Below, piece by piece: positions 1-64,000 of a DNA stretch of 64,000 nt; the first letter of the stretch is position 1, and each line of letters begins with the position of its first letter. Source of the stretch: Micrococcaceae bacterium Sec5.1 (lineage in GTDB: Bacteria; Actinomycetota; Actinomycetes; Actinomycetales; Micrococcaceae). The notes under the pieces are model-generated. The model made no database searches and was not told the origin of the DNA. It worked only from the letters and a program-made list of their open reading frames with translations. The stretch covers positions 3,162,001 through 3,226,000 of the forward strand of contig CP143430.1 of the NCBI GenBank assembly GCA_039636795.1. Direction: 5' to 3'. The position numbers and the translations under genes are program-made.

Positions 1-750
1 GCTGTCGCAGCGCAGAACATGGCAAAGCGTGCTGAACGTCTCCTCGGCGGCTTGGAAGCCGTCCGCGAAAACGATCGCGTCGCCGCCCTGCGCTTCCCGG
101 ATCCGTCCCCGTGCGGCAAGACCCCACTGACCGCCGAAGGGCTCAGCAAGTCCTACGGCTCACTGGAGATTTTCACTGACGTGGACCTGGCGATCGATCG
201 CGGTTCCAAGGTGGTCATCCTTGGCCTCAATGGTGCCGGCAAGACTACCCTCCTGAGAATGCTTGCAGGCGTGGACAAGCCGGACACCGGCGACATCATC
301 CCGGGACACGGATTGAAAGTGGGCTACTACGCCCAGGAACACGAAACCCTGGATCACGATCGCACGGTCCTTGAAAACATGCGTTCCTCCGCACCTGACA
401 TGAAGGACGCCGAGGTCCGCGGCATTCTGGGTTCGTTCCTGTTCTCAGGTGACGACGTCGAAAAGCCGGCGGGAGTTCTGTCCGGCGGTGAGAAGACCCG
501 GCTGGCCCTCGCGACCATCGTTGCCTCCAGCGCCAACGTGCTGCTCCTCGACGAGCCCACCAACAACCTGGACCCAGCCAGCCGCGCGGAAATCCTCGGT
601 GCGCTGAAGAACTACAGCGGCGCCGTCGTCATGGTCAGTCACGATGAAGGCGCCGTCTCAGCCCTGAATCCGGAACGCGTGGTGCTGCTGCCGGACGGTG
701 TTGAAGATCACTGGAACGAGGACTACCTGGATCTGATTACGCTGGCTTAG
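1..750 (+). CDS. ABC-F family ATPase, C-terminal part (5' end outside window)
   Basis: The reading frame is open from the first base, so the ATG at 19 is internal and the gene starts upstream. What remains is a linker and one complete ABC module: Walker A GLNGAGKTT, signature LSGGEKTRLALA, Walker B with VLLLDEPTNNLD, and the H-loop MVSHD. The DEPTNNLD form of Walker B and the absence of membrane segments are typical of ABC-F proteins, which carry two ABC modules and act on the ribosome (translation factors or antibiotic-target protection) rather than in transport. The end with a short tail after the H-loop fits the second module. The subgroup (EttA-like, Uup-like, resistance type) cannot be told without the N-terminal half. 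Confidence 0.88.
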   Translation, partial: AVAAQNMAKRAERLLGGLEAVRENDRVAALRFPDPSPCGKTPLTAEGLSKSYGSLEIFTDVDLAIDRGSKVVILGLNGAGKTTLLRMLAGVDKPDTGDIIPGHGLKVGYYAQEHETLDHDRTVLENMRSSAPDMKDAEVRGILGSFLFSGDDVEKPAGVLSGGEKTRLALATIVASSANVLLLDEPTNNLDPASRAEILGALKNYSGAVVMVSHDEGAVSALNPERVVLLPDGVEDHWNEDYLDLITLA

Positions 751-977
751 TCCGCCTCGCCGTCCGCTGCGGCCCGTGCTTCGTTCCGCTGCGCGGCGCA
801 CAGCGCGTTGTGGTTGCGTTCCGCTTCGCGGCGCGCTCGATGTGCCGCTGCGCAACGTGCTGGGTTCCGCTGCGCACCCCGCCGGATTTGCCGCGTGCTC
901 GCTCGTTCCTCGCTTGGACGCACGCTACACAAATCCACCGCGCTGCTCCACTCGTGAGTCAGTCGCCTTCGCGGGGG
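751..977. repeat. Degenerate GC-rich intergenic repeats and long imperfect hairpin
   Basis: This stretch between convergent genes has no convincing gene. It contains several variants of the core TTCCGCTGCGC / TTCCGCTTCGCGG (around 784, 819 and 865). The following 50 bases form an imperfect hairpin: GGATTTG at 884-890 pairs with CAAATCC at 930-936, and GCGTGC at 893-898 pairs with GCACGC at 920-925. It may be a dispersed repeat family of this genome or a decayed element. There is no T-run after the hairpin, so a classical terminator is not supported. Confidence 0.45.
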
Positions 978-1463
978 CTAGCGGACCTGCAACGGCTCAG
1001 CGTTCGTTATCCTTTGCAGCTGGTCGTAGGTGATGGAGAACATTGAATTGTGGTCTCCGGCGCCGGCCCACAGTAGTGGGTGTTCTTGCAGCGAGGTGTC
1101 CAGGATGGTTCTTATGCGTTGTGGGTGACCGATAGGCGCGACTCCGCCCACCTCCTGGCCGGTGTGTTTTAGTACGAAATCTGGCTTCGCGCGGCGGATC
1201 TTTTCGGTTCCCAGGAGTTTGGCTAACAATGTCGTATCTACCTTTGCGGCTCCGCTGGCGAGTATCAGCAAAGGTTTGCCGTCGAGTTCGAAGATCAGGC
1301 TGTTCGTAATGGCCGCAGCGTCACATCCAAGGACGGAGGCCGCGGCAGCAGCGGTGGGCACCTTGTCCTCGAAGATCCGGACCGTGTCCTCAGCGCCTGC
1401 CGCCGTAAGGGCCGACTTGACGTTGAGCACGGGGTCCGGGATCGCTTCAGTAACCTTGGGCAT
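978..1463 (-). CDS. YbaK/EbsC-type aminoacyl-tRNA deacylase
   Basis: A 161-residue single-domain protein of the YbaK/ProRS-associated editing family. These proteins hydrolyse mischarged tRNAs in the cytoplasm; YbaK itself removes Cys from tRNA-Pro. Visible family marks are SLIFELDGKPLLILASG with the conserved lysine region following (GAAKVD), and the GGVAPIGHP loop that lines the substrate pocket. The length matches the family (about 155-165 aa). Its ATG lies inside the end of the SURF1 gene (17-bp overlap), so it is the last gene of the leftward cluster DUF3099-small protein-SURF1-deacylase. The exact tRNA substrate is not decided by sequence. Confidence 0.85.
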   Translation of the reverse strand: MPKVTEAIPDPVLNVKSALTAAGAEDTVRIFEDKVPTAAAAASVLGCDAAAITNSLIFELDGKPLLILASGAAKVDTTLLAKLLGTEKIRRAKPDFVLKHTGQEVGGVAPIGHPQRIRTILDTSLQEHPLLWAGAGDHNSMFSITYDQLQRITNAEPLQVR

Positions 1464-2319
1464 CCAGGATTGCGTCTTCCTCTTCTTCTGACGTGGGGCG
1501 CTTGTTCTTTCGGTTTACCGGCACGCGGCGCTTGGGTGGCCCGTTGGCAGCAATAACTTCCTCGGCGTCGTCTTCGTCCTCTTCAGCGTCGATGGCAGCG
1601 TTACGCGCCTGCTGCCTGGCTGCGTAGCCGAAACCAATGAACATCAGGACGCCGAAGGCAAACCACTGCAGGGAGTACGAGAGGTGCGTGCCCTCTTCCG
1701 TGGCTGGTTTGGGGAACGGCGTGGGCATGGGTTGGACTGCGGGATCTTCGCTGGCCAGCTGCCCATAGGCGCCCGTCGCGATGGGGTAGGGGAGTTCGCT
1801 TGCAAAGCTGGCCAGGTCAATGGATGGCAGTTGTCCATCCACCGCACCGCGGTCCAGCTTCGGTTCCGTTGGCTTGAGGCGGGCAACCACGGTCACTTCG
1901 CCCGCGGGAGGTGCCGGAACGACGTCGGGACGGCCCGGCGTGTTGTTGCCAATCGGCAACCAGCCGCGGTCGATAACCACCGCTTCGCCGGTGCTGAGGC
2001 GGAAAGGAACCACGACGTCGTAACCTGGCTGCCCGTTCAACGGACGGTTCCGTACAACGCGCTGGCCATTCAGGTCGTAACTACCCCGCAGTTCCACCTG
2101 GGTCCACTCCCGCTCGGGGTCCAGGGTGCGGAACTGGTCCTTGATCCCAGCGAAGGGGACAGGCGTCGCGGAGTAGTTGTTCACCACGCGGTTGATCTCA
2201 GCCAGCGTCTCTGCCCGCCGATCCATTTGCCAGCGGCCGAGGAACACGCATGCTGTGGCGAAGATAACCGCCAGAACGAAATAGCCCAGCCACTTGCTGG
2301 AGAAAAGGAAACGATACAT
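1447..2319 (-). CDS. SURF1-family cytochrome oxidase assembly protein
   Basis: A 290-residue membrane protein with the SURF1 layout: a transmembrane segment near residues 11-28, a large extracytoplasmic domain with VELRGSYD, VVRNRPLNGQPGYDVVVPF and VVIDRGWLP motifs, a second membrane segment (FAFGVLMFIGFGYA) near residue 225, and a charged Lys/Arg-rich cytoplasmic tail. SURF1 proteins help insert heme a into the aa3-type terminal oxidase. The ATG follows immediately on the stop of the small upstream gene (TGAATG), which implies translational coupling. The acidic then basic tail of about 50 residues is common in actinobacterial members. Confidence 0.9.
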   Translation of the reverse strand: MYRFLFSSKWLGYFVLAVIFATACVFLGRWQMDRRAETLAEINRVVNNYSATPVPFAGIKDQFRTLDPEREWTQVELRGSYDLNGQRVVRNRPLNGQPGYDVVVPFRLSTGEAVVIDRGWLPIGNNTPGRPDVVPAPPAGEVTVVARLKPTEPKLDRGAVDGQLPSIDLASFASELPYPIATGAYGQLASEDPAVQPMPTPFPKPATEEGTHLSYSLQWFAFGVLMFIGFGYAARQQARNAAIDAEEDEDDAEEVIAANGPPKRRVPVNRKNKRPTSEEEEDAILDAQGY

Positions 2320-2595
2320 TCAGCGGGCCTCGCCAACAGCAGCGTCATCTGCCTCGAAAGGGACGGTCTCTTTCCAGAGGCCCCGCGTTTGGAGGTAGTC
2401 CTCAAGCCACTCGCGATGCTCGTTGCACGAAAGCCAAACCTTCCGCCGTTCGGGGGTATGGATCCGGGGGTTATTCCACAGGAGTTGCCACGCCGCCCCC
2501 TCCCGGCATCCCTTACGGGAGCACAGGGCGGAGCCACTGGCGCGATCGGACTCCTGGCTGCCCAAACCGGCGCCGCCAAGGTTAAAGATGTTCAT
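2320..2595 (-). CDS. Small Cys/His protein of the SURF1 cluster
   Basis: A 91-residue protein whose start (ATGA) overlaps the stop of DUF3099 and whose stop touches the SURF1 start, so it is a real cistron of this cluster. It has CSRKGC near residue 26, a WQLLWNNP core, and a later CNEH. The arrangement C-x4-C ... C-x2-H could bind a metal ion. From memory, homologues next to SURF1 in other actinobacteria are often labelled 'acetone carboxylase', but nothing here resembles that large enzyme and I do not adopt the name. A role with the oxidase assembly neighbour is only an inference from gene order. Confidence 0.75.
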   Translation of the reverse strand: MNIFNLGGAGLGSQESDRASGSALCSRKGCREGAAWQLLWNNPRIHTPERRKVWLSCNEHREWLEDYLQTRGLWKETVPFEADDAAVGEAR

Positions 2596-3092
2596 GAAGC
2601 CGCCCGTTCGTTGCCGGCGTCCCCGGCCTTCGGTGTATGAGTCGCGTCAGGCTCTGTTTCCTGACTTGGTGGATCATCGTCCACCACCTCGCCTTTTAGC
2701 ACGGTGACGTTGTCCGTCGATTCCTCTTCGATGGGCAGCGAAGAGCCCTCGATTTCCGCTGTTCCCACGTAGTCCAGCAAGGAATCGCTGTGATCCTCGG
2801 CTTTGTCGCTGCCATTGGCAATGACCACGGCTATCCAGGGAAGGAACACGGCGCCGGCCACGGCGATTATTTTCAACCAGCCGTCCACCACGAAGATCAG
2901 GATGATGCAGACCATGCGAATACCCATCGCCACTGCGTACTTGATCATGCGCTCCCGCATGTCTTCCGAGTGGGCAGCCGCGGCATCGGTGATGCTGTGG
3001 ACTTCGGGGTCGCCAGAGACGGCGTCCGGATCCCCGGGCACCTGCTGCAGGGGACTGTTTTCTCGTGTCACAACTGAATCATCACGCTCCAA
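2592..3092 (-). CDS. DUF3099 membrane protein
   Basis: A 166-residue protein with the DUF3099 core: VHSITDAAAAHSEDMRERM followed by two adjacent membrane helices (roughly residues 50-90, with VCIILIFVVDGWLKIIAVAG and PWIAVVIAN). An acidic cytoplasmic tail follows. Its function is unknown in the family. The start taken is TTG at 3092 with a weak purine stretch (GAGAGAAG) upstream; a GTG eight codons in is an alternative. It heads the leftward cluster and faces fabG across a 152-bp divergent control region. Confidence 0.75.
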   Translation of the reverse strand: MERDDSVVTRENSPLQQVPGDPDAVSGDPEVHSITDAAAAHSEDMRERMIKYAVAMGIRMVCIILIFVVDGWLKIIAVAGAVFLPWIAVVIANGSDKAEDHSDSLLDYVGTAEIEGSSLPIEEESTDNVTVLKGEVVDDDPPSQETEPDATHTPKAGDAGNERAAS

Positions 3093-3244
3093 AGGCTTCT
3101 CTCAATTCTCTCACCAAGGCGGTGGCCGCCCAAACCGCGGACAGGCCGGTTACCGGGCGGTTGGAGCACGTGCCCGATAAGATCGAGGCAGGAAATCCCC
3201 TCTTCACCGCAGCACACCCATGCCGCAGAACCTGGAGCGAAAGT

Positions 3245-3970
3245 ATGTCTGAAGCAGTATCCACCGGCCGGAGCGTCCTCATCACCGGCGGCAACAGGGG
3301 CATCGGCCTGGCCATTGCCGAGTCCTTCCTCGCGAACGGTGACAAGGTGGCAGTGACCTATCGAAGCGAAACAGAACTGCCTGAAGGCATCCTGGGAGTC
3401 AAAGCCGATGTCACTGACGAAGCCTCGATCGATGCCGCCTTTAAGACAGTAGAAGAAGCGCACGGCCCGGTGGAGGTTTTGGTTGCCAACGCCGGCATCA
3501 CCAAGGACACGCTGCTCCTGCGCATGAGTGAGGACGACTTCACCTCCGTGCTGGACACCAACCTCACCGGTGCGTTCCGCGTCATTAAGCGTGCTTCCAA
3601 GGGCATGATCCGTCTCCGCAAAGGCCGCGTGGTCCTCATCTCATCGGTCTCCGGGCTGTATGGCGCTCCGGGCCAGATCAACTACTCCGCCTCGAAGGCG
3701 GGCATGGTGGGCATCGCACGCTCGCTGACCCGCGAACTGGGCAGTCGGGGGATCACGGCCAACGTGGTTGCTCCGGGATTCATCAACACGGACATGACGG
3801 CAGAACTTCCCGAGGAAACCCAGAAGTCGTATCTGGCAAACGTGCCGGCAGGCCGTTTCGCCGAGGCTTCCGAGGTAGCCAATGTTGTGCGTTGGGTGGC
3901 CAGCGACGAGGCTGCCTACATTTCAGGGGCAGTGATTCCCGTTGACGGCGGTCTCGGGATGGGCCACTAA
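3245..3970 (+). CDS. fabG: 3-oxoacyl-[ACP] reductase FabG
   Basis: A 241-residue classical SDR. It shows the cofactor loop TGGNRGIG near residue 15, NAGIT in mid-protein, catalytic Ser in LISSVSG, and YSASK with the Tyr/Lys pair, then the PGFINTDMT loop. FabG reduces 3-oxoacyl-ACP with NADPH in fatty acid synthesis; the actinobacterial orthologue is paired with InhA-type enoyl reductases elsewhere. The ATG at 3245 is preceded by GGAGCGA and gives the family's usual N-terminus; in-frame codons upstream to 3065 run through the divergent promoter region and do not look coding. A second SDR follows 125 bp downstream. Confidence 0.88.
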   Translation: MSEAVSTGRSVLITGGNRGIGLAIAESFLANGDKVAVTYRSETELPEGILGVKADVTDEASIDAAFKTVEEAHGPVEVLVANAGITKDTLLLRMSEDDFTSVLDTNLTGAFRVIKRASKGMIRLRKGRVVLISSVSGLYGAPGQINYSASKAGMVGIARSLTRELGSRGITANVVAPGFINTDMTAELPEETQKSYLANVPAGRFAEASEVANVVRWVASDEAAYISGAVIPVDGGLGMGH

Positions 3971-4095
3971 AGCGGCCCACTCCGAGGCAAACAGCAGGTT
4001 TTTGTCGCCAGCCGACAACGGGGGTCGAGTCGGTCGCTGGCATGATGGAACCCGGGACCACACATTTTTAGATGAAGTGAACAAAAGGAGCACGA

Positions 4096-4848
4096 ATGGG
4101 AATGCTGGATAACAAGACCGCGATCGTCACGGGATCTTCGCGTGGCATCGGTGCTGAAGTCGCCAAGATCCTCGCGGGTGAGGGCGCCGCTGTGGTCGTC
4201 AACTACCGTCAGAAGGCACCGCGCGCCAACAAGGTCGTCGCTGAAATCCAGGCAGCGGGCGGCCGCGCTGCGGCCGTGGGTGCAGACCTCACCACCGACG
4301 AAGGCGTTCACACTCTTGCCAGCACCGCAATGGAGCAGTTCGGCTCGCTTGACGTGCTGGTGCTGAACGCATCCGGTGGCATGGAGTCCGGCATGGAGGA
4401 GGGCTACGCGCTCAAGCTAAACCGCGACGCCCAGATCAACATGCTCAATGCGGCTGTGCCGCTCATGCGCGAAGGCTCGCGCGTCGTCTTCGTCACCAGC
4501 CACCAGGCGCATTTCGTGGAGACCGTTCCCACCATGCCTGAATACGAGCCGGTAGCAAAGAGCAAGCGCGCCGGTGAGGACGCACTGCGCGCACTCCTGC
4601 CCGACCTTGCCGACAAAGGCATCTCGCTGGTGGTTGTTTCCGGTGACATGATCGAGGGCACTGTGACGGCCACCCTGCTTGACCGCTCCAACCCGGGCGC
4701 CATCGAGGCCCGCCGCGCAGAAGCAGGCAAGTTGTATTCCGTTGAAGAATTTGCGGCAGAGGTCGCCAAGATGGTGACGGCCGACGTCGAAACCGGCCAC
4801 ACCGAATACGTGGGTGGAGCAGACTACTTCGGCAAATCCGCCGAGTAG
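4096..4848 (+). CDS. SDR-family oxidoreductase with displaced active-site Tyr
   Basis: A 250-residue SDR with a good Rossmann loop (TGSSRGIG, residues 13-20), LNASGG at the NNAG position, and Ser in VFVTSHQ. The expected YxxxK is replaced by YEPVAKSK: relative to the SKRAG lysine the usual Tyr position holds Val, and the nearest Tyr is shifted upstream. The start has a clear site (AAAGGAG, 7 bases before ATG). It follows fabG in the same direction and ends just before a strong terminator, so the two may form one unit. Substrate unknown. It may be an oxidoreductase with altered geometry or a non-redox SDR. Confidence 0.8.
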   Translation: MGMLDNKTAIVTGSSRGIGAEVAKILAGEGAAVVVNYRQKAPRANKVVAEIQAAGGRAAAVGADLTTDEGVHTLASTAMEQFGSLDVLVLNASGGMESGMEEGYALKLNRDAQINMLNAAVPLMREGSRVVFVTSHQAHFVETVPTMPEYEPVAKSKRAGEDALRALLPDLADKGISLVVVSGDMIEGTVTATLLDRSNPGAIEARRAEAGKLYSVEEFAAEVAKMVTADVETGHTEYVGGADYFGKSAE

Positions 4849-4864
4849 GCACCCTGGCAGAATT

Positions 4865-4901
4865 AGTTGTGGCCCGGACACGCGTCCGGGCCACAACTGT
4901 T
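4865..4901 (+). terminator. Rho-independent terminator after the SDR gene
   Basis: A perfect 15-bp inverted repeat (4865-4879 with 4884-4898, loop ACGC), GC-rich in its core, is followed by GTTTAA. It starts 16 bases after the SDR stop and insulates the ABC gene downstream. Confidence 0.8.
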
Positions 4902-5089
4902 TAACCGTCCAGATGCCAATCAAAGTGGACCATGACAATTTGATAAATTGTTCAGTTTCCTGCAACACGAAATACTAAAAGTTGTTTCAAGTTCCCGCTT
5001 TTGCATTTGGGGAATCTATCTGATTGAATCTGCAAGGCGTCGTCGTCCCTAAATGCAAGCAAACTGTATTAAGCCAAGGTAGGAACTTT

Positions 5090-5128
5090 ATGGCAGTGTC
5101 CAGGGTCGAGCCCACTACTGTGAACTAG
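5090..5128 (+). CDS. Putative 12-codon leader ORF
   Basis: ATG at 5090 reads MAVSRVEPTTVN and stops at TAG 5126-5128. It has an excellent ribosome site (AAGGTAGGA, 5 bases before the ATG). Its stop overlaps the Shine-Dalgarno sequence AGGAG (5127-5131) of the next gene, which begins with the weak codon TTG at 5137, in a different frame. This layout suggests translational coupling or a leader peptide. The 190 bases upstream (4902-5089) are A+T-rich and presumably hold the promoter, but I could not single out a convincing -35/-10 pair. Confidence 0.4.
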   Translation: MAVSRVEPTTVN

Positions 5129-5136
5129 GAGCATCT

Positions 5137-6639
5137 TTGGACCTGTTACTGCACGCTGATGATATTCATGCGTCCTACGATCAAAGGCGCATCCTCAAGG
5201 GCGTTGAGCTTTCCCTCCACCGCGGCGAGATCCTGGGACTAATCGGGACCAATGGTGCGGGCAAAACCACTCTCATGGGCGTATTGGCAGGATCCCATAA
5301 GCACGATGACGGGCATATCATGCTGGCTGGCGAGAAATACGGACCGGATTCCATGGAGGAAGCCCAGGCTTGCGGCGTCGGCCTCATCCCGCAAAACTTC
5401 CGCCTCGACCCTGAACTGTCCGTCGCCAAGGCCATTTTTCGCGGAACTTTTCAAGCTGACAAATCCCATGATGAACTCCGGATTCAGGCAGTTAAACTCA
5501 TCAAGGACATCGGGATCACCTTGGATCCGGACGTGAAAGTGGGCACGCTGATCCGTGCCGAGCAGACACTCGTGGAAGTTCTGAGAATGGTGGCCGAAGA
5601 AGCCCAACTCGTCATCATGGACGAAGTTGCTGCGTCGCTACCGGATCATGACGTCGCCGTCCTGCATCAAGTTTTGCGGATGCTCGTCGGGCAGGGGCGT
5701 GCGATCATCTACATCACCCATCGCCTTGATGAAGTCCGCTCCATAGCCCACCGCATCGCCGTCATGCGGGACGGCAAGGTCCACAAAATCCTGGAAGCCA
5801 GCCGGACAGACGTCGACGAGCTCGCTTTCCTCTTGCTTCAGCACAAGCTGGCCAACACCTCCAGACCCAATGATCCGGCACCCGGAGATGAAGCTATGCG
5901 GGTGGTTGAGCTCACTGTGGAAGACAGTATCCGCGATATTTCCTTCAGCGTATCCAAAGGTGAGATTTTCGGGTTGGCGGGAACACATCGCTCAGGCATA
6001 TATCAATTGCTTGAAGCGCTTGTGGGTATTCACCCGAGTACCTCGGGCCAGATTTTCATGCAAGGAAAACCTGTACAGATCCGAGGGCTGCAGGATGCAC
6101 TGCGTTTGAAGATCGGTTACTTGTCAGACACCGCAGACACCCTGGAATCGGCAAGTGGAATCGTTGAAGGCCTTCAGCGCAGTGACGATACGGCCGGGTC
6201 CAATTTACAGGATGAAATCACACAGCTTCGTGGCGTGATCGAACTGGTTCGCCGTATGCGCATCAACACGACAAACATCCATGGCGCCATCACCACTCTT
6301 TCGGGTGGCGATCGCCAGAAGGTGCAGCTTGCCAAGTGGATGACGAGCGACTGCGATGTGTTGATCCTTAGCCACCCCAGCCGCGGTATAGATGTTGGGG
6401 CCAAAGAGACGGTGTACAGGATGCTCCAGGAGCTCAGCCGAACCGGGGTCGCGATCATCCTGTTGTCGTCGGATTTGTCGGAACTGGTCAGCTGGTGCCA
6501 TCGGATTGGTGTGATGCGCAACGGCGAAATGGTAGCCATAGAGGCTAATGCCAATACCAACGAAGACGCCCTGGTACACCATATGCTGGGCGAGAAGTTC
6601 ACGTCCGGCAGTGGGGAAGCCCGTCGCGTGAAGAGTTGA
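5137..6639 (+). CDS. Sugar-type ABC transporter ATPase with two ABC domains, orphan
   Basis: A 500-residue protein of the RbsA/MglA class: two tandem ABC domains. Domain 1 (about 1-235) has Walker A GTNGAGKTT and Walker B LVIMDEVAASL, but its signature is worn to LIRAEQTLVEV. Domain 2 (about 245-490) has a worn Walker A (GTHRSGIYQ, lysine lost) and an intact signature TLSGGDRQKVQLAKW. Lost Walker A lysine in domain 2 is known in RbsA-type proteins. These ATPases normally power uptake of a monosaccharide or nucleoside with a permease and a binding protein, but neither is encoded nearby. Start TTG is supported by AGGAG at 5127-5131. Confidence 0.85.
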   Translation: MDLLLHADDIHASYDQRRILKGVELSLHRGEILGLIGTNGAGKTTLMGVLAGSHKHDDGHIMLAGEKYGPDSMEEAQACGVGLIPQNFRLDPELSVAKAIFRGTFQADKSHDELRIQAVKLIKDIGITLDPDVKVGTLIRAEQTLVEVLRMVAEEAQLVIMDEVAASLPDHDVAVLHQVLRMLVGQGRAIIYITHRLDEVRSIAHRIAVMRDGKVHKILEASRTDVDELAFLLLQHKLANTSRPNDPAPGDEAMRVVELTVEDSIRDISFSVSKGEIFGLAGTHRSGIYQLLEALVGIHPSTSGQIFMQGKPVQIRGLQDALRLKIGYLSDTADTLESASGIVEGLQRSDDTAGSNLQDEITQLRGVIELVRRMRINTTNIHGAITTLSGGDRQKVQLAKWMTSDCDVLILSHPSRGIDVGAKETVYRMLQELSRTGVAIILLSSDLSELVSWCHRIGVMRNGEMVAIEANANTNEDALVHHMLGEKFTSGSGEARRVKS

Positions 6640-6665
6640 CTGCAGTTGCCTTCCTGACGTGAAAC

Positions 6666-6703
6666 CGAAAGGGGCGACCGCGAATGTGCGGCCGCCCCTT
6701 TCG
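6666..6703. terminator. Bidirectional terminator between convergent genes
   Basis: CGAAAGGGGCG (6666-6676) and CCGC (6678-6681) pair with GCGG (6688-6691) and CGCCCCTTTCG (6693-6703) around a short loop. The A- and T-rich flanks of the stem allow use in both directions, ending the ABC ATPase gene (+) and the Roadblock gene (-). Confidence 0.75.
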
Positions 6704-6718
6704 CTCTTACGGGGAAGA

Positions 6719-7087
6719 TCAGATGGTAATTCCCTTGGCAAGATTGCTGAGCTTGTGGCGCGCCAATGCAAGGTTTGCGTAGGTGCGGTCAAGCACCAAG
6801 TAGACAAACAGGCCCTTGGAACCGCCTGAGTTAAGAACGTTGATCAGGTGGTACTGCGAACCCAGGGTGATGAGGATGTCTTCGATATCGCTATCCACGT
6901 GCAGGTCGGCCATGGTGCGGAGTTTTGCACTGACAACATTCGAGTTACCGGCAGCGGCCACTCCCAGGTCAAAGCCAGGACTTCCGCCCTGGGCCAAAGC
7001 CATTCCGCTGGAGTAGTCCACGACGGCCGCGCCTGTTGCGCCCTCGATGGACAGCAACTGCTTTATGGATTCGTCAAGCGTGCTCAT
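6719..7087 (-). CDS. Roadblock/LC7-domain protein
   Basis: A 122-residue protein that is one Roadblock/LC7 domain: AAVVDYSSGMALAQ, a central helix with NSNVVSAKLRTM, ILITLGSQYHLINVL and LFVYLVLDRTYANLALAR, as in the bacterial MglB-like family. Such proteins act with small Ras-like GTPases or as scaffolds in signalling. The ATG at 7087 has AAGGA about 11 bases upstream; in-frame codons back to 7261 are not domain-like and were left out. No GTPase or sensor kinase is beside it, unlike the conservon arrangement in Streptomyces. Partner unknown. Confidence 0.82.
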   Translation of the reverse strand: MSTLDESIKQLLSIEGATGAAVVDYSSGMALAQGGSPGFDLGVAAAGNSNVVSAKLRTMADLHVDSDIEDILITLGSQYHLINVLNSGGSKGLFVYLVLDRTYANLALARHKLSNLAKGITI

Positions 7088-7415
7088 ATTTTGTTCTTCC
7101 TTTTCTTTTTTATCATCACCGATATGTGTGAAGTAGACTGCCCCGGGCTCCTGGTACACCGGTGCATTACGAAGTGATTCATCCTCATGGGCATGCACTT
7201 CAGCAGGAACATGCTTTTCCCGGCGTTGCCACCATCTTCGTGCGTGCCGCGAACGATTCACTTTCTGCCCCTGCTGGTCTTAATCCCGGGCCGCCTAATG
7301 CATCACGACTCCGTCTTGGAATTTCCAACAATACACATTAAGAAGCCACCGGAACGCACTGTCTCAAGAAGCGAACCAGTTAGTGACAATCGCATAAATT
7401 ATTCCAAAGTTGGCG
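7088..7415. other. 328-bp intergenic region upstream of the Roadblock gene
   Basis: The region separates two leftward genes and should carry the promoter of the Roadblock gene. An A/T-rich tract lies next to its start (about 7088-7120). A 94-codon rightward ORF (7187-7471) crosses it, but it lacks a recognisable domain or ribosome site and overlaps the next gene. No hairpin or repeat stood out. Confidence 0.5.
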
Positions 7416-7943
7416 TCACGAAATGGGACCCCGGGCTTCCGAGGCGCTTCTGTGCAGCGCCTTTCGATTAATGAAAGCGACGTTAATAATGTGGTCTCCT
7501 CCAGCTTCCGTCGTATTTTGGAAGATCACTTGATACGGAGTATGCCGAATCAATAGGGCTATCCCGTCAGGAGCCCTGTCAGGCGTTTTGGACGCATGGG
7601 CGAGCATGTCCCGGAAACCCGGGTGGTTTTCCACGTGCCCACGGATCCCGGATTGATCAAAAGACGCCAGGGTAGACAACCACACAGTTCCATCTGCCTC
7701 GACAACTCCGTGGGCCGGGTACACCACGTGGCCGGTTTCGGTGGCGAAGCCGAAGTCTGTTGGGAAGATCTTGAACCGCCCACACCAAGCGATGAAGTGC
7801 TTCCTCAGCACACCGTCAGGATCAGCTGAAACAACAGATCTGAAAAGAGTTTCATGCTCCGGCAACGCATCTCCTTCGGATGGGCAAGCCGATGTTCGCT
7901 CACCGGCAAGGGTCACATCTGATGAGTGTCCTGAAAGCGCCAA
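7416..7943 (-). CDS. Hypothetical protein
   Basis: A 175-residue soluble protein, start TTG at 7943, that I do not recognise. It has no signal peptide or membrane segment. The middle contains a run of aromatic and histidine residues (HFIAWCGRFKIFPTDFGF, then GHVVYPAHGVV) and the end has VIFQNTTEAGGDHIINVAFINR, which suggests a small alpha/beta fold. The ribosome site is weak. Codon use is like the neighbours. It is divergent from the pilin gene across 113 bp. The start is uncertain, and the call rests on the length and regular codon pattern alone. Confidence 0.55.
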   Translation of the reverse strand: MALSGHSSDVTLAGERTSACPSEGDALPEHETLFRSVVSADPDGVLRKHFIAWCGRFKIFPTDFGFATETGHVVYPAHGVVEADGTVWLSTLASFDQSGIRGHVENHPGFRDMLAHASKTPDRAPDGIALLIRHTPYQVIFQNTTEAGGDHIINVAFINRKALHRSASEARGPIS

Positions 7944-8056
7944 TCGTTTCGCTGAAAACCCTGTGAAATGCGCAACATGAACCCTGTGGTCCCGCTACTC
8001 GAATGGTGGAGGTCCCTGGGCAATTGCCCGGGGCACCATCAATCGAAGGGACAAGT

Positions 8057-9622
8057 GTGATAAATCAACGCGCATCACGGCACTGGCGAGCGGCCAGTGC
8101 CACCTTGGTCGGGGCGGTGCTGACTGTGTCACTTTCCGTTGCCCCAGCTTCGGCAGCACCCGTGATTGACAGTGACCAAACCGGTTCCATCACTGTTCAC
8201 AAATTCGAGAAGCCGATCCCTGAAGGCGGCGGGAACAACGGTGGCGGCGGACACGGTGGCGGCGGACACGGTGGCGGCGGCAGTAATGGCAGCGGGAACG
8301 GTGGCAGCGGCAACAACCTTTCCCGCGTCGTTCCGGACACCACCGCGCTGACGCCCCTGGCTGGGATTGAGTTCACGATCCAGCAGGTCAACACCATTGA
8401 TCTGTCCACCAATGCGGGCTGGGACGCGGCACACAACCTCAGCGGCGTCTTCGCGTCGTCTGACCCCCCCGGTTCCATCACAGGCGCTGGATACACGTTG
8501 GGTGCTGGCCAGGCCCAGGTCACTGCTGCTGATGGCACTACCGTCTTCGCTAACTTGCCGATCGGCCTGTATCTGGTGACGGAGACCAACTATCCGGCCG
8601 GTGTCACCCCATCGGCCCCGTTCCTTATCTCGGTGCCACTAACCGATCCGGACAACCAGGACAACTGGATCTATGACGTCGACGTATACCCGAAGAACTC
8701 TGTTTCGGGTGCGGAGAAGATCGTCACTGATGCTCCCGACGTCAAGCTCGGCGACCAGGTCGATTGGACGATCACAGCTGATATCCCGAACGAGGCCGTG
8801 ATTGACGGTTACAAGGTGGTGGATCAGCTCGACACCAAACTGACCTACGTCGGTGCCACCGCCCAGTTGGAGGATGGTACGCCACTTATCGAAGGTACGG
8901 ATTACGTTGTGGGCTTCGACGCCACAACCAACACCGTCTCGGTGGTCTTCACCGATGACGGGCGTGCCTTGCTGGCAGCCCGCACCCAAACCCGTGTTCA
9001 GGTCATGGTGAGCACCAAGGTCAACACCATCGGGGAGATCGAAAACGAAGCACTCGTCTACCCGAACGCTGCGAGCTTCAACATCACCCCCGGCCAGCCG
9101 GGAGGGCCAATCGTAACGCCGCCTGTCGCTACCAAATGGGGCGGGATGACGTTGCAGAAGGTGGACGAGAATGCTGCCGCCCTGGCCGGCGCTTCTTTCT
9201 CGGTCTACACCAATGAGGCTGATGCCAAGGCAGGCACCAACCCTGTGGATATTGAAGGCCAAAGCGTCTTCACCGTTGCCGGCGATGGAACGTTGACCAT
9301 TTCAGGCCTGCGCTACTCGGATTGGGCCAACGGTGCGGCCGTTGCCCCTGGGGACGCGGACTACCGCACCTACTACCTGGTGGAGACCACAGCGCCGACA
9401 GGGTACGAACTGCTCGCCGAGCCTGTGTCCTTCCTGATCAACTCCACCACCACAGCCGTCGGTATTGACCTGAGCGTGAAGAACATCCCGTCCAACAACG
9501 GCTTTGAACTGCCGCTGACTGGCGGCGTGGGAACCGGCATTCTTTACGCAGCCGGTGCTCTGCTGGTCATTGGTGCCGGCCTGTTGTTCGTCCGCAACCG
9601 CAGGGCGGGTAGGAACAGCTAA
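8057..9622 (+). CDS. LPXTG-anchored major pilin (SpaA/SpaH-like, isopeptide-forming)
   Basis: A 521-residue surface protein. GTG at 8057 with GAAGGGA upstream gives a compact Sec signal (cleavage likely after PASA, residue 33). A Gly/His/Asn-rich linker (about 57-88) follows, then Ig-like domains. The sortase-C pilin motif WIYDVDVYPK puts the polymerising lysine at residue 213, and the E-box YLVETTAPTGY is near residue 439. The end is LPLTG (about 485-489), a hydrophobic helix and an RNRRAGR tail. This is the pattern of a covalently polymerised pilus backbone anchored to peptidoglycan. Unusually, neither a class C sortase nor minor pilins lie beside it; the flanking genes are a hypothetical and serB. 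Confidence 0.9.
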   Translation: MINQRASRHWRAASATLVGAVLTVSLSVAPASAAPVIDSDQTGSITVHKFEKPIPEGGGNNGGGGHGGGGHGGGGSNGSGNGGSGNNLSRVVPDTTALTPLAGIEFTIQQVNTIDLSTNAGWDAAHNLSGVFASSDPPGSITGAGYTLGAGQAQVTAADGTTVFANLPIGLYLVTETNYPAGVTPSAPFLISVPLTDPDNQDNWIYDVDVYPKNSVSGAEKIVTDAPDVKLGDQVDWTITADIPNEAVIDGYKVVDQLDTKLTYVGATAQLEDGTPLIEGTDYVVGFDATTNTVSVVFTDDGRALLAARTQTRVQVMVSTKVNTIGEIENEALVYPNAASFNITPGQPGGPIVTPPVATKWGGMTLQKVDENAAALAGASFSVYTNEADAKAGTNPVDIEGQSVFTVAGDGTLTISGLRYSDWANGAAVAPGDADYRTYYLVETTAPTGYELLAEPVSFLINSTTTAVGIDLSVKNIPSNNGFELPLTGGVGTGILYAAGALLVIGAGLLFVRNRRAGRNS

Positions 9623-9633
9623 GCACGTGGGCT

Positions 9634-10527
9634 TCAGACGTTGGCGATGTGCCGCACCGCATCAAGGTACGGCATGTTGATGACGGCGTCTGCCGCTGCA
9701 CGGACGGCCGGTTTGGCGTTGAAGGCAACGCCAATTCCGGCCGTCCCCAGCATGTCGAGGTCGTTGGCGCCGTCGCCCACAGCAATGGTGTGCTCAAGGT
9801 CGATCCCCTCAGCGGCTGCCCACTCACGCAGGTACTTCTCCTTGGCCGCGCGATCAATCACGTCGCCCAGCACCCTGCCCGTCAAAGCGCCATCGACGAT
9901 TTCCAACTCGTTGGCAATCCAGTAGTCCAGGCCGAGTTCTTCAGCGATGGGCCCCAGGATCTGGTTGAAGCCGCCGGAAACAACAGCCACCACGTGGCCT
10001 GCCTCCTTGAACGCGGCCACCAGTTCTGCTGCACCAAGGCTGAGGCGCACTTCCGCGCGTACAGAATCGACGACGGCGGCAGGCAGCCCTGCGAGCACTT
10101 CAACGCGGGCGTAGAGGCTCTGGGCAAAATCCAGCTCCCCACGCATGGCTGCTTCGGTAACAGCTGCAACTTCGTCGCGCTTGCCCGCATACGCTGCCAG
10201 CAACTCGATGACTTCCTGCTGGATCAGCGTGGAATCCACATCCATGATGAGGAGCTTCCTGGGAGCCTGGCGAAGGGCCTCCGGAACGATCGCAGTATCT
10301 ACTCCGGCATTCGCGGCCTCAGCCACCCGCCGTCGAATAGCACTTAGTTCTGCAGGTGTGATTGCATCAACGGCGAAACCGGCCGTGTGAACACCGAAGC
10401 GGTCGTCCCCGGAATGTGATTCCGATGACACTGCGGCACCGGCATCAGCCAGCACTTTGCGCACGTTATCAAGCGATTCAGGGGACAAATTCACGCCATA
10501 GCTGACCGCAGCCAAGTTCGAAGTCAT
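9634..10527 (-). CDS. serB: Phosphoserine phosphatase SerB
   Basis: A 297-residue HAD phosphatase that makes L-serine from O-phosphoserine, the last step of serine synthesis. The nucleophile motif DVDSTL lies near residue 95, the SGGFNQ motif with the conserved Ser in the middle, and GDGANDLDML near 250. The first 85 residues form the ACT-like N-terminal domain of long SerB proteins. It ends 11 bp from the convergent pilin gene and is divergent from the ABC ATPase gene at 10627 across a 99-bp control region. Confidence 0.93.
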   Translation of the reverse strand: MTSNLAAVSYGVNLSPESLDNVRKVLADAGAAVSSESHSGDDRFGVHTAGFAVDAITPAELSAIRRRVAEAANAGVDTAIVPEALRQAPRKLLIMDVDSTLIQQEVIELLAAYAGKRDEVAAVTEAAMRGELDFAQSLYARVEVLAGLPAAVVDSVRAEVRLSLGAAELVAAFKEAGHVVAVVSGGFNQILGPIAEELGLDYWIANELEIVDGALTGRVLGDVIDRAAKEKYLREWAAAEGIDLEHTIAVGDGANDLDMLGTAGIGVAFNAKPAVRAAADAVINMPYLDAVRHIANV

Positions 10528-10613
10528 GGCCTCAATCCTACTGAGCGTGCCAGGTTCACCCGAATTCGTTTCTCCGCAGCAGCGAGCACCTATGCCCGGT
10601 TATCAGTCATCTG

Positions 10614-10619
10614 TATTTT
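10614..10619 (+). promoter_or_regulatory. Probable -10 box for a leaderless start at 10627
   Basis: TATTTT (10614-10619) lies 7 bases before the GTG at 10627, the spacing expected if transcription starts on the start codon. No Shine-Dalgarno sequence is present. Leaderless mRNAs are common in actinobacteria. No clear -35 was found. Confidence 0.4.
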
Positions 10620-10626
10620 TGTCCTA

Positions 10627-11424
10627 GTGTCTACTGCTATGAGTGATGTTCTGGAATTGGCTTCCGTCAGCGTTGTCCGAGGCAAGAAGACCCTGCTGGA
10701 CAAGGTTGACTGGCAGGTCAACGAAGGCGAACGCTGGGTCATTCTTGGCCCCAACGGCGCAGGCAAAACCACACTTCTCCAGATTGCTGCAGCACGCATG
10801 CACCCGTCCAGCGGAAGGGCAGGGATCCTTGACGAAACCCTGGGCCGGGTGGACGTCTTTGAACTGCGCCCCCGGATTGGCCTTTCCTCGGCAGCACTCG
10901 CTACCCAGATTCCGGAACACGAGAACGTCCTCAATGTCGTAGTTACCGCGGCCTATGGCGTCACGGGCCGCTGGCGTGAAGGATACGAGCGCGACGACGA
11001 GCGTCGCGCCTTTGGCCTTCTGAACGACTGGGGGATGGGCCCGCTGCTCAACCGCACGTTTGCCACTCTCTCCGAAGGTGAGCGGAAGCGGGTGCAGATC
11101 GCGCGCGCACTCATGACCGATCCCGAACTCCTGCTCCTGGATGAACCGGCGGCCGGACTGGACCTCGGGGGGCGCGAAGAGCTAGTGCACAAACTTGGTG
11201 AACTGGCCAAGGACGAGGCGGCTCCCGCGATGGTCCTGGTTACCCACCACCTCGAAGAAGTTCCCCCGGGATTCACCCACGCAATGCTGCTGCGCGAAGG
11301 TGGAGTAGTGGCAGCTGGTGCCATCAAGGACGTTCTCACGGACGAACACCTGAGCAACACCTTCGGCCTTGCCCTGGACGTCACGGAAAACGCCGGCCGC
11401 TACACCGCAACCGCACGCCGCTAG
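10627..11424 (+). CDS. ABC transporter ATP-binding protein (single-domain, cytoplasmic)
   Basis: A 265-residue ABC ATPase: Walker A LGPNGAGKTT (near residue 47), signature TLSEGERKRVQIARAL, Walker B ELLLLDEPAAGLDLGG, H-loop VTHHLEE. It has no membrane helices, and no permease gene adjoins. It resembles the YlmA/ModF-like stand-alone ABC proteins more than a metal or drug importer. GTG at 10627 is taken because of the -10-like box before it; ATG at 10639 is the alternative. The next gene follows 18 bp later in the same direction. Confidence 0.85.
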   Translation: MSTAMSDVLELASVSVVRGKKTLLDKVDWQVNEGERWVILGPNGAGKTTLLQIAAARMHPSSGRAGILDETLGRVDVFELRPRIGLSSAALATQIPEHENVLNVVVTAAYGVTGRWREGYERDDERRAFGLLNDWGMGPLLNRTFATLSEGERKRVQIARALMTDPELLLLDEPAAGLDLGGREELVHKLGELAKDEAAPAMVLVTHHLEEVPPGFTHAMLLREGGVVAAGAIKDVLTDEHLSNTFGLALDVTENAGRYTATARR

Positions 11425-11442
11425 GCGAACTCTTCGTCAACT

Positions 11443-12228
11443 GTGGAGATTCTTAGCAGCGTCCTGGTCTTTTTCGCGGGCTTGTGGGCCGGCACCATTA
11501 ATGCGGTAGTCGGCTCCGGCACCCTCGTGACTTTTCCAGTGCTCATTGCGCTGGGCGTAACCCCGGTGGTTGCCTCCATGAGCAACGCCATGGGCCTGGT
11601 GGCCGGAACTGCGGCCGGAGCATGGGGATATCGCCAGGAACTCGCGGGCCGCGGCAGGCAGTTGCTGAAGCTGCTGCCGGCTTCACTTCTGGGCGGCATC
11701 ACTGGCGCATGGTTGTTGCTGCACCTTCCGGACAAGGTGTTCCATTACGTCGCCCCCGTCCTGTTGGTACTGGCGCTGCTGATGGTGGTGTTCCAGCCTC
11801 GACTCCAGGCCTCAGTGCGAAACCGTGAAGAGAACCCGGAGCATGCCCTCAGGGACCGGAGCCACGGCATCCTCCTCGTGGTCCTGGTTTACCTCGCCGG
11901 GGTATACGGCGGCTACTTCGTAGCGGCCCAAGGGATTTTGCTCGTAGGAATATTGGGCGTGTTCCTCACTGGGACCATGCAGAACGCCAACGCCATGAAG
12001 AACATCCTCGTGCTCGGCGTTAACATGGTGGCCGCTGTGTCCTACCTGATCTTTGCCTTCGATCGCATTAATTGGCTCGTGGTCCTGCTTATCGGCGTGA
12101 GCTCAACCATTGGAGGCCTGGTTGGATCAAAGGTTGGCCGCAAGCTTTCCCCGCGCGTTTTGCGTGCGATTATCTTCACCCTTGGCATCGTGGCCCTCGT
12201 CGTCATGATCGCCAACCTGCTGAAATAA
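11443..12228 (+). CDS. TauE/SafE-family sulfite/organosulfonate exporter
   Basis: A 261-residue integral membrane protein with about eight predicted helices. The family's repeated half-motifs are visible: AGLWAGTINAVVGSGTLVTFP near the N-terminus and LAGVYGGYFVAAQGILLV in the second half. TauE/SafE proteins export sulfite, sulfoacetate or related anions; the substrate here is unknown. The GTG start at 11443 lacks a ribosome site but gives the family N-terminus and sits 18 bp after the ABC gene, so translation may be coupled. Confidence 0.85.
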   Translation: MEILSSVLVFFAGLWAGTINAVVGSGTLVTFPVLIALGVTPVVASMSNAMGLVAGTAAGAWGYRQELAGRGRQLLKLLPASLLGGITGAWLLLHLPDKVFHYVAPVLLVLALLMVVFQPRLQASVRNREENPEHALRDRSHGILLVVLVYLAGVYGGYFVAAQGILLVGILGVFLTGTMQNANAMKNILVLGVNMVAAVSYLIFAFDRINWLVVLLIGVSSTIGGLVGSKVGRKLSPRVLRAIIFTLGIVALVVMIANLLK

Positions 12229-12235
12229 TCACCCG

Positions 12236-13045
12236 GTGACGTTCCACTACCTTGAGTCCGCGGATGATCCCCGCGTGACCGACTACACCACCCTGACCGA
12301 TGTGCACCTTCGCAAGCTCCGCGAGCCTAAAGAAGGCATGTACATCGCCGAATCCTCCAAGGTTCTTCGTCGGGCGCTGGCAGCAGGTCATCAGCCACGT
12401 TCCTTCTTCCTGGCTGAGAAGTGGCTGGAAGACCTCGACGACGTTTTCCGGGCCTATCCCGACGTTCCGGTCTTCATCGGCAAGGCCAAGCTGCTGGAAG
12501 AAATCACGGGATTCCACCTGCACCGCGGAGCGATGGCAGCCATGCACCGTCCGGAACCCGTGCCGCTCACGGAGCTGCTGGCCGGTGCCCGCCGGATTGC
12601 CGTACTGGAAGACATCGTGGACCACACCAACGTCGGCGCCATCTTCCGTTCAGCTGCCGCCTTGGGAATGGACGCCGTGCTTGTTTCGCCGCGCTGCGGG
12701 GACCCGCTGTATCGCCGGAGCGTCCGGGTCAGTATGGGAACGGTCTTCCAGGTTCCCTGGGCACGTCTGGAAAGCTGGCCGGGCGACCTCGAAAGGCTCA
12801 AGGAACAGGGCTTCACAGTTGTCGCTATGGAATTGACCGATGACGCTGTTGACCTTGACGAACTCGCTGCCCGCAACATCCCCAAACTCGCTCTGGTACT
12901 TGGCACGGAAGGTGCCGGAATGAGCGCAGAGACGCTGGCCGCCGTCGACCTCGCCGTCAAGATTCCGATGCGCACCGGTGTCGATTCACTGAACGTCGCA
13001 TCCGCCTCGGCAGTGGCGTTCTGGGAGCTTCGCCCGCAGGACTGA
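12236..13045 (+). CDS. TrmH/SpoU-family RNA 2'-O-methyltransferase
   Basis: A 269-residue SPOUT enzyme. An N-terminal substrate-binding domain (about 1-110) is followed by the knot domain with its three motifs: HTNVGAIFRSAAALG, LVLGTEGAGMS and IPMRTGVDSLNVASASA. It uses S-adenosylmethionine to methylate a ribose 2'-OH in tRNA or rRNA; the target nucleotide cannot be read from sequence. The GTG at 12236 is 7 bp after the exporter stop, so it is probably in the same transcript. Confidence 0.88.
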   Translation: MTFHYLESADDPRVTDYTTLTDVHLRKLREPKEGMYIAESSKVLRRALAAGHQPRSFFLAEKWLEDLDDVFRAYPDVPVFIGKAKLLEEITGFHLHRGAMAAMHRPEPVPLTELLAGARRIAVLEDIVDHTNVGAIFRSAAALGMDAVLVSPRCGDPLYRRSVRVSMGTVFQVPWARLESWPGDLERLKEQGFTVVAMELTDDAVDLDELAARNIPKLALVLGTEGAGMSAETLAAVDLAVKIPMRTGVDSLNVASASAVAFWELRPQD

Positions 13046-13187
13046 GCCTGGTTCGTGCACCCGGCTGGTTTCGGCTATGATTGATTGTTGGCCCGGCCGC
13101 TGGAATTTCTACATGGCAGCAGGCGGACCACCTCCATTCATACCTGGCAGCTGGCAAAATCCAGTTGCGTGAACAAAAGGTCCCATT

Positions 13188-13445
13188 ATGAAGTCTGATA
13201 TCCACCCGAAGTACGAAGCTGTTGTTTTCAACGACCTGGCTTCCGGCACGAAGTTCCTGACCAAGTCGACTGTGTCTTCCTCGAAGACCATCGAATGGGA
13301 AGATGGAAACACCTACCCGGTTATCGACGTCGAAATCTCTTCGGAGTCCCACCCGTTCTACACGGGCAAGCAGCGCATCATGGACTCCGCTGGCCGCGTC
13401 GAGCGCTTCAACGCTCGCTTCAAGGGCTTCGGCGGCACGAAGTAA
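13188..13445 (+). CDS. rpmE2: 50S ribosomal protein L31, type B
   Basis: An 85-residue L31 that lacks the zinc-binding cysteines of the type A protein, so it is the zinc-independent form (C- type) with the KSDIHPKYE start, [10 protein letters not shown] and [13 protein letters not shown]. In many bacteria this copy replaces the zinc form under zinc limitation and is controlled by Zur. I looked for a Zur-type palindrome (TGANAATNATTNTCA) in the 142 bp upstream and did not see one, so it may be the constitutive L31 here. A strong terminator follows. Confidence 0.93.
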
Positions 13446-13470
13446 CCCACTTCACCCCAAAGCTTTTCGA

Positions 13471-13512
13471 AAGCCCGCATCGCTGGAATTTCCAGCAATG
13501 CGGGCTTTTTTG
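13471..13512 (+). terminator. Strong rho-independent terminator of rpmE2
   Basis: AAGCCCGCAT (13471-13480) pairs with ATGCGGGCTT (13498-13507). After one mismatch the stem continues with GCTGG/CCAGC. A run of T follows (13506-13511). Confidence 0.88.
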
Positions 13513-13533
13513 TTTTCCGGCAAGATGGAACCC

Positions 13534-14643
13534 ATGACGTCCCAGCCCGTACCCGAAAAGCCCACTAACTACATTGACGACGGCGCCACTCGCCTTCACG
13601 GGGAGTATAAAGTTCCCGGCGGCAAACTCGTGGTGGTGGATCTGGACGTCCAAGGCGGCCTCTTGGCCAACGTTTCACTGAGTGGCGACTTCTTCCTGGA
13701 GCCGGACGAAGCCCTGCAGGACATCAATGCGGCGCTGACGGGCCTGCCTTCGACGACGTCGGCTGCAGACATCACTGCAGCTGTCTCAGCCGGGCTGCCC
13801 CCAGGGTCCGTGCTTTTTGGATTCTCGGCGGAGGCCGTCGCAGTGACCGTCCGCCGTGCGCTGTCCGAAGCCACAGGCTGGTCCGATCACCAATGGGAAA
13901 TTATCCCGCCTACGGTCCTGCCCACCGAGGTTAACGTCGCACTCGATGAGGTCCTCACGGAAGAAGTCGGCGCGGGACTGCGAAATCCCACCCTGCGGTT
14001 CTGGGACTGGGAGGAACCTTCAGTGGTGATCGGGAGTTTCCAGTCCGTTCGGAACGAAGTCGATCCTGAAGGTGTATCCAGGCACGGCATCACAGTAGTC
14101 CGCCGGATCAGCGGTGGCGGTGCAATGTTCATGGAAGCCGGCAACTGCATCACCTACTCCCTCTACATACCGCAGACGTTGGTGGACGGCATCAGTTTCG
14201 CTGATTCCTACGCCTTCCTTGACGCATGGGTCATGGCGGCGCTGGAGAAGCTTGGCATCACGGCTTTCTATGTTCCCCTCAATGACATCGCCACTGAGCA
14301 AGGCAAGATCGGTGGCGCGGCCCAGAAACGGCTCGCCAATGGAGGCATGCTGCACCACGTGACCATGAGCTATGACATCGACGCCGACAAGATGGTGGAG
14401 GTCCTGCGCATCGGCAAGGAAAAGCTCTCAGACAAAGGCACGCGAAGCGCCAAGAAGCGAGTGGATCCATTGCGCCGGCAGACCGGCTTGGCCCGCGCCG
14501 CTATCATCCAGGCAATGCAGGAAGTCTTTACCGAACGCTACGGCGCAGTTGAGTCCCGCCTGTCGGACGACGAACTTTCGGAGGCCAGGAAGCGGGTAGA
14601 AACCAAGTTCGGCACAGAGGAGTGGTTGAACAGGGTCCCTTAG
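13534..14643 (+). CDS. Lipoate-protein ligase family protein, accessory domain first
   Basis: A 369-residue protein. Residues about 15-110 resemble the lipoate ligase accessory (LplA C-terminal-like) domain (GEYKVPGGKLVVVDL, DFFLEPDE). Residues 120-360 form the biotin/lipoate A/B ligase catalytic domain with RRISGGGAMFM and the lysine of QGKIGGAAQKR. Lipoate ligases activate lipoate with ATP and attach it to E2 and GcvH lysines. In E. coli LplA the accessory domain is C-terminal, so the order is swapped here. ATG 13534 is chosen; ATG 13525 is close and neither has a strong ribosome site. Convergent with pepN, 2-bp gap. Confidence 0.82.
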   Translation: MTSQPVPEKPTNYIDDGATRLHGEYKVPGGKLVVVDLDVQGGLLANVSLSGDFFLEPDEALQDINAALTGLPSTTSAADITAAVSAGLPPGSVLFGFSAEAVAVTVRRALSEATGWSDHQWEIIPPTVLPTEVNVALDEVLTEEVGAGLRNPTLRFWDWEEPSVVIGSFQSVRNEVDPEGVSRHGITVVRRISGGGAMFMEAGNCITYSLYIPQTLVDGISFADSYAFLDAWVMAALEKLGITAFYVPLNDIATEQGKIGGAAQKRLANGGMLHHVTMSYDIDADKMVEVLRIGKEKLSDKGTRSAKKRVDPLRRQTGLARAAIIQAMQEVFTERYGAVESRLSDDELSEARKRVETKFGTEEWLNRVP

Positions 14644-14645
14644 GC

Positions 14646-17249
14646 TTACCCCGCCGCTTGCGCCGTCAGCGCCCGTAGCAGGTGGCTGCGCTGTTCGATG
14701 ATGATGCGGCGCAAAGCGCGGGGTGCATCGGCATGCTCATGCAGCCACCGGTCAGTCTTCACCAGCACTGGATGCGTGATCGGCTCCATCCCGGCGGCTA
14801 AGTCCTGGGCGCCGGGGTAGAGGCCCCTGACGATCCTGCCTGCGATTTCGATACTGCGCTCAGCCCAGACACGTTCCAGGCATTCAAAGTAGGGCTCGAT
14901 GTATGGGTCCAGGAGGTCTCTGGGCGCAATGGTGAAACCCGTGATTGTTGCACTGAGGATCTCGTTGGACAGGCCGGTGGTGTTGACTGCTGCGTCCCAT
15001 ACTCCAGCCTTTACGGAGGGGTCAGGGCGGGCTGAGGAGGCTACTGCGTGGCCTTCACGGCCGGAGGCCGTCTTGTCCGCCTCAAGTTCAGCATCCAGCT
15101 CGCGCTGCGTGGCTTGTCCATGGGCGGCGAGGGCCTGCCAGAAACTCCAGCGCAGTTCAGCATCAACGGCCAGGCCCTCAATAACGGTGCCGCCTTCCAA
15201 GATGCCCCGCAGCAGGGGGAGCTCGCTGTCGCCGTGCCTGGAAACATCGGCCAGGGTTCTGGCCCACGCAAGCTGGTGGTCGGATCCAGGGGCTGCGGAT
15301 TGCAATTGGGCGGCGGCGACTGCCAGGAAGTCCTTACGCGCGCCTTCCCGCATGACAGCGGGGACATAACGTTCAATAGCGGTGGCCGCATTGCCCAGCA
15401 CATTCAGGAGGACGCCGATGCCGGTTTCGGTGGCTGCGAATTGTTCGACGGCGGCAACGTACCGAACCGCTGGCGTAGCGCCATCCCGAGCCGAATCCCA
15501 CAGTGCGGTCCAGCACAGGGCACGTGCCATGGGGTCCTGGATGGTGCCCAGGGAACTGCGGACCGTGTGCTCCGAAATGACGTCCAGCCGCACCTTGGCG
15601 TAACTGAGGTCCTCATCGTTGACCAGCAGCAGGGCGGGCCGGGGCTTCCCTGCCAGTTCGGCCACCAGCGTGCTCGGGCCAGAGACGTCCAGCTCGATGC
15701 TCTCTCGCCGGACGAGGTGGCCGGAGGAATCGGGGTCATACAGGCCCAACCGGAGTCGGTGGGGCCGCAACTCCTGCCTGCCGGTCAGGGGGTCGGTTGC
15801 ATCCTGTTGGAGCGTCACGGTGCCCATGATCCCGTTGTCATCAACGATGTCCGCCGTGATCGTGGAAATGCCCGATGTCTGCAGCCACTGCCGCGCCCAG
15901 CCGGCAAGGTCCCTTCCCGACGCGAGGCTGAGCGCCTGCAGAAGGTCCTGTAGCGAGGTGTTGCCGAACTCGTGGCCCCGGAAGTACTGACGGGATCCGG
16001 CGATAAAGTCGTCAAAGCCTACGTAAGACACCAGTTGCTTCAGAACAGAGGCCCCTTTGGCATACGTGATTCCATCAAAGTTCTGCTTGGCCGCCTCGAG
16101 GTCCGGAATGTCGGCAACGATGGGGTGCGTGGTAGGCAGCTGGTCCTGTACATAGGCCCAGGCTTTGCGTTTACTGGCGAAATTCACCCATGCGGTATCC
16201 CAGTCAGTGGCACGGTCCACGCCGAGGGTCCCCATGTAGTCAGCAAAGGATTCCTTCAGCCAGAGGTCATCCCACCAGGTCATGGTGACGAGGTCGCCGA
16301 ACCACATGTGGGCCATCTCGTGCATCAGTGTGTTGGCACGGGCCTGGTACTGGGCGTCCGTTGCCCGCGAAGCGTAGACATACTTCTCGGTGAAGGTGAC
16401 CAGCCCGGGGTTTTCCATGGCGCCGAGGTTGTACTCGGGCACGAACGCCTGATCGTATTTGCCCCAAGGATAGGGGTAGTCGAAAAGTTCGTTGAAGAAC
16501 GCCAGCCCGCTCTTGGTCAGCCGGAAGAGTTCATCGGCATCGAACGACTCCGCCAAAGACGCGCGGCAGTAAAGGGCCAGTGGCACGTCAAGGCGGGTGC
16601 CGTCGTCGAGAGTTGCTCCCCAATGATCCGTCGCCTTGAAGTAGGGCCCGGCGAGGATCGTGGTGATGTAGGTGGACATCCGCTTGGTGGTGGCAAAGTC
16701 CCAGCAGCATGCTGCCGCATCATCCGCTAGAGGCGTTCGGGCGGTCTCCACGCCATTGGAGGCGACTTCCCAGCCTGCCGGAGCGATCACGTGGAAAGTG
16801 AATTCGCCTTTGAGATCGGGCTGCTCGAAGTTGGCGAAGACGCGGCGGCTGTCGGCCGGTTCGTACTGGGTGTAGAGGTAGCACTGGCCATCGGCGGGGT
16901 CGACAAAGCGGTGCATGCCCTCTCCGGAGCGGCTGTAGAGCGCTGTCCCGGTCACAGTGACGGTGTTTTCGGTGGCGAGGCCTTCCAGGATGATTCTGTC
17001 CCGGTCCACGGCACGGTCAACATCAAGCTCCTTGCCATTCAGCACCACGGACTTCACTCCGTCACTGATGAAATCCAGGAAGGTAGCTGAACCAGGCTTG
17101 GCTGAAAACCTGATGGTGCTGGTGCTCGGGTAGCCGGCGGTTGCGGGATCTGCCGCGTCGCGGACATCGAGGGTGACGTCGTAGCTGTGGGTGGTGATCA
17201 GGGCTGAACGTGTTGCGGCTTCGTCGCGCGAGAGATTGTGATTCGACAC
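14646..17249 (-). CDS. pepN: Aminopeptidase N
   Basis: An 867-residue M1 zinc metallopeptidase. It has the GAMENPG exopeptidase motif near residue 276 and the zinc site HEMAH (about 310-314) with the downstream glutamate in WLKESFADY. An N-terminal beta domain and a long helical ERAP1-like C-terminal domain complete the usual actinobacterial PepN architecture and length. It removes N-terminal residues from peptides in the cytoplasm. The start is GTG at 17249, four bases after the stop of the YeiH-type transporter, so the pair is probably one transcript with coupled translation. Confidence 0.95.
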   Translation of the reverse strand: MSNHNLSRDEAATRSALITTHSYDVTLDVRDAADPATAGYPSTSTIRFSAKPGSATFLDFISDGVKSVVLNGKELDVDRAVDRDRIILEGLATENTVTVTGTALYSRSGEGMHRFVDPADGQCYLYTQYEPADSRRVFANFEQPDLKGEFTFHVIAPAGWEVASNGVETARTPLADDAAACCWDFATTKRMSTYITTILAGPYFKATDHWGATLDDGTRLDVPLALYCRASLAESFDADELFRLTKSGLAFFNELFDYPYPWGKYDQAFVPEYNLGAMENPGLVTFTEKYVYASRATDAQYQARANTLMHEMAHMWFGDLVTMTWWDDLWLKESFADYMGTLGVDRATDWDTAWVNFASKRKAWAYVQDQLPTTHPIVADIPDLEAAKQNFDGITYAKGASVLKQLVSYVGFDDFIAGSRQYFRGHEFGNTSLQDLLQALSLASGRDLAGWARQWLQTSGISTITADIVDDNGIMGTVTLQQDATDPLTGRQELRPHRLRLGLYDPDSSGHLVRRESIELDVSGPSTLVAELAGKPRPALLLVNDEDLSYAKVRLDVISEHTVRSSLGTIQDPMARALCWTALWDSARDGATPAVRYVAAVEQFAATETGIGVLLNVLGNAATAIERYVPAVMREGARKDFLAVAAAQLQSAAPGSDHQLAWARTLADVSRHGDSELPLLRGILEGGTVIEGLAVDAELRWSFWQALAAHGQATQRELDAELEADKTASGREGHAVASSARPDPSVKAGVWDAAVNTTGLSNEILSATITGFTIAPRDLLDPYIEPYFECLERVWAERSIEIAGRIVRGLYPGAQDLAAGMEPITHPVLVKTDRWLHEHADAPRALRRIIIEQRSHLLRALTAQAAG

Positions 17250-17253
17250 ACAG

Positions 17254-18318
17254 CTATCTAATCATGATCCATACGGCGCCCAGGCCCAGCGTTGCGATCA
17301 GCAGCCACGATCCCAGTGCAACAGCAACGGCACGGCCACCGGTATGGACCAGGGTGCGCACCCGCACGGCGGAACCGAGCCCAAACAGGGCGGTCGCAAG
17401 CAGGATGTCCTGTACTCCGGCGGCGGCTTCCAGAGCTGCCGGTGGCGCCCACCCCAAGGTGCGGACGCCCACCATCGCGATGAAGCCGAGGACAAACAGA
17501 GGGACAATCGGCGGGAACCTGCCGTCGCCGTCGTGCTGTCCTGATTGACCTGGTACCCCATTGGACCGCCGCCGGACGTGCATCACCCGCTGGTGGAGCC
17601 CTGCCGCGGCCGCGATGGGCGCCAGAAGCACCACTCGCGTCAATTTAACGACGACGGCGACAGCCAGCGCCGCTGTCCCCGCAGTTTGGGCGGTGGCAAC
17701 CACTTGACCGACATCATGCACGGACGCACCGGTCCAGGCTCCGAATTGTTCCGGGTTCAAGCCCAAGGGGTGCATAAGGAGGGGGAGCACTCCAATGGCC
17801 AGAGTGCCGCACAATGTCACCAGCGCCACGGGAAGAACAGTGTCCTGATGCTTGACCCGGCGTACCGCTGCCATGGCACCGATGGCAGACGCACCACAAA
17901 TGGAAAACCCTGTGGCGATCAGGAGGGCCGCCTCGTCCGGAAGGCGCAGGATCTTCGCGAGTCCATATGTCCCGGCGAAACTCAGTACTACAACGGCCGC
18001 AATCAGAAGCAGTGACAACCACCCCAATCCCAGGACGTCGCCCATGCTCACTTTGAGTCCAAGCAGGACGATTCCGGCACGCATGAGGTGCTTCCCTGCG
18101 AAGTCCAGGCCTGGCCGGGCGCGCCCCGCCGCCCAGGCAGCAGTGCCCGGTATATTTGCAGAGAGCAGACCCAGTGCAACAGCAAGCGTCATGACGGGAA
18201 TGACCCCCAATGCCGGAAATACCGTGTGGACGGTAAAGGCGACCCCCGTTGCGGCAATACTCAGGACCAACCCCGGCCCCAGCCGGGACAGGTGGGGCGC
18301 AAGACTGTTCAAGGGCAT
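17254..18318 (-). CDS. YeiH-family (UPF0324) putative sulfate/anion exporter
   Basis: A 354-residue polytopic membrane protein with about ten helices. It carries family marks such as AGIVLLGLKVSMGDVLGLG, ATGFSICGASAIGAMA, WTGASVHDVGQVVATA and the C-terminal VLGFIAMVGVRTLG. The family is annotated as putative sulfate exporters, but the substrate is poorly known. ATG 18318 with GAGG upstream. It lies immediately upstream of pepN and is divergent from the ATP-grasp operon across 111 bp. Confidence 0.85.
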   Translation of the reverse strand: MPLNSLAPHLSRLGPGLVLSIAATGVAFTVHTVFPALGVIPVMTLAVALGLLSANIPGTAAWAAGRARPGLDFAGKHLMRAGIVLLGLKVSMGDVLGLGWLSLLLIAAVVVLSFAGTYGLAKILRLPDEAALLIATGFSICGASAIGAMAAVRRVKHQDTVLPVALVTLCGTLAIGVLPLLMHPLGLNPEQFGAWTGASVHDVGQVVATAQTAGTAALAVAVVVKLTRVVLLAPIAAAAGLHQRVMHVRRRSNGVPGQSGQHDGDGRFPPIVPLFVLGFIAMVGVRTLGWAPPAALEAAAGVQDILLATALFGLGSAVRVRTLVHTGGRAVAVALGSWLLIATLGLGAVWIMIR

Positions 18319-18429
18319 GCCTCAACCCTGCCGGATGGGGGCACCGAAAGGCGAACCGGGAGTCTCCGGAAACCGCGACACAATCAGTGCGAAATGCGCT
18401 TGACTCAAAAAGGTGATTGTCTAATTCCC

Positions 18430-19986
18430 ATGTCTGACCTATTTCAGGATTATTCCGAGGCCGCTGCGCGCAGCGGTGCCTACGACGAGATGTTCGCTCC
18501 CGGCCACGTCGCCAGAAAATCCTACGGTCAGGTCTCCGGTGCGCTGCGCGAACTTTCCCTGGCCGATGTCACCGCCCGCGCCGATTCCATGGCACGTACG
18601 TTCCTGGACCGCGGTGTGACGTTCGACTACGCGGGGGAGGAGCGGCCATTCCCGCTGGATATCGTCCCGCGCGTTATCCCCGCCGATGAGTGGGACGTCC
18701 TTGAGCGCGGCGTGGCGCAGCGGGTCAAGGCCCTTGAAGCATTCCTCAACGATGTGTATGGCCGGATGGCCGTGGTGGCTGATGGCGTCATTCCCCGGCA
18801 ACTCGTCACCACAAGCGCCCATTTCCACCGTGCGGTTCACGGCTTCGAGCCTTCCGGTGGTGTTCGCGTCCACGTCTCAGGCATCGACGTCGTCCGTGAT
18901 GCCGAAGGTACCTTCCGTGTCCTCGAGGACAACGTCCGGGTCCCCTCCGGCGTGAGCTACGTACTGGAGAACCGCCGTGCCATGGCAAAGGGCCTGCCCG
19001 AGGCATTTGGCCAACAACACATCCGGCCGGTGGAGGAGTACCCCCGCAGGCTCCTCTCAGCGCTGCGCAAGACCGCACCGGCCGGCGTCGACGATCCCAC
19101 GGTTGTGGTGCTCACACCTGGCGTGTTCAACAGCGCTTATTTTGAGCACACCCTCCTTGCCGGACTCATGGGCGTGGAATTGGTGGAAGGCCGGGACCTG
19201 ATCTGCCGCGGCAACCGTGTGTACATGCGGACCACAGCCGGCGAACAGCGCGTGGATGTCATCTATAAGCGAATCGACGACGACTTCCTGGATCCCCTGC
19301 AGTTCCGTTCCGATTCCATGCTTGGTTGCCCTGGCCTGGTCAACGCCGCCCGCGCTGGTGGCGTCACCATCGCCAACGCCGTTGGCAACGGCGTAGCCGA
19401 CGACAAGCTCGTGTACAGTTACGTGCCTGACCTGATCCGGTACTACCTTCACGAAGAGCCAATCATCGCCAACGTCGACACTTTCCGGCTTGAAGAAAAG
19501 GAAGCCAGGGAACATGTTCTGGACCGCTTGGAGGAGCTTGTGGTCAAGCCCGTCGATGGTTCGGGCGGCAAGGGCCTGGTCATCGGTCCGGATGCTTCCA
19601 AGGAAGAGCTTGACGCTTTGCGGAAGCGCGTGATTGCAGATCCGCGCGGCTGGATCGCACAGCCCGTTCTTCAGCTCTCCACTGTCCCCACGCTCTCCGG
19701 AGACAAATTCGGGCCGCGGCACGTGGACCTCCGCCCCTTTGCGGTCAACGACGGCGACGACGTCTGGGTCCTTCCCGGCGGCCTGACGCGTGTGGCGCTC
19801 AAGGAAGGTTCCCTGATTGTGAATTCCAGCCAGGGCGGTGGTTCCAAAGACACCTGGGTGTTGGCCAATTCGCCACAAATGCCTGCCGAGATCATTCCCC
19901 GCCAGTCCGTGACGGTGCGCGAGCAGGTTTCTGTGTGGCCCGTGGAAAGCAATTGGCGGGACCGCCAAACGGAGCAGCAGCAGTGA
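18430..19986 (+). CDS. Circularly permuted type-2 ATP-grasp protein
   Basis: A 518-residue protein of the CP_ATPgrasp (DUF404/DUF407) family. Recognisable blocks are GVTFDYAGEERPFPLDIVPR, FRVLEDNVRVPSGVSYVLENR, VVVLTPGVFNSAYFEH, VIYKRIDDDFLDP and KPVDGSGGKGLVIGP, the last an ATP-binding lysine/glycine loop. ATP-grasp enzymes form amide or peptide bonds through acyl-phosphates, and this class is thought to make or modify a small peptide, but no substrate is established. It is the first gene of the ATP-grasp / alpha-E / transglutaminase operon. The ATG at 18430 gives the family N-terminus; the ORF can be read back to 18088 through the divergent gene and promoter, which is not likely coding. Confidence 0.9.
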   Translation: MSDLFQDYSEAAARSGAYDEMFAPGHVARKSYGQVSGALRELSLADVTARADSMARTFLDRGVTFDYAGEERPFPLDIVPRVIPADEWDVLERGVAQRVKALEAFLNDVYGRMAVVADGVIPRQLVTTSAHFHRAVHGFEPSGGVRVHVSGIDVVRDAEGTFRVLEDNVRVPSGVSYVLENRRAMAKGLPEAFGQQHIRPVEEYPRRLLSALRKTAPAGVDDPTVVVLTPGVFNSAYFEHTLLAGLMGVELVEGRDLICRGNRVYMRTTAGEQRVDVIYKRIDDDFLDPLQFRSDSMLGCPGLVNAARAGGVTIANAVGNGVADDKLVYSYVPDLIRYYLHEEPIIANVDTFRLEEKEAREHVLDRLEELVVKPVDGSGGKGLVIGPDASKEELDALRKRVIADPRGWIAQPVLQLSTVPTLSGDKFGPRHVDLRPFAVNDGDDVWVLPGGLTRVALKEGSLIVNSSQGGGSKDTWVLANSPQMPAEIIPRQSVTVREQVSVWPVESNWRDRQTEQQQ

Positions 19987-20075
19987 GCCGCATCGCAGGC
20001 CTCAGCGGAATCCCTTCTCGATCAAACCCTGAACTTCGACAAGCACCACGCGAAGGAGGCGCAGTTTCATGCTGA
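19983..20075 (+). CDS. Possible 30-aa ORF bridging ATP-grasp and alpha-E genes
   Basis: GTG at 19983 overlaps the ATP-grasp stop (GTGA). GGAG is 8 bases upstream. The frame runs 30 codons (MSRIAGLSGIPSRSNPELRQ, then APREGGAVSC) and ends at TGA 20073-20075, overlapping the alpha-E start ATG at 20069. Both junctions are classic coupling arrangements. It has no recognised domain. It could be a translated small protein, a coupling device that carries ribosomes over the gap, or chance. Part of it contains CTTCG/CGAAG, which may be a decayed repeat. Confidence 0.35.
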   Translation: MSRIAGLSGIPSRSNPELRQAPREGGAVSC

Positions 20076-20995
20076 GCCGTATTGCCGAGTCACTTTTCTG
20101 GATCGGACGCTATGTGGAGCGGGCCGACGGCACTGCCAGGATCCTGGACGTGCACCTGGAGCGCTTGAACCACCTGCCCCTTGAGGAGCAACGCAGTGTG
20201 GCCCGCGAACTCCTCGCCGTGATGGGCGCGAAACCACAAAGCGAAGACTTCGGCCTGCCGGAGTTGCTGCATGCACTTGCCTATGACAAGCAGAGCGCAT
20301 CCTCCATCGCGGGCTCGCTTGGCGCCGCACGTGAGAACGCACGCAGGGCGCGGGAGACCGTCTCGCAGTCACTCTGGGAAAGCCTCAACACCACGTATTA
20401 CGGCCTCAGCCAGCATCGCAAGGACGTCGTGGGAACCTACCGTTTCTGCAACTGGGTCCTTGAGCGGACCGCCATGGTGCGCGGGCTGGCCGACACCACC
20501 GTCAGCCATGACGAGAGCTGGCTGTTTATGGTGCTCGGGCGTTCCCTTGAGCGTGCCGACATGACAGCCCGCATGCTGTCCACGCGGGATGTGCAGTCCG
20601 CGGGAATGTCGTGGGTGAACATGCTGCGCTGCGCCGGAGCCTATGAGTCCTTCATCCGGACCCGGAGGGCCGCATTTGGCGACCAGCACGCAGCCGAGTT
20701 CCTCCTTCTGGACCGTTTGTTCCCGCGCTCGATCGTCTACGCCCTGCGCGACGCGGACGAGTGCCTGGCAAAGCTGGATCCTTCAGCACAGCGGGTCGGC
20801 TTCATTAATGATGCGCGTCGGATTGTCGGGCAGGCCAGAACGTTCCTTGAGTTCCACCGGACGGATGACCTGATGTCCGAATTGCCAGAGCATATGGAAC
20901 GTGTGCAGAAGGCCGTGACCCAGGCTTCGGACGCGATTTCCCGTAAGTACTTCAATCAGGCTGATGAGCACGCCTGGGTGGGAGAAGTTTCATGA
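20069..20995 (+). CDS. Alpha-E domain-containing protein
   Basis: A 308-residue, almost all-helical protein of the alpha-E (DUF403) family: it opens with MLSRIAESLFWIGRYVERAD and has LGAARENARRARETVSQSLWE and MFMVLGRSLERADMTARML-type helices rich in Glu and Arg. The biochemical role is unknown, but the family is nearly always encoded beside circularly permuted ATP-grasp and transglutaminase genes. Start ATG has a strong AAGGAGG site at 20053-20059. The last four bases overlap the start of the transglutaminase gene (ATGA). Confidence 0.92.
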   Translation: MLSRIAESLFWIGRYVERADGTARILDVHLERLNHLPLEEQRSVARELLAVMGAKPQSEDFGLPELLHALAYDKQSASSIAGSLGAARENARRARETVSQSLWESLNTTYYGLSQHRKDVVGTYRFCNWVLERTAMVRGLADTTVSHDESWLFMVLGRSLERADMTARMLSTRDVQSAGMSWVNMLRCAGAYESFIRTRRAAFGDQHAAEFLLLDRLFPRSIVYALRDADECLAKLDPSAQRVGFINDARRIVGQARTFLEFHRTDDLMSELPEHMERVQKAVTQASDAISRKYFNQADEHAWVGEVS

Positions 20996-21843
20996 CCCGG
21001 CTGAGCATCGTCCACAAGACGGCGTACAAATACAACCGACGCGTGACGTTGTCCTACAACGAGGCGCGGATGACTCCGTTGACGGACGGCCAGCAGGTGG
21101 TCCTGGAGTCCTCGCTGAAGGTTTCACCCAACCAGGCCTCGGTCAGCACGTACCGCGACTACTGGGGCACGCGGGTCACCGCCTTCGATATGCAGATGCC
21201 CCACGAGAGCCTCGAAGTCCTTGCAACGGCCACGGTGGAAGTGCACCGGACCGAGCGCGTGGCAACCGAGGACGACATCGTGGGCTGGGACGTCATCGCC
21301 TCGGAGAAGATCCAGGACGAATTCAGCGATTGGCTGCCCCAGTCCCGCTTGAGCGGTCCGGGCGAGGAAGTCCTCGGCATCATCCCAGGGGTAGTCGACG
21401 GTAAGAACCCCCATGAGGCGGCCTTGGCGGTCTTTTCCTGGATGGCCGGCGAGATGACGTACATGAAGGGCACCACGGGTGTCACGACGAATGCCGAGCA
21501 GGCGTGGACCCAACGCCAGGGTGTCTGCCAGGACCTTGCCCATTTGGCCATTGGTGCATTGCGTAGCCGGGGCATTCCAGCGCGCTACGTTTCCGGATAC
21601 ATCCATCCGCGATCGTCCGCTGACATCGGCGAAATGGTTGCCGGGCAGTCCCACGCCTGGCTGGAGTGGTGGGACGGGGAGTGGCGCAGCTGGGATCCCA
21701 CCAACCATAAGCCTGCCGGCGACTACCACGTGACCGTGGCGAGGGGACGGGACTACCGGGATGTTCCGCCGCTGAAAGGTATTTTGTCCGGCGGCGGTGG
21801 CTCGGGCCTGTCCGTTTCCGTGGAGATCACCCGCCTCGCATAA
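20992..21843 (+). CDS. Transglutaminase-like cysteine protease/transferase
   Basis: A 283-residue protein. An N-terminal beta domain (about 1-90, typical of bacterial transglutaminase-like proteins) precedes the papain-like core with nucleophile Cys in QRQGVCQDLAHLA, the histidine of GQSHAWLEWW and Asp in WRSWDPTNHK. Members may act as proteases or peptide transferases. It has no signal peptide, so the protein is cytoplasmic. The ATGA overlap with the alpha-E gene and the strong terminator that follows mark it as the last gene of the operon. Confidence 0.92.
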   Translation: MTRLSIVHKTAYKYNRRVTLSYNEARMTPLTDGQQVVLESSLKVSPNQASVSTYRDYWGTRVTAFDMQMPHESLEVLATATVEVHRTERVATEDDIVGWDVIASEKIQDEFSDWLPQSRLSGPGEEVLGIIPGVVDGKNPHEAALAVFSWMAGEMTYMKGTTGVTTNAEQAWTQRQGVCQDLAHLAIGALRSRGIPARYVSGYIHPRSSADIGEMVAGQSHAWLEWWDGEWRSWDPTNHKPAGDYHVTVARGRDYRDVPPLKGILSGGGGSGLSVSVEITRLA

Positions 21844-21854
21844 GCAGTTTGCTT

Positions 21855-21896
21855 ACAGATATGGCCCCCAAGAAAGCACTTGGGGGCCATATCTGT
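21855..21896. terminator. Perfect 18-bp hairpin, bidirectional terminator
   Basis: Bases 21855-21872 pair perfectly with 21879-21896 around a 6-base loop (AAAGCA). It sits between the convergent transglutaminase and SDR genes. The GC-rich core has A/T-rich ends on both sides. Confidence 0.85.
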
Positions 21897-21919
21897 TCAC
21901 AAGTCGAGGATTTTTTGAT

Positions 21920-23371
21920 CTACCAGGGGGAGGGCTTGTAGTCCTTGAGGAACACTCCGTACTGGTCCTCGCCGTTCTCGCCCATCACGATGGGGTCATA
22001 CACGCGGGCAGCACCGTCCACCAGGTCCAAGGGCGCATGGAATCCTTCTTCCATGAGCCGCACCTTGGTGTAATGCGGACGTTCATCAGTGATCCAACCG
22101 GTGTCCACGGCAGTCATGAGGATGCCATCGGAATCCAACATTTCCTGGGCACTGGTTCGCGTCATCATGTTCAAGGCAGCTTTGGCCATGTTGGTGTGAG
22201 GATGCCCCGGACCCTTGTAGGCACGGGAGAACTGCCCCTCCATGGCCGAAACGTTCACGATGTACTTTCGCCTCGCCGTTGAGCGTTTCATGGCATCGCG
22301 GAGGCGGCTTACCAACAGGAACGGAGCTGTGACGTTGCACAGCTGCACTTCGAGCATTTCGAGCGGATCCACTTCGTCCACTACTTGCGTCCAGCTGTTG
22401 ATGGTGGCGAGGTCCGGCACCAGCCCGCCGGCATCGATAGCCGTTCCGGATTCAATCCGGGCCAAAGACGCCGAGCCGGTAGAGAGCGCCAGGGAAGTGA
22501 TCGCGTCTCCGGCGAGGACAGGATGTTCGGTGACGCTGCTGGCCAGGGCCAGTGGATGCTTGTCATGGGCGTGGCCGAACGTGACAAGCTCGGGTCCTCC
22601 GTTGGAAGCCTCCAATGCCGCCGGCAAGGGCTCGTCCTCGGCGTCAACCAAGGGTTTGTAGGCGTTACCGGTCCGCCGCACGGTTTGCGCGGCATTGTTG
22701 ATGATGATGTCCAGCGGACCGGCCTTGTTCAGGGAGTCCGTCAGGGCCATCACCTGGGCGGGATCACGGAGGTCAATGCCAACGATCCGCAAGCGGTGCA
22801 GCCAATCCGCGCTGTCTTCCATGGCCGCAAACCGACGTGCCGCGTCTTTGGGGAAGCGCGTTGTGATGGTGGTGTGGGCACCATCCCTGAGCAGGCGGAG
22901 CGCAATGTACATACCAATCTTGGCGCGGCCACCGGTCAACAGGGCATTGCGACCCGTGAGGTCCGTGCGGGCATCGCGTTTGCTGTGGCTGAACGCAGCG
23001 CACTCGGGGCACAGCTGGTGGTAGAACGCATCCACCTGGGTGTAGTGCTGCTTGCAGATGTAGCACGGGCGTGAACGGATCAGGTGACCCGCGACCTCGC
23101 CGGTCGCTGAAGGAGCGAGCTTGTTGCCACGGGTTTCGTCGTCAATGCGGTCCGGTGCAGCTGTTGCCGTGAGGGCAATGACTGCACGGTCCGCTTCCGC
23201 GATCAGATCCCGCTTGGTGACGCGGCGGTGCCGCTTGACGGCTTTGAACATTTTGCCCGTTGCGCGGCGGACCGCGACGTAGTCCGGGTGCTCCTCGTCA
23301 TAGACGTGGATTGTGGTCAGAACCTTGAGGCAGGCCTGGATCTCTTCAGGCGTCAGATCGGTGGAGCTCAT
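21920..23371 (-). CDS. SDR oxidoreductase with N-terminal extension and zinc-ribbon-like cysteines
   Basis: A 483-residue protein, about twice the usual SDR size. Residues 1-100 are a helical extension. A four-cysteine module (CYIC then CPEC, 14 residues between) follows near residue 105-125, then an SDR core with LLTGGRAKIGMYIAL (cofactor loop), IINNAAQT and VNVSAMEGQFSR. The YxxxK motif is missing: the lysine lies in HTNMAKAALNM, with Thr at the Tyr position. A Tyr in RAYKG is nearby and might substitute. Substrate unknown; a multi-domain or regulatory role is possible. Convergent with the transglutaminase gene. Confidence 0.8.
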   Translation of the reverse strand: MSSTDLTPEEIQACLKVLTTIHVYDEEHPDYVAVRRATGKMFKAVKRHRRVTKRDLIAEADRAVIALTATAAPDRIDDETRGNKLAPSATGEVAGHLIRSRPCYICKQHYTQVDAFYHQLCPECAAFSHSKRDARTDLTGRNALLTGGRAKIGMYIALRLLRDGAHTTITTRFPKDAARRFAAMEDSADWLHRLRIVGIDLRDPAQVMALTDSLNKAGPLDIIINNAAQTVRRTGNAYKPLVDAEDEPLPAALEASNGGPELVTFGHAHDKHPLALASSVTEHPVLAGDAITSLALSTGSASLARIESGTAIDAGGLVPDLATINSWTQVVDEVDPLEMLEVQLCNVTAPFLLVSRLRDAMKRSTARRKYIVNVSAMEGQFSRAYKGPGHPHTNMAKAALNMMTRTSAQEMLDSDGILMTAVDTGWITDERPHYTKVRLMEEGFHAPLDLVDGAARVYDPIVMGENGEDQYGVFLKDYKPSPW

Positions 23372-23446
23372 TGACCTGATTTTACAGCCTTGGGAGCCTG
23401 GGGCCTGCCTCGGGTTCTACCAGCGCAACCGGTGATGAAGGGGAGC

Positions 23447-24853
23447 CTAGCGGCCAGCGCCGTTTGACGCTGCGTCTACTACCCGGGCCTGAATGCCTGC
23501 AGCTACCTTTTCTGCAGAATCCCGGATATCGGGATCATCCTGCGTCGCAGCCTTAACGGCTTCCGGCAGGCCCCGGCGGTACTCTGCGGACAACGCGAGC
23601 TCTTCTTCGCCAGGTTCAGGTACAAGCTGTCCCTTGGCAAGGACTGTGATCCCGGATTCGGTGACCTTGTAGCCACGGGCCTTGTCCAGCGCCGGGTCCA
23701 GTCCGATGGCAGCGCCGGCCGGGACTTTGACGTTCTTGTCCAGGATGGCCCGCTTGATCACTGCACCTTCGCCGACGCGGACCTTGTCCATGAGTACCGA
23801 GTCCTGAACACGGCTGCCCGCCTCCACGAAGACATCGTTGGAGAGCACGGAGCCTTCAACGATGCCGCCTGAAATGACCACACCGCTGGCCACGATGGAG
23901 TCCAGCGCCGTACCCACCGTGCTGTTTCCCCCGCGCACAAACTTGGCGGGAGGGGAAATGCTCTGGCGGGTGTAGATGGGCCATTCGGAGTTGTAGAGAT
24001 TGAAGATGGGAACGGGGGAGATGAGGTCAACGTGGGCGTCGTAGAAGGAGTCGATGGTGCCAACGTCCCGCCAGTAAGTACGGTCACGTTCCGTTGCACC
24101 AGGGATGTCATTGAGCGTGAAGTCATAGACTCCGGCCTCACCCTTGTCCACGAAGTAGGGAATGATGTCCCCGCCCATGTCGTGCTTGGTATCCAGTCGC
24201 TCAGCGTCAACATGAAGCGCCTCAACGAGGGCGTCGGCATTGAAGACATAGTTGCCCATGGAGGCGAGGAACTGGGTGGGATCGGCCGCAAGTCCTGGCG
24301 TGCTGGCCGGCTTCTCCACGAATGCCCCGATCTTCTGGGGATCGTTCTGGTCAACTTCAATCACACCGAATTGGTTGGCCATGTTCAGCGGCTGTCGCAC
24401 GGCTGCTACGGTAGCCTTCGCGCCACTGGCAATGTGCTGTTCCACCATTTGGGAGAAATCCATGCGGTAAACGTGGTCTGCGCCGACCACAACCACAATG
24501 TCCGGAGCGTCGTCGTGAATGAGGTTCAGCGACTGATAGATGGCGTTGGCGCTGCCAAGGAACCAGCTCTTGCCGACGCGCTGCTGCGCCGGAACGGAAG
24601 CTACATAGCGGCCCAACTGTGTGGACATGCGCCAGGTCTCGGAGATATGTCGGTCAAGGCTGTGCGATTTATACTGCGTCAGAACCACGATTTTCAAATA
24701 TCCCGAATTGACCAGATTCGATAGTGCAAAGTCAATAAGCCTGTAGCCCCCGGCGAACGGAACTGCTGGCTTGGCCCTATCCGCCGTCAAAGGCATGAGG
24801 CGATTGCCTTCGCCGCCAGCCAACACGATTGCCAATACTTTCTTCAACGCCAT
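23447..24853 (-). CDS. glgC: Glucose-1-phosphate adenylyltransferase
   Basis: A 468-residue ADP-glucose pyrophosphorylase: nucleotidyltransferase domain with [14 protein letters not shown] and [37 protein letters not shown], and a C-terminal left-handed beta-helix ([18 protein letters not shown]). It makes ADP-glucose from glucose-1-P and ATP, the committed step of glycogen and alpha-glucan synthesis. Two ATGs are close together (24859 and 24853). The ribosome site GGGGAG (24862-24867) is 2 bases from the first but 8 from the second, so the second is chosen. Divergent from the ADP-glucose-using transferase. Confidence 0.94.
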
Positions 24854-24939
24854 GGTCATAGCTCCCCGTACGTCTTCGTAGCCCCCAAAAGTCCGATTTT
24901 CCGGACCCTTTCACACTAGAACACATAAGCCGGAACGAC

Positions 24940-24945
24940 TACGTT
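24940..24945 (+). promoter_or_regulatory. Probable -10 box for a leaderless glgA/glgM start
   Basis: TACGTT (24940-24945) lies 7 bases before the GTG at 24953, which starts the conserved family N-terminus. No ribosome site is seen. The spacing is the same as at 10614/10627. Confidence 0.4.
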
Positions 24946-24952
24946 GGGTAAC

Positions 24953-26149
24953 GTGCGAATAGACATTGTGACTAAAGAATTCCCTCCGGAAATTTATGGC
25001 GGTGCCGGTGTCCACGTTGCCGAGCTCAGCCGTGTGCTGGCGAAGCACGTGGATCTTCATGTCCGGGCGTTTGGCGCCCCACGTGATGCCGACTACCATG
25101 GGGCCACCGTGGCCTCCTATGCCACACCCCAGGACCTCGGCGATGCCAATGCTGCCCTCCAGACGTTGGGCGTGGATCTTCGGATCGTTCCGGACATTGC
25201 GGGAGCGGATCTCGTCCACTCGCACACCTGGTACGCCAACATGGCAGGACACCTCGCTTCGCTGCTGCATGGCATTCCCCATGTACTGAGCGCCCACAGC
25301 CTGGAGCCGTTGCGTCCGTGGAAGGCCGAACAGCTCGGTGGCGGCTACGCCTTGTCCTCATGGGTGGAGAAGACGGCCTACGAAGCGGCTGCGGCGATCA
25401 TCGCCGTATCCGATGGAATGCGGCAGGACATCCTGCGCAGTTACCCTGACGTTGATCCCGCCAAGGTCCGGGTTGTCCACAACGGCATCGACGTTTCCCT
25501 GTGGGAACGGGACGAAGAGGACGACGCCATCCGCGCGCTGGGCATAGATCCCGCCAAGCCAAGCGTGGTGTTCGTTGGCCGGAACACCCGCCAAAAGGGC
25601 GTCCCCTACCTGCTGCGCGCAGCGTCCAGCCTTCCCGCCGATGTTCAACTGGTCCTCTGCCTGGGCGCAGCTGATACTCCCGAATTGGCAGCTGAAACAG
25701 CACGCCTCATTGAGGAGCTCCAAAGCAAGCGCGAGGGCGTGATCCTCATTGAGCGGATGCTGCCGCGCCGGGAACTCATCCAGGTCCTCAGCCATGCCAC
25801 CGCATTCGCCTGCCCCTCCATCTACGAACCGCTGGGCATCGTGAACCTTGAAGCAATGGCTTGCGGCGCCGCTGTAGTGGCAAGCGCAACAGGCGGCATT
25901 CCTGAGGTGGTCCAGCATGGCGAAACCGGCTTGCTGGTCCCTTTGGAGCAGGTTACCGACGGCACGGGAACGCCGCTGGATCCACAGAAATTTGTGGCCG
26001 ACTTCGCTGCAGCCCTGAACGAGGTAGTGGCAGATCCAGAGCGCGCCCGCAAGATGGGCATGGCGGGCAGGCGCCGCGCCGAAGAACATTTCTCGTGGGA
26101 ATCGATCACTGAAACCACCCTTGAGGTATACCGCTCCGTTCTTAACTGA
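24953..26149 (+). CDS. glgA: ADP-glucose glycosyltransferase, actinobacterial GlgA/GlgM type
   Basis: A 398-residue GT-B enzyme of family GT4. It has KEFPPEIYGGAGVHVAEL at the N-terminus (the Gly-rich loop that holds ADP-glucose), a middle HSHTWYAN stretch, FVGRNTRQKG, and the C-terminal YEPLGIVNLEAMACG motif with the conserved E-x7-E. The layout, next to a divergent glgC, is that of M. tuberculosis Rv1212c, first called glgA and later shown to make alpha-maltose-1-phosphate (GlgM) for the GlgE pathway. The same reaction is likely here. GTG 24953 is preferred over TTG 24944 because it gives the conserved VRIDIVTKEF start. Confidence 0.9.
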   Translation: MRIDIVTKEFPPEIYGGAGVHVAELSRVLAKHVDLHVRAFGAPRDADYHGATVASYATPQDLGDANAALQTLGVDLRIVPDIAGADLVHSHTWYANMAGHLASLLHGIPHVLSAHSLEPLRPWKAEQLGGGYALSSWVEKTAYEAAAAIIAVSDGMRQDILRSYPDVDPAKVRVVHNGIDVSLWERDEEDDAIRALGIDPAKPSVVFVGRNTRQKGVPYLLRAASSLPADVQLVLCLGAADTPELAAETARLIEELQSKREGVILIERMLPRRELIQVLSHATAFACPSIYEPLGIVNLEAMACGAAVVASATGGIPEVVQHGETGLLVPLEQVTDGTGTPLDPQKFVADFAAALNEVVADPERARKMGMAGRRRAEEHFSWESITETTLEVYRSVLN

Positions 26150-26187
26150 GCACCCTTAACTCAGCCCGGCCCGTCCGGGAAAGCAGG

Positions 26188-26240
26188 CAAACCACGACGG
26201 CGCCGCCCCCCTTGAGTGGGGACGGCGCCGTCGTGGTTTG
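26188..26240 (+). terminator. Long GC-rich hairpin after glgA
   Basis: A perfect 18-bp stem pairs 26188-26205 with 26223-26240; inside it CCCC and GGGG can pair further. It lies 38 bases after the glgA stop, between convergent genes. T-runs are weak, so termination efficiency is uncertain. Confidence 0.65.
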
Positions 26241-26283
26241 GCGAAACTTCCTAAAAAGTTCACTGACGGGAAATCTCGTACTG

Positions 26284-28437
26284 TTACCGGGACTTGGACG
26301 CCTTCAGTGCCAGTAGTGACTTCTCGTCCGCTGGGGCGGATCCGCTGGCGCGCTGTTTACGGAAATGCGTGCTGGCCTCGTCCTGGCGGCCTGCTTCAGC
26401 GCCGGTAGCGATGGCTGCGCGCAGGTGCTCGGGACCGTAGCCAAACGCGTCCACGAGGTCCAGCGCGTGGGGACGGATCTTGACCAGCAACCGGTTGATG
26501 TAGGTCCCCACGGTCCGGCCGCGTTGCATCGAGAGCCGCCCATTCATGAGATACCAGGACAGGTGCTTCTCAATGAGCGACAGTCCGAACAGGTCCCGCA
26601 GCCAAGTGAGGACCCGCTTGGTTCCCTCATCGGAAACCTCAGCCAGGGCCTCCGTGAAGGCTTCCCATTGAAGGAGCTCTGCATGGGCTTGGGCGGCTTC
26701 GATGAGTTCATGCTGGTGCTGGTTGAACAGGGCTGCCGCCTGATGCTGCGGCAACTTATTGGCCCCCTTCAGCGCAGCACCTACTTCGGCCACCATGGAC
26801 TGCACGCGGTCAGTCAGCAGGGTCCGCTGGCCTTCCTCGTCGCGCAAAGCCAGCGCTGCTTTCTGCACCGAACCCGTGTCGGCTACGAACTGGGCAACCT
26901 GGCGAAGGCCCGTCCTGTGCAAGGCGACACCCGCGGCCTGGTCCACTACATAGCGTGCAAGCACACCGAAGTCCGCACTGCGGAATTCCTTGGCATAGTC
27001 GGCAAGGAGGCGCTTGGCCACCAACTGCAGCAGGACGGTGTTGTCGCCTTCAAAAGTCACGTAAACGTCAAGGTCCGCGCGCAACGAGGCAAAGCGGTTC
27101 TCGATCAGGAATCCTGCGCCACCACAGGCTTCGCGGCATTCCTGCAGGGTGTCCAGCGCATGCCAGGTGCTGAGGGGCTTCAGCGCGGCCGCCAAGGTTT
27201 CCAGATCCTGGCGGTCGGCATCGGTGTCGTGGGCACCGGAGAAAACGTCGTCAAACTTTTGCAGGAGCTGCTCGTGGGCAAAACTCGCGGCGTACGTCGT
27301 GGCAAGCCGGGTGAACAGGCGCCGCTGGTGACGCTGATAGTCCAGCAGGACTTCCTCATCAGTGGGGGAGGACGCATTGAACTGACGGCGCTCAGTGGCG
27401 TACTGAATGGCTGTTTTGAGCGCAACCTTGCTTGCTGCCACAGCTGCACCGTCCAAGGAGACCCGGCCTTGGACCAAGGTTCCGAGCATCGTGAAGAAGC
27501 GGCGGCCCGGGCTCTCGATGGTTGACGAATACGTACCATCCACAGCTACGTCGCCGTAGCGGTTCAGGAGGTTGGTGCGGGGGATACGGACATCGGTGAA
27601 ATGGAGCCTGCCGTTGTCGATGCCGTTGAGGCCGCCCTTGATGCCGTCATCCTCCCCGCCGATGCCTGGCAGGAATTCTTTGGTAGTAGGGTCGCGCAGT
27701 TCTACGTAGAAGGCGTGGACGCCGTGGTTAACATTCTTGGTTACCAGCTGCGCGAACACGACGGCGGCCAAGCCATCGTTCGCGGCGTTGCCGATGTAGT
27801 CCTTCCAGGCTGCCCGGAAGGGGGTGTTGATGACAAACTCCTGGCTACCCTCGTCATAGGTGGCCGTGGTGGCGATGCTTGCGACGTCGGAGCCGTGGCC
27901 CGTCTCCGTCATCGCGAAACAACCCGGAATTGCCAGGCTCATGATGCCGGGGAGCCATTTGTCGTGGTGCTCCCGGGTACCAAGGTGCATGACAGCGGAG
28001 CCAAAGAGGCCCCATTGAACGCCAGCCTTGATCTGCAGGGAGGGGTCCGCCGTGACGAGCTCTTCGAATCCGGCAATATTGCCGCCGTGATCATCGGAGC
28101 CACCCAGGCGCGTGGGGAACGCCCGGTGGACAGCATTGTTATCCACCAGGAACTTCAACTGCTCAAACACGCGGGCCCGGTGTTCCGTGTGATGCAGGCC
28201 TTCGATCTTCTGGACATCGGGATGACCTGCTACTTCGCGGGCTTGGTGCCGGATGTGGGCCCACTTGCCCAAGAGCTGCTCACCCAGCGCAGCGACATCG
28301 ACCACCGGGTCCGCACCCTGCTTGCCAGAGTCACGGCCTCCGGATCCACCGGTGCCGGATGCGCTATTGCGGGTGGCCGCATCCTCGCGGCCTGAGGGTT
28401 GTTGGGCTGATGCCGCCCGGTCCGCTACTTCAGTCAT
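26284..28437 (-). CDS. Acyl-CoA oxidase/dehydrogenase, long form
   Basis: A 717-residue flavoprotein of the acyl-CoA oxidase/dehydrogenase superfamily. ACAD-type N-terminal and beta domains are visible (CFAMTETGHGSDVASI, GIDNGRLHFTDVRIPR). The C-terminal alpha domain has ECREACGGAGFLIENR and VTFEGDNTVLL with the catalytic Glu, and a further ACOX-like helical region follows after residue 540. It oxidises acyl-CoA to trans-2-enoyl-CoA (step 1 of beta-oxidation). ATG 28437 is chosen for AAGGA upstream; in-frame codons before it overlap tetR. It lies 46 bp downstream of tetR in the same transcript direction. Confidence 0.88.
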   Translation of the reverse strand: MTEVADRAASAQQPSGREDAATRNSASGTGGSGGRDSGKQGADPVVDVAALGEQLLGKWAHIRHQAREVAGHPDVQKIEGLHHTEHRARVFEQLKFLVDNNAVHRAFPTRLGGSDDHGGNIAGFEELVTADPSLQIKAGVQWGLFGSAVMHLGTREHHDKWLPGIMSLAIPGCFAMTETGHGSDVASIATTATYDEGSQEFVINTPFRAAWKDYIGNAANDGLAAVVFAQLVTKNVNHGVHAFYVELRDPTTKEFLPGIGGEDDGIKGGLNGIDNGRLHFTDVRIPRTNLLNRYGDVAVDGTYSSTIESPGRRFFTMLGTLVQGRVSLDGAAVAASKVALKTAIQYATERRQFNASSPTDEEVLLDYQRHQRRLFTRLATTYAASFAHEQLLQKFDDVFSGAHDTDADRQDLETLAAALKPLSTWHALDTLQECREACGGAGFLIENRFASLRADLDVYVTFEGDNTVLLQLVAKRLLADYAKEFRSADFGVLARYVVDQAAGVALHRTGLRQVAQFVADTGSVQKAALALRDEEGQRTLLTDRVQSMVAEVGAALKGANKLPQHQAAALFNQHQHELIEAAQAHAELLQWEAFTEALAEVSDEGTKRVLTWLRDLFGLSLIEKHLSWYLMNGRLSMQRGRTVGTYINRLLVKIRPHALDLVDAFGYGPEHLRAAIATGAEAGRQDEASTHFRKQRASGSAPADEKSLLALKASKSR

Positions 28438-28483
28438 GTTGATTCCTTCTTTGGTTCCTACAACTGATGGGTCGTTGCTCACG

Positions 28484-29221
28484 TCACGTTGTTGCTTTGA
28501 GTTCGGGTGCGATGCCCAGGCACAGCCAGTCCGTGATGTGTCCGGCCATGGCTGCCTGATTCGGTTTCGCCTCGGAGGCAGGGCTTCCAAGCCACATTTC
28601 GCCGGCGTTCCGAACGAGCCCAATGGCTGCAGTGGGCCAATACTCGATCAAAGCCTCTTTCTCTGTACCGAGGTACTGCCGCATGGGTGTGGCGATCATG
28701 TCCGTGATTTGTTCGAAGAAGTTTCCCAGCGCACCCGACGCCGCAATGGCATCCTGTGAGGAAGCTTCCCCGGGCGTCAGCCGGGTGATGAACGCATACA
28801 CGTTGGGGCTGGATTCCGCCATTTGCAGGTAGGCCGAGACCATGGCGTAGAGCCCTTCACGTGGCGTCTGCGCCAATTGGGCCGCTTCTTTCATGCGGCG
28901 CTGCATTTGCCCCAGCACCACTTCTCCCATCGCCTGTTGAAGGCCTGCCTTATCGCCGAAATAGCGGTAGTAGACCGACTTTGAGGTGCCCGCGGCACCG
29001 GCGATGTCTTCCATGGACGCCTCGCTGCCCAAGGCGTGCACAGCCCTGCGTGCTGCCTTGATGAGCTCGCGCCGACGCTCCTCGCGATGACTCTGCCACC
29101 TGGCAGCACGCCCATCTACTGCAGGATCCGGGACGGCGCTGCCGGACTCCGCTGCGGTATCAACAGCGCCAGCGCGGGAAGAGGCAGGAGCGTGCGGAAA
29201 TTCTGTACGACGACGGTTCAC
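28484..29221 (-). CDS. TetR-family repressor of the beta-oxidation locus
   Basis: A 245-residue regulator if read from GTG 29221. The TetR helix-turn-helix is at about residues 48-92 (RRELIKAARRAVHALG, MEDIAGAAGTSKSVYYRYFG). A helical ligand domain follows. The GTG directly adjoins a perfect palindrome on the upstream side, and a -10-like TACGCT on the same strand lies 7 bases before it, so the mRNA may be leaderless and self-repressed. The N-terminal 45 residues before the HTH are poorly ordered; a shorter start cannot be excluded. Divergent thiolase and co-directional acyl-CoA oxidase are probable targets, and a fatty acyl-CoA ligand is inferred from them. Confidence 0.82.
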   Translation of the reverse strand: MNRRRTEFPHAPASSRAGAVDTAAESGSAVPDPAVDGRAARWQSHREERRRELIKAARRAVHALGSEASMEDIAGAAGTSKSVYYRYFGDKAGLQQAMGEVVLGQMQRRMKEAAQLAQTPREGLYAMVSAYLQMAESSPNVYAFITRLTPGEASSQDAIAASGALGNFFEQITDMIATPMRQYLGTEKEALIEYWPTAAIGLVRNAGEMWLGSPASEAKPNQAAMAGHITDWLCLGIAPELKATT

Positions 29222-29252
29222 GATACCCAGCGTATCAGGTACGCTGGGTATC
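29222..29252. promoter_or_regulatory. Perfect 13-bp inverted repeat, probable TetR operator
   Basis: GATACCCAGCGTA (29222-29234) and its exact reverse complement (29240-29252) flank a 5-base spacer (TCAGG). The site lies between divergent tetR and thiolase and overlaps the probable -10 of tetR. Its position lets one repressor control both directions. Confidence 0.8.
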
Positions 29253-29282
29253 AGTAACTGGTATTCATCGAAGGAGTCAAGC

Positions 29283-30671
29283 ATGGCTGCAGCAGACGGA
29301 CCCGCGGGCACGAACACAGGTACAAACAGCTTCGCAAGCGCAGAGCAGAGTGCCGAACAGAACAAGGGCATTCAAGGGACGCGTTCTGCCGTGATCGTTG
29401 GAGGCAACAGGATTCCGTTTGCCCGGACGGGCGGCGCTTACCTGAAGTCCTCCAACCAGGACATGCTTACGGCTGCACTGGATGGACTGATCGCCCGCTT
29501 CGGGTTGCAGGACGAGCGGATCGGTGAAGTAGCAGCTGGGGCGGTGCTGAAGCATTCACGGGACTTCAACCTCACCCGGGAGGCGGTACTGGGTTCGGCG
29601 CTATCTCCAGAGACACCTGCATACGACCTTCAACAGGCATGTGCAACGGGACTGGAAACCGTGCTAGGGCTTGCCAACAAGATCAAGCTTGGCCAGATCG
29701 ATTCCGCGATCGCCGGTGGTGTTGACTCCGCGTCCGATGCCCCGATTGCTGTCAGCGAGGGGCTGCGGGAGATCCTGCTGGACCTCAACCGTGCCAAGAC
29801 CTCCGTCCAGAAGCTGAAGATCCTGGCCCGTATCCGGCCAAAGGATCTGGCCCCGGATGCTCCCAACACCGGCGAACCACGTACCGGCCTCTCCATGGGC
29901 GAACACCAGGCCCTCACCACGGCACAGTGGAAGATCAGTCGGGAGGCACAGGATGAACTCGCGTTCAACAGCCACCGCAACCTCGCCGCCGCCTACGAAC
30001 GGGGCTTCTTCGACGACCTCATCACTCCCTACCGGGGCCTGAACCGGGACTCCAATCTTCGGGCGGACACCACATTGGAGAAGCTCTCCACGTTGAAGCC
30101 TGTCTTTGGCAAGAACCTGGGATCCGAGGCCACGATGACGGCCGGCAATTCGACGCCACTGACCGACGGTGCGGCAACCGTGCTGCTTGCCACCCAAGAG
30201 TGGGCGGACAGCCGGGGCCTGCCCAAACTCGCCACCGTCCTGGATGGTGAGGCGGCCGCCGTCGACTTCGTCCACGGCAAGGACGGACTTCTGATGGCGC
30301 CGGTCTTTGCCGTACCGCGCCTCCTGGCCCGCCATGGGCTGACTCTGGAGGACTTCGACTTCTTCGAAATTCACGAGGCCTTCGCCGGAACCGTCCTCAG
30401 CACCTTGGCTGCCTGGGAAGACGAGGACTTCGGACGAACGCGGTTGGGGCTGGACGGCGCTTTGGGAAAGGTGGACCGCGCCAAGCTCAACATCAACGGT
30501 TCCTCGCTCGCTGCCGGACACCCATTCGCAGCAACCGGTGGCAGGATTGTGGCTTCGCTGGCAAAGATGCTCCATGACAAGGGCACCGTGGACGGAAGGC
30601 CGGCACGTGGCCTGATTTCCGTGTGCGCCGCCGGCGGGCAGGGCGTTGTTGCCATTCTGGAAGCAGCCTAG
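29283..30671 (+). CDS. Acetyl-CoA C-acyltransferase (thiolase, FadA2/FadI-like)
   Basis: A 462-residue thiolase: nucleophile Cys in QQACATGLE, FFEIHEAFAGTVLS (HEAFA form, as in the FadI/trifunctional group), GHPFAATGGR with the catalytic His, and SVCAAGGQG with the second Cys. It cleaves 3-ketoacyl-CoA to acetyl-CoA plus a shortened acyl-CoA (step 4). The first 35 residues are a low-complexity extension. Start ATG has GAAGGAG 6 bases upstream, just after the TetR operator. It is the first gene of the rightward operon with FabG4 and MaoC genes and resembles the M. tuberculosis fadA2 neighbourhood (fadE5, fadA2, fabG4, htdX). Confidence 0.92.
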   Translation: MAAADGPAGTNTGTNSFASAEQSAEQNKGIQGTRSAVIVGGNRIPFARTGGAYLKSSNQDMLTAALDGLIARFGLQDERIGEVAAGAVLKHSRDFNLTREAVLGSALSPETPAYDLQQACATGLETVLGLANKIKLGQIDSAIAGGVDSASDAPIAVSEGLREILLDLNRAKTSVQKLKILARIRPKDLAPDAPNTGEPRTGLSMGEHQALTTAQWKISREAQDELAFNSHRNLAAAYERGFFDDLITPYRGLNRDSNLRADTTLEKLSTLKPVFGKNLGSEATMTAGNSTPLTDGAATVLLATQEWADSRGLPKLATVLDGEAAAVDFVHGKDGLLMAPVFAVPRLLARHGLTLEDFDFFEIHEAFAGTVLSTLAAWEDEDFGRTRLGLDGALGKVDRAKLNINGSSLAAGHPFAATGGRIVASLAKMLHDKGTVDGRPARGLISVCAAGGQGVVAILEAA

Positions 30672-30680
30672 GGGAGCGTG

Positions 30681-32021
30681 ATGACAGACAAGTACACCAA
30701 AATCGTCAGCAAAGGACTGGGCAAGGACGTCGCCAAAAGGCTCGGCCTGCCACAGCCCGTGGAGCTGCGTCGACACCAGCCAGGCGCACCGCTCGTCACT
30801 GGGCCGGTGCTGGTCAACGGCGACAGCCTGGGCGCAGATGACCTCGCCACTACGCTTCTTGGTTGGGGCCTGGACATCCGCCGTCATGCGTTGCCCAAGG
30901 AAAAGCTCGGGGCCATCATTGTTGTCCTCGACGCCGTGCAGCACCCGGAAGATCTGGGCAAGCCAGTCCTGACAATTGGCGCTTCCTTGCGGGACCTCGC
31001 GCCCAATGGACGCGTCATTACCGTCTCAAGGACGGCCAGGTCGGCACCTGCGCCCGCTTCGGCTGCCGCCCGGCAGGGCATCGATGGCCTCGTGCGTTCA
31101 CTGGCCAAGGAATTGCGTGCTGGAGCCACGGCGAACGGCATTCTTCTTGACGAGGACTTAGCCACCACCAGCCCATCCACGCTGGGGGCGCTCCGATTCT
31201 TCCTTTCCGGCCGCTCCGCCTACGTGGATGGCCAGTTCCTGACGATCAGTTCGTCCTCCGGCAGCCTGCCCTTCGACGCCGACAAACCCCTTGCCGGAAA
31301 AGTTGCCGTTGTCACCGGTGCAGCGCGGGGCATTGGTGCGGCGATCGCCCGTACGCTCCACCGTGATGGCGCGAAAGTTGTGCTGGTGGATATTCCTGCA
31401 GCGGGCGACCATTTGGCGGCGGTCGCCAACGAGGTCCATGGAACCGCGCTCCAGCTGGACATCACCCGCGACGACGCCGGTCACCGGATCATCGACCACG
31501 CAGTGGAACGCCATGGCCGGCTCGACATCGTAGTCCACAACGCTGGCATCACCCGCGACAGGCTCCTGGCCAACATGGATGAGGGACGCTGGCAGTCTGT
31601 CATCGCCGTCAACATCGCTGCGCAATTGAGGATCAACGGGACCCTCCTGGCATCGGAGCACTTCAAGGACAAGCCGCGCATCGTTTCGGTGGCATCCACC
31701 AGCGGAATTGCGGGAAATAGAGGCCAGACCAACTATGCCGCGTCCAAGGGGGGCGTGATCGGAATGGTGCGCTCAACAGCGCCGCTCATGGAGTCCTTCG
31801 GGGGGACGATCAACGCCGTAGCGCCAGGGTTTATTGAAACAGAGATGACGGCCCGGATGCCGCTCGCCATCCGGGAAGCAGCGCGAAGGGTCAATTCCCT
31901 CAGACAGGGTGGCCAGCCCCAGGACGTAGCCGAAGCCATCGCTTTCCTGGCGAGCGACGCCGCAGGAGGAATCTCGGCCGAAGTCCTTCGCGTGTGCGGG
32001 CAGCAAATGGTGGGAGCATGA
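30681..32021 (+). CDS. High-molecular-weight 3-oxoacyl reductase, FabG4-like
   Basis: A 446-residue two-domain SDR, nearly twice the size of FabG. Residues 1-205 are a degenerate flavodoxin/Rossmann-like domain. Residues 210-446 are the active SDR with VVTGAARGIGAAIA, VHNAGITRD, VASTSGIAG and YAASKGG. FabG4 enzymes of mycobacteria act on CoA or ACP substrates with NAD(H). Here the neighbours point to 3-hydroxyacyl-CoA dehydrogenation (step 3). The ribosome site GGGGAGC lies right at the thiolase stop; ATG 30681 is preferred over the adjacent GTG 30678. Confidence 0.9.
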   Translation: MTDKYTKIVSKGLGKDVAKRLGLPQPVELRRHQPGAPLVTGPVLVNGDSLGADDLATTLLGWGLDIRRHALPKEKLGAIIVVLDAVQHPEDLGKPVLTIGASLRDLAPNGRVITVSRTARSAPAPASAAARQGIDGLVRSLAKELRAGATANGILLDEDLATTSPSTLGALRFFLSGRSAYVDGQFLTISSSSGSLPFDADKPLAGKVAVVTGAARGIGAAIARTLHRDGAKVVLVDIPAAGDHLAAVANEVHGTALQLDITRDDAGHRIIDHAVERHGRLDIVVHNAGITRDRLLANMDEGRWQSVIAVNIAAQLRINGTLLASEHFKDKPRIVSVASTSGIAGNRGQTNYAASKGGVIGMVRSTAPLMESFGGTINAVAPGFIETEMTARMPLAIREAARRVNSLRQGGQPQDVAEAIAFLASDAAGGISAEVLRVCGQQMVGA

Positions 32022-32941
32022 GCAAACCCCAGCCGGTCATCCTTGGGGAGCTGCCGTCGCTGTCCAAGCTCTACATGAATGCCGCGGCAACTGCCGCTCG
32101 TCGGCGGGTCCTGGGGTCATCAACGGGGCAGGCGACACTGCCTGCCGCTAGCCACGAGGTCAAGGGAGTCCAGGCGGACGTCGCCAATCTCACCGCCTAC
32201 CAGCACCTTCTGGGGGAGACCGCCAGTGACATCCTGCCAGCAGGTTTCGTCCACGCGCTGGCGTTTCCGGTGTCAATGAGTGTCATGAACCGGGATGACT
32301 TTCCCTTGCCATTGCTCGGGATGATCCACCTCAGGAACCATGTGGAACAGCGGGTTCCCCTCCAGTTCACAGAAGCCTTGGACATCCGCTCATGGTCGGA
32401 GAACCTGTCGGGTCATCGGGCGGGGACGCAAGTCGATGTCATCGCCGAAGTCCGCTCGAGTTCGTCAGGCGCGCTGCTGTGGCGGGGAATTTCCACGTAC
32501 CTTGCGAAAGGGGTCTTCCTGCCTGGCATCGACAAGCCGGGAAGCTCAAGTGGCTCCGGTGATAATGGCGGCTTTTCTCCGCCGGACCCTACGGCCCTAT
32601 GGCAACTCGACCTGGACATCGGCCGTAACTATGCGGCCGTCTCCGGCGACTTCAACCCCATCCACCTGAGCGTTCTATCGGCCAAAGCCTTGGGTCTGAG
32701 AGGGTCCATTGCCCACGGCATGTACCTTGCCTCCCGGGCGTTGGCAGACGTCGGTGCGGTCAAGTCGGATGCCTTCACTTGGGACGTAGCGTTTGAAGCG
32801 CCTGTGTTCCTTCCGGCCCGGGTGGCGCTTGACATCTCCACCATCCAGTCGGAAACCGGGGCTTGGCAGCGTTCGTACTACGTGGCGTGGAACCCACGCA
32901 GCGGTCGGCGTCATTTCAGGGGCGGCGTGGCGCCCTTGTAG
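32018..32941 (+). CDS. MaoC-family enoyl-CoA hydratase (HtdX-like)
   Basis: A 307-residue protein with two hot-dog halves. The C-terminal half has the hydratase-2 motif SGDFNPIHL with catalytic Asp/His and the GSIAHGMYLASRAL helix. It would hydrate trans-2-enoyl-CoA to (R)-3-hydroxyacyl-CoA (step 2). The ATG overlaps the fabG4-like stop (ATGA), and GGGAGC precedes it, so translation is coupled. Together with acyl-CoA oxidase, FabG4-like reductase and thiolase it completes a beta-oxidation cycle at one locus. The same set of four families is found together in mycobacteria. Confidence 0.88.
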   Translation: MSKPQPVILGELPSLSKLYMNAAATAARRRVLGSSTGQATLPAASHEVKGVQADVANLTAYQHLLGETASDILPAGFVHALAFPVSMSVMNRDDFPLPLLGMIHLRNHVEQRVPLQFTEALDIRSWSENLSGHRAGTQVDVIAEVRSSSSGALLWRGISTYLAKGVFLPGIDKPGSSSGSGDNGGFSPPDPTALWQLDLDIGRNYAAVSGDFNPIHLSVLSAKALGLRGSIAHGMYLASRALADVGAVKSDAFTWDVAFEAPVFLPARVALDISTIQSETGAWQRSYYVAWNPRSGRRHFRGGVAPL

Positions 32942-33039
32942 GAAGCTGTTGGAACTTGGTGACTTCACAATCATCCTCTGGATAAACTCACTTAGCGCTG
33001 GGAATCCTGCCTGGACGCCGCCCAATACATTGGCGGGGA

Positions 33040-33375
33040 GTGATGATCTCGATGATCGAGACCGTCACCGAATGGGAGGAAGGTCGCGCCCTCGCCACCA
33101 GGAACGAGCCGTCGACACTGGTGCCCTTCAAACAAGCCAGCTCCAGGCTCGTCCTCCAACCACTTGGCGAGGGGACAGCGATGGCCTTTGACTACCGTTA
33201 TGTGCCCAGGGGTGGGCCTCTCGGTCGCCTGACCGGCCCTCTGATTGCCCGAATGCTGACGGCGACCTTCGAAAGCATGCTGGCAGCGGTCGAGAAGGCT
33301 GCCAGCCAGGCAACTGAGTGCGTTTGTGCAGACCCTCCTTTAGATTCGAACATATGTTCTATTCTTAGTTCATGA
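33040..33375 (+). pseudogene. SRPBCC-family protein remnant, N-terminus missing
   Basis: The 111 codons match only the second half of an SRPBCC (polyketide cyclase/START-like) protein: IETVTEWEEGRALATR followed by GTAMAFDYRYVPRGGPLGRLTGPLI and a terminal helix. Normal members are about 145-160 residues. The missing first half is not found in any frame between 32942 and 33040. The last ten codons are built from the SOS box of the next gene, so the natural C-terminus is probably lost too. It still has GGGGAG before GTG 33040, so a short protein could be made. Call: degraded gene. Confidence 0.5.
33346..33361. promoter_or_regulatory. LexA/SOS box
   Basis: TCGAACATATGTTCTA matches the actinobacterial SOS consensus TCGAAC-N4-GTTCGA at 11 of 12 defined positions. 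It ends 10 bases before the ATG at 33372 and its end overlaps a -10-like TATTCT (33360-33365), where bound LexA would block transcription. Confidence 0.85.
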
Positions 33376-33656
33376 GACCCAAGCAAGACTCCAAAGCTTT
33401 CGCCCGCATGATGTTGCAGACCGAGGCGGAGGCAAACCACCCCAAACCTGACGATGGCAAGATCATGGAGCTCGAGCAGGGTGCCCAACCGCTTGTCCGT
33501 GTTGGTGAGGTGTACGGACGTGCGATCAAGTACACCCGTACCTACGGCCTGGTGGAGTGGATGGATGATCGGCGGGACTATCACGTGGAATGGTTTCCGG
33601 CCGGACAGATCAAACGGGTGGCCCAGGAGTCATGGAGGGGCTGGCCGTTGGCTTAG
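33372..33656 (+). CDS. Small protein under LexA control
   Basis: A 94-residue soluble protein that I do not recognise. It is rich in charged and aromatic residues (RVGEVYGRAIKYTRTYGLVEWMDDRRDYHVEWFPAGQ can be read from about residue 42 to 78). This part suggests a compact beta-barrel (SH3- or Tudor-like) fold; this is inference. The ATG is 6 bases after TATTCT and has no ribosome site, consistent with a leaderless SOS-induced mRNA. No DNA-repair gene is adjacent. The product could be a damage-response accessory or inhibitor. Its function is unknown. Confidence 0.72.
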   Translation: MRPKQDSKAFARMMLQTEAEANHPKPDDGKIMELEQGAQPLVRVGEVYGRAIKYTRTYGLVEWMDDRRDYHVEWFPAGQIKRVAQESWRGWPLA

Positions 33657-33686
33657 CAAACGGCATAAGTGATTGGACAAGCGCCA

Positions 33687-33743
33687 CCCAGGGTTGTCAA
33701 GGGGGTCCAGGGTTATCATTGGGGCCCAGGGTGACTGAGGGCA
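33687..33743. repeat. Three tandem degenerate 19-bp repeats
   Basis: Units begin at 33687, 33706 and 33725, each 19 bases, with the core CCAGGGTTRTCA followed by GGGG; the third unit is the most diverged. They lie between the SOS-controlled gene and the terminator of tRNA-Leu. Confidence 0.6.
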
Positions 33744-33744
33744 C

Positions 33745-33767
33745 AAAAAAACCCCGGTTTCCCGGGG
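33745..33767 (-). terminator. Rho-independent terminator of tRNA-Leu
   Basis: Read leftward, CCCCGG/CCGGGG (33752-33757 with 33762-33767, 4-base loop) is followed by seven T. It lies 9 bases after the tRNA 3' end. Confidence 0.8.
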
Positions 33768-33776
33768 CCTTCTTTG

Positions 33777-33859
33777 TGCGCGGAGGGGGACTTGAACCCC
33801 CACCCCCTTTCGAGGACTAGCACCTCAAGCTAGCGCGTCTGCCATTCCGCCACCCGCGC
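33777..33859 (-). tRNA. tRNA-Leu (anticodon GAG)
   Basis: The 83-nt sequence folds as a class II tRNA. Acceptor GCGCGGG pairs with TCCGCGC, discriminator A. The anticodon arm CTAGC-TTGAGGT-GCTAG gives anticodon GAG. A variable arm is present, and the T arm reads GGGGG-TTCAAGT-CCCCC. The D arm has the usual leucine form (GGTGGCGGAATGGCAGACGC). CCA is not encoded, as in most actinobacteria. It reads codons CUC/CUU. Confidence 0.96.
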
Positions 33860-34126
33860 AGGTGGTGTTCAGAGAAGCATTCTGCACCTTCCGGTGCTTC
33901 ACTTTCCTCCGAAGCAGCGAGAAAAACTCTAACACGGTTTGAAGCAACTAAAAAATCGATGCTGGTCAGGACTGGGTGCAAGCTTTCAACCCGTGGCGAT
34001 GCCCGGAATTGCTCAACCGACGGCGCTTCCGGTGAGTAGGCTGGTGGAACACGGGACGGTAGAACTGCGGGGTCCGCAGTGCGCGTCGCCGGCACCTGCA
34101 GCCCAGCCAACGCAAGGAGAATTTCC

Positions 34127-35431
34127 ATGTCTGTCATCCGCCCCGAAGATGAAGTTGTCCGGATCTGCCAGGAGCTCATCCGTATCGACTCCTCCAACTT
34201 CGGCGACGACACCGGACCGGGCGAACGCGCTGCTGCGGAGTACACGGCTGGCCTGATCACGGAAGTGGGTCTTGAGGCCGAGATTTTCGAGTCCGCACCG
34301 GGACGCGCCAACGTCGTCACGCGCATGGCGGGGGAGGACCCCTCAGCTGACGCGCTGGTGGTCCACGGACACCTGGACGTTGTGCCGGCCCTGAAGGATC
34401 AGTGGAGCGTTGACCCCTTCAGTGGTGAGCTGAAGGATGGACTGATCTGGGGCCGCGGTGCCGTGGACATGAAGGACATGGATGCCATGATCCTGTCAGT
34501 GATGCGGGACTTCGCCAGGACTGGCCGCAAGCCTAAGCGGGACATCATTTTTGCCTTCTTCGCAGACGAGGAAGCGGGCGGCACTTATGGCGCCCGCTAT
34601 GCCGTGGAGCACAGACGAGAATTGTTCGATGGGGCCACCGAGGCTATCTCCGAAGTGGGTGGGTTCTCCGCGACTATCGGCGGCCAGCGGACCTACCTGC
34701 TTCAAACTGCAGAAAAGGGGCTGTCCTGGTTGCGCCTGGTTGCCCATGGACGGGCAGGCCACGGCTCGCAGATCAATACAGACAACGCGATCACCAGACT
34801 CGCGGCCGCAGTCACCAGAATCGGCGAATACAAGTGGCCTGTGGAACTCACTCCCACCACCAGGCAGTTCCTGGACGGCGTGACTGAACTCACCGGCGTC
34901 GAATTCGATGCGGACAACCCGGACATCCTTCTCAAGGAGCTTGGCACCGTTGCCCGCTTTGTTGGCGCAACACTGCAAAATACCTCCAACCCCACCCTGC
35001 TCCGCTCGGGCTACAAGCACAATGTCATCCCGGAATCGGCGGAGGCCTTCGTGGATTGCCGCACGCTGCCCGGCCAGCAGGAACTGGTGTTCGAGACCAT
35101 CAAGGAACTCGCTGGCGACGGCATCGAGATCAGCTACGTCAACAAGGACGTCTCCTTGGAGGTGCCGTTCGCCGGCAATCTGGTGGACTCCATGATCGAC
35201 GCCTTGCACTCGGAGGACCCGGGCGCCAAAGTGCTTCCCTACACTCTCTCGGGAGGTACCGACAATAAGTCCTTGAGCAAGATCGGCATCACCGGTTATG
35301 GCTTCGCTCCGCTGATGCTGCCGGACGAGTTGGACTTCACGGGCATGTTCCACGGGGTGGACGAGCGGGTACCTGCGGAGTCCCTGCAGTTCGGCGCGCG
35401 AGTGCTTAACACGCTGCTGAGCAACTACTAA
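34127..35431 (+). CDS. M20-family metallopeptidase (ArgE/DapE/CPG2-like)
   Basis: A 434-residue M20 enzyme. Metal-site residues are visible in VVHGHLDVVPA (His, Asp), WGRGAVDMKDMDAM (bridging Asp) and FFADEEAGG (catalytic and metal Glu). A lid domain sits between about residues 195 and 320, with GRAGHGSQIN carrying the conserved His. Members hydrolyse amide bonds of dipeptides, acetylated amino acids or similar. The substrate here is undefined. ATG 34127 has AAGGAG 9 bases upstream; earlier in-frame codons lack family similarity. It precedes an acyl-CoA dehydrogenase-like gene by 29 bp. Confidence 0.9.
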   Translation: MSVIRPEDEVVRICQELIRIDSSNFGDDTGPGERAAAEYTAGLITEVGLEAEIFESAPGRANVVTRMAGEDPSADALVVHGHLDVVPALKDQWSVDPFSGELKDGLIWGRGAVDMKDMDAMILSVMRDFARTGRKPKRDIIFAFFADEEAGGTYGARYAVEHRRELFDGATEAISEVGGFSATIGGQRTYLLQTAEKGLSWLRLVAHGRAGHGSQINTDNAITRLAAAVTRIGEYKWPVELTPTTRQFLDGVTELTGVEFDADNPDILLKELGTVARFVGATLQNTSNPTLLRSGYKHNVIPESAEAFVDCRTLPGQQELVFETIKELAGDGIEISYVNKDVSLEVPFAGNLVDSMIDALHSEDPGAKVLPYTLSGGTDNKSLSKIGITGYGFAPLMLPDELDFTGMFHGVDERVPAESLQFGARVLNTLLSNY

Positions 35432-35460
35432 GAAGCGAGATTCAGGAGGGCAGGTTCGCT

Positions 35461-36621
35461 ATGACTCCAGAGGAAATCCTTCCGGATGCACTGTTGGAAC
35501 GGCTACGCGGGCGGGCGGCCGGTTATGACCACAACAACGTCTTCTTCCATGAAGACCTTGAAGAACTGGCAGCCGCCGGTTACCTGAAACTGTTCGTGCC
35601 AGTTGCCGACGGCGGTATGGGACTGGGTCTGGAAGCGGTAGCTGCGTTGCAGCAGCGCCTCGCCACGGCAGCGCCTGCCACAGCGTTGGCAGTCAACATG
35701 CACCTGGTGGGGACCGGCGTCGCGCATGTCATGGCCTCCAGGGGAGACGACTCGCTGGACTTCGTGTTGAAGGAAGCCGGCACGGGGGAAGTGTTCGCTT
35801 TCGGAATTTCCGAAGCGGGCAACGATTCAATGCTGTTCGATTCAACAACCATTGCGGAGCCGCTGCCTGACGGAGATTATCGATTCACCGGACGGAAGAT
35901 CTTCACTAGCCTCTCCCGAGGTTGGACCCGTCTGGGAACGTTTGGCAAGGACGCGGAGGGCAGGGACGGAGAGGGCGAGTTGGTTTTCGGGTTCGTCCAT
36001 CGCGATGAACCCGGGCACGAAACCCTTGACGATTGGGACACTCTGGGCATGAGGGCAAGTGCCTCAAACACCACCCTGTTGAAGGGAGCGGTGGTTCCTT
36101 CAGGGAGGATCTTCCGTAAATTGCCTGTCGGCCCCAACCAGGACCTACTGATTTTCGCGATCTTTGCCTGCTTTGAGACCTTGCTGGCGGCCGTCTACAC
36201 GGGATTGGCGGAACGCGCCTTCTTGCTCGGCGTTGAAAGTGTCAAACGGCGGGTCTCGGCGAAGCACGGCGGACGCAGTTTCGCCCAGGACCCGGACATT
36301 CGCTGGAAAGTTGCTGACGCGGCCCTGGCCATGGACGGTATCTATCCCCAGTTGTCGGCAGTAGCGCGCGACGTCGACAATCTGGTGGACCATGGACCCC
36401 AGTGGTTCCCCAAGCTTGTTGGACTTAAAACGCGGGCCACAGAAAACGCCCGGTATGTGGTGGATCTGGCGATCAGGGTCACGGGAGGATCCAGCTACTT
36501 CCGTGGCTCCGAACTGGAACGCCTCTACCGGGACGTACTCGCTGGAATTTTCCATCCATCTAACGACGAGTCGGCGCACAACACCGTGGCGAACGCCTGG
36601 CTGGGGCCCCTGGACAGCTAA
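35461..36621 (+). CDS. Acyl-CoA dehydrogenase-family flavoprotein, atypical
   Basis: A 386-residue protein with the ACAD fold: N-terminal helices (LEELAAAGYLKLFVP), beta domain with FAFGISEAGND and GRKIFTSLS, and a C-terminal bundle with VTGGSSYFRGSELERLYRD. After the last motif the usual YEGT-type catalytic Glu segment reads AGIFHPSNDESAHN, without Glu at the expected place. This resembles the monooxygenase-like branch (Acyl-CoA_dh_2, such as DszC-type enzymes) as much as a true dehydrogenase. Ribosome site CAGGAGGG. It is likely co-transcribed with the M20 gene. Confidence 0.82.
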   Translation: MTPEEILPDALLERLRGRAAGYDHNNVFFHEDLEELAAAGYLKLFVPVADGGMGLGLEAVAALQQRLATAAPATALAVNMHLVGTGVAHVMASRGDDSLDFVLKEAGTGEVFAFGISEAGNDSMLFDSTTIAEPLPDGDYRFTGRKIFTSLSRGWTRLGTFGKDAEGRDGEGELVFGFVHRDEPGHETLDDWDTLGMRASASNTTLLKGAVVPSGRIFRKLPVGPNQDLLIFAIFACFETLLAAVYTGLAERAFLLGVESVKRRVSAKHGGRSFAQDPDIRWKVADAALAMDGIYPQLSAVARDVDNLVDHGPQWFPKLVGLKTRATENARYVVDLAIRVTGGSSYFRGSELERLYRDVLAGIFHPSNDESAHNTVANAWLGPLDS

Positions 36622-36653
36622 AGGCTCGGCAGCTGAGGCAAGTGGACAGCTGA

Positions 36654-36887
36654 CTAAACCGTGCGCTGCACGGAATAGACTTTTCGGCGCAACCAGAAGC
36701 GTCTGCCGCCGCCGAGGTATAGCCGGCTGCGTTCCAACTCCCACTTCCCGTACTCCGAGTGCTCAGCAAGCCGTCGCCGGGCTTCGGGCAGTGAATCGTC
36801 AGGTCCTACCGTCAGTACGAGGTACTCGTACTGACGTGCATAGTCACGTTGGCGCTCTTCGGAGCTGCCTCGAAATTGTTCCTTCAT
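36654..36887 (-). CDS. DUF5703-family small protein
   Basis: A 77-residue protein with the DUF5703 pattern: YEYLVLTVGPDDSLPEARRRLAEHSEYGKWELERSRLYLGGGR, quoted here only as the region around residues 20-64, followed by the arginine-rich tail RRFWLRRKVYSVQR. It looks like a small ferredoxin-like or basic fold. Function is unknown. It is convergent with the ACAD-like gene, with a 32-bp gap, and divergent from the acidic protein across 39 bp. Confidence 0.8.
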   Translation of the reverse strand: MKEQFRGSSEERQRDYARQYEYLVLTVGPDDSLPEARRRLAEHSEYGKWELERSRLYLGGGRRFWLRRKVYSVQRTV

Positions 36888-36926
36888 CCCTCTCCATTTT
36901 CGTCCTTTTCGGGCTAACGTGAAGTC

Positions 36927-37184
36927 ATGAGCATCGATCCGCGTGTCGCGCTTCAGTCACTGACTGCTGCCCTGGAAGAGCATTTGGCCGCCGCTTCCGC
37001 CCGTCGGGGCGAGGGTGACCCCAACGTCGAGGCGGCGTTCTTCGCCGTCGCAGATGCCTTCGAGGTTTACGAAGACGCCTTGTACGAGGCATATTCCGAG
37101 GTTACTCCGCTGCAGGTGTTTGATGACGAGGAAGAAGACGATGACGAGATCCTGGACGAAGACCTCGAAAGCCTGGAGGACTAG
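36927..37184 (+). CDS. Small acidic protein
   Basis: An 85-residue protein. The first 65 residues form helices (VALQSLTAALEEHLAAAS, FFAVADAFEVYEDALYEAY), and the last 20 are almost all Asp and Glu. I recall similar proteins in related genomes labelled 'primosomal protein' without visible reason; I treat it as unknown. Acidic tails of this sort are seen in DNA mimics and chaperone-like proteins. A clear terminator follows, so it is monocistronic. Confidence 0.75.
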   Translation: MSIDPRVALQSLTAALEEHLAAASARRGEGDPNVEAAFFAVADAFEVYEDALYEAYSEVTPLQVFDDEEEDDDEILDEDLESLED

Positions 37185-37206
37185 GAACTTTCAATAGGCG
37201 GCAACT

Positions 37207-37235
37207 AACCGGTCACCGGCGGTGGCCGGTTTTTT
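37207..37235 (+). terminator. Rho-independent terminator after the acidic protein gene
   Basis: An 11-bp stem with one wobble pair (37207-37217 with 37221-37231, loop GGC) ends in a T-run to 37235. The 225 bases from here to the polysaccharide locus carry no gene I can support and must hold its promoter. Confidence 0.82.
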
Positions 37236-37460
37236 GTGTCGTTTCGCGACCTCTTTGTCCTGTTTCCTGCCCGAAATGTAGCGGTTTTCGGTGGTTCCGT
37301 GAGGCTTAAAGCACGTAGTCCTGCGTTATCCGGCTAGGTACTTGCACGTAGGAGCCATGGGTAAACCTGCGCAAACTTGAGTACCGACTACTGGTGCGCC
37401 TCCTGACAGCCGCCGCTTCACTGGGATGTAGGCAACGGCAGGTCTGCGAAGAAGGCTGAC

Positions 37461-39158
37461 ATGGTAAAAGTTCCAGTCTTGCGTTCAGGCAAGGTCGCGG
37501 CACCTCAGGGTCCGCACGACTTTTCCTTGGGCGCGGCGTTCCCTGCGAAACCTGGTGTTGTCGACGTCAATCCGCCGGTGTCTCCCTGGATTGACAAGTC
37601 CGTTGCTGCACAACGGGCTGAAAAGGCGGGACTGGCGGTGTTGAGGGCAGATGTGACCCTGGACCTCAAGCCGCCAGTCACCCACCGCAAACCCCGCAGT
37701 TCCTCCTCTTTGGCCGACCGGTCCGAGCGGTACAACCGCTCCGGCTGGACCAAGTCGCTCACCAATAGTCTTCGATGGGCAGACAGCGCCCTGGTAGCGG
37801 CAGCAGTCACGTCAGGATTCCTTCTGAACACTGATGGTCTTGCCGTTGCGGCAGGTGGCACGGAACATGAGCGGCACCTCATGCTCGGTTTCATACTTGG
37901 CATTGCCTGGCTCGGCGCACTTGAGGTCTATAGGACGCGGGATCCGAAAGTACTCGGGGTGGGGCCTGAAGAATACAAGCGTGTGTTGTCAGCGAGCCTG
38001 CGCGTTTTCGGCTTCCTGGGACTCGTGGCGGTCGTTTTCAGGCTGGAGTCCGCCAGCTCATTCGTCCTGGTGTCCTTGCCCGCGGGTTTGGTTGCACTGA
38101 CCGGCAGCCGGTGGATGTTCCGCCGTTGGCTGACGCGCGAAAAGTCACGTGGGCGCTGCCTCTCCCGTGCCATTGTGGTGGGGGAGCCGCAGGACGTCAG
38201 ATACGTCATCAAGCAAATCAACCGAAAGTCCGGTGCCGCGTACAACATCCTGGGGGCATGCCTTCCAGGAGCGCGGCGGGGTGCCGTCTTGGTGGTCGAT
38301 AACGTACGGGTTCCCGTCTTGTCATCGATTTATGGCATTGCCCACACTGTGCGCCAGACAGGCGCAAATGCGGTGATCGTTGCGGGCCCGGTCCCTGGCG
38401 GCAACCAGTTCATCCAGGAGTTGGGCTGGCGTTTGGAAGAAGATGCCGCCGAACTGGTCCTGGCGGCAACGCTGACCAACGTGGCCGGGCCGCGCATCCA
38501 CTGGCGCCCCGTTGAGGGCCTGCCCTTGATGCACGTCGATATTCCGCACTACTCCGGTGGCAAACACACGCTCAAGCGCCTGATGGACATTGTGGTCTCG
38601 GCTGCTGCTTTGCTTTGCCTGGCGCCACTGCTGGCTGTTTTGGCGCTGATAGTCACATTGGATAGCCCGGGTCCGGTGCTTTTCCGGCAGGAACGGATTG
38701 GCAGGCGAGGCACCACCTTTCAGATGCTGAAGTTCCGTTCCATGGTGGTTGATGCTGAAGCGCGGCTGGAAGAACTCAGAGGAAAGGACCAGGGCGCCGG
38801 TGTCCTCTTCAAGATGCGCGAGGACCCCCGCATCACCAAATGCGGCCGTTGGATGCGCAAGTACTCCCTGGACGAGCTACCGCAGTTCTGGAATGTGCTG
38901 GCCGGGAACATGAGCCTGGTAGGCCCGCGTCCGCCGCTCCTGCGCGAAGTCAGTGGTTACGAACGGCATACCCATCGCCGGCTGCTCATCAAGCCTGGAA
39001 TTACGGGCTTGTGGCAAATCAATGGTCGATCGGACCTTCCTTGGGATGAAGCCGTCCGCCTGGACCTCTATTACGTCGAAAACTGGTCGATAGCAGGCGA
39101 CCTCATGATCATGTGGCGGACCTTCCGGGCCATGATCCAGCCCTCCGGTGCCTACTGA
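37461..39158 (+). CDS. Polyprenyl-phosphate sugar-1-phosphate transferase (WcaJ/CpsE-like)
   Basis: A 565-residue membrane protein with a long N-terminal cytoplasmic tail (about 100 residues), four helices (110-220), a CoA-binding-like Rossmann domain (SRAIVVGEPQDVRYV) and the C-terminal catalytic domain from residue 370: RLMDIVVSAAALLCL (membrane hairpin), GPVLFRQERIGRRG, KFRSMVVDAE, SLDELPQFWNVLAGNMSLVGPRP and KPGITGLWQINGRS. It loads the first sugar phosphate on undecaprenyl phosphate and so starts the repeat unit of the polysaccharide. It is the first gene of the locus; GAAGAAGG precedes the ATG. Confidence 0.93.
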   Translation: MVKVPVLRSGKVAAPQGPHDFSLGAAFPAKPGVVDVNPPVSPWIDKSVAAQRAEKAGLAVLRADVTLDLKPPVTHRKPRSSSSLADRSERYNRSGWTKSLTNSLRWADSALVAAAVTSGFLLNTDGLAVAAGGTEHERHLMLGFILGIAWLGALEVYRTRDPKVLGVGPEEYKRVLSASLRVFGFLGLVAVVFRLESASSFVLVSLPAGLVALTGSRWMFRRWLTREKSRGRCLSRAIVVGEPQDVRYVIKQINRKSGAAYNILGACLPGARRGAVLVVDNVRVPVLSSIYGIAHTVRQTGANAVIVAGPVPGGNQFIQELGWRLEEDAAELVLAATLTNVAGPRIHWRPVEGLPLMHVDIPHYSGGKHTLKRLMDIVVSAAALLCLAPLLAVLALIVTLDSPGPVLFRQERIGRRGTTFQMLKFRSMVVDAEARLEELRGKDQGAGVLFKMREDPRITKCGRWMRKYSLDELPQFWNVLAGNMSLVGPRPPLLREVSGYERHTHRRLLIKPGITGLWQINGRSDLPWDEAVRLDLYYVENWSIAGDLMIMWRTFRAMIQPSGAY

Positions 39159-39261
39159 TGGGCTGGCTGGAACTTACTGGCTGATCCGAGACACGCCGAG
39201 CGGCACAACAAGCTTTACCTGAGAAAGAACCGAGCTATCCAACACAGAATCCGAGTGGAAA

Positions 39262-40371
39262 ATGAGCATAGGAACTATTCCATCAGGCCACCTTAACGGC
39301 CACGGGATGACCCCGAAGTTACGGATCGCCGTGGTCGGAGCAGGATATTGGGGCCCGAACCTCGCGAGGAACCTTAAAGCCAGCCCGGATTGGGAACTGG
39401 TGGCTATTTGCGATCTTGACGTGGAGCGCGGACTTCGGCTGGCCGAAACGGTAGGCGGCGTCGCCGTCGTCGAGTCTTTGGACGAACTTCTGGACACGTA
39501 TAACCTGGACGCCGTCGCCGTGGCGACCCCGGCGCACACGCATCACGGAGTAGTGATGACTGCATTGCGCGCCGGGATGCACGTCCTCGTCGAGAAGCCA
39601 CTCGCGGACAGCCGTGCCAAGGGCTTGGAAATGGTGGAGGAAGCCAAGGCCCGCGGCCTCGTCCTCATGGCAGACCATACCTATTGCTTTACTCCCGCGG
39701 TTTTGAAGATCCAGGAACTCGTCTCCAGTGGGGCATTGGGCGACATCTTGTATGTCGACTCCGTGCGCATCAACCTCGGACTTGTCCAGCCGGACGTCAA
39801 CGTGTTCTGGGATCTAGCACCCCACGATCTCTCGATCCTGGATTTCGTCCTGCCGGGAGGCCTGCACCCCACCGAGATCTCTGCACACGGCGCAGATCCG
39901 CTGGGTACGGGCCGTGACTGTGTAGGCCACCTGACCTTCGGCCTTCCGAACGACGCCATGGTGCACATCCACGTGAACTGGCTCAGTCCCACCAAAATCC
40001 GCCAGATGATCATTGGCGGCTCAAAGAGGACGCTCGTCTGGGACGACCTGAACCCCCAACAACGACTCAGCGTCTACGATCGCGGCGTCAGCCTGGAACA
40101 GCAGCCACGCTCAGCGGCGGACAAGAAGAACTCGGCCATCTCCTATCGCCTGGGCGACACATGGTCACCGGCGTTACAGGAACGCGAACCGTTGGGCCAG
40201 GTCGTCGCTGAGCTGGCCGGATCCATCCGGAATCACACGATACCGCGCACCAGCGGCGAATCCGGGCTCAGGGTCCTCTCAGTACTGGAAGCCGTCACCC
40301 AAAGCCTTGGAACAGACGGCCAGTCAACCATCGTTGTCGGCAACGAGGTAGCTCTCCAGGTCGCACAGTGA
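39262..40371 (+). CDS. Gfo/Idh/MocA-family sugar oxidoreductase
   Basis: A 369-residue NAD(P)-dependent enzyme. The Rossmann loop VVGAGYWGPNLARN is near residue 22, VEKPLADS gives the catalytic EKP motif near 112, and the C-terminal beta-sheet domain follows. Family members oxidise the 3-OH of a UDP-sugar or act on inositol-like substrates. With the DegT and acetyltransferase genes downstream a nucleotide-sugar 3-keto intermediate is likely (as for WbpB/WlbA). The gene is 103 bp after the initiating transferase; the next gene overlaps its stop (GTGA). ATG 39307 is an alternative start. Confidence 0.87.
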   Translation: MSIGTIPSGHLNGHGMTPKLRIAVVGAGYWGPNLARNLKASPDWELVAICDLDVERGLRLAETVGGVAVVESLDELLDTYNLDAVAVATPAHTHHGVVMTALRAGMHVLVEKPLADSRAKGLEMVEEAKARGLVLMADHTYCFTPAVLKIQELVSSGALGDILYVDSVRINLGLVQPDVNVFWDLAPHDLSILDFVLPGGLHPTEISAHGADPLGTGRDCVGHLTFGLPNDAMVHIHVNWLSPTKIRQMIIGGSKRTLVWDDLNPQQRLSVYDRGVSLEQQPRSAADKKNSAISYRLGDTWSPALQEREPLGQVVAELAGSIRNHTIPRTSGESGLRVLSVLEAVTQSLGTDGQSTIVVGNEVALQVAQ

Positions 40372-41387
40372 AGAAGTTGCTCGGCGCCAACGTCCTGGTC
40401 ACCGGAGGCGCCGGAACCATCGGATCCACCCTGGTTGACCAACTGGTCGACGCCGGCGTGGCGCACGTGGACGTCCTGGACAACCTCGTCAGGGGGCGCC
40501 GGGCCAACCTCAACGATGCGCTGGCTACCGGACTCGTACAGCTGGTGGAAGGTGACCTGCGGGACCGGGACCTGATCCACGACCTCACCAGGGGCAAAGA
40601 TCTGGTTTTCCATCAGGCTGCGATCCGCATCACCCAATGCGCCGAGGAACCACGGTTGGCTCTTGAGGTCCTGGTGGACGGAACCTTCAACGTGTTCGAA
40701 GCCGCCGTTGAGCACAACGTGGAAAAGGTCATCGCCGCGTCAAGCGCCTCGGTCTATGGAATGGCAGAAGAATTCCCCACCACCGAGCGGCACCACCACC
40801 ACAACAACGACACCTTTTATGGGGCCGCGAAATCGTTCAATGAGGGAATGGCGAGGAGCTTCCGGGCCATGTCCGGCCTGGACTACGTCCTCCTGAGGTA
40901 CTTCAACGTGTACGGACCCCGCATGGACGTCCACGGCCTCTATACGGAGGTACTTGTCCGATGGATGGAGCGGATAGTCGACGGCGTTCCGCCCCTGGTC
41001 TTCGGCAGCGGCCACCAGACAATGGACTTCATCCACACCGCCGACGTCGCAAGGGCCAACATCCTCGCAGCCGCAAGCGATGTCCGAGAGGGTGTCTATA
41101 ACGTGGCCAGCGGCACCGAAACCAGCCTGGCAGAACTCGCACAAACACTGCTCCGGGTCATGCAATCCCTGCTGCACCTTGACCACGGACCTGAACGCGC
41201 AGTCAACGGCGTCGCTCGCCGACTCGCAGACGTCACCGCCGCCAAACGGGACCTTGGCTTTGAAGCCGCAATAGAACTTGAAGATGGACTACGCTCACTC
41301 GTCACGTGGTGGCGTCCCCTCCGGGAAGAAATCGCAGCCTCCCGGCACCTGGCCCGGCCCGAAGCACCCTCAGTAGGTGCACGATGA
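40368..41387 (+). CDS. NAD-dependent nucleotide-sugar epimerase/dehydratase
   Basis: A 339-residue extended SDR with VTGGAGTIGSTLVDQL (residues about 11-26), VFHQAAIRI, Ser in ASSASVYG, and FYGAAKSFNEG with Tyr/Lys of YxxxK, then RYFNVYGPRMD. This resembles UDP-glucose/UDP-GlcNAc 4-epimerases and dTDP/UDP-sugar dehydratases; the exact reaction is open. GTG 40368 overlaps the upstream stop and the gene ends in an ATGA overlap with the aminotransferase, so it is the second of four tightly coupled sugar-modifying genes. Confidence 0.87.
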   Translation: MKKLLGANVLVTGGAGTIGSTLVDQLVDAGVAHVDVLDNLVRGRRANLNDALATGLVQLVEGDLRDRDLIHDLTRGKDLVFHQAAIRITQCAEEPRLALEVLVDGTFNVFEAAVEHNVEKVIAASSASVYGMAEEFPTTERHHHHNNDTFYGAAKSFNEGMARSFRAMSGLDYVLLRYFNVYGPRMDVHGLYTEVLVRWMERIVDGVPPLVFGSGHQTMDFIHTADVARANILAAASDVREGVYNVASGTETSLAELAQTLLRVMQSLLHLDHGPERAVNGVARRLADVTAAKRDLGFEAAIELEDGLRSLVTWWRPLREEIAASRHLARPEAPSVGAR

Positions 41388-42550
41388 CCACCTCCGAAAC
41401 TTCCCTGGCACGCATCGACGTGATGAAACCGTGGCTTGGGGAAGAAGAAGCCCAAGCAGTGGCCGAGGTCATCGCTTCCGGTTGGGTGGCCCAAGGCCCC
41501 AAAGTCAAGGAGTTCGAGGAAGCCTTCGCCCTGGAGCAACAGGCTGCTTTCGCCGTCGCCGTTTCCAGCTGCACCTCAGCCCTGCATCTGGCACTGGCTG
41601 TCGCAGGTGTTGGTCCGGGAGACGACGTCATTGTTCCCTCCTTCTCCTTCATTGCCACGGCAAACGCCCCCAGTTATGTAGGGGCCCAGGTGGTCTTTGC
41701 CGACGTCAACGTACTCACAGGTTGTGTCACCGCTGAAACGATTGCCGCCGCGTTGACGCCTGCTACACGGGCCGTCATAGCCGTGGACCAAGGCGGAGTA
41801 CCCGTGGATCTCGATCCCATCCGTGCCCTATGCGACCCCCTGGGCATCACCGTGGTGGAAGACGCAGCCTGCGGCATCGGTTCCCGCTACCGCGGCCACC
41901 CCGTAGGAGCCGGCGCCGAACTGGCGGCTTGGTCCTTCCACCCCCGCAAAATCCTCACCACAGGCGAGGGCGGGATGCTGTCCACGCCGCGGCAGGACCT
42001 CGCAGACCGGTCCCGCCGGCTCCGCGAACACGCAATGAGCGTCTCAGCCGCGGACCGTCATGCCAGCATCCTTGCCCCCGCCGAGGAATACCTCGAAATA
42101 GGGTTCAACTACCGCATGACCGACCTGCAGGCCGCCGTCGGGATCGTCCAGCTCGCCCGCCTGCACCAAGCAGTACAACGCAGGCGCGAACTGGCCGCCA
42201 ACTACGCACAGGCCTTCGCTGGTATCGAAGGCCTCCGTTTAGTGGACGACCCCGTATACGGAACCGGAAACTTCCAATCCTGCTGGTTGGAAGTAGGCAC
42301 GGCTTTCCCCCTGGGAAGAGACTCCCTGATGACCCGCCTGGCAGAGGACGGAATATCGGCACGACGCGGCATCATGGCCGCACACAGGCAACCTGCCTAC
42401 GCCCGGACAGCCAAGGGCGCGGTTTCGCTGGCAGCAACTGAATGGCTGACAGACCACACATTGATCCTGCCTCTGTACCACCAACTCACCCTGGGTGACC
42501 AGGTCCGGGTCATCGACTCAGTGCTCCGCGCGGCAGGACAGGGAAGATGA
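41384..42550 (+). CDS. DegT/DnrJ/EryC1/StrS-family sugar aminotransferase
   Basis: A 388-residue PLP enzyme. SSCTSALHLALAVAG is the cofactor phosphate loop, VVEDAACGIGS holds the Asp that pairs with the pyridine nitrogen, and WSFHPRKILTTGEGG contains the Schiff-base lysine. It transfers an amino group from glutamate to a keto-sugar nucleotide. ATG 41384 overlaps the upstream TGA; in-frame codons back to 41306 are inside the epimerase gene. It fits a role after the oxidoreductase/epimerase and before the acetyltransferase. Confidence 0.92.
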   Translation: MTTSETSLARIDVMKPWLGEEEAQAVAEVIASGWVAQGPKVKEFEEAFALEQQAAFAVAVSSCTSALHLALAVAGVGPGDDVIVPSFSFIATANAPSYVGAQVVFADVNVLTGCVTAETIAAALTPATRAVIAVDQGGVPVDLDPIRALCDPLGITVVEDAACGIGSRYRGHPVGAGAELAAWSFHPRKILTTGEGGMLSTPRQDLADRSRRLREHAMSVSAADRHASILAPAEEYLEIGFNYRMTDLQAAVGIVQLARLHQAVQRRRELAANYAQAFAGIEGLRLVDDPVYGTGNFQSCWLEVGTAFPLGRDSLMTRLAEDGISARRGIMAAHRQPAYARTAKGAVSLAATEWLTDHTLILPLYHQLTLGDQVRVIDSVLRAAGQGR

Positions 42551-43209
42551 CCGAGCTCCTCCTCATCGCCGCCAGCGGACTCGCCCGCGAGGTCCTGGCC
42601 ATGGTCCGCAACACCGGACAATACGACGTCATCGGAATCCTGGACGACGACGAGGACAAACTCGGGCGCGTGGTGGACGGCGCCCACGTACTGGGCCCCA
42701 TCCGCGATGCCCTGACCTTCCCACACGCCATGCTGCTGGTCTGTATTGGATCCGGCCGAGGACGCGAAAGCGTCGTCATGCGGTTACGCACCCTGGGCCT
42801 TGCGGAAGACCGCTACGCAACGGCGATCGACTCATCTGTACATCCGCCGGAGGGATGCAGGATCGGCCTTGGCAGCATTCTCCTGGCGAACGTCACCATG
42901 ACAGCCTCCGTCACAGTGGGAAGCCACGTAGTAGCCATGCCCGGCGTCACGCTCACGCACGACGACGTCGTCAGCGACTTCGCCACCCTGGCCGCAGGCG
43001 TATCCCTCGGCGGGAACGTCCACATCGGCCGCGCAGCCTACATCGGCATGAACGCCAGCGTCCGCGAGCGCCGCACCGTCGGCGCCGGCGCAACCATCGG
43101 CATGGGAGCGGCCGTGCTTACTGATGTTCCCGCCGAGGAAACCTGGGCCGGGGTGCCCGCACGCGTTATCCGCCGCGGATTTTCTCCTGAGCTGGAGGAT
43201 GCCTTGTGA
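42547..43209 (+). CDS. PglD/NeuD-like sugar O- or N-acetyltransferase
   Basis: A 220-residue protein: an N-terminal Rossmann-like domain (LLLIAASGLAREVLAM, ILDDDEDKLG) and a C-terminal left-handed beta-helix of hexapeptide repeats (GCRIGLGSILLANVTM, NVHIGRAAYIGMNASV). The catalytic His lies in TLTHDDVVSD. PglD N-acetylates a UDP-4-amino-sugar; NeuD O-acetylates sialic acid. After a DegT aminotransferase, N-acetylation of the new amino sugar is the better guess. The ATG overlaps the upstream stop (ATGA). Confidence 0.88.
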   Translation: MTELLLIAASGLAREVLAMVRNTGQYDVIGILDDDEDKLGRVVDGAHVLGPIRDALTFPHAMLLVCIGSGRGRESVVMRLRTLGLAEDRYATAIDSSVHPPEGCRIGLGSILLANVTMTASVTVGSHVVAMPGVTLTHDDVVSDFATLAAGVSLGGNVHIGRAAYIGMNASVRERRTVGAGATIGMGAAVLTDVPAEETWAGVPARVIRRGFSPELEDAL

Positions 43210-43273
43210 CCCTCCGCAGCCGGCTCACGAAGCGCCCAGCACCTGACCACGACATATGTAGCGGGGGTTAGAC

Positions 43274-44767
43274 ATGTCCGAAGCGACGAGCTCGTTTATC
43301 AAAGGGGGTGTCGGCCGCCGAGCCATCAAGGGGGCGGCTTGGAGCGGTGTGAACACGTTGATGATGAAATTCGGAACGCTTGCCATCATGGTATTCGTCG
43401 TCCGAATCGTCTCACCGAACGATTTTGGTGTGTTCGCCGTTGCCTTGGTTGTCCATGCCGTCGTGTCCAGCTTTGGGGAACTGGGGCTTTCCTCGTGTAT
43501 CTCCCGCCGGGATCTAGATCCGGAGCGAGTCGGGCCCACCGTTGCCACCCTGGCGTGGGTAAGCAGCTTTGCGCTGGCCGCCATAACTGCTTTGTCCGCG
43601 GAGCCACTAGCGACCGCTCTGGGATCAATACATGCGGCCAATCCCATCCGCGTCCTATCCATCTCCATATTCCTGGGTGGACTGTTCACCGTTCCGGGCG
43701 CCTTACTCGTGCGTGAATTTCGTCAAGGCAGGATCCTGCTGGCAAGCGCAGTTGCCTTCCTCCCCATGAACGGATTGCTACTTCTCCTCGCGCTTAATGG
43801 CGACGGGGCTATGGCATTTGCATGGTCTCGAGTCGTCGGGCAATTGATTAGCGGGCTGGTCATGGTCGCGAGTGTGAAGCGACAGTATTGGCCTCGAATT
43901 AATGTCCACGAAATCCTACCTTTGCTCAGGTTTGGGCTGCCCCTTGCTGGCGCCAACTTGTTGACTTATGTGTTCTTAAATGCAGACTTTGCCATCATCG
44001 GCCGATCGCTGGGAACGGAACAACTGGGGATCTATACTTTGGCATTCACTATCGCCTCCTGGCCGACCTCAATACTCAGTTCCACAATCAACAGCGTCGC
44101 CATGCCCGCATTCTCGGCTGCAAGTTCTGACAGCGAGGACTTGACAAGGCTGCTGCGGAGTTCGACGACAATAGTGGCTCTGCTTGCATTTCCGATCGCA
44201 GCCCTTTCCATGGTGTTGGCGACGCCACTGCTCATTGTCGTGTATGGCGACAAATGGTCGCCCGCCGCGCCCGTGCTATCGGTGCTTGCCGTCTATGGTG
44301 CGCTATTCTCGATTTCGCTTCTGCTCTCTAACCTGCTTGTAGGAACAGGTAGGTCGGGAGTCGTGTTTCTTGTCCAAGGGGCGTCTATATTGGTCCTTGT
44401 CCCAGCCGTCGCGTGGGGCGTATCCGTCGTGGGCCTGGTGGGGGCTGCTTATGCACACATTGGCGTCGTGCTTTTAGCTCTTATTTTGTATGTACTGTTG
44501 CTGCGCAACTCCCTGGCACCTGGTCGAGGGCTCATCGCTGCAACTTGGTGGCCCTTGGCTACGGCAGCAGGAGCTGGTACGGCTGCAAGCCTGGCTGCCG
44601 GGCTCTTCGATGAGCCCGTCGCCAGCCTTGCAGTTGGGGGAGTGGTTGGACTGCTTGTGTGCTTCGCCATGGCCTTGCCCTATCTTCATGCGTATGCCCC
44701 AACGGCGCTTACCTCTCGCTTGCAGCGGGCCGTGCACGCGATCGGTGGTGTGTGGCGTGTCAGATGA
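43274..44767 (+). CDS. Wzx-type oligosaccharide flippase
   Basis: A 497-residue integral membrane protein with about 14 helices of the MATE/MOP flippase group (polysaccharide export). Early segments read IKGAAWSGVNTLMMKFG and VVRIVSPNDFGVFAVALVV, typical of Wzx proteins. It would flip the lipid-linked repeat unit to the outer face of the membrane. GGGGG lies about 8 bases before the ATG. From here the base composition drifts to more A+T. Its end overlaps the next gene by 11 bp. Confidence 0.9.
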   Translation: MSEATSSFIKGGVGRRAIKGAAWSGVNTLMMKFGTLAIMVFVVRIVSPNDFGVFAVALVVHAVVSSFGELGLSSCISRRDLDPERVGPTVATLAWVSSFALAAITALSAEPLATALGSIHAANPIRVLSISIFLGGLFTVPGALLVREFRQGRILLASAVAFLPMNGLLLLLALNGDGAMAFAWSRVVGQLISGLVMVASVKRQYWPRINVHEILPLLRFGLPLAGANLLTYVFLNADFAIIGRSLGTEQLGIYTLAFTIASWPTSILSSTINSVAMPAFSAASSDSEDLTRLLRSSTTIVALLAFPIAALSMVLATPLLIVVYGDKWSPAAPVLSVLAVYGALFSISLLLSNLLVGTGRSGVVFLVQGASILVLVPAVAWGVSVVGLVGAAYAHIGVVLLALILYVLLLRNSLAPGRGLIAATWWPLATAAGAGTAASLAAGLFDEPVASLAVGGVVGLLVCFAMALPYLHAYAPTALTSRLQRAVHAIGGVWRVR

Positions 44768-46958
44768 CCAACTGCAGGGCCGTCCCCATATGCTATTTTT
44801 CCGGCGAGTAAAGCCGGGCTTGGCACCGTTCCTGTCGCAGCATCTCGACGATCAAATCCGGGTACTCGGCCATTTCTATGATGTCAAGATCATCAGCCGT
44901 GACTGTGATTATGCTCAGGAGTGTGAACTTTTCGAACCAGAAATCACCGTCTTTGAGTCGGGCGTCTACTCGTACAATCAGCGCATAAGGAATACAAATG
45001 CCCACGCCGAAATACCCAAGCTGGGCTTTCTTCACTCAGACGCCTACGATCTCGCACGCGCAGTCTTTATTTCCAAGATGGCGGAATGGGGGATCGAAAC
45101 GTTCTTTACGACGTCGACGTCAATGGCGGAGTACACCCCGGAGATCGCGCAAAATCTCTTTGTGTGGCCCAATTCGATAGACCCCCACACGTTTCGAGAT
45201 TTCGGTCTGGCCAAAAACATACCTGTACTCGTTACGGGCAGTCAGGAGCGGCACTACCCGTGGCGGAATGCCGTCAATCGCGCCCTCGCCGAGAGGTTTC
45301 CCACCATGACTATGCCCCATTTTGGTTGGGGAAACGGTACCGAACGCCTGGTCGTGGGAACGGACTATGCCAAATTGCTAAGTGCGAGCTATTTTGTACC
45401 GGCATGCGGCAGCATGGCTAGAGAAGTGGTGCGAAAGCAGCTCGAGATTCCTGCCGCGGGCGCCTGTTTAGTTACGGAACGGTCGACTCGACTTGAAGCG
45501 TTCGGATTTTCGGACATGGTTAATTGCGTCTTCGCGGATCAAGCCAACGTGGTAGAAAAGCTAGACGATCTCTGGCGTGATCAGGACCGATTAAAAGGCA
45601 TCATCACAGAAGGCCACAACCTTGTTCATTCCCATCATGCTGACGCAAACCGAAGTCAGGTTCGGGAGTGGCTTGAACTTTATCGGCAACGGACCCCTGG
45701 CCAGAAGATTATCCAGGAAACGCCGTGCTCCTCGCTAACCCTTGTTGACAAGAGCGCCTCGGCCCCCATCCTAGTCGGCCCTGGACTGGACCGTGTCCAA
45801 CTTACGGACGGTTGGCGGCTTTTGAGATCACATATGCTCGACGATGCTGAACGCGAGTTTCTTAAATGTTTGAACTACTACTTCATTCCCGAGGCAATCC
45901 CGGGACTTGTCTTCACCAGCCTCGCCAAAGGTGATGCCCATGCGGCACTGGGGTGGGCGACTCAGGCGCTCAAACGATCCATGCAAGACACTGGTGCCAT
46001 TGATCCTGATCCCGTCCTTTGGGCCTGCCGTATCCGGGCCCTCATTTGCGCCGGTGAAGTGTCTGCTGCGATCTCCTCGGCTAAAAGGTACCCGCATCTA
46101 AAGCACATCGAACTGGACAGGGTACGACTTGCCGTCAGCGAGTTGTTGTCGTCGACAGATTACGCTTCGCCGGATGTTCCCATCTACGGATGGGAGCCAC
46201 GCCCATCGATTGCACCTGTTCCAGTCTTAGATCTGCATGCATGGAAACAGGAGTTCGAACAATTTTTGGCGAGCTGTGGGCAGTTTGAGTCTTCCCCCGG
46301 AGAAGCCGGCAGCGGATTCCAAATCAGAAGGTCCTTTAGGGCAAAGCGACTGCCACTCTTGCAACAGCTGTTTCCAGCCGCCAAGCGCTCCTTCGCTGGC
46401 CTGCTTGACTCGGGAACCATCGTTCGACTGCGGATGGCTTTGTCCCCACTAAAGCAGCTCTTAGTGGGCACGGCATGGTCAAGGAGGATCAAGGAGACGG
46501 TCGGACGGGAGAGGCTTTCCCGGGCCATTGTCATCGGCCGACTAGACGGAACAGATAGGCGCGCACTGGAGTGGGGGCGGAGTCTAAATCCCTGGTTGCC
46601 TCTTCTCGATTTTTCAGACTCTTTTAGCCAGGCGGATGCTCGCGGCTTACTGAGGGGTGGTGGGAGGTACGTGCTGCTTTTGGCAGACTTTCAATTGGGC
46701 CCGTTGATCGCCCCGGACGCGGCCGAGATATCAAAACTCGCTGGTTTCGGTCTGGTACTAATCCGCGGAACCACGACCCCAGATGGCTATAGGACGTTTT
46801 CCGGTCTGCTTGAATCCCGATGTTTCACGGTCGTGGCCCATGACCCCTCCAAGGGAACAGCAGTGCTCAGACAATCTGGCCTTGTTGACCATGGCCGGGC
46901 CACGCGCCCAGCGGCCGATTCCGACATGGCGGCAAACACCGATGGAAGGAGCGAATGA
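44757..46958 (+). CDS. CgeB-like glycosyltransferase with TPR-like and unknown C-terminal regions
   Basis: A 733-residue modular protein. Residues 1-310 resemble CgeB/GT-B spore-coat-type glycosyltransferases (ETFFTTSTSMAEYTP, NSIDPHTF, CLVTERSTRLEAFGF, the last being the nucleotide-sugar loop). Residues about 355-480 look like TPR helices (DDAEREFLKCLNYY, GWATQALKRSM). The last 150 residues (RAIVIGRLDGTDRRALEWG onward) have a Rossmann-like pattern I cannot assign. GTG 44757 or ATG 44790 may be the start. It overlaps the flippase gene and the next gene (ATGA), so it is part of the coupled run. Confidence 0.72.
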   Translation: MSDDQLQGRPHMLFFRRVKPGLAPFLSQHLDDQIRVLGHFYDVKIISRDCDYAQECELFEPEITVFESGVYSYNQRIRNTNAHAEIPKLGFLHSDAYDLARAVFISKMAEWGIETFFTTSTSMAEYTPEIAQNLFVWPNSIDPHTFRDFGLAKNIPVLVTGSQERHYPWRNAVNRALAERFPTMTMPHFGWGNGTERLVVGTDYAKLLSASYFVPACGSMAREVVRKQLEIPAAGACLVTERSTRLEAFGFSDMVNCVFADQANVVEKLDDLWRDQDRLKGIITEGHNLVHSHHADANRSQVREWLELYRQRTPGQKIIQETPCSSLTLVDKSASAPILVGPGLDRVQLTDGWRLLRSHMLDDAEREFLKCLNYYFIPEAIPGLVFTSLAKGDAHAALGWATQALKRSMQDTGAIDPDPVLWACRIRALICAGEVSAAISSAKRYPHLKHIELDRVRLAVSELLSSTDYASPDVPIYGWEPRPSIAPVPVLDLHAWKQEFEQFLASCGQFESSPGEAGSGFQIRRSFRAKRLPLLQQLFPAAKRSFAGLLDSGTIVRLRMALSPLKQLLVGTAWSRRIKETVGRERLSRAIVIGRLDGTDRRALEWGRSLNPWLPLLDFSDSFSQADARGLLRGGGRYVLLLADFQLGPLIAPDAAEISKLAGFGLVLIRGTTTPDGYRTFSGLLESRCFTVVAHDPSKGTAVLRQSGLVDHGRATRPAADSDMAANTDGRSE

Positions 46959-49030
46959 TGGACACTATTGTGTATTTGTCCGGCACGCGCTGGAGCAGCC
47001 TTCCCGGGACCGACAAGATGCTTGCACGATCGCTAGCCAGACATAATCGTGTGCTATGGATCGATCATCCCGTACCGATTCACAGCTACAAGGATGTCCG
47101 AGAGCATTTTGGGAGAAGCCTCTTGGGGATCCCCGAAGCTGTGGCACCTGGAATAGCCAGGTTACGTTTGCCGGCCCTGCCCGGCGTCGGGAAGCCTGTC
47201 TCGCGTTCTGCAACAGAGATTCTCGCGAGTCGCTGTGTGGAGTCCGCGTTGGCGAGGACAGAAGGGCGCATCGCGGGCGTCGTCAATTCGTCTCCCATTT
47301 TGCGCTTTCCCGCGCACACCGGGGGCGGGATCCGCCTCCTGCATTTGACCGATGACTGGCTCGCAGGGGCCAAGCTAATGGGCTTCGCCCCCATCTATTT
47401 ACGTCGGGTGCTTCAAGCGAACATCGAATCAGCAGACGTAATCTCGGCGGTCTCAGAGGACCTTGCCTCCAAGATCTCCCATAGCTCGGGCAGGCCTATT
47501 GAGGTGGTGCCCAATGGCTGCAGCACCTCAACCCTTGCTCTGGGTTTGCGGCGTCGTCAAGTCGTTGCCCTTGTTGGTCAGCTGAACGAGCGACTGGATC
47601 TCGACGTCCTGGAATCGGTAGTTGCCTCAGACGTTGCCATGCTCGTTATTGGCCCCAGGGCTGACGGTGATCCAGTCGCTGGCTCAAGACTGGACGCCCT
47701 GTTGTCACGGCCCAACGTGGACTGGAGGGGACCTATGCCACAAGAAGAGGTTCAGCGATTGTTACAAACCGTCTCGGTCGGCATCACCCCTTATGCTGAC
47801 ACCGAGTTCAACCGATCGAGTTTTCCACTGAAGACGCTTGAGTACCTTTCAGCAGGTCTGCAAGTCGTGGCTACCGATTTGCCGTCAGCCAGATGGATTG
47901 GATCCTCGGCTGTGTCCATAGCTGCAAACCCATCCGACTTCGCAAGGCAGGTCACAGACTCCCTTCGTCAGCCAGTTACTGCTGCGCGTCGACAGGAAAT
48001 TGCTGCAACTGTTCTCAAACACTCCTGGGACACACGGGCAGACTGCATTGAGAAGTTGTTGTCTGCTAAAAGGGAGGCAGCTTCTGCAACCCATGGGTCG
48101 TCCACGCCCCTGATGTTCGAAACTGGCCGCGTCATGTCAGCGACAGAACCTAATCCCAATGTCGACCACGTCCTTCTCACTCGATTCAACCTGCCTTCCA
48201 AGGGCTTCGAAAGCATCGTGCGCGCCAAGGACGGATGGCTGCGAAACCGAATACAACTGTTTGAGACCTACTGCCTTCCTTCAGTTATTGCACAGAGCCA
48301 AAAGAACTTCCATTGGATCATTTATCTGGATCCACAAAGTCCTGCCTGGCTGGTCCAACGCATCGGCGAACTTAGCGTCGGCGGCCGATTTCATCCCATC
48401 TATCGCGAAGAGGTCGACGCATTAGATTTACTGAAGGACATCAGAGATGTTACCGGCCAGAGCGCAAAGCACCTCCTGACAACAAATCTCGACAATGATG
48501 ATGGCTTGTCATCCGACTTTGTGGCGCGGGTACAGGCGATCGAGGCTCCCGAGTTGCCGTCCGTAGTATTTTTTACGGCGGGTCTAGTGAAATGCAACAA
48601 TTCCCTTTTCCTCCGAACCGATCGAAGAAACGCTTTCTGTTCTGTCCTTAGCGATTGGAATGAACCCACTACTTGCTGGTCCTCGTGGCATGACCAGATA
48701 GGCAAGACCATGCCGTCAATACGTGTCGAAGGGACGCCAGGATGGCTTCAGGTGGTTCATGGATTGAATGTCAGCAATAGAACACGCGGAAGGCTGGTAT
48801 CTCCAACGAAATTCATCCATGCCTTCCCGGGACTTATGCTTGATGTACAGGAACCCGACCGATTTATGCTCTTCCATGATTTCATAATTGGGCGACCACG
48901 ACGAATACTCCGCGAAGCATGCCGAGCTGCGCTTAAATCCGTCACCATCGCTTTACTTGGAAGATCGGGAATCGACAGAGTAAAAGTTGTTGCTGCCTGT
49001 ATCCGTCGGGAGGTTGGAAAATGCAACTGA
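46955..49030 (+). CDS. Fused glycosyltransferase: GT4-like plus PF11316-like rhamnosyltransferase
   Basis: A 691-residue fusion. Residues 1-385 form a GT-B enzyme (HLTDDWLAG, VPNGCS, FPLKTLEYLSAGLQVVATD, similar to TuaH/GT4). Residues about 402-690 resemble the 'putative rhamnosyl transferase' family (PF11316): LLTRFNLP, RIQLFETYCLPSV, WIIYLDPQSPAWL, NLDNDDGLSSDF (acidic metal motif) and WLQVVHGLNVSN. The second half is clearly paralogous to the stand-alone gene at 56183. Two sugars could be added in sequence by one polypeptide. Ribosome site AAGGAG; ATGA overlap with the upstream gene. Confidence 0.83.
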   Translation: MMDTIVYLSGTRWSSLPGTDKMLARSLARHNRVLWIDHPVPIHSYKDVREHFGRSLLGIPEAVAPGIARLRLPALPGVGKPVSRSATEILASRCVESALARTEGRIAGVVNSSPILRFPAHTGGGIRLLHLTDDWLAGAKLMGFAPIYLRRVLQANIESADVISAVSEDLASKISHSSGRPIEVVPNGCSTSTLALGLRRRQVVALVGQLNERLDLDVLESVVASDVAMLVIGPRADGDPVAGSRLDALLSRPNVDWRGPMPQEEVQRLLQTVSVGITPYADTEFNRSSFPLKTLEYLSAGLQVVATDLPSARWIGSSAVSIAANPSDFARQVTDSLRQPVTAARRQEIAATVLKHSWDTRADCIEKLLSAKREAASATHGSSTPLMFETGRVMSATEPNPNVDHVLLTRFNLPSKGFESIVRAKDGWLRNRIQLFETYCLPSVIAQSQKNFHWIIYLDPQSPAWLVQRIGELSVGGRFHPIYREEVDALDLLKDIRDVTGQSAKHLLTTNLDNDDGLSSDFVARVQAIEAPELPSVVFFTAGLVKCNNSLFLRTDRRNAFCSVLSDWNEPTTCWSSWHDQIGKTMPSIRVEGTPGWLQVVHGLNVSNRTRGRLVSPTKFIHAFPGLMLDVQEPDRFMLFHDFIIGRPRRILREACRAALKSVTIALLGRSGIDRVKVVAACIRREVGKCN

Positions 49031-49869
49031 GGACAATACTCCGAAGCCTTTGGCGCCGCTGGTACCTCGTACTGTTTGGGATTGCCCTTACACTGCTCGT
49101 CTGCATTCAGGTCCAGCAGAACACGCCCGAAAAGTACAAGGCTCAGGCCAGTCTCGTTATGATGCCCTCGGCCCAGACTGTCGGCGCCGATGGCAACCCG
49201 TACCTGAAGTTGGGCGGTATGGGGGAGGCTCTCGACATTCTTACGCGTCGGCTCTCGGCGGATGAAGTCAGACGCCCGCTCGCTGAAAGATTCGCCACGT
49301 CGACATACACGGCAGAGACGGACCGGGGTACAAGCGGCGCCATCCTGCTCATTACTGCGGTCTCATCCAGTCCTCAAGAGACCATGGAGACGCTCCAGGC
49401 AGTTATGGATCAGGCACCAGTTTCGCTCAAGGAAATGCAGGAAGCCTTGGATGTCCCTCTGGAGTCACGCATCTCGACGATGACCCTTGTAGTCGACAGG
49501 GGACCTGTCCCTGAGGTCAAAGCGCGCACGCAGCTTCTACTAGTGGCCGGCGCCGGTGGAGCCGGATTGACTCTGGTACTGACTGCACTGGCTGATGGAT
49601 TACTGACTTCGCGAGGGCACAATGGTCAGTCTGGACGCAAGGGCACGAGGAAGTCGCATCGCGGGCACCTGCCTGCAACCGCCCAGCGGAGTCCCGCCCA
49701 CGAACAGAAGGAGCGGCGGAGCGTCGCTGGTTCGCTTTCAAGTCCTACCTTGGATGCGACTTCCGGATTCCCCGGCGGAATAACTCGCAGCAGGGCCATT
49801 ACAAAGGAACATGACCTTATGCAGCGCGAAGTTCCGACGCCGGTGCCATTGTCCCAAAGGCCCTCATAG
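49021..49869 (+). CDS. Wzz-like chain-length/polysaccharide co-polymerase protein 1
   Basis: A 282-residue protein with two membrane helices, near residues 13-30 and 170-195. They flank an extracytoplasmic domain of about 140 residues, the layout of Wzz/CapA-type proteins. Family marks are weak (RRWYLVLFGIALTLLV, then YKAQASLVM). No Walker motifs are present, so there is no tyrosine-kinase domain. The 80-residue basic tail is Ser/Arg-rich and disordered. GGGAGG precedes ATG 49021, which lies inside the end of the upstream gene. Confidence 0.72.
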   Translation: MQLRTILRSLWRRWYLVLFGIALTLLVCIQVQQNTPEKYKAQASLVMMPSAQTVGADGNPYLKLGGMGEALDILTRRLSADEVRRPLAERFATSTYTAETDRGTSGAILLITAVSSSPQETMETLQAVMDQAPVSLKEMQEALDVPLESRISTMTLVVDRGPVPEVKARTQLLLVAGAGGAGLTLVLTALADGLLTSRGHNGQSGRKGTRKSHRGHLPATAQRSPAHEQKERRSVAGSLSSPTLDATSGFPGGITRSRAITKEHDLMQREVPTPVPLSQRPS

Positions 49870-49871
49870 TC

Positions 49872-50549
49872 ATGACAACCAAGAAATTGCTACAGGTGGT
49901 CGCCCGCCGATGGTATGCCGCTTTGGTTGTTATGCTGCTCGGCGTCGTCAGCTTAGGCTCTATTCGCTCCTCGGAGCCCGTCTATTGGACTCAAGCAGAA
50001 GTGTCGTTCGTCGGGCCGGCGGGCAAACCTTGGTACCTAATACCCAATGCCGACGTCGCCCCGTTGGTGGAATTTGCAGCCCTAGTGGAGCGGCAGGTTA
50101 ACCACGATTCAAGTCTTTCAGGCTCCGTAACGTCTCCCGGGACACTTTATGGAGCGGGTGTGAAGCAGGGATATTCGATTACGCTTCCCAACGCAGGTGG
50201 ACAGTGGGCCAAAAGCTTCAGGAGGCCAGCCTTAGCCGTGCAGGTGGTCGATTCAAGCGCGGCCAAAGTGAATGAACAGTTGGCTGCCTTGGTCAAGCGA
50301 ATAGAAGCTGCCACTTTATTGCTACAGGAACAAACCGGGAAAAAGGGGGGTCTGATATATACAATAACGTTTCCATCAAGTCCCGAAGTTGTCTTCGGCG
50401 GCGGAAGCACCTCGAATCGCATCAAAGGCGCTATCGCCTGGCTCTCGTTGTCCCTTGGATTGGCTGTTGTTGGTGCTGTCGGCTGGGACCAAATCCTGGT
50501 GCGTAGGACGAGACGCCGGGGCCGGGCAGGGCAGTTCCATGGGGCGTAA
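49872..50549 (+). CDS. Wzz-like chain-length protein 2
   Basis: A 225-residue protein with the same plan as its neighbour: helix at about 14-32, extracytoplasmic domain, second helix at about 185-205, short Arg-rich tail. The starts KKLLQVVARRWYAALVVM and RTILRSLWRRWYLVLFG of the two proteins are alike, suggesting an old duplication. It has no kinase domain. It probably regulates chain length or links polymerase and export. The gene follows 2 bp after the stop of the first and overlaps the polymerase gene by 11 bp. Confidence 0.7.
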   Translation: MTTKKLLQVVARRWYAALVVMLLGVVSLGSIRSSEPVYWTQAEVSFVGPAGKPWYLIPNADVAPLVEFAALVERQVNHDSSLSGSVTSPGTLYGAGVKQGYSITLPNAGGQWAKSFRRPALAVQVVDSSAAKVNEQLAALVKRIEAATLLLQEQTGKKGGLIYTITFPSSPEVVFGGGSTSNRIKGAIAWLSLSLGLAVVGAVGWDQILVRRTRRRGRAGQFHGA

Positions 50550-51966
50550 CAGGCAAGACGTTGCTAATCCTTTCAAGGACCAACGATTCGCAGGAACAAC
50601 TTTGCCGGAGAGCAGTAATATCCCTGCCTTCGTTGCCATATTCCTGATTGTCACTTGCGCCGTCCCTTCCAACTTGACTATTCCAGCACTTGGTTCTGTG
50701 GGTAGGCTAACAACTCTATGGGCTCTCCTTGCTTTGGTCTGGTGGATATTGCACCAAGTCAGCAGAACTATGCCTGAACGGGCTGTTCGGCGGCCAATAC
50801 GGATCTTCCTGGGCGTGCTTCTTGTTTTCGCCGTGGCCAGTTATGCGATCGCAATGTTGCACGGAGTTCCCGAGAAGGAGTCCAGCCCGGCTGATGGGGG
50901 CCTCATCCGCTTGTTTGCTTGGACAGGAATTTGCTTCCTCTTGAACGATGGACTAAGAAATCGAATCGAACTTCTAAAGGTCCTTAGGCACATAGTTATG
51001 GCAGGAACGTTAACGGCGTGTCTTGGGCTACTTCAGTTCGTCACCGGCTCATCGCTCGTAGATTGGATGTCCATACCAGGGCTAAACAGCGCGGACAGTA
51101 TCTCAAACATCGATGTCCGGGGCGATTTCGTCCGGGCTGCTGGGATGGCATCACACCCTCTGGAATACGGGGTCGTCCTGGCAGTCTCTTTCCCTCTGGC
51201 AATAACGCTTGCTTTTACTGACACGACAAAATCCTGGCTGGCGAAGTGGACCCCCGTCTGTGCGATAGTCTGCGCATCTGCATTGTCTGTTTCACGAACA
51301 GCCCTCATCGCGACGGCAGTATCATTCGTTGCACTAATCCCCGCTTGGCCAAAGCAACGACGCCGGCGAGCGTATGTGGCAATAGTACTGCTTTTGGTTG
51401 GCGTTTACTTTATAACACCGGGGATGCTTGGCACATTACGAGGACTCTTCACTTTTGGATCTGCGGACAGCAGTATCAACTCTAGAACAGAGAGCTTTTC
51501 GATAGCGATAGAAATGGTGGCGAACAACCCAATTGTTGGTCGTGGATTTGGAACGTTCCTACCAGAGTACGTCATTGTCGACAACCAATATTTAGGGCTG
51601 CTTGTAGAATTGGGTGTGCTAGGAGTCATATCGTTTGTTTCCCTTATAGCCGCGGGACTGCACTGCGCAAAGCGTGCACGCCTAGTATCTGTCGACGAAG
51701 TAATGATCCAACTCAGTCAGGCCGTCCTCGCTTCTCTTGCGGCTGTCGGCATAGCATTCGCGTTCTTTGATGGACTTTCATTTCCCATGGCCGCCGCGAT
51801 GTTATTCCTCATACTTGGCGTATCCGGCGCGTTGTGGCGCATCGTCCAGGAAGAGCGCGCAGCCCTTCCTGCCGGAAAGCTAGATGCGTTGACCGCCCGA
51901 ATGACTCCTGGATTTAGATTACTGCGTCCGCGTCGAGAGGGAGTTGATGATGGTCCGAACGCATGA
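50539..51966 (+). CDS. O-antigen ligase/Wzy-like polysaccharide polymerase
   Basis: A 475-residue membrane protein with about 11-12 helices and a large periplasmic-type loop in the second half, as in Wzy/WaaL proteins. The conserved region NPIVGRGFGTFLPEYVIVDNQYLGLLVELG, here at about residues 330-360, is the family hallmark (G-x-G-xG-F ... DNxYL). It would join repeat units on the outer face. The ATG 50539 lies inside the preceding gene with GGGCAGG upstream. Many ATA and TTA codons give it an A+T-rich look compared with flanking genes. Confidence 0.86.
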   Translation: MGRNRQDVANPFKDQRFAGTTLPESSNIPAFVAIFLIVTCAVPSNLTIPALGSVGRLTTLWALLALVWWILHQVSRTMPERAVRRPIRIFLGVLLVFAVASYAIAMLHGVPEKESSPADGGLIRLFAWTGICFLLNDGLRNRIELLKVLRHIVMAGTLTACLGLLQFVTGSSLVDWMSIPGLNSADSISNIDVRGDFVRAAGMASHPLEYGVVLAVSFPLAITLAFTDTTKSWLAKWTPVCAIVCASALSVSRTALIATAVSFVALIPAWPKQRRRRAYVAIVLLLVGVYFITPGMLGTLRGLFTFGSADSSINSRTESFSIAIEMVANNPIVGRGFGTFLPEYVIVDNQYLGLLVELGVLGVISFVSLIAAGLHCAKRARLVSVDEVMIQLSQAVLASLAAVGIAFAFFDGLSFPMAAAMLFLILGVSGALWRIVQEERAALPAGKLDALTARMTPGFRLLRPRREGVDDGPNA

Positions 51967-53101
51967 GGTCTACGCTGCAGGCGAGCCGAGAATCCTCCTC
52001 ATCAAGACCAGGGGACGCTCCACAGTGGAGCGGCGCGAACGCCAGCTCCGCGAGTCCTCCGGCGCAGAGCCACGGAGCTTGCTCTTTGAGGACACGCTCC
52101 ATTGCGATGTCCTGGACGAAAACACCATTCAAAACACAGGAGGTTTCCGGGCACACATCTATAGGCGCTTGCCGGGCTTTGCCGCTCAGGCCTTTGAAGC
52201 CGCACGGTTGAGCCGCTCCTACGACGTGGTCATTACGTGGTCGGAAAGGCATTCAGTTGCCGTTGCGGCACTATTTGCGATCCTTCGTATCAGGACTCCG
52301 CATTTGGCCATGATGTTCTGGCTATCAAAACCAGCAGTTCGATGGCCTCTCAGGCTTGCCCGGACCGGCATTGACAGAATCGTGACGTGGAGCTCAATCC
52401 AACGCAGCGTGGCGATTGAACAGATTGGATTTAGACCCGACGACGTAGTCCTCGTCCGTCACCCAGTAGATCTGGAATTCTTCAAACCTGTCGATTCCGA
52501 GCGTGAAATCATCTTTTCAGCAGGATCCACTCAACGGGACTTTCCGACCTTCGCAGACGCAGTCAGGGGGTTGGACGTTCCCGTTCATATAGCCGCCTCG
52601 CTGGTGGTTGCCCTTGACGGATACAAAATCATCACGCGGGACGTTCGTGATGAACCGGGCTGGCCAGAGAACTGCCAGGTCGGACCACTCACGTCCGTTG
52701 AGTTGCGCGATGCGTATGCCGCCGCCAAGATGGTCGTCGTCCCGCTGTTGCCCACGGACATTGACGCAGGAGTGAACGTCATTCTCGAGGGCATGGCCAT
52801 GGGAAGACCTGTCATTGTCTCTCAAACCAAGGGCCAGGTGGACGTAGTTCATGATGGGGAAACCGGCGTATTCGTGCCGACAGAAGACTCCTCGGCCCTC
52901 AGGAGTCGCATGGAGTCTTTCCTGGCCGACCCGGAAGCTGCGGAGGAAATGGGGCGTCGTGGACGCGCCTACGTGGAGCAACACCACCGTTTGGAAGACT
53001 TCATAGACCACGTCAGGAGCAATGTGCTCGAGTTGTCGGCGCGGCCAAGCAGAAGGAACTTTTGGTCCCGGAGAAGCGGCGTACCAGTAAAGTCCAGCTA
53101 G
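51950..53101 (+). CDS. GT4-family glycosyltransferase
   Basis: A 383-residue GT-B enzyme: RHPVDLEFFKPVDSE, DIDAGVNVILEGMAMGRPVIVS (with the E-x7-type nucleotide-sugar site), VVHDGETGVFVP and HHRLEDFIDHV. It transfers a sugar from a nucleotide donor to the lipid-linked acceptor. Three starts crowd together (TTG 51944, ATG 51947, ATG 51950); AGAGGGAG ends at 51943, so 51950 with 6-base spacing is the best. It is the last gene of the rightward run. Confidence 0.88.
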   Translation: MVRTHEVYAAGEPRILLIKTRGRSTVERRERQLRESSGAEPRSLLFEDTLHCDVLDENTIQNTGGFRAHIYRRLPGFAAQAFEAARLSRSYDVVITWSERHSVAVAALFAILRIRTPHLAMMFWLSKPAVRWPLRLARTGIDRIVTWSSIQRSVAIEQIGFRPDDVVLVRHPVDLEFFKPVDSEREIIFSAGSTQRDFPTFADAVRGLDVPVHIAASLVVALDGYKIITRDVRDEPGWPENCQVGPLTSVELRDAYAAAKMVVVPLLPTDIDAGVNVILEGMAMGRPVIVSQTKGQVDVVHDGETGVFVPTEDSSALRSRMESFLADPEAAEEMGRRGRAYVEQHHRLEDFIDHVRSNVLELSARPSRRNFWSRRSGVPVKSS

Positions 53102-53117
53102 GACCGCCCACCCTCAG

Positions 53118-55871
53118 CTACTGCCTGCTGCTCTCATCGCGTTCCCAGGAAGCGCTCGCTCTCCCCGTAAAGAATGCTCCATACCGGCCAATAACAGCGA
53201 AAGCTGCATAGACCAGGGCATCGAATGCACTGACCGGCCCGCGTACTGAACCAGTCAGCTCCTGCAAAGTCCGCGCCGTCGAGGAGGCTGCGTCAGGTGA
53301 CGTCGACTGCGGGGCCCGTGATGGCCTTTGCTGCTGGTTTCCCCGGTAAGTGCGCCGAAGAATCGCGAGCAATGCCCTCGATGAGCGGGGAGTCCTCACA
53401 ACGACAGGGTCGGTCTCCAGAACAGCCTTTTCGCCGGGTTGAAACAAGCCGTCCACGTAGTAGTCGTCACCGGTCAGACCAGGAAATTCTCCGAGCCGGT
53501 CATGACCATTTGCGTTCATTGCGTAGACACCCGCCCCCCACAATCCTTGCGAGTTTCCAGGAATCCGGTTCCGGGCCCTGTAATAGGCCCTGACCAACGC
53601 GGAGGCTCCGATGGTGTCGTACCGGAAAGCTGGCCGTGCAGCCAGAAGGGACCCGGCCTCAAGAGCCTTGAAAACGGCTTGGAGTGCCTCGGGGTTGAGC
53701 TCTACATCAGCATCAAGATACAGTCGCGGCCACAGTTCCGTGGCGCCGTCCGCGGCGTTGAGCGCTGCCGTTTTGGACGCTTCCTCGACGTGCAGGACTT
53801 TAATGCCCCGATACTGTGAGGCAATGGATTCCGTATCATCGGTGCAGCCATTGCATGCCACGATGACGTCCACAGTTCCCGCGCTGATGACTTCCTTCAA
53901 AGAATCCAGTGTCCGGCCAATCACTTTTCCCTCATTGTGCGCCGGAATAATGACGGCTCCGGTTGGAAGGCCCTTCGAAAAATCAGGGGATCGGGTGGCA
54001 TGAGGCAACGTCTGCCATAGACGTTTACTCAAAAGGGCCCTCGCTGCTTCCCGGTGGCCAGGCTTGTTCATGCGTGCCATCTCAGCGGCGCAAACCGCGG
54101 CCCGGAAAAGCAGAGCCCTGCTCCGCCCGAGATGTTTGGCTGCATAGCGAACACGATTCACGGACAGAAGCGCCGTCAGCTGGGGCGAGGTACCCGAACC
54201 CCCGCCTTCATGCCACATCCTTGCTGTGGGCTCGAACCAAATTGATTTCCCTGCTTCGCGGATTCGATGGCAATAATCTGTCTCTTCCGAATACAGGAAA
54301 AATTGCTCGTCCCATTCCCCAACGGTCTGGGCTGCCTCGTCGCTTATCAAGAGAGCCGCGCCTGTGGCCCATTCGATGCGATGAGCGTATTGATAGCCCT
54401 CCACGTCGAAGTCCATTTCAGAGAGCCAGGCGGGCCGACGGCGCAGATGGCTGCCCAGCGCGGCATCGCCCAGGGCCCGCATCACGCTCGGCTCGCGGCG
54501 CAGGGAGGGGTAGACACTGCCATCATTTTCCAGCAGGACCGGAACAACCGCCCCAGCGTGGGACAGGCTCATTCTTCGGCGCAATGCTGCCACCGCCCCT
54601 GGCTCCACCCGCAGGTCCGGATTCAAGATGAGGTACGCGTCGGCGGGCCCCGCCACGCGCATCGCAGCGTTGATGCCACCCGCGTAGCCGAGATTTCCGC
54701 CCGTTGGCAAAGAGATGACATCCGGATGCTTCGCCAGCTCGGTCATGGTCCGATCGTCAGGAGAATTGTCAGCCACCACTACTTTCATGGTTTGCTCGCC
54801 CGTCATGGCCCTCAGGCTCGAAATCAGGGGCCCGACGTCGTCGGCATTGTTGTAGGTAACAACTATGGCTGCTACCTCTGCCCTCACCGCCGCCGGCAGG
54901 AAGGGCTGCGGGGCCTGATGGTTGGCCCGGGCCGGGGCATTTATCGAATGGTCCGGGTTCCGGCCCATCGGCAGTGCGGTGGGAGGAATGTTTGCAGCGC
55001 TGACCTGACGCAACTTCAGGTAGGCCTCGGGTCCATCCACCAGATACCGGCGAGCAAGCCTGCGCGGCTCCAGCAGGAGTCGCCAAGCCCATTCAAAGCC
55101 GTGGGAACTGATCCAGGATGGGGCGCGCCGGATTCGACCAGCGAGGAAATCGACAACAGCACCGAATGCCAGCAGAATCTTGGCTCCCGTGAGGCGACCA
55201 TACTTGCTGACCCATAATTCCTGGCGGGGTTTGCCCATGCCAACCACCAGGATGTCCGGAGCATTGGCCGCTATCTGTGCGGCGAGCTCCAACGAAGCCT
55301 GCTCATCGCTGATCACGGACCTTTCCGGGGCCCACCAGCCTGCGATCGCCAGATCCGGACGCTCTACTGCGAACCTACTGCGGATAAGCTCCTGGGCCTG
55401 CTCCGTCCCACCGAGGAATCCCACGCTCAGGCCGCGGCGTTCGGCTTCGTCCAGCAGAGGCTCCACAAGATCACTTCCCGCCAATCGTGGCCACGGCTGG
55501 TCGGTGAGACGACGGGCTTGGGCGACCAGGGGGGCTCCGTCCAACAACGTCAGCCACTCCACGGACGCGTGCTCCGCCATGGCGCCCACCCACCTGCTTC
55601 CGGCCCCAAAGTGCAGGATATGGTCCAGGTTTGCAGAACAAACGCCAAGAGGTGGCGCCCCCACTGAGGTTGCCCTGTCCATAATTTCCCGCAGGGCGCC
55701 GTCAAACTCCAAGAGCTTCACAGGGACTCCACCCAAACTCACCCACAGATCCTGCCCGGCGGGGGAAACTATTGGCGGTCTGGAACCATGCCCTCTGGCT
55801 TCTCCCGGGCGAAACTTCGCAGAAATATGGCGGTTGGCGACCCGGGAGGGCGCAGTTTCTTGGTGCAGCAT
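53118..55871 (-). CDS. Triple glycosyltransferase fusion: WecG/TagA + GT2 + GT2
   Basis: A 917-residue protein with three catalytic modules. Residues about 40-285 are a WecG/TagA/CpsF-type transferase (GVCSANLDHIL, GFLGGTEQ, VVGMGKPRQELWVSKY). Residues 332-600 are a GT2 of the rhamnosyltransferase type (VAAIVVTYNNADDV, GNLGYAGGINAAM, ILNPDLRV, SEETDYCHRI). Residues 637-860 are a second GT2 (GAVIIPAHNEGKVIGRT, VIVACNGCTDDT, YLDADVELN, LTGDDYYVDG). A single helix may anchor it near the C-terminus (about 880-905). Stand-alone versions of each are usual. ATG 55871 has GGAG 6 bases upstream. It is convergent with the rightward operon. Confidence 0.88.
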   Translation of the reverse strand: MLHQETAPSRVANRHISAKFRPGEARGHGSRPPIVSPAGQDLWVSLGGVPVKLLEFDGALREIMDRATSVGAPPLGVCSANLDHILHFGAGSRWVGAMAEHASVEWLTLLDGAPLVAQARRLTDQPWPRLAGSDLVEPLLDEAERRGLSVGFLGGTEQAQELIRSRFAVERPDLAIAGWWAPERSVISDEQASLELAAQIAANAPDILVVGMGKPRQELWVSKYGRLTGAKILLAFGAVVDFLAGRIRRAPSWISSHGFEWAWRLLLEPRRLARRYLVDGPEAYLKLRQVSAANIPPTALPMGRNPDHSINAPARANHQAPQPFLPAAVRAEVAAIVVTYNNADDVGPLISSLRAMTGEQTMKVVVADNSPDDRTMTELAKHPDVISLPTGGNLGYAGGINAAMRVAGPADAYLILNPDLRVEPGAVAALRRRMSLSHAGAVVPVLLENDGSVYPSLRREPSVMRALGDAALGSHLRRRPAWLSEMDFDVEGYQYAHRIEWATGAALLISDEAAQTVGEWDEQFFLYSEETDYCHRIREAGKSIWFEPTARMWHEGGGSGTSPQLTALLSVNRVRYAAKHLGRSRALLFRAAVCAAEMARMNKPGHREAARALLSKRLWQTLPHATRSPDFSKGLPTGAVIIPAHNEGKVIGRTLDSLKEVISAGTVDVIVACNGCTDDTESIASQYRGIKVLHVEEASKTAALNAADGATELWPRLYLDADVELNPEALQAVFKALEAGSLLAARPAFRYDTIGASALVRAYYRARNRIPGNSQGLWGAGVYAMNANGHDRLGEFPGLTGDDYYVDGLFQPGEKAVLETDPVVVRTPRSSRALLAILRRTYRGNQQQRPSRAPQSTSPDAASSTARTLQELTGSVRGPVSAFDALVYAAFAVIGRYGAFFTGRASASWERDESSRQ

Positions 55872-56182
55872 TCTCGGCTCCAGGCTCGATGATCCAACTC
55901 ACGGCACAAAAATGTGCCGGCGATCCAAGTCGCTGCACTTCCTGGATCGCCGATGCCGGACGGCGGGTGCCGCCCGAACTTACTTCCTTGAGTTGTCTCC
56001 CGGCCCTACTGTTTCGAGGCTGCCGTAGGGCTACTTTAGGACGATTTGCCTGCGTACACCAGAGCGCGCGTTTGACTCATGGGAAGGTCCGCGGCCGCAG
56101 GGTATTGCCTGCCGGCCCCTGCCGGGAGAGGATGCGTTATGTCGACACCGAGGGACCAACCCTGACCACGTAGAGGACGGAC
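55872..56182. promoter_or_regulatory. 311-bp divergent region with two inverted repeats
   Basis: The region lies between the fusion gene (-) and the rhamnosyltransferase gene (+) and should carry both promoters. CGGCACA (55902-55908) pairs with TGTGCCG (55913-55919) around AAAA. A second perfect 10-bp repeat (55918-55927 with 55943-55952) overlaps it by two bases. Either may be a protein-binding site or an RNA hairpin in the leader of the fusion gene. No gene is visible. Confidence 0.5.
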
Positions 56183-57043
56183 ATGGGCAGCGAGATCACA
56201 GACTGTTTGGGGGGCTCGGCAACGCATTTTGTTCTGACACGCTTCAATGTCCGCAGCTTTTATCACAAGGCAGAGCCCACAGACGAATGGCTTCGCGAGC
56301 GCCTTCAACTCTTTGAAATGTACTGCATGCCGTGCTTCCGAAATCAAACAGAAACCCGGTTTACTTGGCTGGTTTTCCTTGACTCCCTGTCACCAGTGTG
56401 GTTGAGGCAGGAGATTGACAAACTATCCCAAGGCGTCTTTCGGGCCGTTTACGTTGAGGGTGCGTTCTCGCAGGAATTCCTTAGCCGGACAATTGGCGAG
56501 CTTAGTGCCACTCCCTACGTCATCACTACGCGGGTAGACAATGACGACGCAGTGGCAAACGACTTTATTGAGACAATTCAAAGTTGTTTCACGGAACAGG
56601 ACAAAAACTTCGTTAATCTCGTGAACGGCGCGCAGTATGCCGGGCGGAAACTCTATGTCCGCCCATACACGATGAATCCATTTTCAAGCTTGATAGAACG
56701 GGTTACGAACCACCGTCCGGCCACCGTGTTCGTTGAACATCATTACCGGATCGATGCATATGCCCCCGTCCTGAACGTGCGGACCACACACCCGATGTGG
56801 TTGCAGGTGATTCACGGCGGTAACGTCCTCAACGAGGTCGTGGGCCTGCGGACGAGTGCCCAACGCATTGCACCGCACTTTTCTGTTTCCCTCGACGTGG
56901 ATGATCGATTATTCAGCCGCAGCGTGGACAGGGTCCTGGGCGCCTGGAAAATTCTCCTGCGCCTGCTCCGAAAGCCATCGCGGCTTAGGGATCTGACCAA
57001 GACCCTCCTGGCGCGGAAAGCCGGCAGCCCCGTCTCAAAGTGA
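56183..57043 (+). CDS. PF11316-like putative rhamnosyltransferase, stand-alone
   Basis: A 286-residue glycosyltransferase: FVLTRFNVRSFYHK, RLQLFEMYCMPCFRNQT, WLVFLDSLSPVWL, TRVDNDDAVANDF (metal-binding acidic motif) and MWLQVIHGGNVLNE. These line up in order with the second half of the fusion at 46955-49030. The dTDP-rhamnose genes alongside support a rhamnosyl donor, though donor use is inferred. GAGGAC precedes the ATG. The last 9 bp overlap the convergent rmlCD gene. Confidence 0.84.
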   Translation: MGSEITDCLGGSATHFVLTRFNVRSFYHKAEPTDEWLRERLQLFEMYCMPCFRNQTETRFTWLVFLDSLSPVWLRQEIDKLSQGVFRAVYVEGAFSQEFLSRTIGELSATPYVITTRVDNDDAVANDFIETIQSCFTEQDKNFVNLVNGAQYAGRKLYVRPYTMNPFSSLIERVTNHRPATVFVEHHYRIDAYAPVLNVRTTHPMWLQVIHGGNVLNEVVGLRTSAQRIAPHFSVSLDVDDRLFSRSVDRVLGAWKILLRLLRKPSRLRDLTKTLLARKAGSPVSK

Positions 57044-58444
57044 CGTTCCGGAACGCAGGTACGCTTCCAAGCGGGAATGAGACATGGACGGAGTGAAGCC
57101 CGCTTCCTTTATTTTCGAAAGGTCCAGAACACTGCTGCCTGGACGCGGCGCCGCCCCGGGCTTGGCGTACTCGGAGGTGCTGATGGCCGTGATTTTCCCA
57201 GGATCCGCGCCGCAGAGGCGATAGACATCCTGTGCAATTTCCGCCCAGGACTGGGGCTCGCCGTCGCTACTGAGGTTGTACGTTCCATAAGGTGCTTGGC
57301 TGGTGACTAAGTGCCGGATCGCCGCGGCAATATCGGATGCAAATGTCAGCCGCCCCCATTGGTCGCCCACCACCGCGGGCGCCACGCCTTTCGCCGCCAA
57401 CCCAGCCATGGTGCGGACGAAGTTGCGGCCCTCGCCCACTACCCAACTGCTCCGCACAATGTAGTGCCGCGGCACCGCAGCAACGGCAACGTCACCGGCG
57501 GCTTTGCTTTGGCCATAGACGCCCAGCGGGCTGGGTTGCTCCTCTTCGTGGTGAACGGCGGCCGTACCGTCGAACACATAGTCGCTGGATACATGGACAA
57601 GCGTCAGTGAATGTTCGACGGCGGTCCTCGCCAGGCGGGACACTGCGGCTGCGTTGATGCTCCAGGCAGCAGTGCGGCCTTCCGCTGTCTCCGCGGCGTC
57701 GACGCCTGTGAAGGCGGCGGCGTTGATGATCGTGGAGTACTTGCGCCAATCGGCGGCGAGATAGGAATTCTCTGCCGAGATATCGAACTGGGCCCGCCCC
57801 GCAAAGTCCACGGTCGGGTCGCCGTCGAACTCCCGTCTGTGCGCCTTCCCGACTTGTCCGTCCGCACCGAGTACCAACGTCCGCCTGGATTGCATGGGCG
57901 TGACTGTTGCCAGCCTCGGATGGTTTCGGTCCTGCGGTGAGAGGATGGCCCGCTCCAAGGGTATTGGCCACGGGACAGCGACGCTTTCGTCGCCAACGTT
58001 CAGGAACGTATATTCGGCCTGGGCGCCGGCGCTCCAATGGTCGTTGACCAAGTAGGTGTAGGCGGTGTCGTCTTCCAGGGTCTGGAAGGCATTGCCCACG
58101 CCGCGTGGAACGAAGATGGCGTCCTTGGCCGTCAGCTCGGCATGGAACATCGTTCCGAACGTAGGCCCATCCCGCAGGTCCACCCACGCACCAAAGATCC
58201 GCCCTGAGGCGAGGGAGATGAACTTGTCCCACGGTTCGGCGTGGATACCCCGCGTGGTCCCGCGTTTGGCATTGAAAGAGATGTTGTTCTGTACAGGCCC
58301 AAAGTCCGGCAGGCCCAAAGCCAACATCTTGCTTCGGTGCCAGTTCTCCTTGAACCATCCCCGGTGGTCTCCGTGGACCGGCAGCTCGAAAAGCACCAGC
58401 CCAGGGATCGGCGTACCGCGGGATGTCAATTCAGCGGGTTCCAT
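57035..58444 (-). CDS. rmlCD: Bifunctional dTDP-4-keto-rhamnose 3,5-epimerase/reductase (RmlC-RmlD fusion)
   Basis: A 469-residue fusion. Residues 1-185 are RmlC-like (cupin; GTTRGIHAEPWDKFISL with catalytic His, IFVPRGVGNAFQTL). Residues 188-469 are RmlD-like SDR (LVLGADGQVGKAHRRE, INAAAFTGVDAAE, VHVSSDYVFDG, YGQSKAAGD with YxxxK, VRSSWVVGEG). Together they convert dTDP-4-keto-6-deoxyglucose to dTDP-L-rhamnose. The stop of this gene and that of the convergent transferase overlap by 9 bp. It is downstream of rmlB in the same direction, with 3 bp between. Confidence 0.93.
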   Translation of the reverse strand: MEPAELTSRGTPIPGLVLFELPVHGDHRGWFKENWHRSKMLALGLPDFGPVQNNISFNAKRGTTRGIHAEPWDKFISLASGRIFGAWVDLRDGPTFGTMFHAELTAKDAIFVPRGVGNAFQTLEDDTAYTYLVNDHWSAGAQAEYTFLNVGDESVAVPWPIPLERAILSPQDRNHPRLATVTPMQSRRTLVLGADGQVGKAHRREFDGDPTVDFAGRAQFDISAENSYLAADWRKYSTIINAAAFTGVDAAETAEGRTAAWSINAAAVSRLARTAVEHSLTLVHVSSDYVFDGTAAVHHEEEQPSPLGVYGQSKAAGDVAVAAVPRHYIVRSSWVVGEGRNFVRTMAGLAAKGVAPAVVGDQWGRLTFASDIAAAIRHLVTSQAPYGTYNLSSDGEPQSWAEIAQDVYRLCGADPGKITAISTSEYAKPGAAPRPGSSVLDLSKIKEAGFTPSMSHSRLEAYLRSGTSL

Positions 58445-58447
58445 GGC

Positions 58448-60366
<1,919 letters not shown>

Positions 60367-60378
60367 GGAACTCGAGGG

Positions 60379-61311
60379 CTATGCCGCCGAGACGTCTTCC
60401 AGGGCACGCGCAATCTCGGCCGGGAGAACCGTCAACTTGGCATCCAGCAATTCCTTGAGCTGGACGGCGTTCCGGGCTCCCACTATCGCCGTGGCAACGC
60501 CGGGACGGGAAAGCAACCAACTCAGCGACACGTCCAGGGGCGATCGTCCCAGCCCCCGGGCGGCCATGGCGACGGCCTCCACTACCCGTGATGCCTTCGG
60601 TTCAAGGTATGTCTCCACATAGGCAGCAAGCCTGCTCTGCGCGGCACGGGAATCCGCGGGAATCTGGCCCCGGTACTTTCCGCTCAAGACACCACGGCCC
60701 AGGGGAGCCCAAGCCATCAGGCCGAGCCCGGCATCCTCCACGGCAGGAATGAGCTCTTCCTCCGGCTTTCGCTGCACCAGGGAATATTCGGATTGGTTGG
60801 CTACGAGCGTGAAACCAGCCACTGCCGCCGCTTTGGCTGTCTGCCACCCGTTGTAATTGGAAATTCCCACATAGCGGGCGCGTCCTGACCTCTGTGCGAG
60901 CTCCAGCGCTGACAGAGTCTCGTCCAAGGGAACATTCGGGTCCCACTCCTGAACGAACCAGATATCGAGATAGTCGGTTCCAAGCCTTGCCAGGCTTGCG
61001 TCCAAGGCCGAGAGCAGGGCACCGCGTGATGCGTTGATGCTGCGCCTGGATTCCGACGACGAGACGCCGGCTTTGGTTGAGATCACGACTTCCGAGCGAG
61101 CCACGACATCACCCAACATGGAGCCCAGCATGGCCTCAGCCTGGCCCTGGGCATACGATGCAGCGGTGTCGATGACGGTGCCACCTGCGTCCACGAACGC
61201 GTGGAGCAACTCCGCGGCGTCCTGCTCATCCGTCTCCTGCGCCCAGGACATTGTTCCGAGGGACAAAGAGGAGACACGGAACCCGCTGTTCCCGACATAA
61301 CGCTGCTGCAT
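60379..61311 (-). CDS. Aldo/keto reductase
   Basis: A 310-residue AKR barrel. [11 protein letters not shown] holds catalytic Asp and Tyr, VVISTKAGV the Lys. At the site of the usual catalytic His (L-H-x-x-D) the sequence reads FVQEWDPN, so Gln stands in its place; this variant is recurrent in actinobacterial members. YVGISNYNG and [16 protein letters not shown] are further family marks. Substrate unknown. ATG 61311 has no ribosome site but a TAAGCT box 6 bases upstream, so the mRNA may be leaderless. Confidence 0.88.
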
Positions 61312-61362
61312 GCTGATAGCTTACGGGGAGTTCCCAGTCTTCATGACGTAGGGTCTATTCAC

Positions 61363-62196
61363 GTGAACTGGATAGAAGCAGCCTTGCTGGGCCTGGTGCA
61401 AGGCCTCACCGAATTCCTCCCGATCTCCTCAAGCGCCCACTTGCGGATCGTGGGCTCATTCCTTCCGAATGCAGCCGATCCCGGAGCCGCCTTCACGGCC
61501 ATTATCCAACTGGGTACGGAGACGGCGGTCATTGTCTATTTCTGGCGCGACCTCGTGCGGATCATCGGGGCCTGGTTCAGGTCCCTGAGTGGGAAAGTCC
61601 CACGAAACGATCCGGACGCCCGAATGGGATGGCTGGTAATCCTGGGCAGCCTCCCCATCATCGTGCTCGGCTTGTTGTTCCAGGACCAGATCGAGTCGGT
61701 CCTGCGAAGCATGTGGATAGTTGCCACCATGCTCATTGTCTTCGGCATGATCCTGGCAGTTGCCGATGCCATTGGCTGCCAGGAACGGGATCTCACACAG
61801 CTCAGCTATAAGCATGGCATTCTGTACGGCCTTGCCCAGGCGATGGCCCTTATTCCGGGCGTTTCGCGTTCCGGCGGAACCATCACTGCCGGGCTGCTGA
61901 TGGGGTACACGCGCGAAGCTGCGGCTCGCTACTCGTTCCTCCTCGCCATTCCGGCGGTTTTCGGCAGCGGCCTCTACCAGCTCTACAAAACGGTTTCCAA
62001 GGAGGGGCTCGCCGGTCCCTACGGCCTTCCGGAGACGGCACTGGCCACAGTCATCGCTTTCGTGGTGGGCTACGTGATCATCGGCTGGTTCCTGAAGTTC
62101 GTCTCCACACGCAGTTACAGGCTCTTTGTCTGGTACCGCATCCTTCTTGGCTTGGCCTTGTATGTCCTGCTCGGTTTCAATGTGATCAGCGCCTAG
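61363..62196 (+). CDS. uppP: Undecaprenyl-diphosphate phosphatase UppP/BacA
   Basis: A 277-residue integral membrane enzyme with about eight helices. The active-site motifs are [13 protein letters not shown] near residue 17 and [17 protein letters not shown] in the second half. It dephosphorylates undecaprenyl diphosphate so the carrier can be reused for peptidoglycan and for the polysaccharide locus next door. GTG 61363 gives the family N-terminus; a TAGGGT box lies 8 bases upstream and no ribosome site, so it too may be leaderless. Codons back to 61201 overlap the divergent gene. Confidence 0.94.
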
Positions 62197-62211
62197 CACT
62201 AAGGTTGAGTC

Positions 62212-63489
62212 GTGAAATCGTGGACTTCCCGCCCTGTTCCTGAGCTGCCAGGCAGCATGCCGCAACTACGCCTCTTCGACACCGCCCTCGGCCGCGTCGT
62301 GGAGATAGAGCCGCAGCCGGAACAATCGATGTACGTCTGCGGCATTACGCCGTACGACGCGACGCACATGGGCCACGCCGCCAGCTATGTGGCCTTCGAC
62401 CTCCTCAACAGGGCGTGGCGCGATGCCAGGATCCGGGTGGACTACGTTCAAAACGTTACGGATATCGATGACCCGCTGCTTGAACGCGCCACGGCCACCG
62501 GCGTGGACTGGCGTGACTTGGCGCAGAGCCAGATTGAACTGTTCCACACCGATATGGACGCCCTGAACGTCCTTGCCCCCAATCACTACATCGGCGCAGT
62601 CGAAGCCATTCCGGATATTGTGCCGGCGATCGAGCGGCTTATTGCGGACGGCGTCGCCTACCGCGTACAAGGTACGAATGGCGAGCCCGACGGCGATGTC
62701 TACTACGACGTCGAAATGGCCGGCAAACGATCCGACGCCACGGATGCATGGACTCTGGGCGACGTTTCAGGTCTCGGCGAAGCGGAAATGCTTGCCCTTT
62801 TTGCAGAGCGCGGGGGCGATCCGGACAGGGCAGGCAAACGCCAGGCGCTCGACCCCTTGCTCTGGCGGGTGGCACGCGAAGGAGAACCCAGCTGGCCGGG
62901 CGCCACTTTGGGCGACGGCCGTCCCGGGTGGCACATCGAGTGTACGGTCATCGCACAGAAGTACCTGCCCGCACCATTTACCGTGCAGGGTGGCGGCTCG
63001 GACCTCATCTTCCCCCACCACGAAATGGGAGCAGGACACGCCTACTCGCTGGCGGGCGTTCCGCTTGCCCGACACTATGCCCATGCCGGCATGGTGGGCC
63101 TCGACGGGGAAAAGATGAGCAAGTCAAAGGGCAACCTGGTTCTTGTCTCCAAGCTCCGGGCTGCTGGAGAAGAACCCGCAGCCATCCGCCTTGCGATCCT
63201 CGCCCACCATTACCGCTCTGATTGGTCCTGGACTGAGGCGGACTTCGGGGCAGCAAAGGATCGGCTGGCCCAGTGGCGCAATGCCCGTGACGCTGCTCCT
63301 GCCGGTTCGGCCGCAGCGCTCGTCGCCGCCATGCGCCTGGAATTGGCCAATGACCTCAACGCTCCCGGAGCGATGGCCGCTGTCGATCGCTGGGCTGAGG
63401 AGGCATTGCGGAACAACGCTCCGGCGTCCGGGATCGACGCCGCACTTATGAGCGATGCCGTAGACGCGCTGCTCGGCGTGGAGCTTTAG
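62212..63489 (+). CDS. mshC: L-cysteine:1D-myo-inosityl 2-amino-2-deoxy-alpha-D-glucopyranoside ligase MshC
   Basis: A 425-residue class I cysteinyl-tRNA synthetase-like ligase. [16 protein letters not shown] carries the zinc Cys and HIGH-type motif, [13 protein letters not shown] follows, [10 protein letters not shown] contributes the second zinc Cys, and KMSKSKGN is the KMSKS loop. MshC couples cysteine to GlcN-inositol, the third step of mycothiol synthesis, and so marks the organism as an actinobacterium. GTG 62212 is 15 bp after uppP. The stop overlaps the convergent PAC2 gene by 4 bp. Confidence 0.95.
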
Positions 63490-64000
63490 GGCCGGTCCTT
63501 ACCCCGCCGCTTGAGGTAGCGCTCGAACTCCCGGGCGATCGATTCGCCCGAGGCTTCCGGGAGGTCCGCTGTGTCCTTGGCCTCCTCCAGTTGGCGTACG
63601 TAGGCAGCAATCTCAGGATCTTCGGTGGCAAGTTCGTCCACTCCGCGTTCCCAGGCCTCGGACTCTTCCGCCAGGGCCTGGCTGTCAAGGGGAACCTGGA
63701 GCAAGTCCTCGATCTTGTGAAGGATGGCGAGTTGGGCCTTGGGCGAGGGCGGCTGTGCGACATAGTGGGGGACCGCTGCCCACAGGGAAACCGTCGGCAG
63801 CCCTGCCAGCATGGCAAACTCGGCCAGCACCCCCACAATTCCCACGGGCCCCTCGTATTGGGAGGCCTCCAGGTTCAACCGTTCCCGAAGTGAACTGTCT
63901 TCCGTGGTGGTGCTTACCGGAATGGGCCTGCTGTGCGGAACGTCGGCCAGCAGCGCACCCACAAGAATGACCGAGTCCACCTTCAGCGCTTCGGCGTGGA
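63486..64000 (-). CDS. PAC2-family protein, C-terminal part (5' end outside window)
   Basis: The frame is open to the window edge, so the gene begins beyond 64000. The visible 171 residues match the end of the actinobacterial PAC2 (proteasome assembly chaperone 2-like) family: [54 protein letters not shown] region and a helical C-terminal tail ending in [16 protein letters not shown] residues. Its function is not settled, though the family is often near mshC. Confidence 0.88.

Follow-up and report, generated by a model that had tools for sequence, protein, structure and literature searches.

The window, by which we mean the whole stretch of 64,000 nucleotides that was analysed, raises the question of what a single protein does with three glycosyltransferase (GT) modules in one chain, and at which point of polysaccharide assembly it would act. 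The frame concerned runs without interruption from an ATG at 55871 to a stop ending at 53118, and an earlier note, made from the letters alone, had described its product as three GTs fused in a 917-residue protein. This description held: the coordinates are exact, the strand is minus, each of the modules exceeds its Pfam cut-off (PF03808 for residues 40-290; PF00535 for residues 329-606 and 631-917), and the motifs follow one another in the order claimed, namely GMGKPRQELW at residues 211-220, NPD at 417-419, and DAD at 720-722. Residue conservation was evaluated in 81 aligned sequences among the 121 at hand (the window protein and 120 listed homologs). The catalytic residues checked in all of the modules are invariant in these 81, apart from one deviating sequence each at R129, D532, and D802, and they give no sign that a module of the window protein is dead. 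Since the chain is real and its catalytic residues are invariant, the protein likely carries out several steps at a lipid-linked acceptor.

The genes around the three-module gene show that the window contains a polysaccharide locus of the Wzx/Wzy type, the features of which are collected in Table 1. A consensus scan of positions 55700-56300 found no promoter or terminator.

Table 1. Features of the three-module GT gene and of the polysaccharide locus around it, in window coordinates.
Feature	Position	Strand	Remarks
Polyprenyl glycosylphosphotransferase (PGT), presumed first step	37461..39158	plus	PF02397; TIGR03025, 416.1 bits (cut-off 295.55)
Gfo/Idh/MocA oxidoreductase, amino-sugar cassette	39262..40371	plus	
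SDR sugar epimerase/dehydratase, amino-sugar cassette	40368..41387	plus	below every equivalog cut-off
DegT-type aminotransferase, amino-sugar cassette	41474..42550	plus	below every equivalog cut-off
NeuD/PglD/VioB-type sugar N-acetyltransferase	42547..43209	plus	TIGR03570, 179.7 (cut-off 160.8)
Wzx-type flippase	43274..44767	plus	PF13440
Fused GT4-type domain and PF11316 putative rhamnosyl transferase	46955-49030		
Wzy-type polymerase	50389..51966	plus	PF04932; true start may be internal
Three-module GT gene	53118..55871	minus	one ORF, 917 aa
Module 3 (aa 631-917), GT2	53121..53981	minus	DAD 720-722, D803; PF00535, 57.8 bits (cut-off 23.3); structural overlap with hyaluronan synthases
Conserved tail WERDESSR (aa 909-916)	53124..53147	minus	low-confidence in model
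Module 2 (aa 329-606), GT2	54054..54887	minus	NPD 417-419, E529/E530; PF00535, 42.3 bits (cut-off 23.3)
Linker between modules 1 and 2 (aa 291-328)	54888..55001	minus	partly low-confidence in model; pLDDT 55-63 at 301-320
Module 1 (aa 40-290), WecG/TagA/CpsF (GT26)	55002..55754	minus	catalytic Asp111, C-terminal appendage arginines; PF03808, 159.7 bits (cut-off 27.4)
Putative rhamnosyl transferase, between rmlCD and the three-module gene	56183..57043	plus	PF11316
RmlC-RmlD fusion in one frame, dTDP-rhamnose supply	57035..58444	minus	PF00908 and PF04321
RmlB-like SDR, which we take to be RmlB	58448..59497	minus	PF16363 and place in the rml cluster
RmlA-like nucleotidylyltransferase, presumed so from its sequence	59500..60366	plus	

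Module 1 has the TagA fold and exceeds the TIGR00696 cut-off (106.8 bits, with 69 required), and it stays below the equivalog cut-offs, which stand for a specific donor and acceptor, for TarA (56.8 of 350 bits), E. coli WecG (PRK03692; 63.1 of 323), and EpsA (113.9 of 500). By alignment, its residues D111, R129, Q217, E218, R264, and R271 correspond to D65, R83, Q167, E168, R214, and R221 of TagA, and all of them are present in 81/81 aligned homologs, except R129 (80/81). In TagA, Asp65 is the proposed base, and Arg214, Arg221, and Arg224 of the appendage project into the active site, as described in PMC6493773. The last of these arginines aligns to residue 274 of module 1, which is an arginine in 37 of the 81 homologs, and the adjoining R275 is invariant. 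Ser79, also invariant, would take the place of TagA Thr37, a correspondence set by motif rather than by alignment. A second WecG-family match lies outside the window in the same genome (G000:C1:3682864-3683382, in a 265-codon frame).

The residues NPD 417-419 and E529/E530 of module 2, as well as DAD 720-722 and D803 of module 3, are present in 81/81 aligned homologs, and D532 and D802 are each replaced by Glu in one sequence. Module 2 had been called rhamnosyltransferase-like in the earlier note, a label that loses much of its footing here: against the rhamnosyltransferase model TIGR01556 the module scores 38.1 bits, with a curated cut-off of 200.55 and a best stretch of 58 residues, and the neighbouring rml genes become the main argument. 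We rejected module 2 as a certified rhamnosyltransferase because of this missed cut-off; the rml genes and the weak family match together suggest rhamnose as a donor. At the C terminus of module 3, Trp909, Asp912, and Arg916 of the tail are found in 81/81 aligned homologs, and a W-x-R-D motif occurs in 98 of 105 module-3 frames. This tail is highly conserved across fused, split, and several stand-alone module-3 proteins, and it is a possible docking motif. An AlphaFold2 model of the whole protein has a mean pLDDT of 87.5 and a pTM of 0.73, a value that alone does not settle the module contacts. Runs of at least three residues with pLDDT below 50 are confined to positions 1-36 and 909-917; among ten-residue blocks, values of 55-63 mark the junction of modules 1 and 2 (301-320), and a value of 55 is seen at 851-860.

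To what extent the fusion is a regular form was examined in the window's family, the Micrococcaceae, where a three-GT match at 1e-60 or better occurs in 85 of 395 genomes, about a fifth of the sample, from 12 of 32 genera. Among these 85 genomes, (i) 71, the window included, carry the three modules in a single frame; (ii) seven have modules 1 and 2 fused and module 3 as an adjacent gene; (iii) two have modules 1 and 2 with module 3 elsewhere; (iv) three have modules 2 and 3 and show no module 1 within the stretch fetched; and (v) two have only module 1. Two genomes counted as fused deviate in module 3: G437 (L086) contains a TAG stop inside it, and in G201 (L123) the match stops at residue 836. 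Further, 774 homologs at E 1e-30 or better were found among 7995 scored candidates, and all of the 120 listed carry PF03808, PF00535, and PF13641; 118 of these are 844-952 residues long, and the other two measure 678 and 799. The source names among the listed homologs include Arthrobacter, Paenarthrobacter, Pseudarthrobacter, Specibacter, and one labelled Bacillus sp., and their source annotation, where given, is mostly the name of the first domain. The three-module fusion is therefore the usual form where the gene occurs in the family. A sequencing frameshift or assembly artefact that joins separate genes, which had been named beforehand as the refuting possibility, draws on the split versions in close relatives; against it stand the single-frame count and the three domain tags in all of the 120 listed homologs, on which we rejected it, and it has practically no chance of being right. 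A contrasting case with real frameshifts is L046 (G053), where they run throughout the locus and break neighbouring genes too (PGT, oxidoreductase, SDR, and aminotransferase, besides the three-GT gene), which looks like poor assembly. As a separate observation, loci L040, L127, L129, and L132 join modules 2 and 3 in one frame, and the 20 kb fetched for each show no WecG module.

The split versions bear on whether the modules need to be covalently joined. Of 93 fetched loci with a fused or adjacent-split arrangement (the window not counted), 13 encode module 3 in a gene of its own, directly after one for the fused modules 1 and 2. The frame shifts by the same step in all 13, and the stop of the first gene overlaps the start of the second in each: the overlap is ATGA in eight, TGATG in three, and TAGTG in one (L117), and a candidate GTG start in L038 lies 13 bases before the end of the stop. 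These starts are putative, being read from the sequence as the ones nearest to the stop. In quick tree searches, in which long rows were flagged, the split rows are nested among fused ones, and the split label needs three changes in the trees of module 2 and of the joined modules and four in those of modules 1 and 3. Since split rows sit among fused rows, either the chain was cut repeatedly or it was cut once and later rejoined, and the overlap was kept. In the joined-module tree, the window and L056 adjoin split rows and L037 has no settled position, so that two fissions, or one fission and a re-fusion, fit equally. These arrangements suggest that covalent linkage is dispensable and that co-translation is kept. 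The overlaps may reflect selection to make the modules in equal amounts or to assemble them together, in which case a covalent link would help without being required. The joint action proposed in the earlier note does not seem to need such a link.

Outside the family, the picture differs. We searched samples of the order and of the class, which overlap, with the two best candidates per genome scored. In the order sample, 56/396 genomes match at 1e-40 (11 from the own family and 45 from others); in the class sample, 37/394 match at 1e-50 (two and 35). One match spanning all three modules was found in none of the 45 other-family genomes of the order sample and in one of the 35 of the class sample, G870. 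The statement of the earlier note that each module is usually a separate gene is thus mostly right outside the family, whereas inside it the fused form prevails. The G870 fusion (L159), which comes from another family of the class, is the only 1-2-3 fusion outside the window's family in these samples. In the joined-module tree it falls outside the family clade without a settled position, and a second origin, an older fusion, and a transfer are consequently indistinguishable.

Other genomes combine the modules in further ways. The three are separate genes in the same order in G693, where modules 1 and 2 overlap by ATGA; module 1 precedes fused modules 2 and 3 in G721; and modules 1 and 2 adjoin in G080, which has module 3 beside the PGT. 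In G719 (L158, 1883-5110), a 1,076-residue frame joins module 3, module 2, and a GT4, and overlaps a separate module-1 gene by ATGA, and in G077 (L051, 10051-11634), a 602-codon frame fuses module 3 to module 1, with both catalytic motifs. Moreover, modules 1 and 3 occur with a PGT and without a close module 2 in two loci of other families (L051 and L052); they also accompany a PGT in L050, whose GT2 is only 31% identical to module 2, and are present in L053, which has no PGT within its 6.5 kb. Because modules 1 and 3 pair in this manner, module 3 may act before module 2; as a hint, it could act directly after module 1. The ordered action that the earlier note read from the order of the modules is not secured, given the 3-1 and 3-2-GT4 fusions, and a strict collinear assembly line is unsupported, as module order varies outside the family. 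The recurrence of fusions (2-3 in G721, 3-2-GT4 in G719, and 3-1 in G077) fits enzymes that catalyse steps of one pathway.

The surroundings of the gene are conserved to different degrees. Across 93 loci, the median identity of the modules to those of the window is 54-59%, whereas that of Wzy is 35% (78 loci) and that of Wzx 36% (47 loci); module 2 is closer to the window than Wzy in 78/78 loci and than Wzx in 46/47, as expected if the early part is shared and the rest varies. The amino-sugar genes are still more conserved, with module 2 surpassing the acetyltransferase in 3/26, the SDR in 0/12, and the oxidoreductase in 0/10 of the same loci. A search of the 395 family genomes at 1e-50 matched the acetyltransferase in 105, comprising 80 of the 85 three-GT genomes and 25 of the 310 others (Fisher p 1.5e-54, uncorrected for relatedness), and the two match starts lie 4.4-19.5 kb apart in the 26 genomes compared. 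Among the 25 acetyltransferase-only loci, the fetched stretches of 20 contain no module match above 55 bits. Of the 98 fetched loci that have modules 1 and 2, 23 carry rmlCD on the same strand and upstream, and the other 75 have no rmlCD in the stretch.

We consider the protein to be, with somewhat better than even confidence, a membrane-associated, multi-step GT at the cytoplasmic face in a Wzx/Wzy pathway. According to PMC11340318, the step thought to be catalysed by WecG-family enzymes is the transfer of the second sugar to an undecaprenyl pyrophosphate-linked monosaccharide, so the PGT would provide sugar 1, module 1 sugar 2, and modules 2 and 3 two more. In this reading, which we prefer, the PGT would load the first sugar, probably the N-acetylated amino sugar of the 39262-43209 cassette, on undecaprenyl phosphate; module 1 would add the second; and modules 2 and 3 would each add one further sugar, with L-rhamnose a possible identity for at least one of these two. 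The remaining GTs of the locus would then complete the unit, which Wzx would flip and Wzy polymerise. We infer the identities of the sugars, the sequence in which modules 2 and 3 act, anchoring in the membrane by the TagA-like appendage, and the hand-over of substrate; for membrane contact, this appendage and, in module 3, the C-terminal helices are plausible predicted sites. Counting against this reading, besides the missed rhamnosyltransferase cut-off, the 75 loci without rmlCD, and the pairing of modules 1 and 3 in other families, 25 of the 105 acetyltransferase genomes have no three-GT match and five of the 85 three-GT genomes have no acetyltransferase match, and the further GTs of the window could take some of the proposed steps. 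A more far-reaching version, which we put forward tentatively and think doubtful, is that of a 'core-glycan synthase', in which the three-GT protein and the PGT would make a lipid-linked tetrasaccharide shared by the family, and strains would add their own variable part. If true, a group of soil-bacterial genera would share a four-sugar core made by two proteins, and so compact a route to a lipid-linked oligosaccharide could be reconstituted in vitro.

Three other functions were weighed against the multi-step reading. Wall teichoic acid contains a ManNAc-GlcNAc linkage unit, and by analogy the three-GT protein might make a short, conserved primer at the reducing end, which attaches a polymer to the cell wall and does not occur in every repeat. 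In favour are the membership of module 1 in the TagA family and the weaker conservation of Wzx and Wzy relative to the gene. The idea is nevertheless unlikely: the primer sugar is present on each unit that a Wzy pathway flips, so that a once-per-chain linker would need a second lipid-linked acceptor system. Alternatively, the modules could take turns on a growing chain and produce the polymer backbone itself, as in a processive polymerase of the kind of chondroitin synthase (K4CP) or WbdA. K4CP (PDB 2z86 and 2z87) is the top Foldseek match, with TM-scores to its six listed chains of only 0.18-0.30, by which the domain arrangement is not shared, and the locus has its own Wzx and Wzy. Moreover, a WecG-family module, thought to act on a lipid-linked monosaccharide according to PMC11340318, would act once per unit, and we regard a polymerase as improbable. 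Finally, one module, most likely 2 or 3, might have lost transfer activity and now serve as a scaffold, in keeping with four loci whose fetched 20 kb contain modules 2 and 3 and show no module 1, and with the interrupted or shortened module 3 of G437 and G201. The invariance of NPD, E529/E530, DAD, and D803, with D532 and D802 changed only to Glu in one sequence each, makes such a loss quite improbable. On the core-glycan reading, the repeated fusions (1-2-3, 2-3, 3-1, and 3-2-GT4) and overlapping re-splits would make the group a natural experiment on the benefit of linking GTs; the fused, split-overlapping, reordered, and separate versions would allow substrate channelling to be tested directly against equal dosage only.

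Among known systems, K4CP presumably shares with the window protein two GT domains in tandem, but it has no GT26 module and is an alternating polymerase. TagA/TarA (GT26; PDB 7mpk and 5wb4, T. italicus numbering) is a single module, whereas two GT2 modules follow here; Ser79 may replace its motif-placed Thr37, and the TarA equivalog cut-off is missed. The O-antigen polymerase WbdA, like the window protein, joins several GT modules in one chain: PMC11231755 describes two mannosyltransferase modules for Klebsiella O3 and three for O5, one per linkage type. WbdA, however, polymerises for ABC-transporter export from GDP-mannose, whereas the window protein has a GT26 module and a Wzx/Wzy locus. The same paper lists WbbB and WbbM as further chains with several GT modules, and also Klebsiella O7 ORF6, where two GT2 modules that depend on dTDP-Rha stand in tandem; ORF6 differs in its coiled coil and methyltransferase-kinase and in having no GT26 module; these Klebsiella multi-GT proteins serve ABC-transporter pathways (PMC11231755). 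WsaE of Geobacillus stearothermophilus, a trifunctional S-layer glycan enzyme, builds a rhamnan with two GT domains, but its third domain is a methyltransferase and its pathway uses an ABC transporter, according to PMC2943079. Our literature searches, in which subscription papers were thinly covered, returned no paper on a GT26-GT2-GT2 chain in a Wzx/Wzy locus. Chains with several GTs are already known; the domain combination GT26-GT2-GT2 is new.
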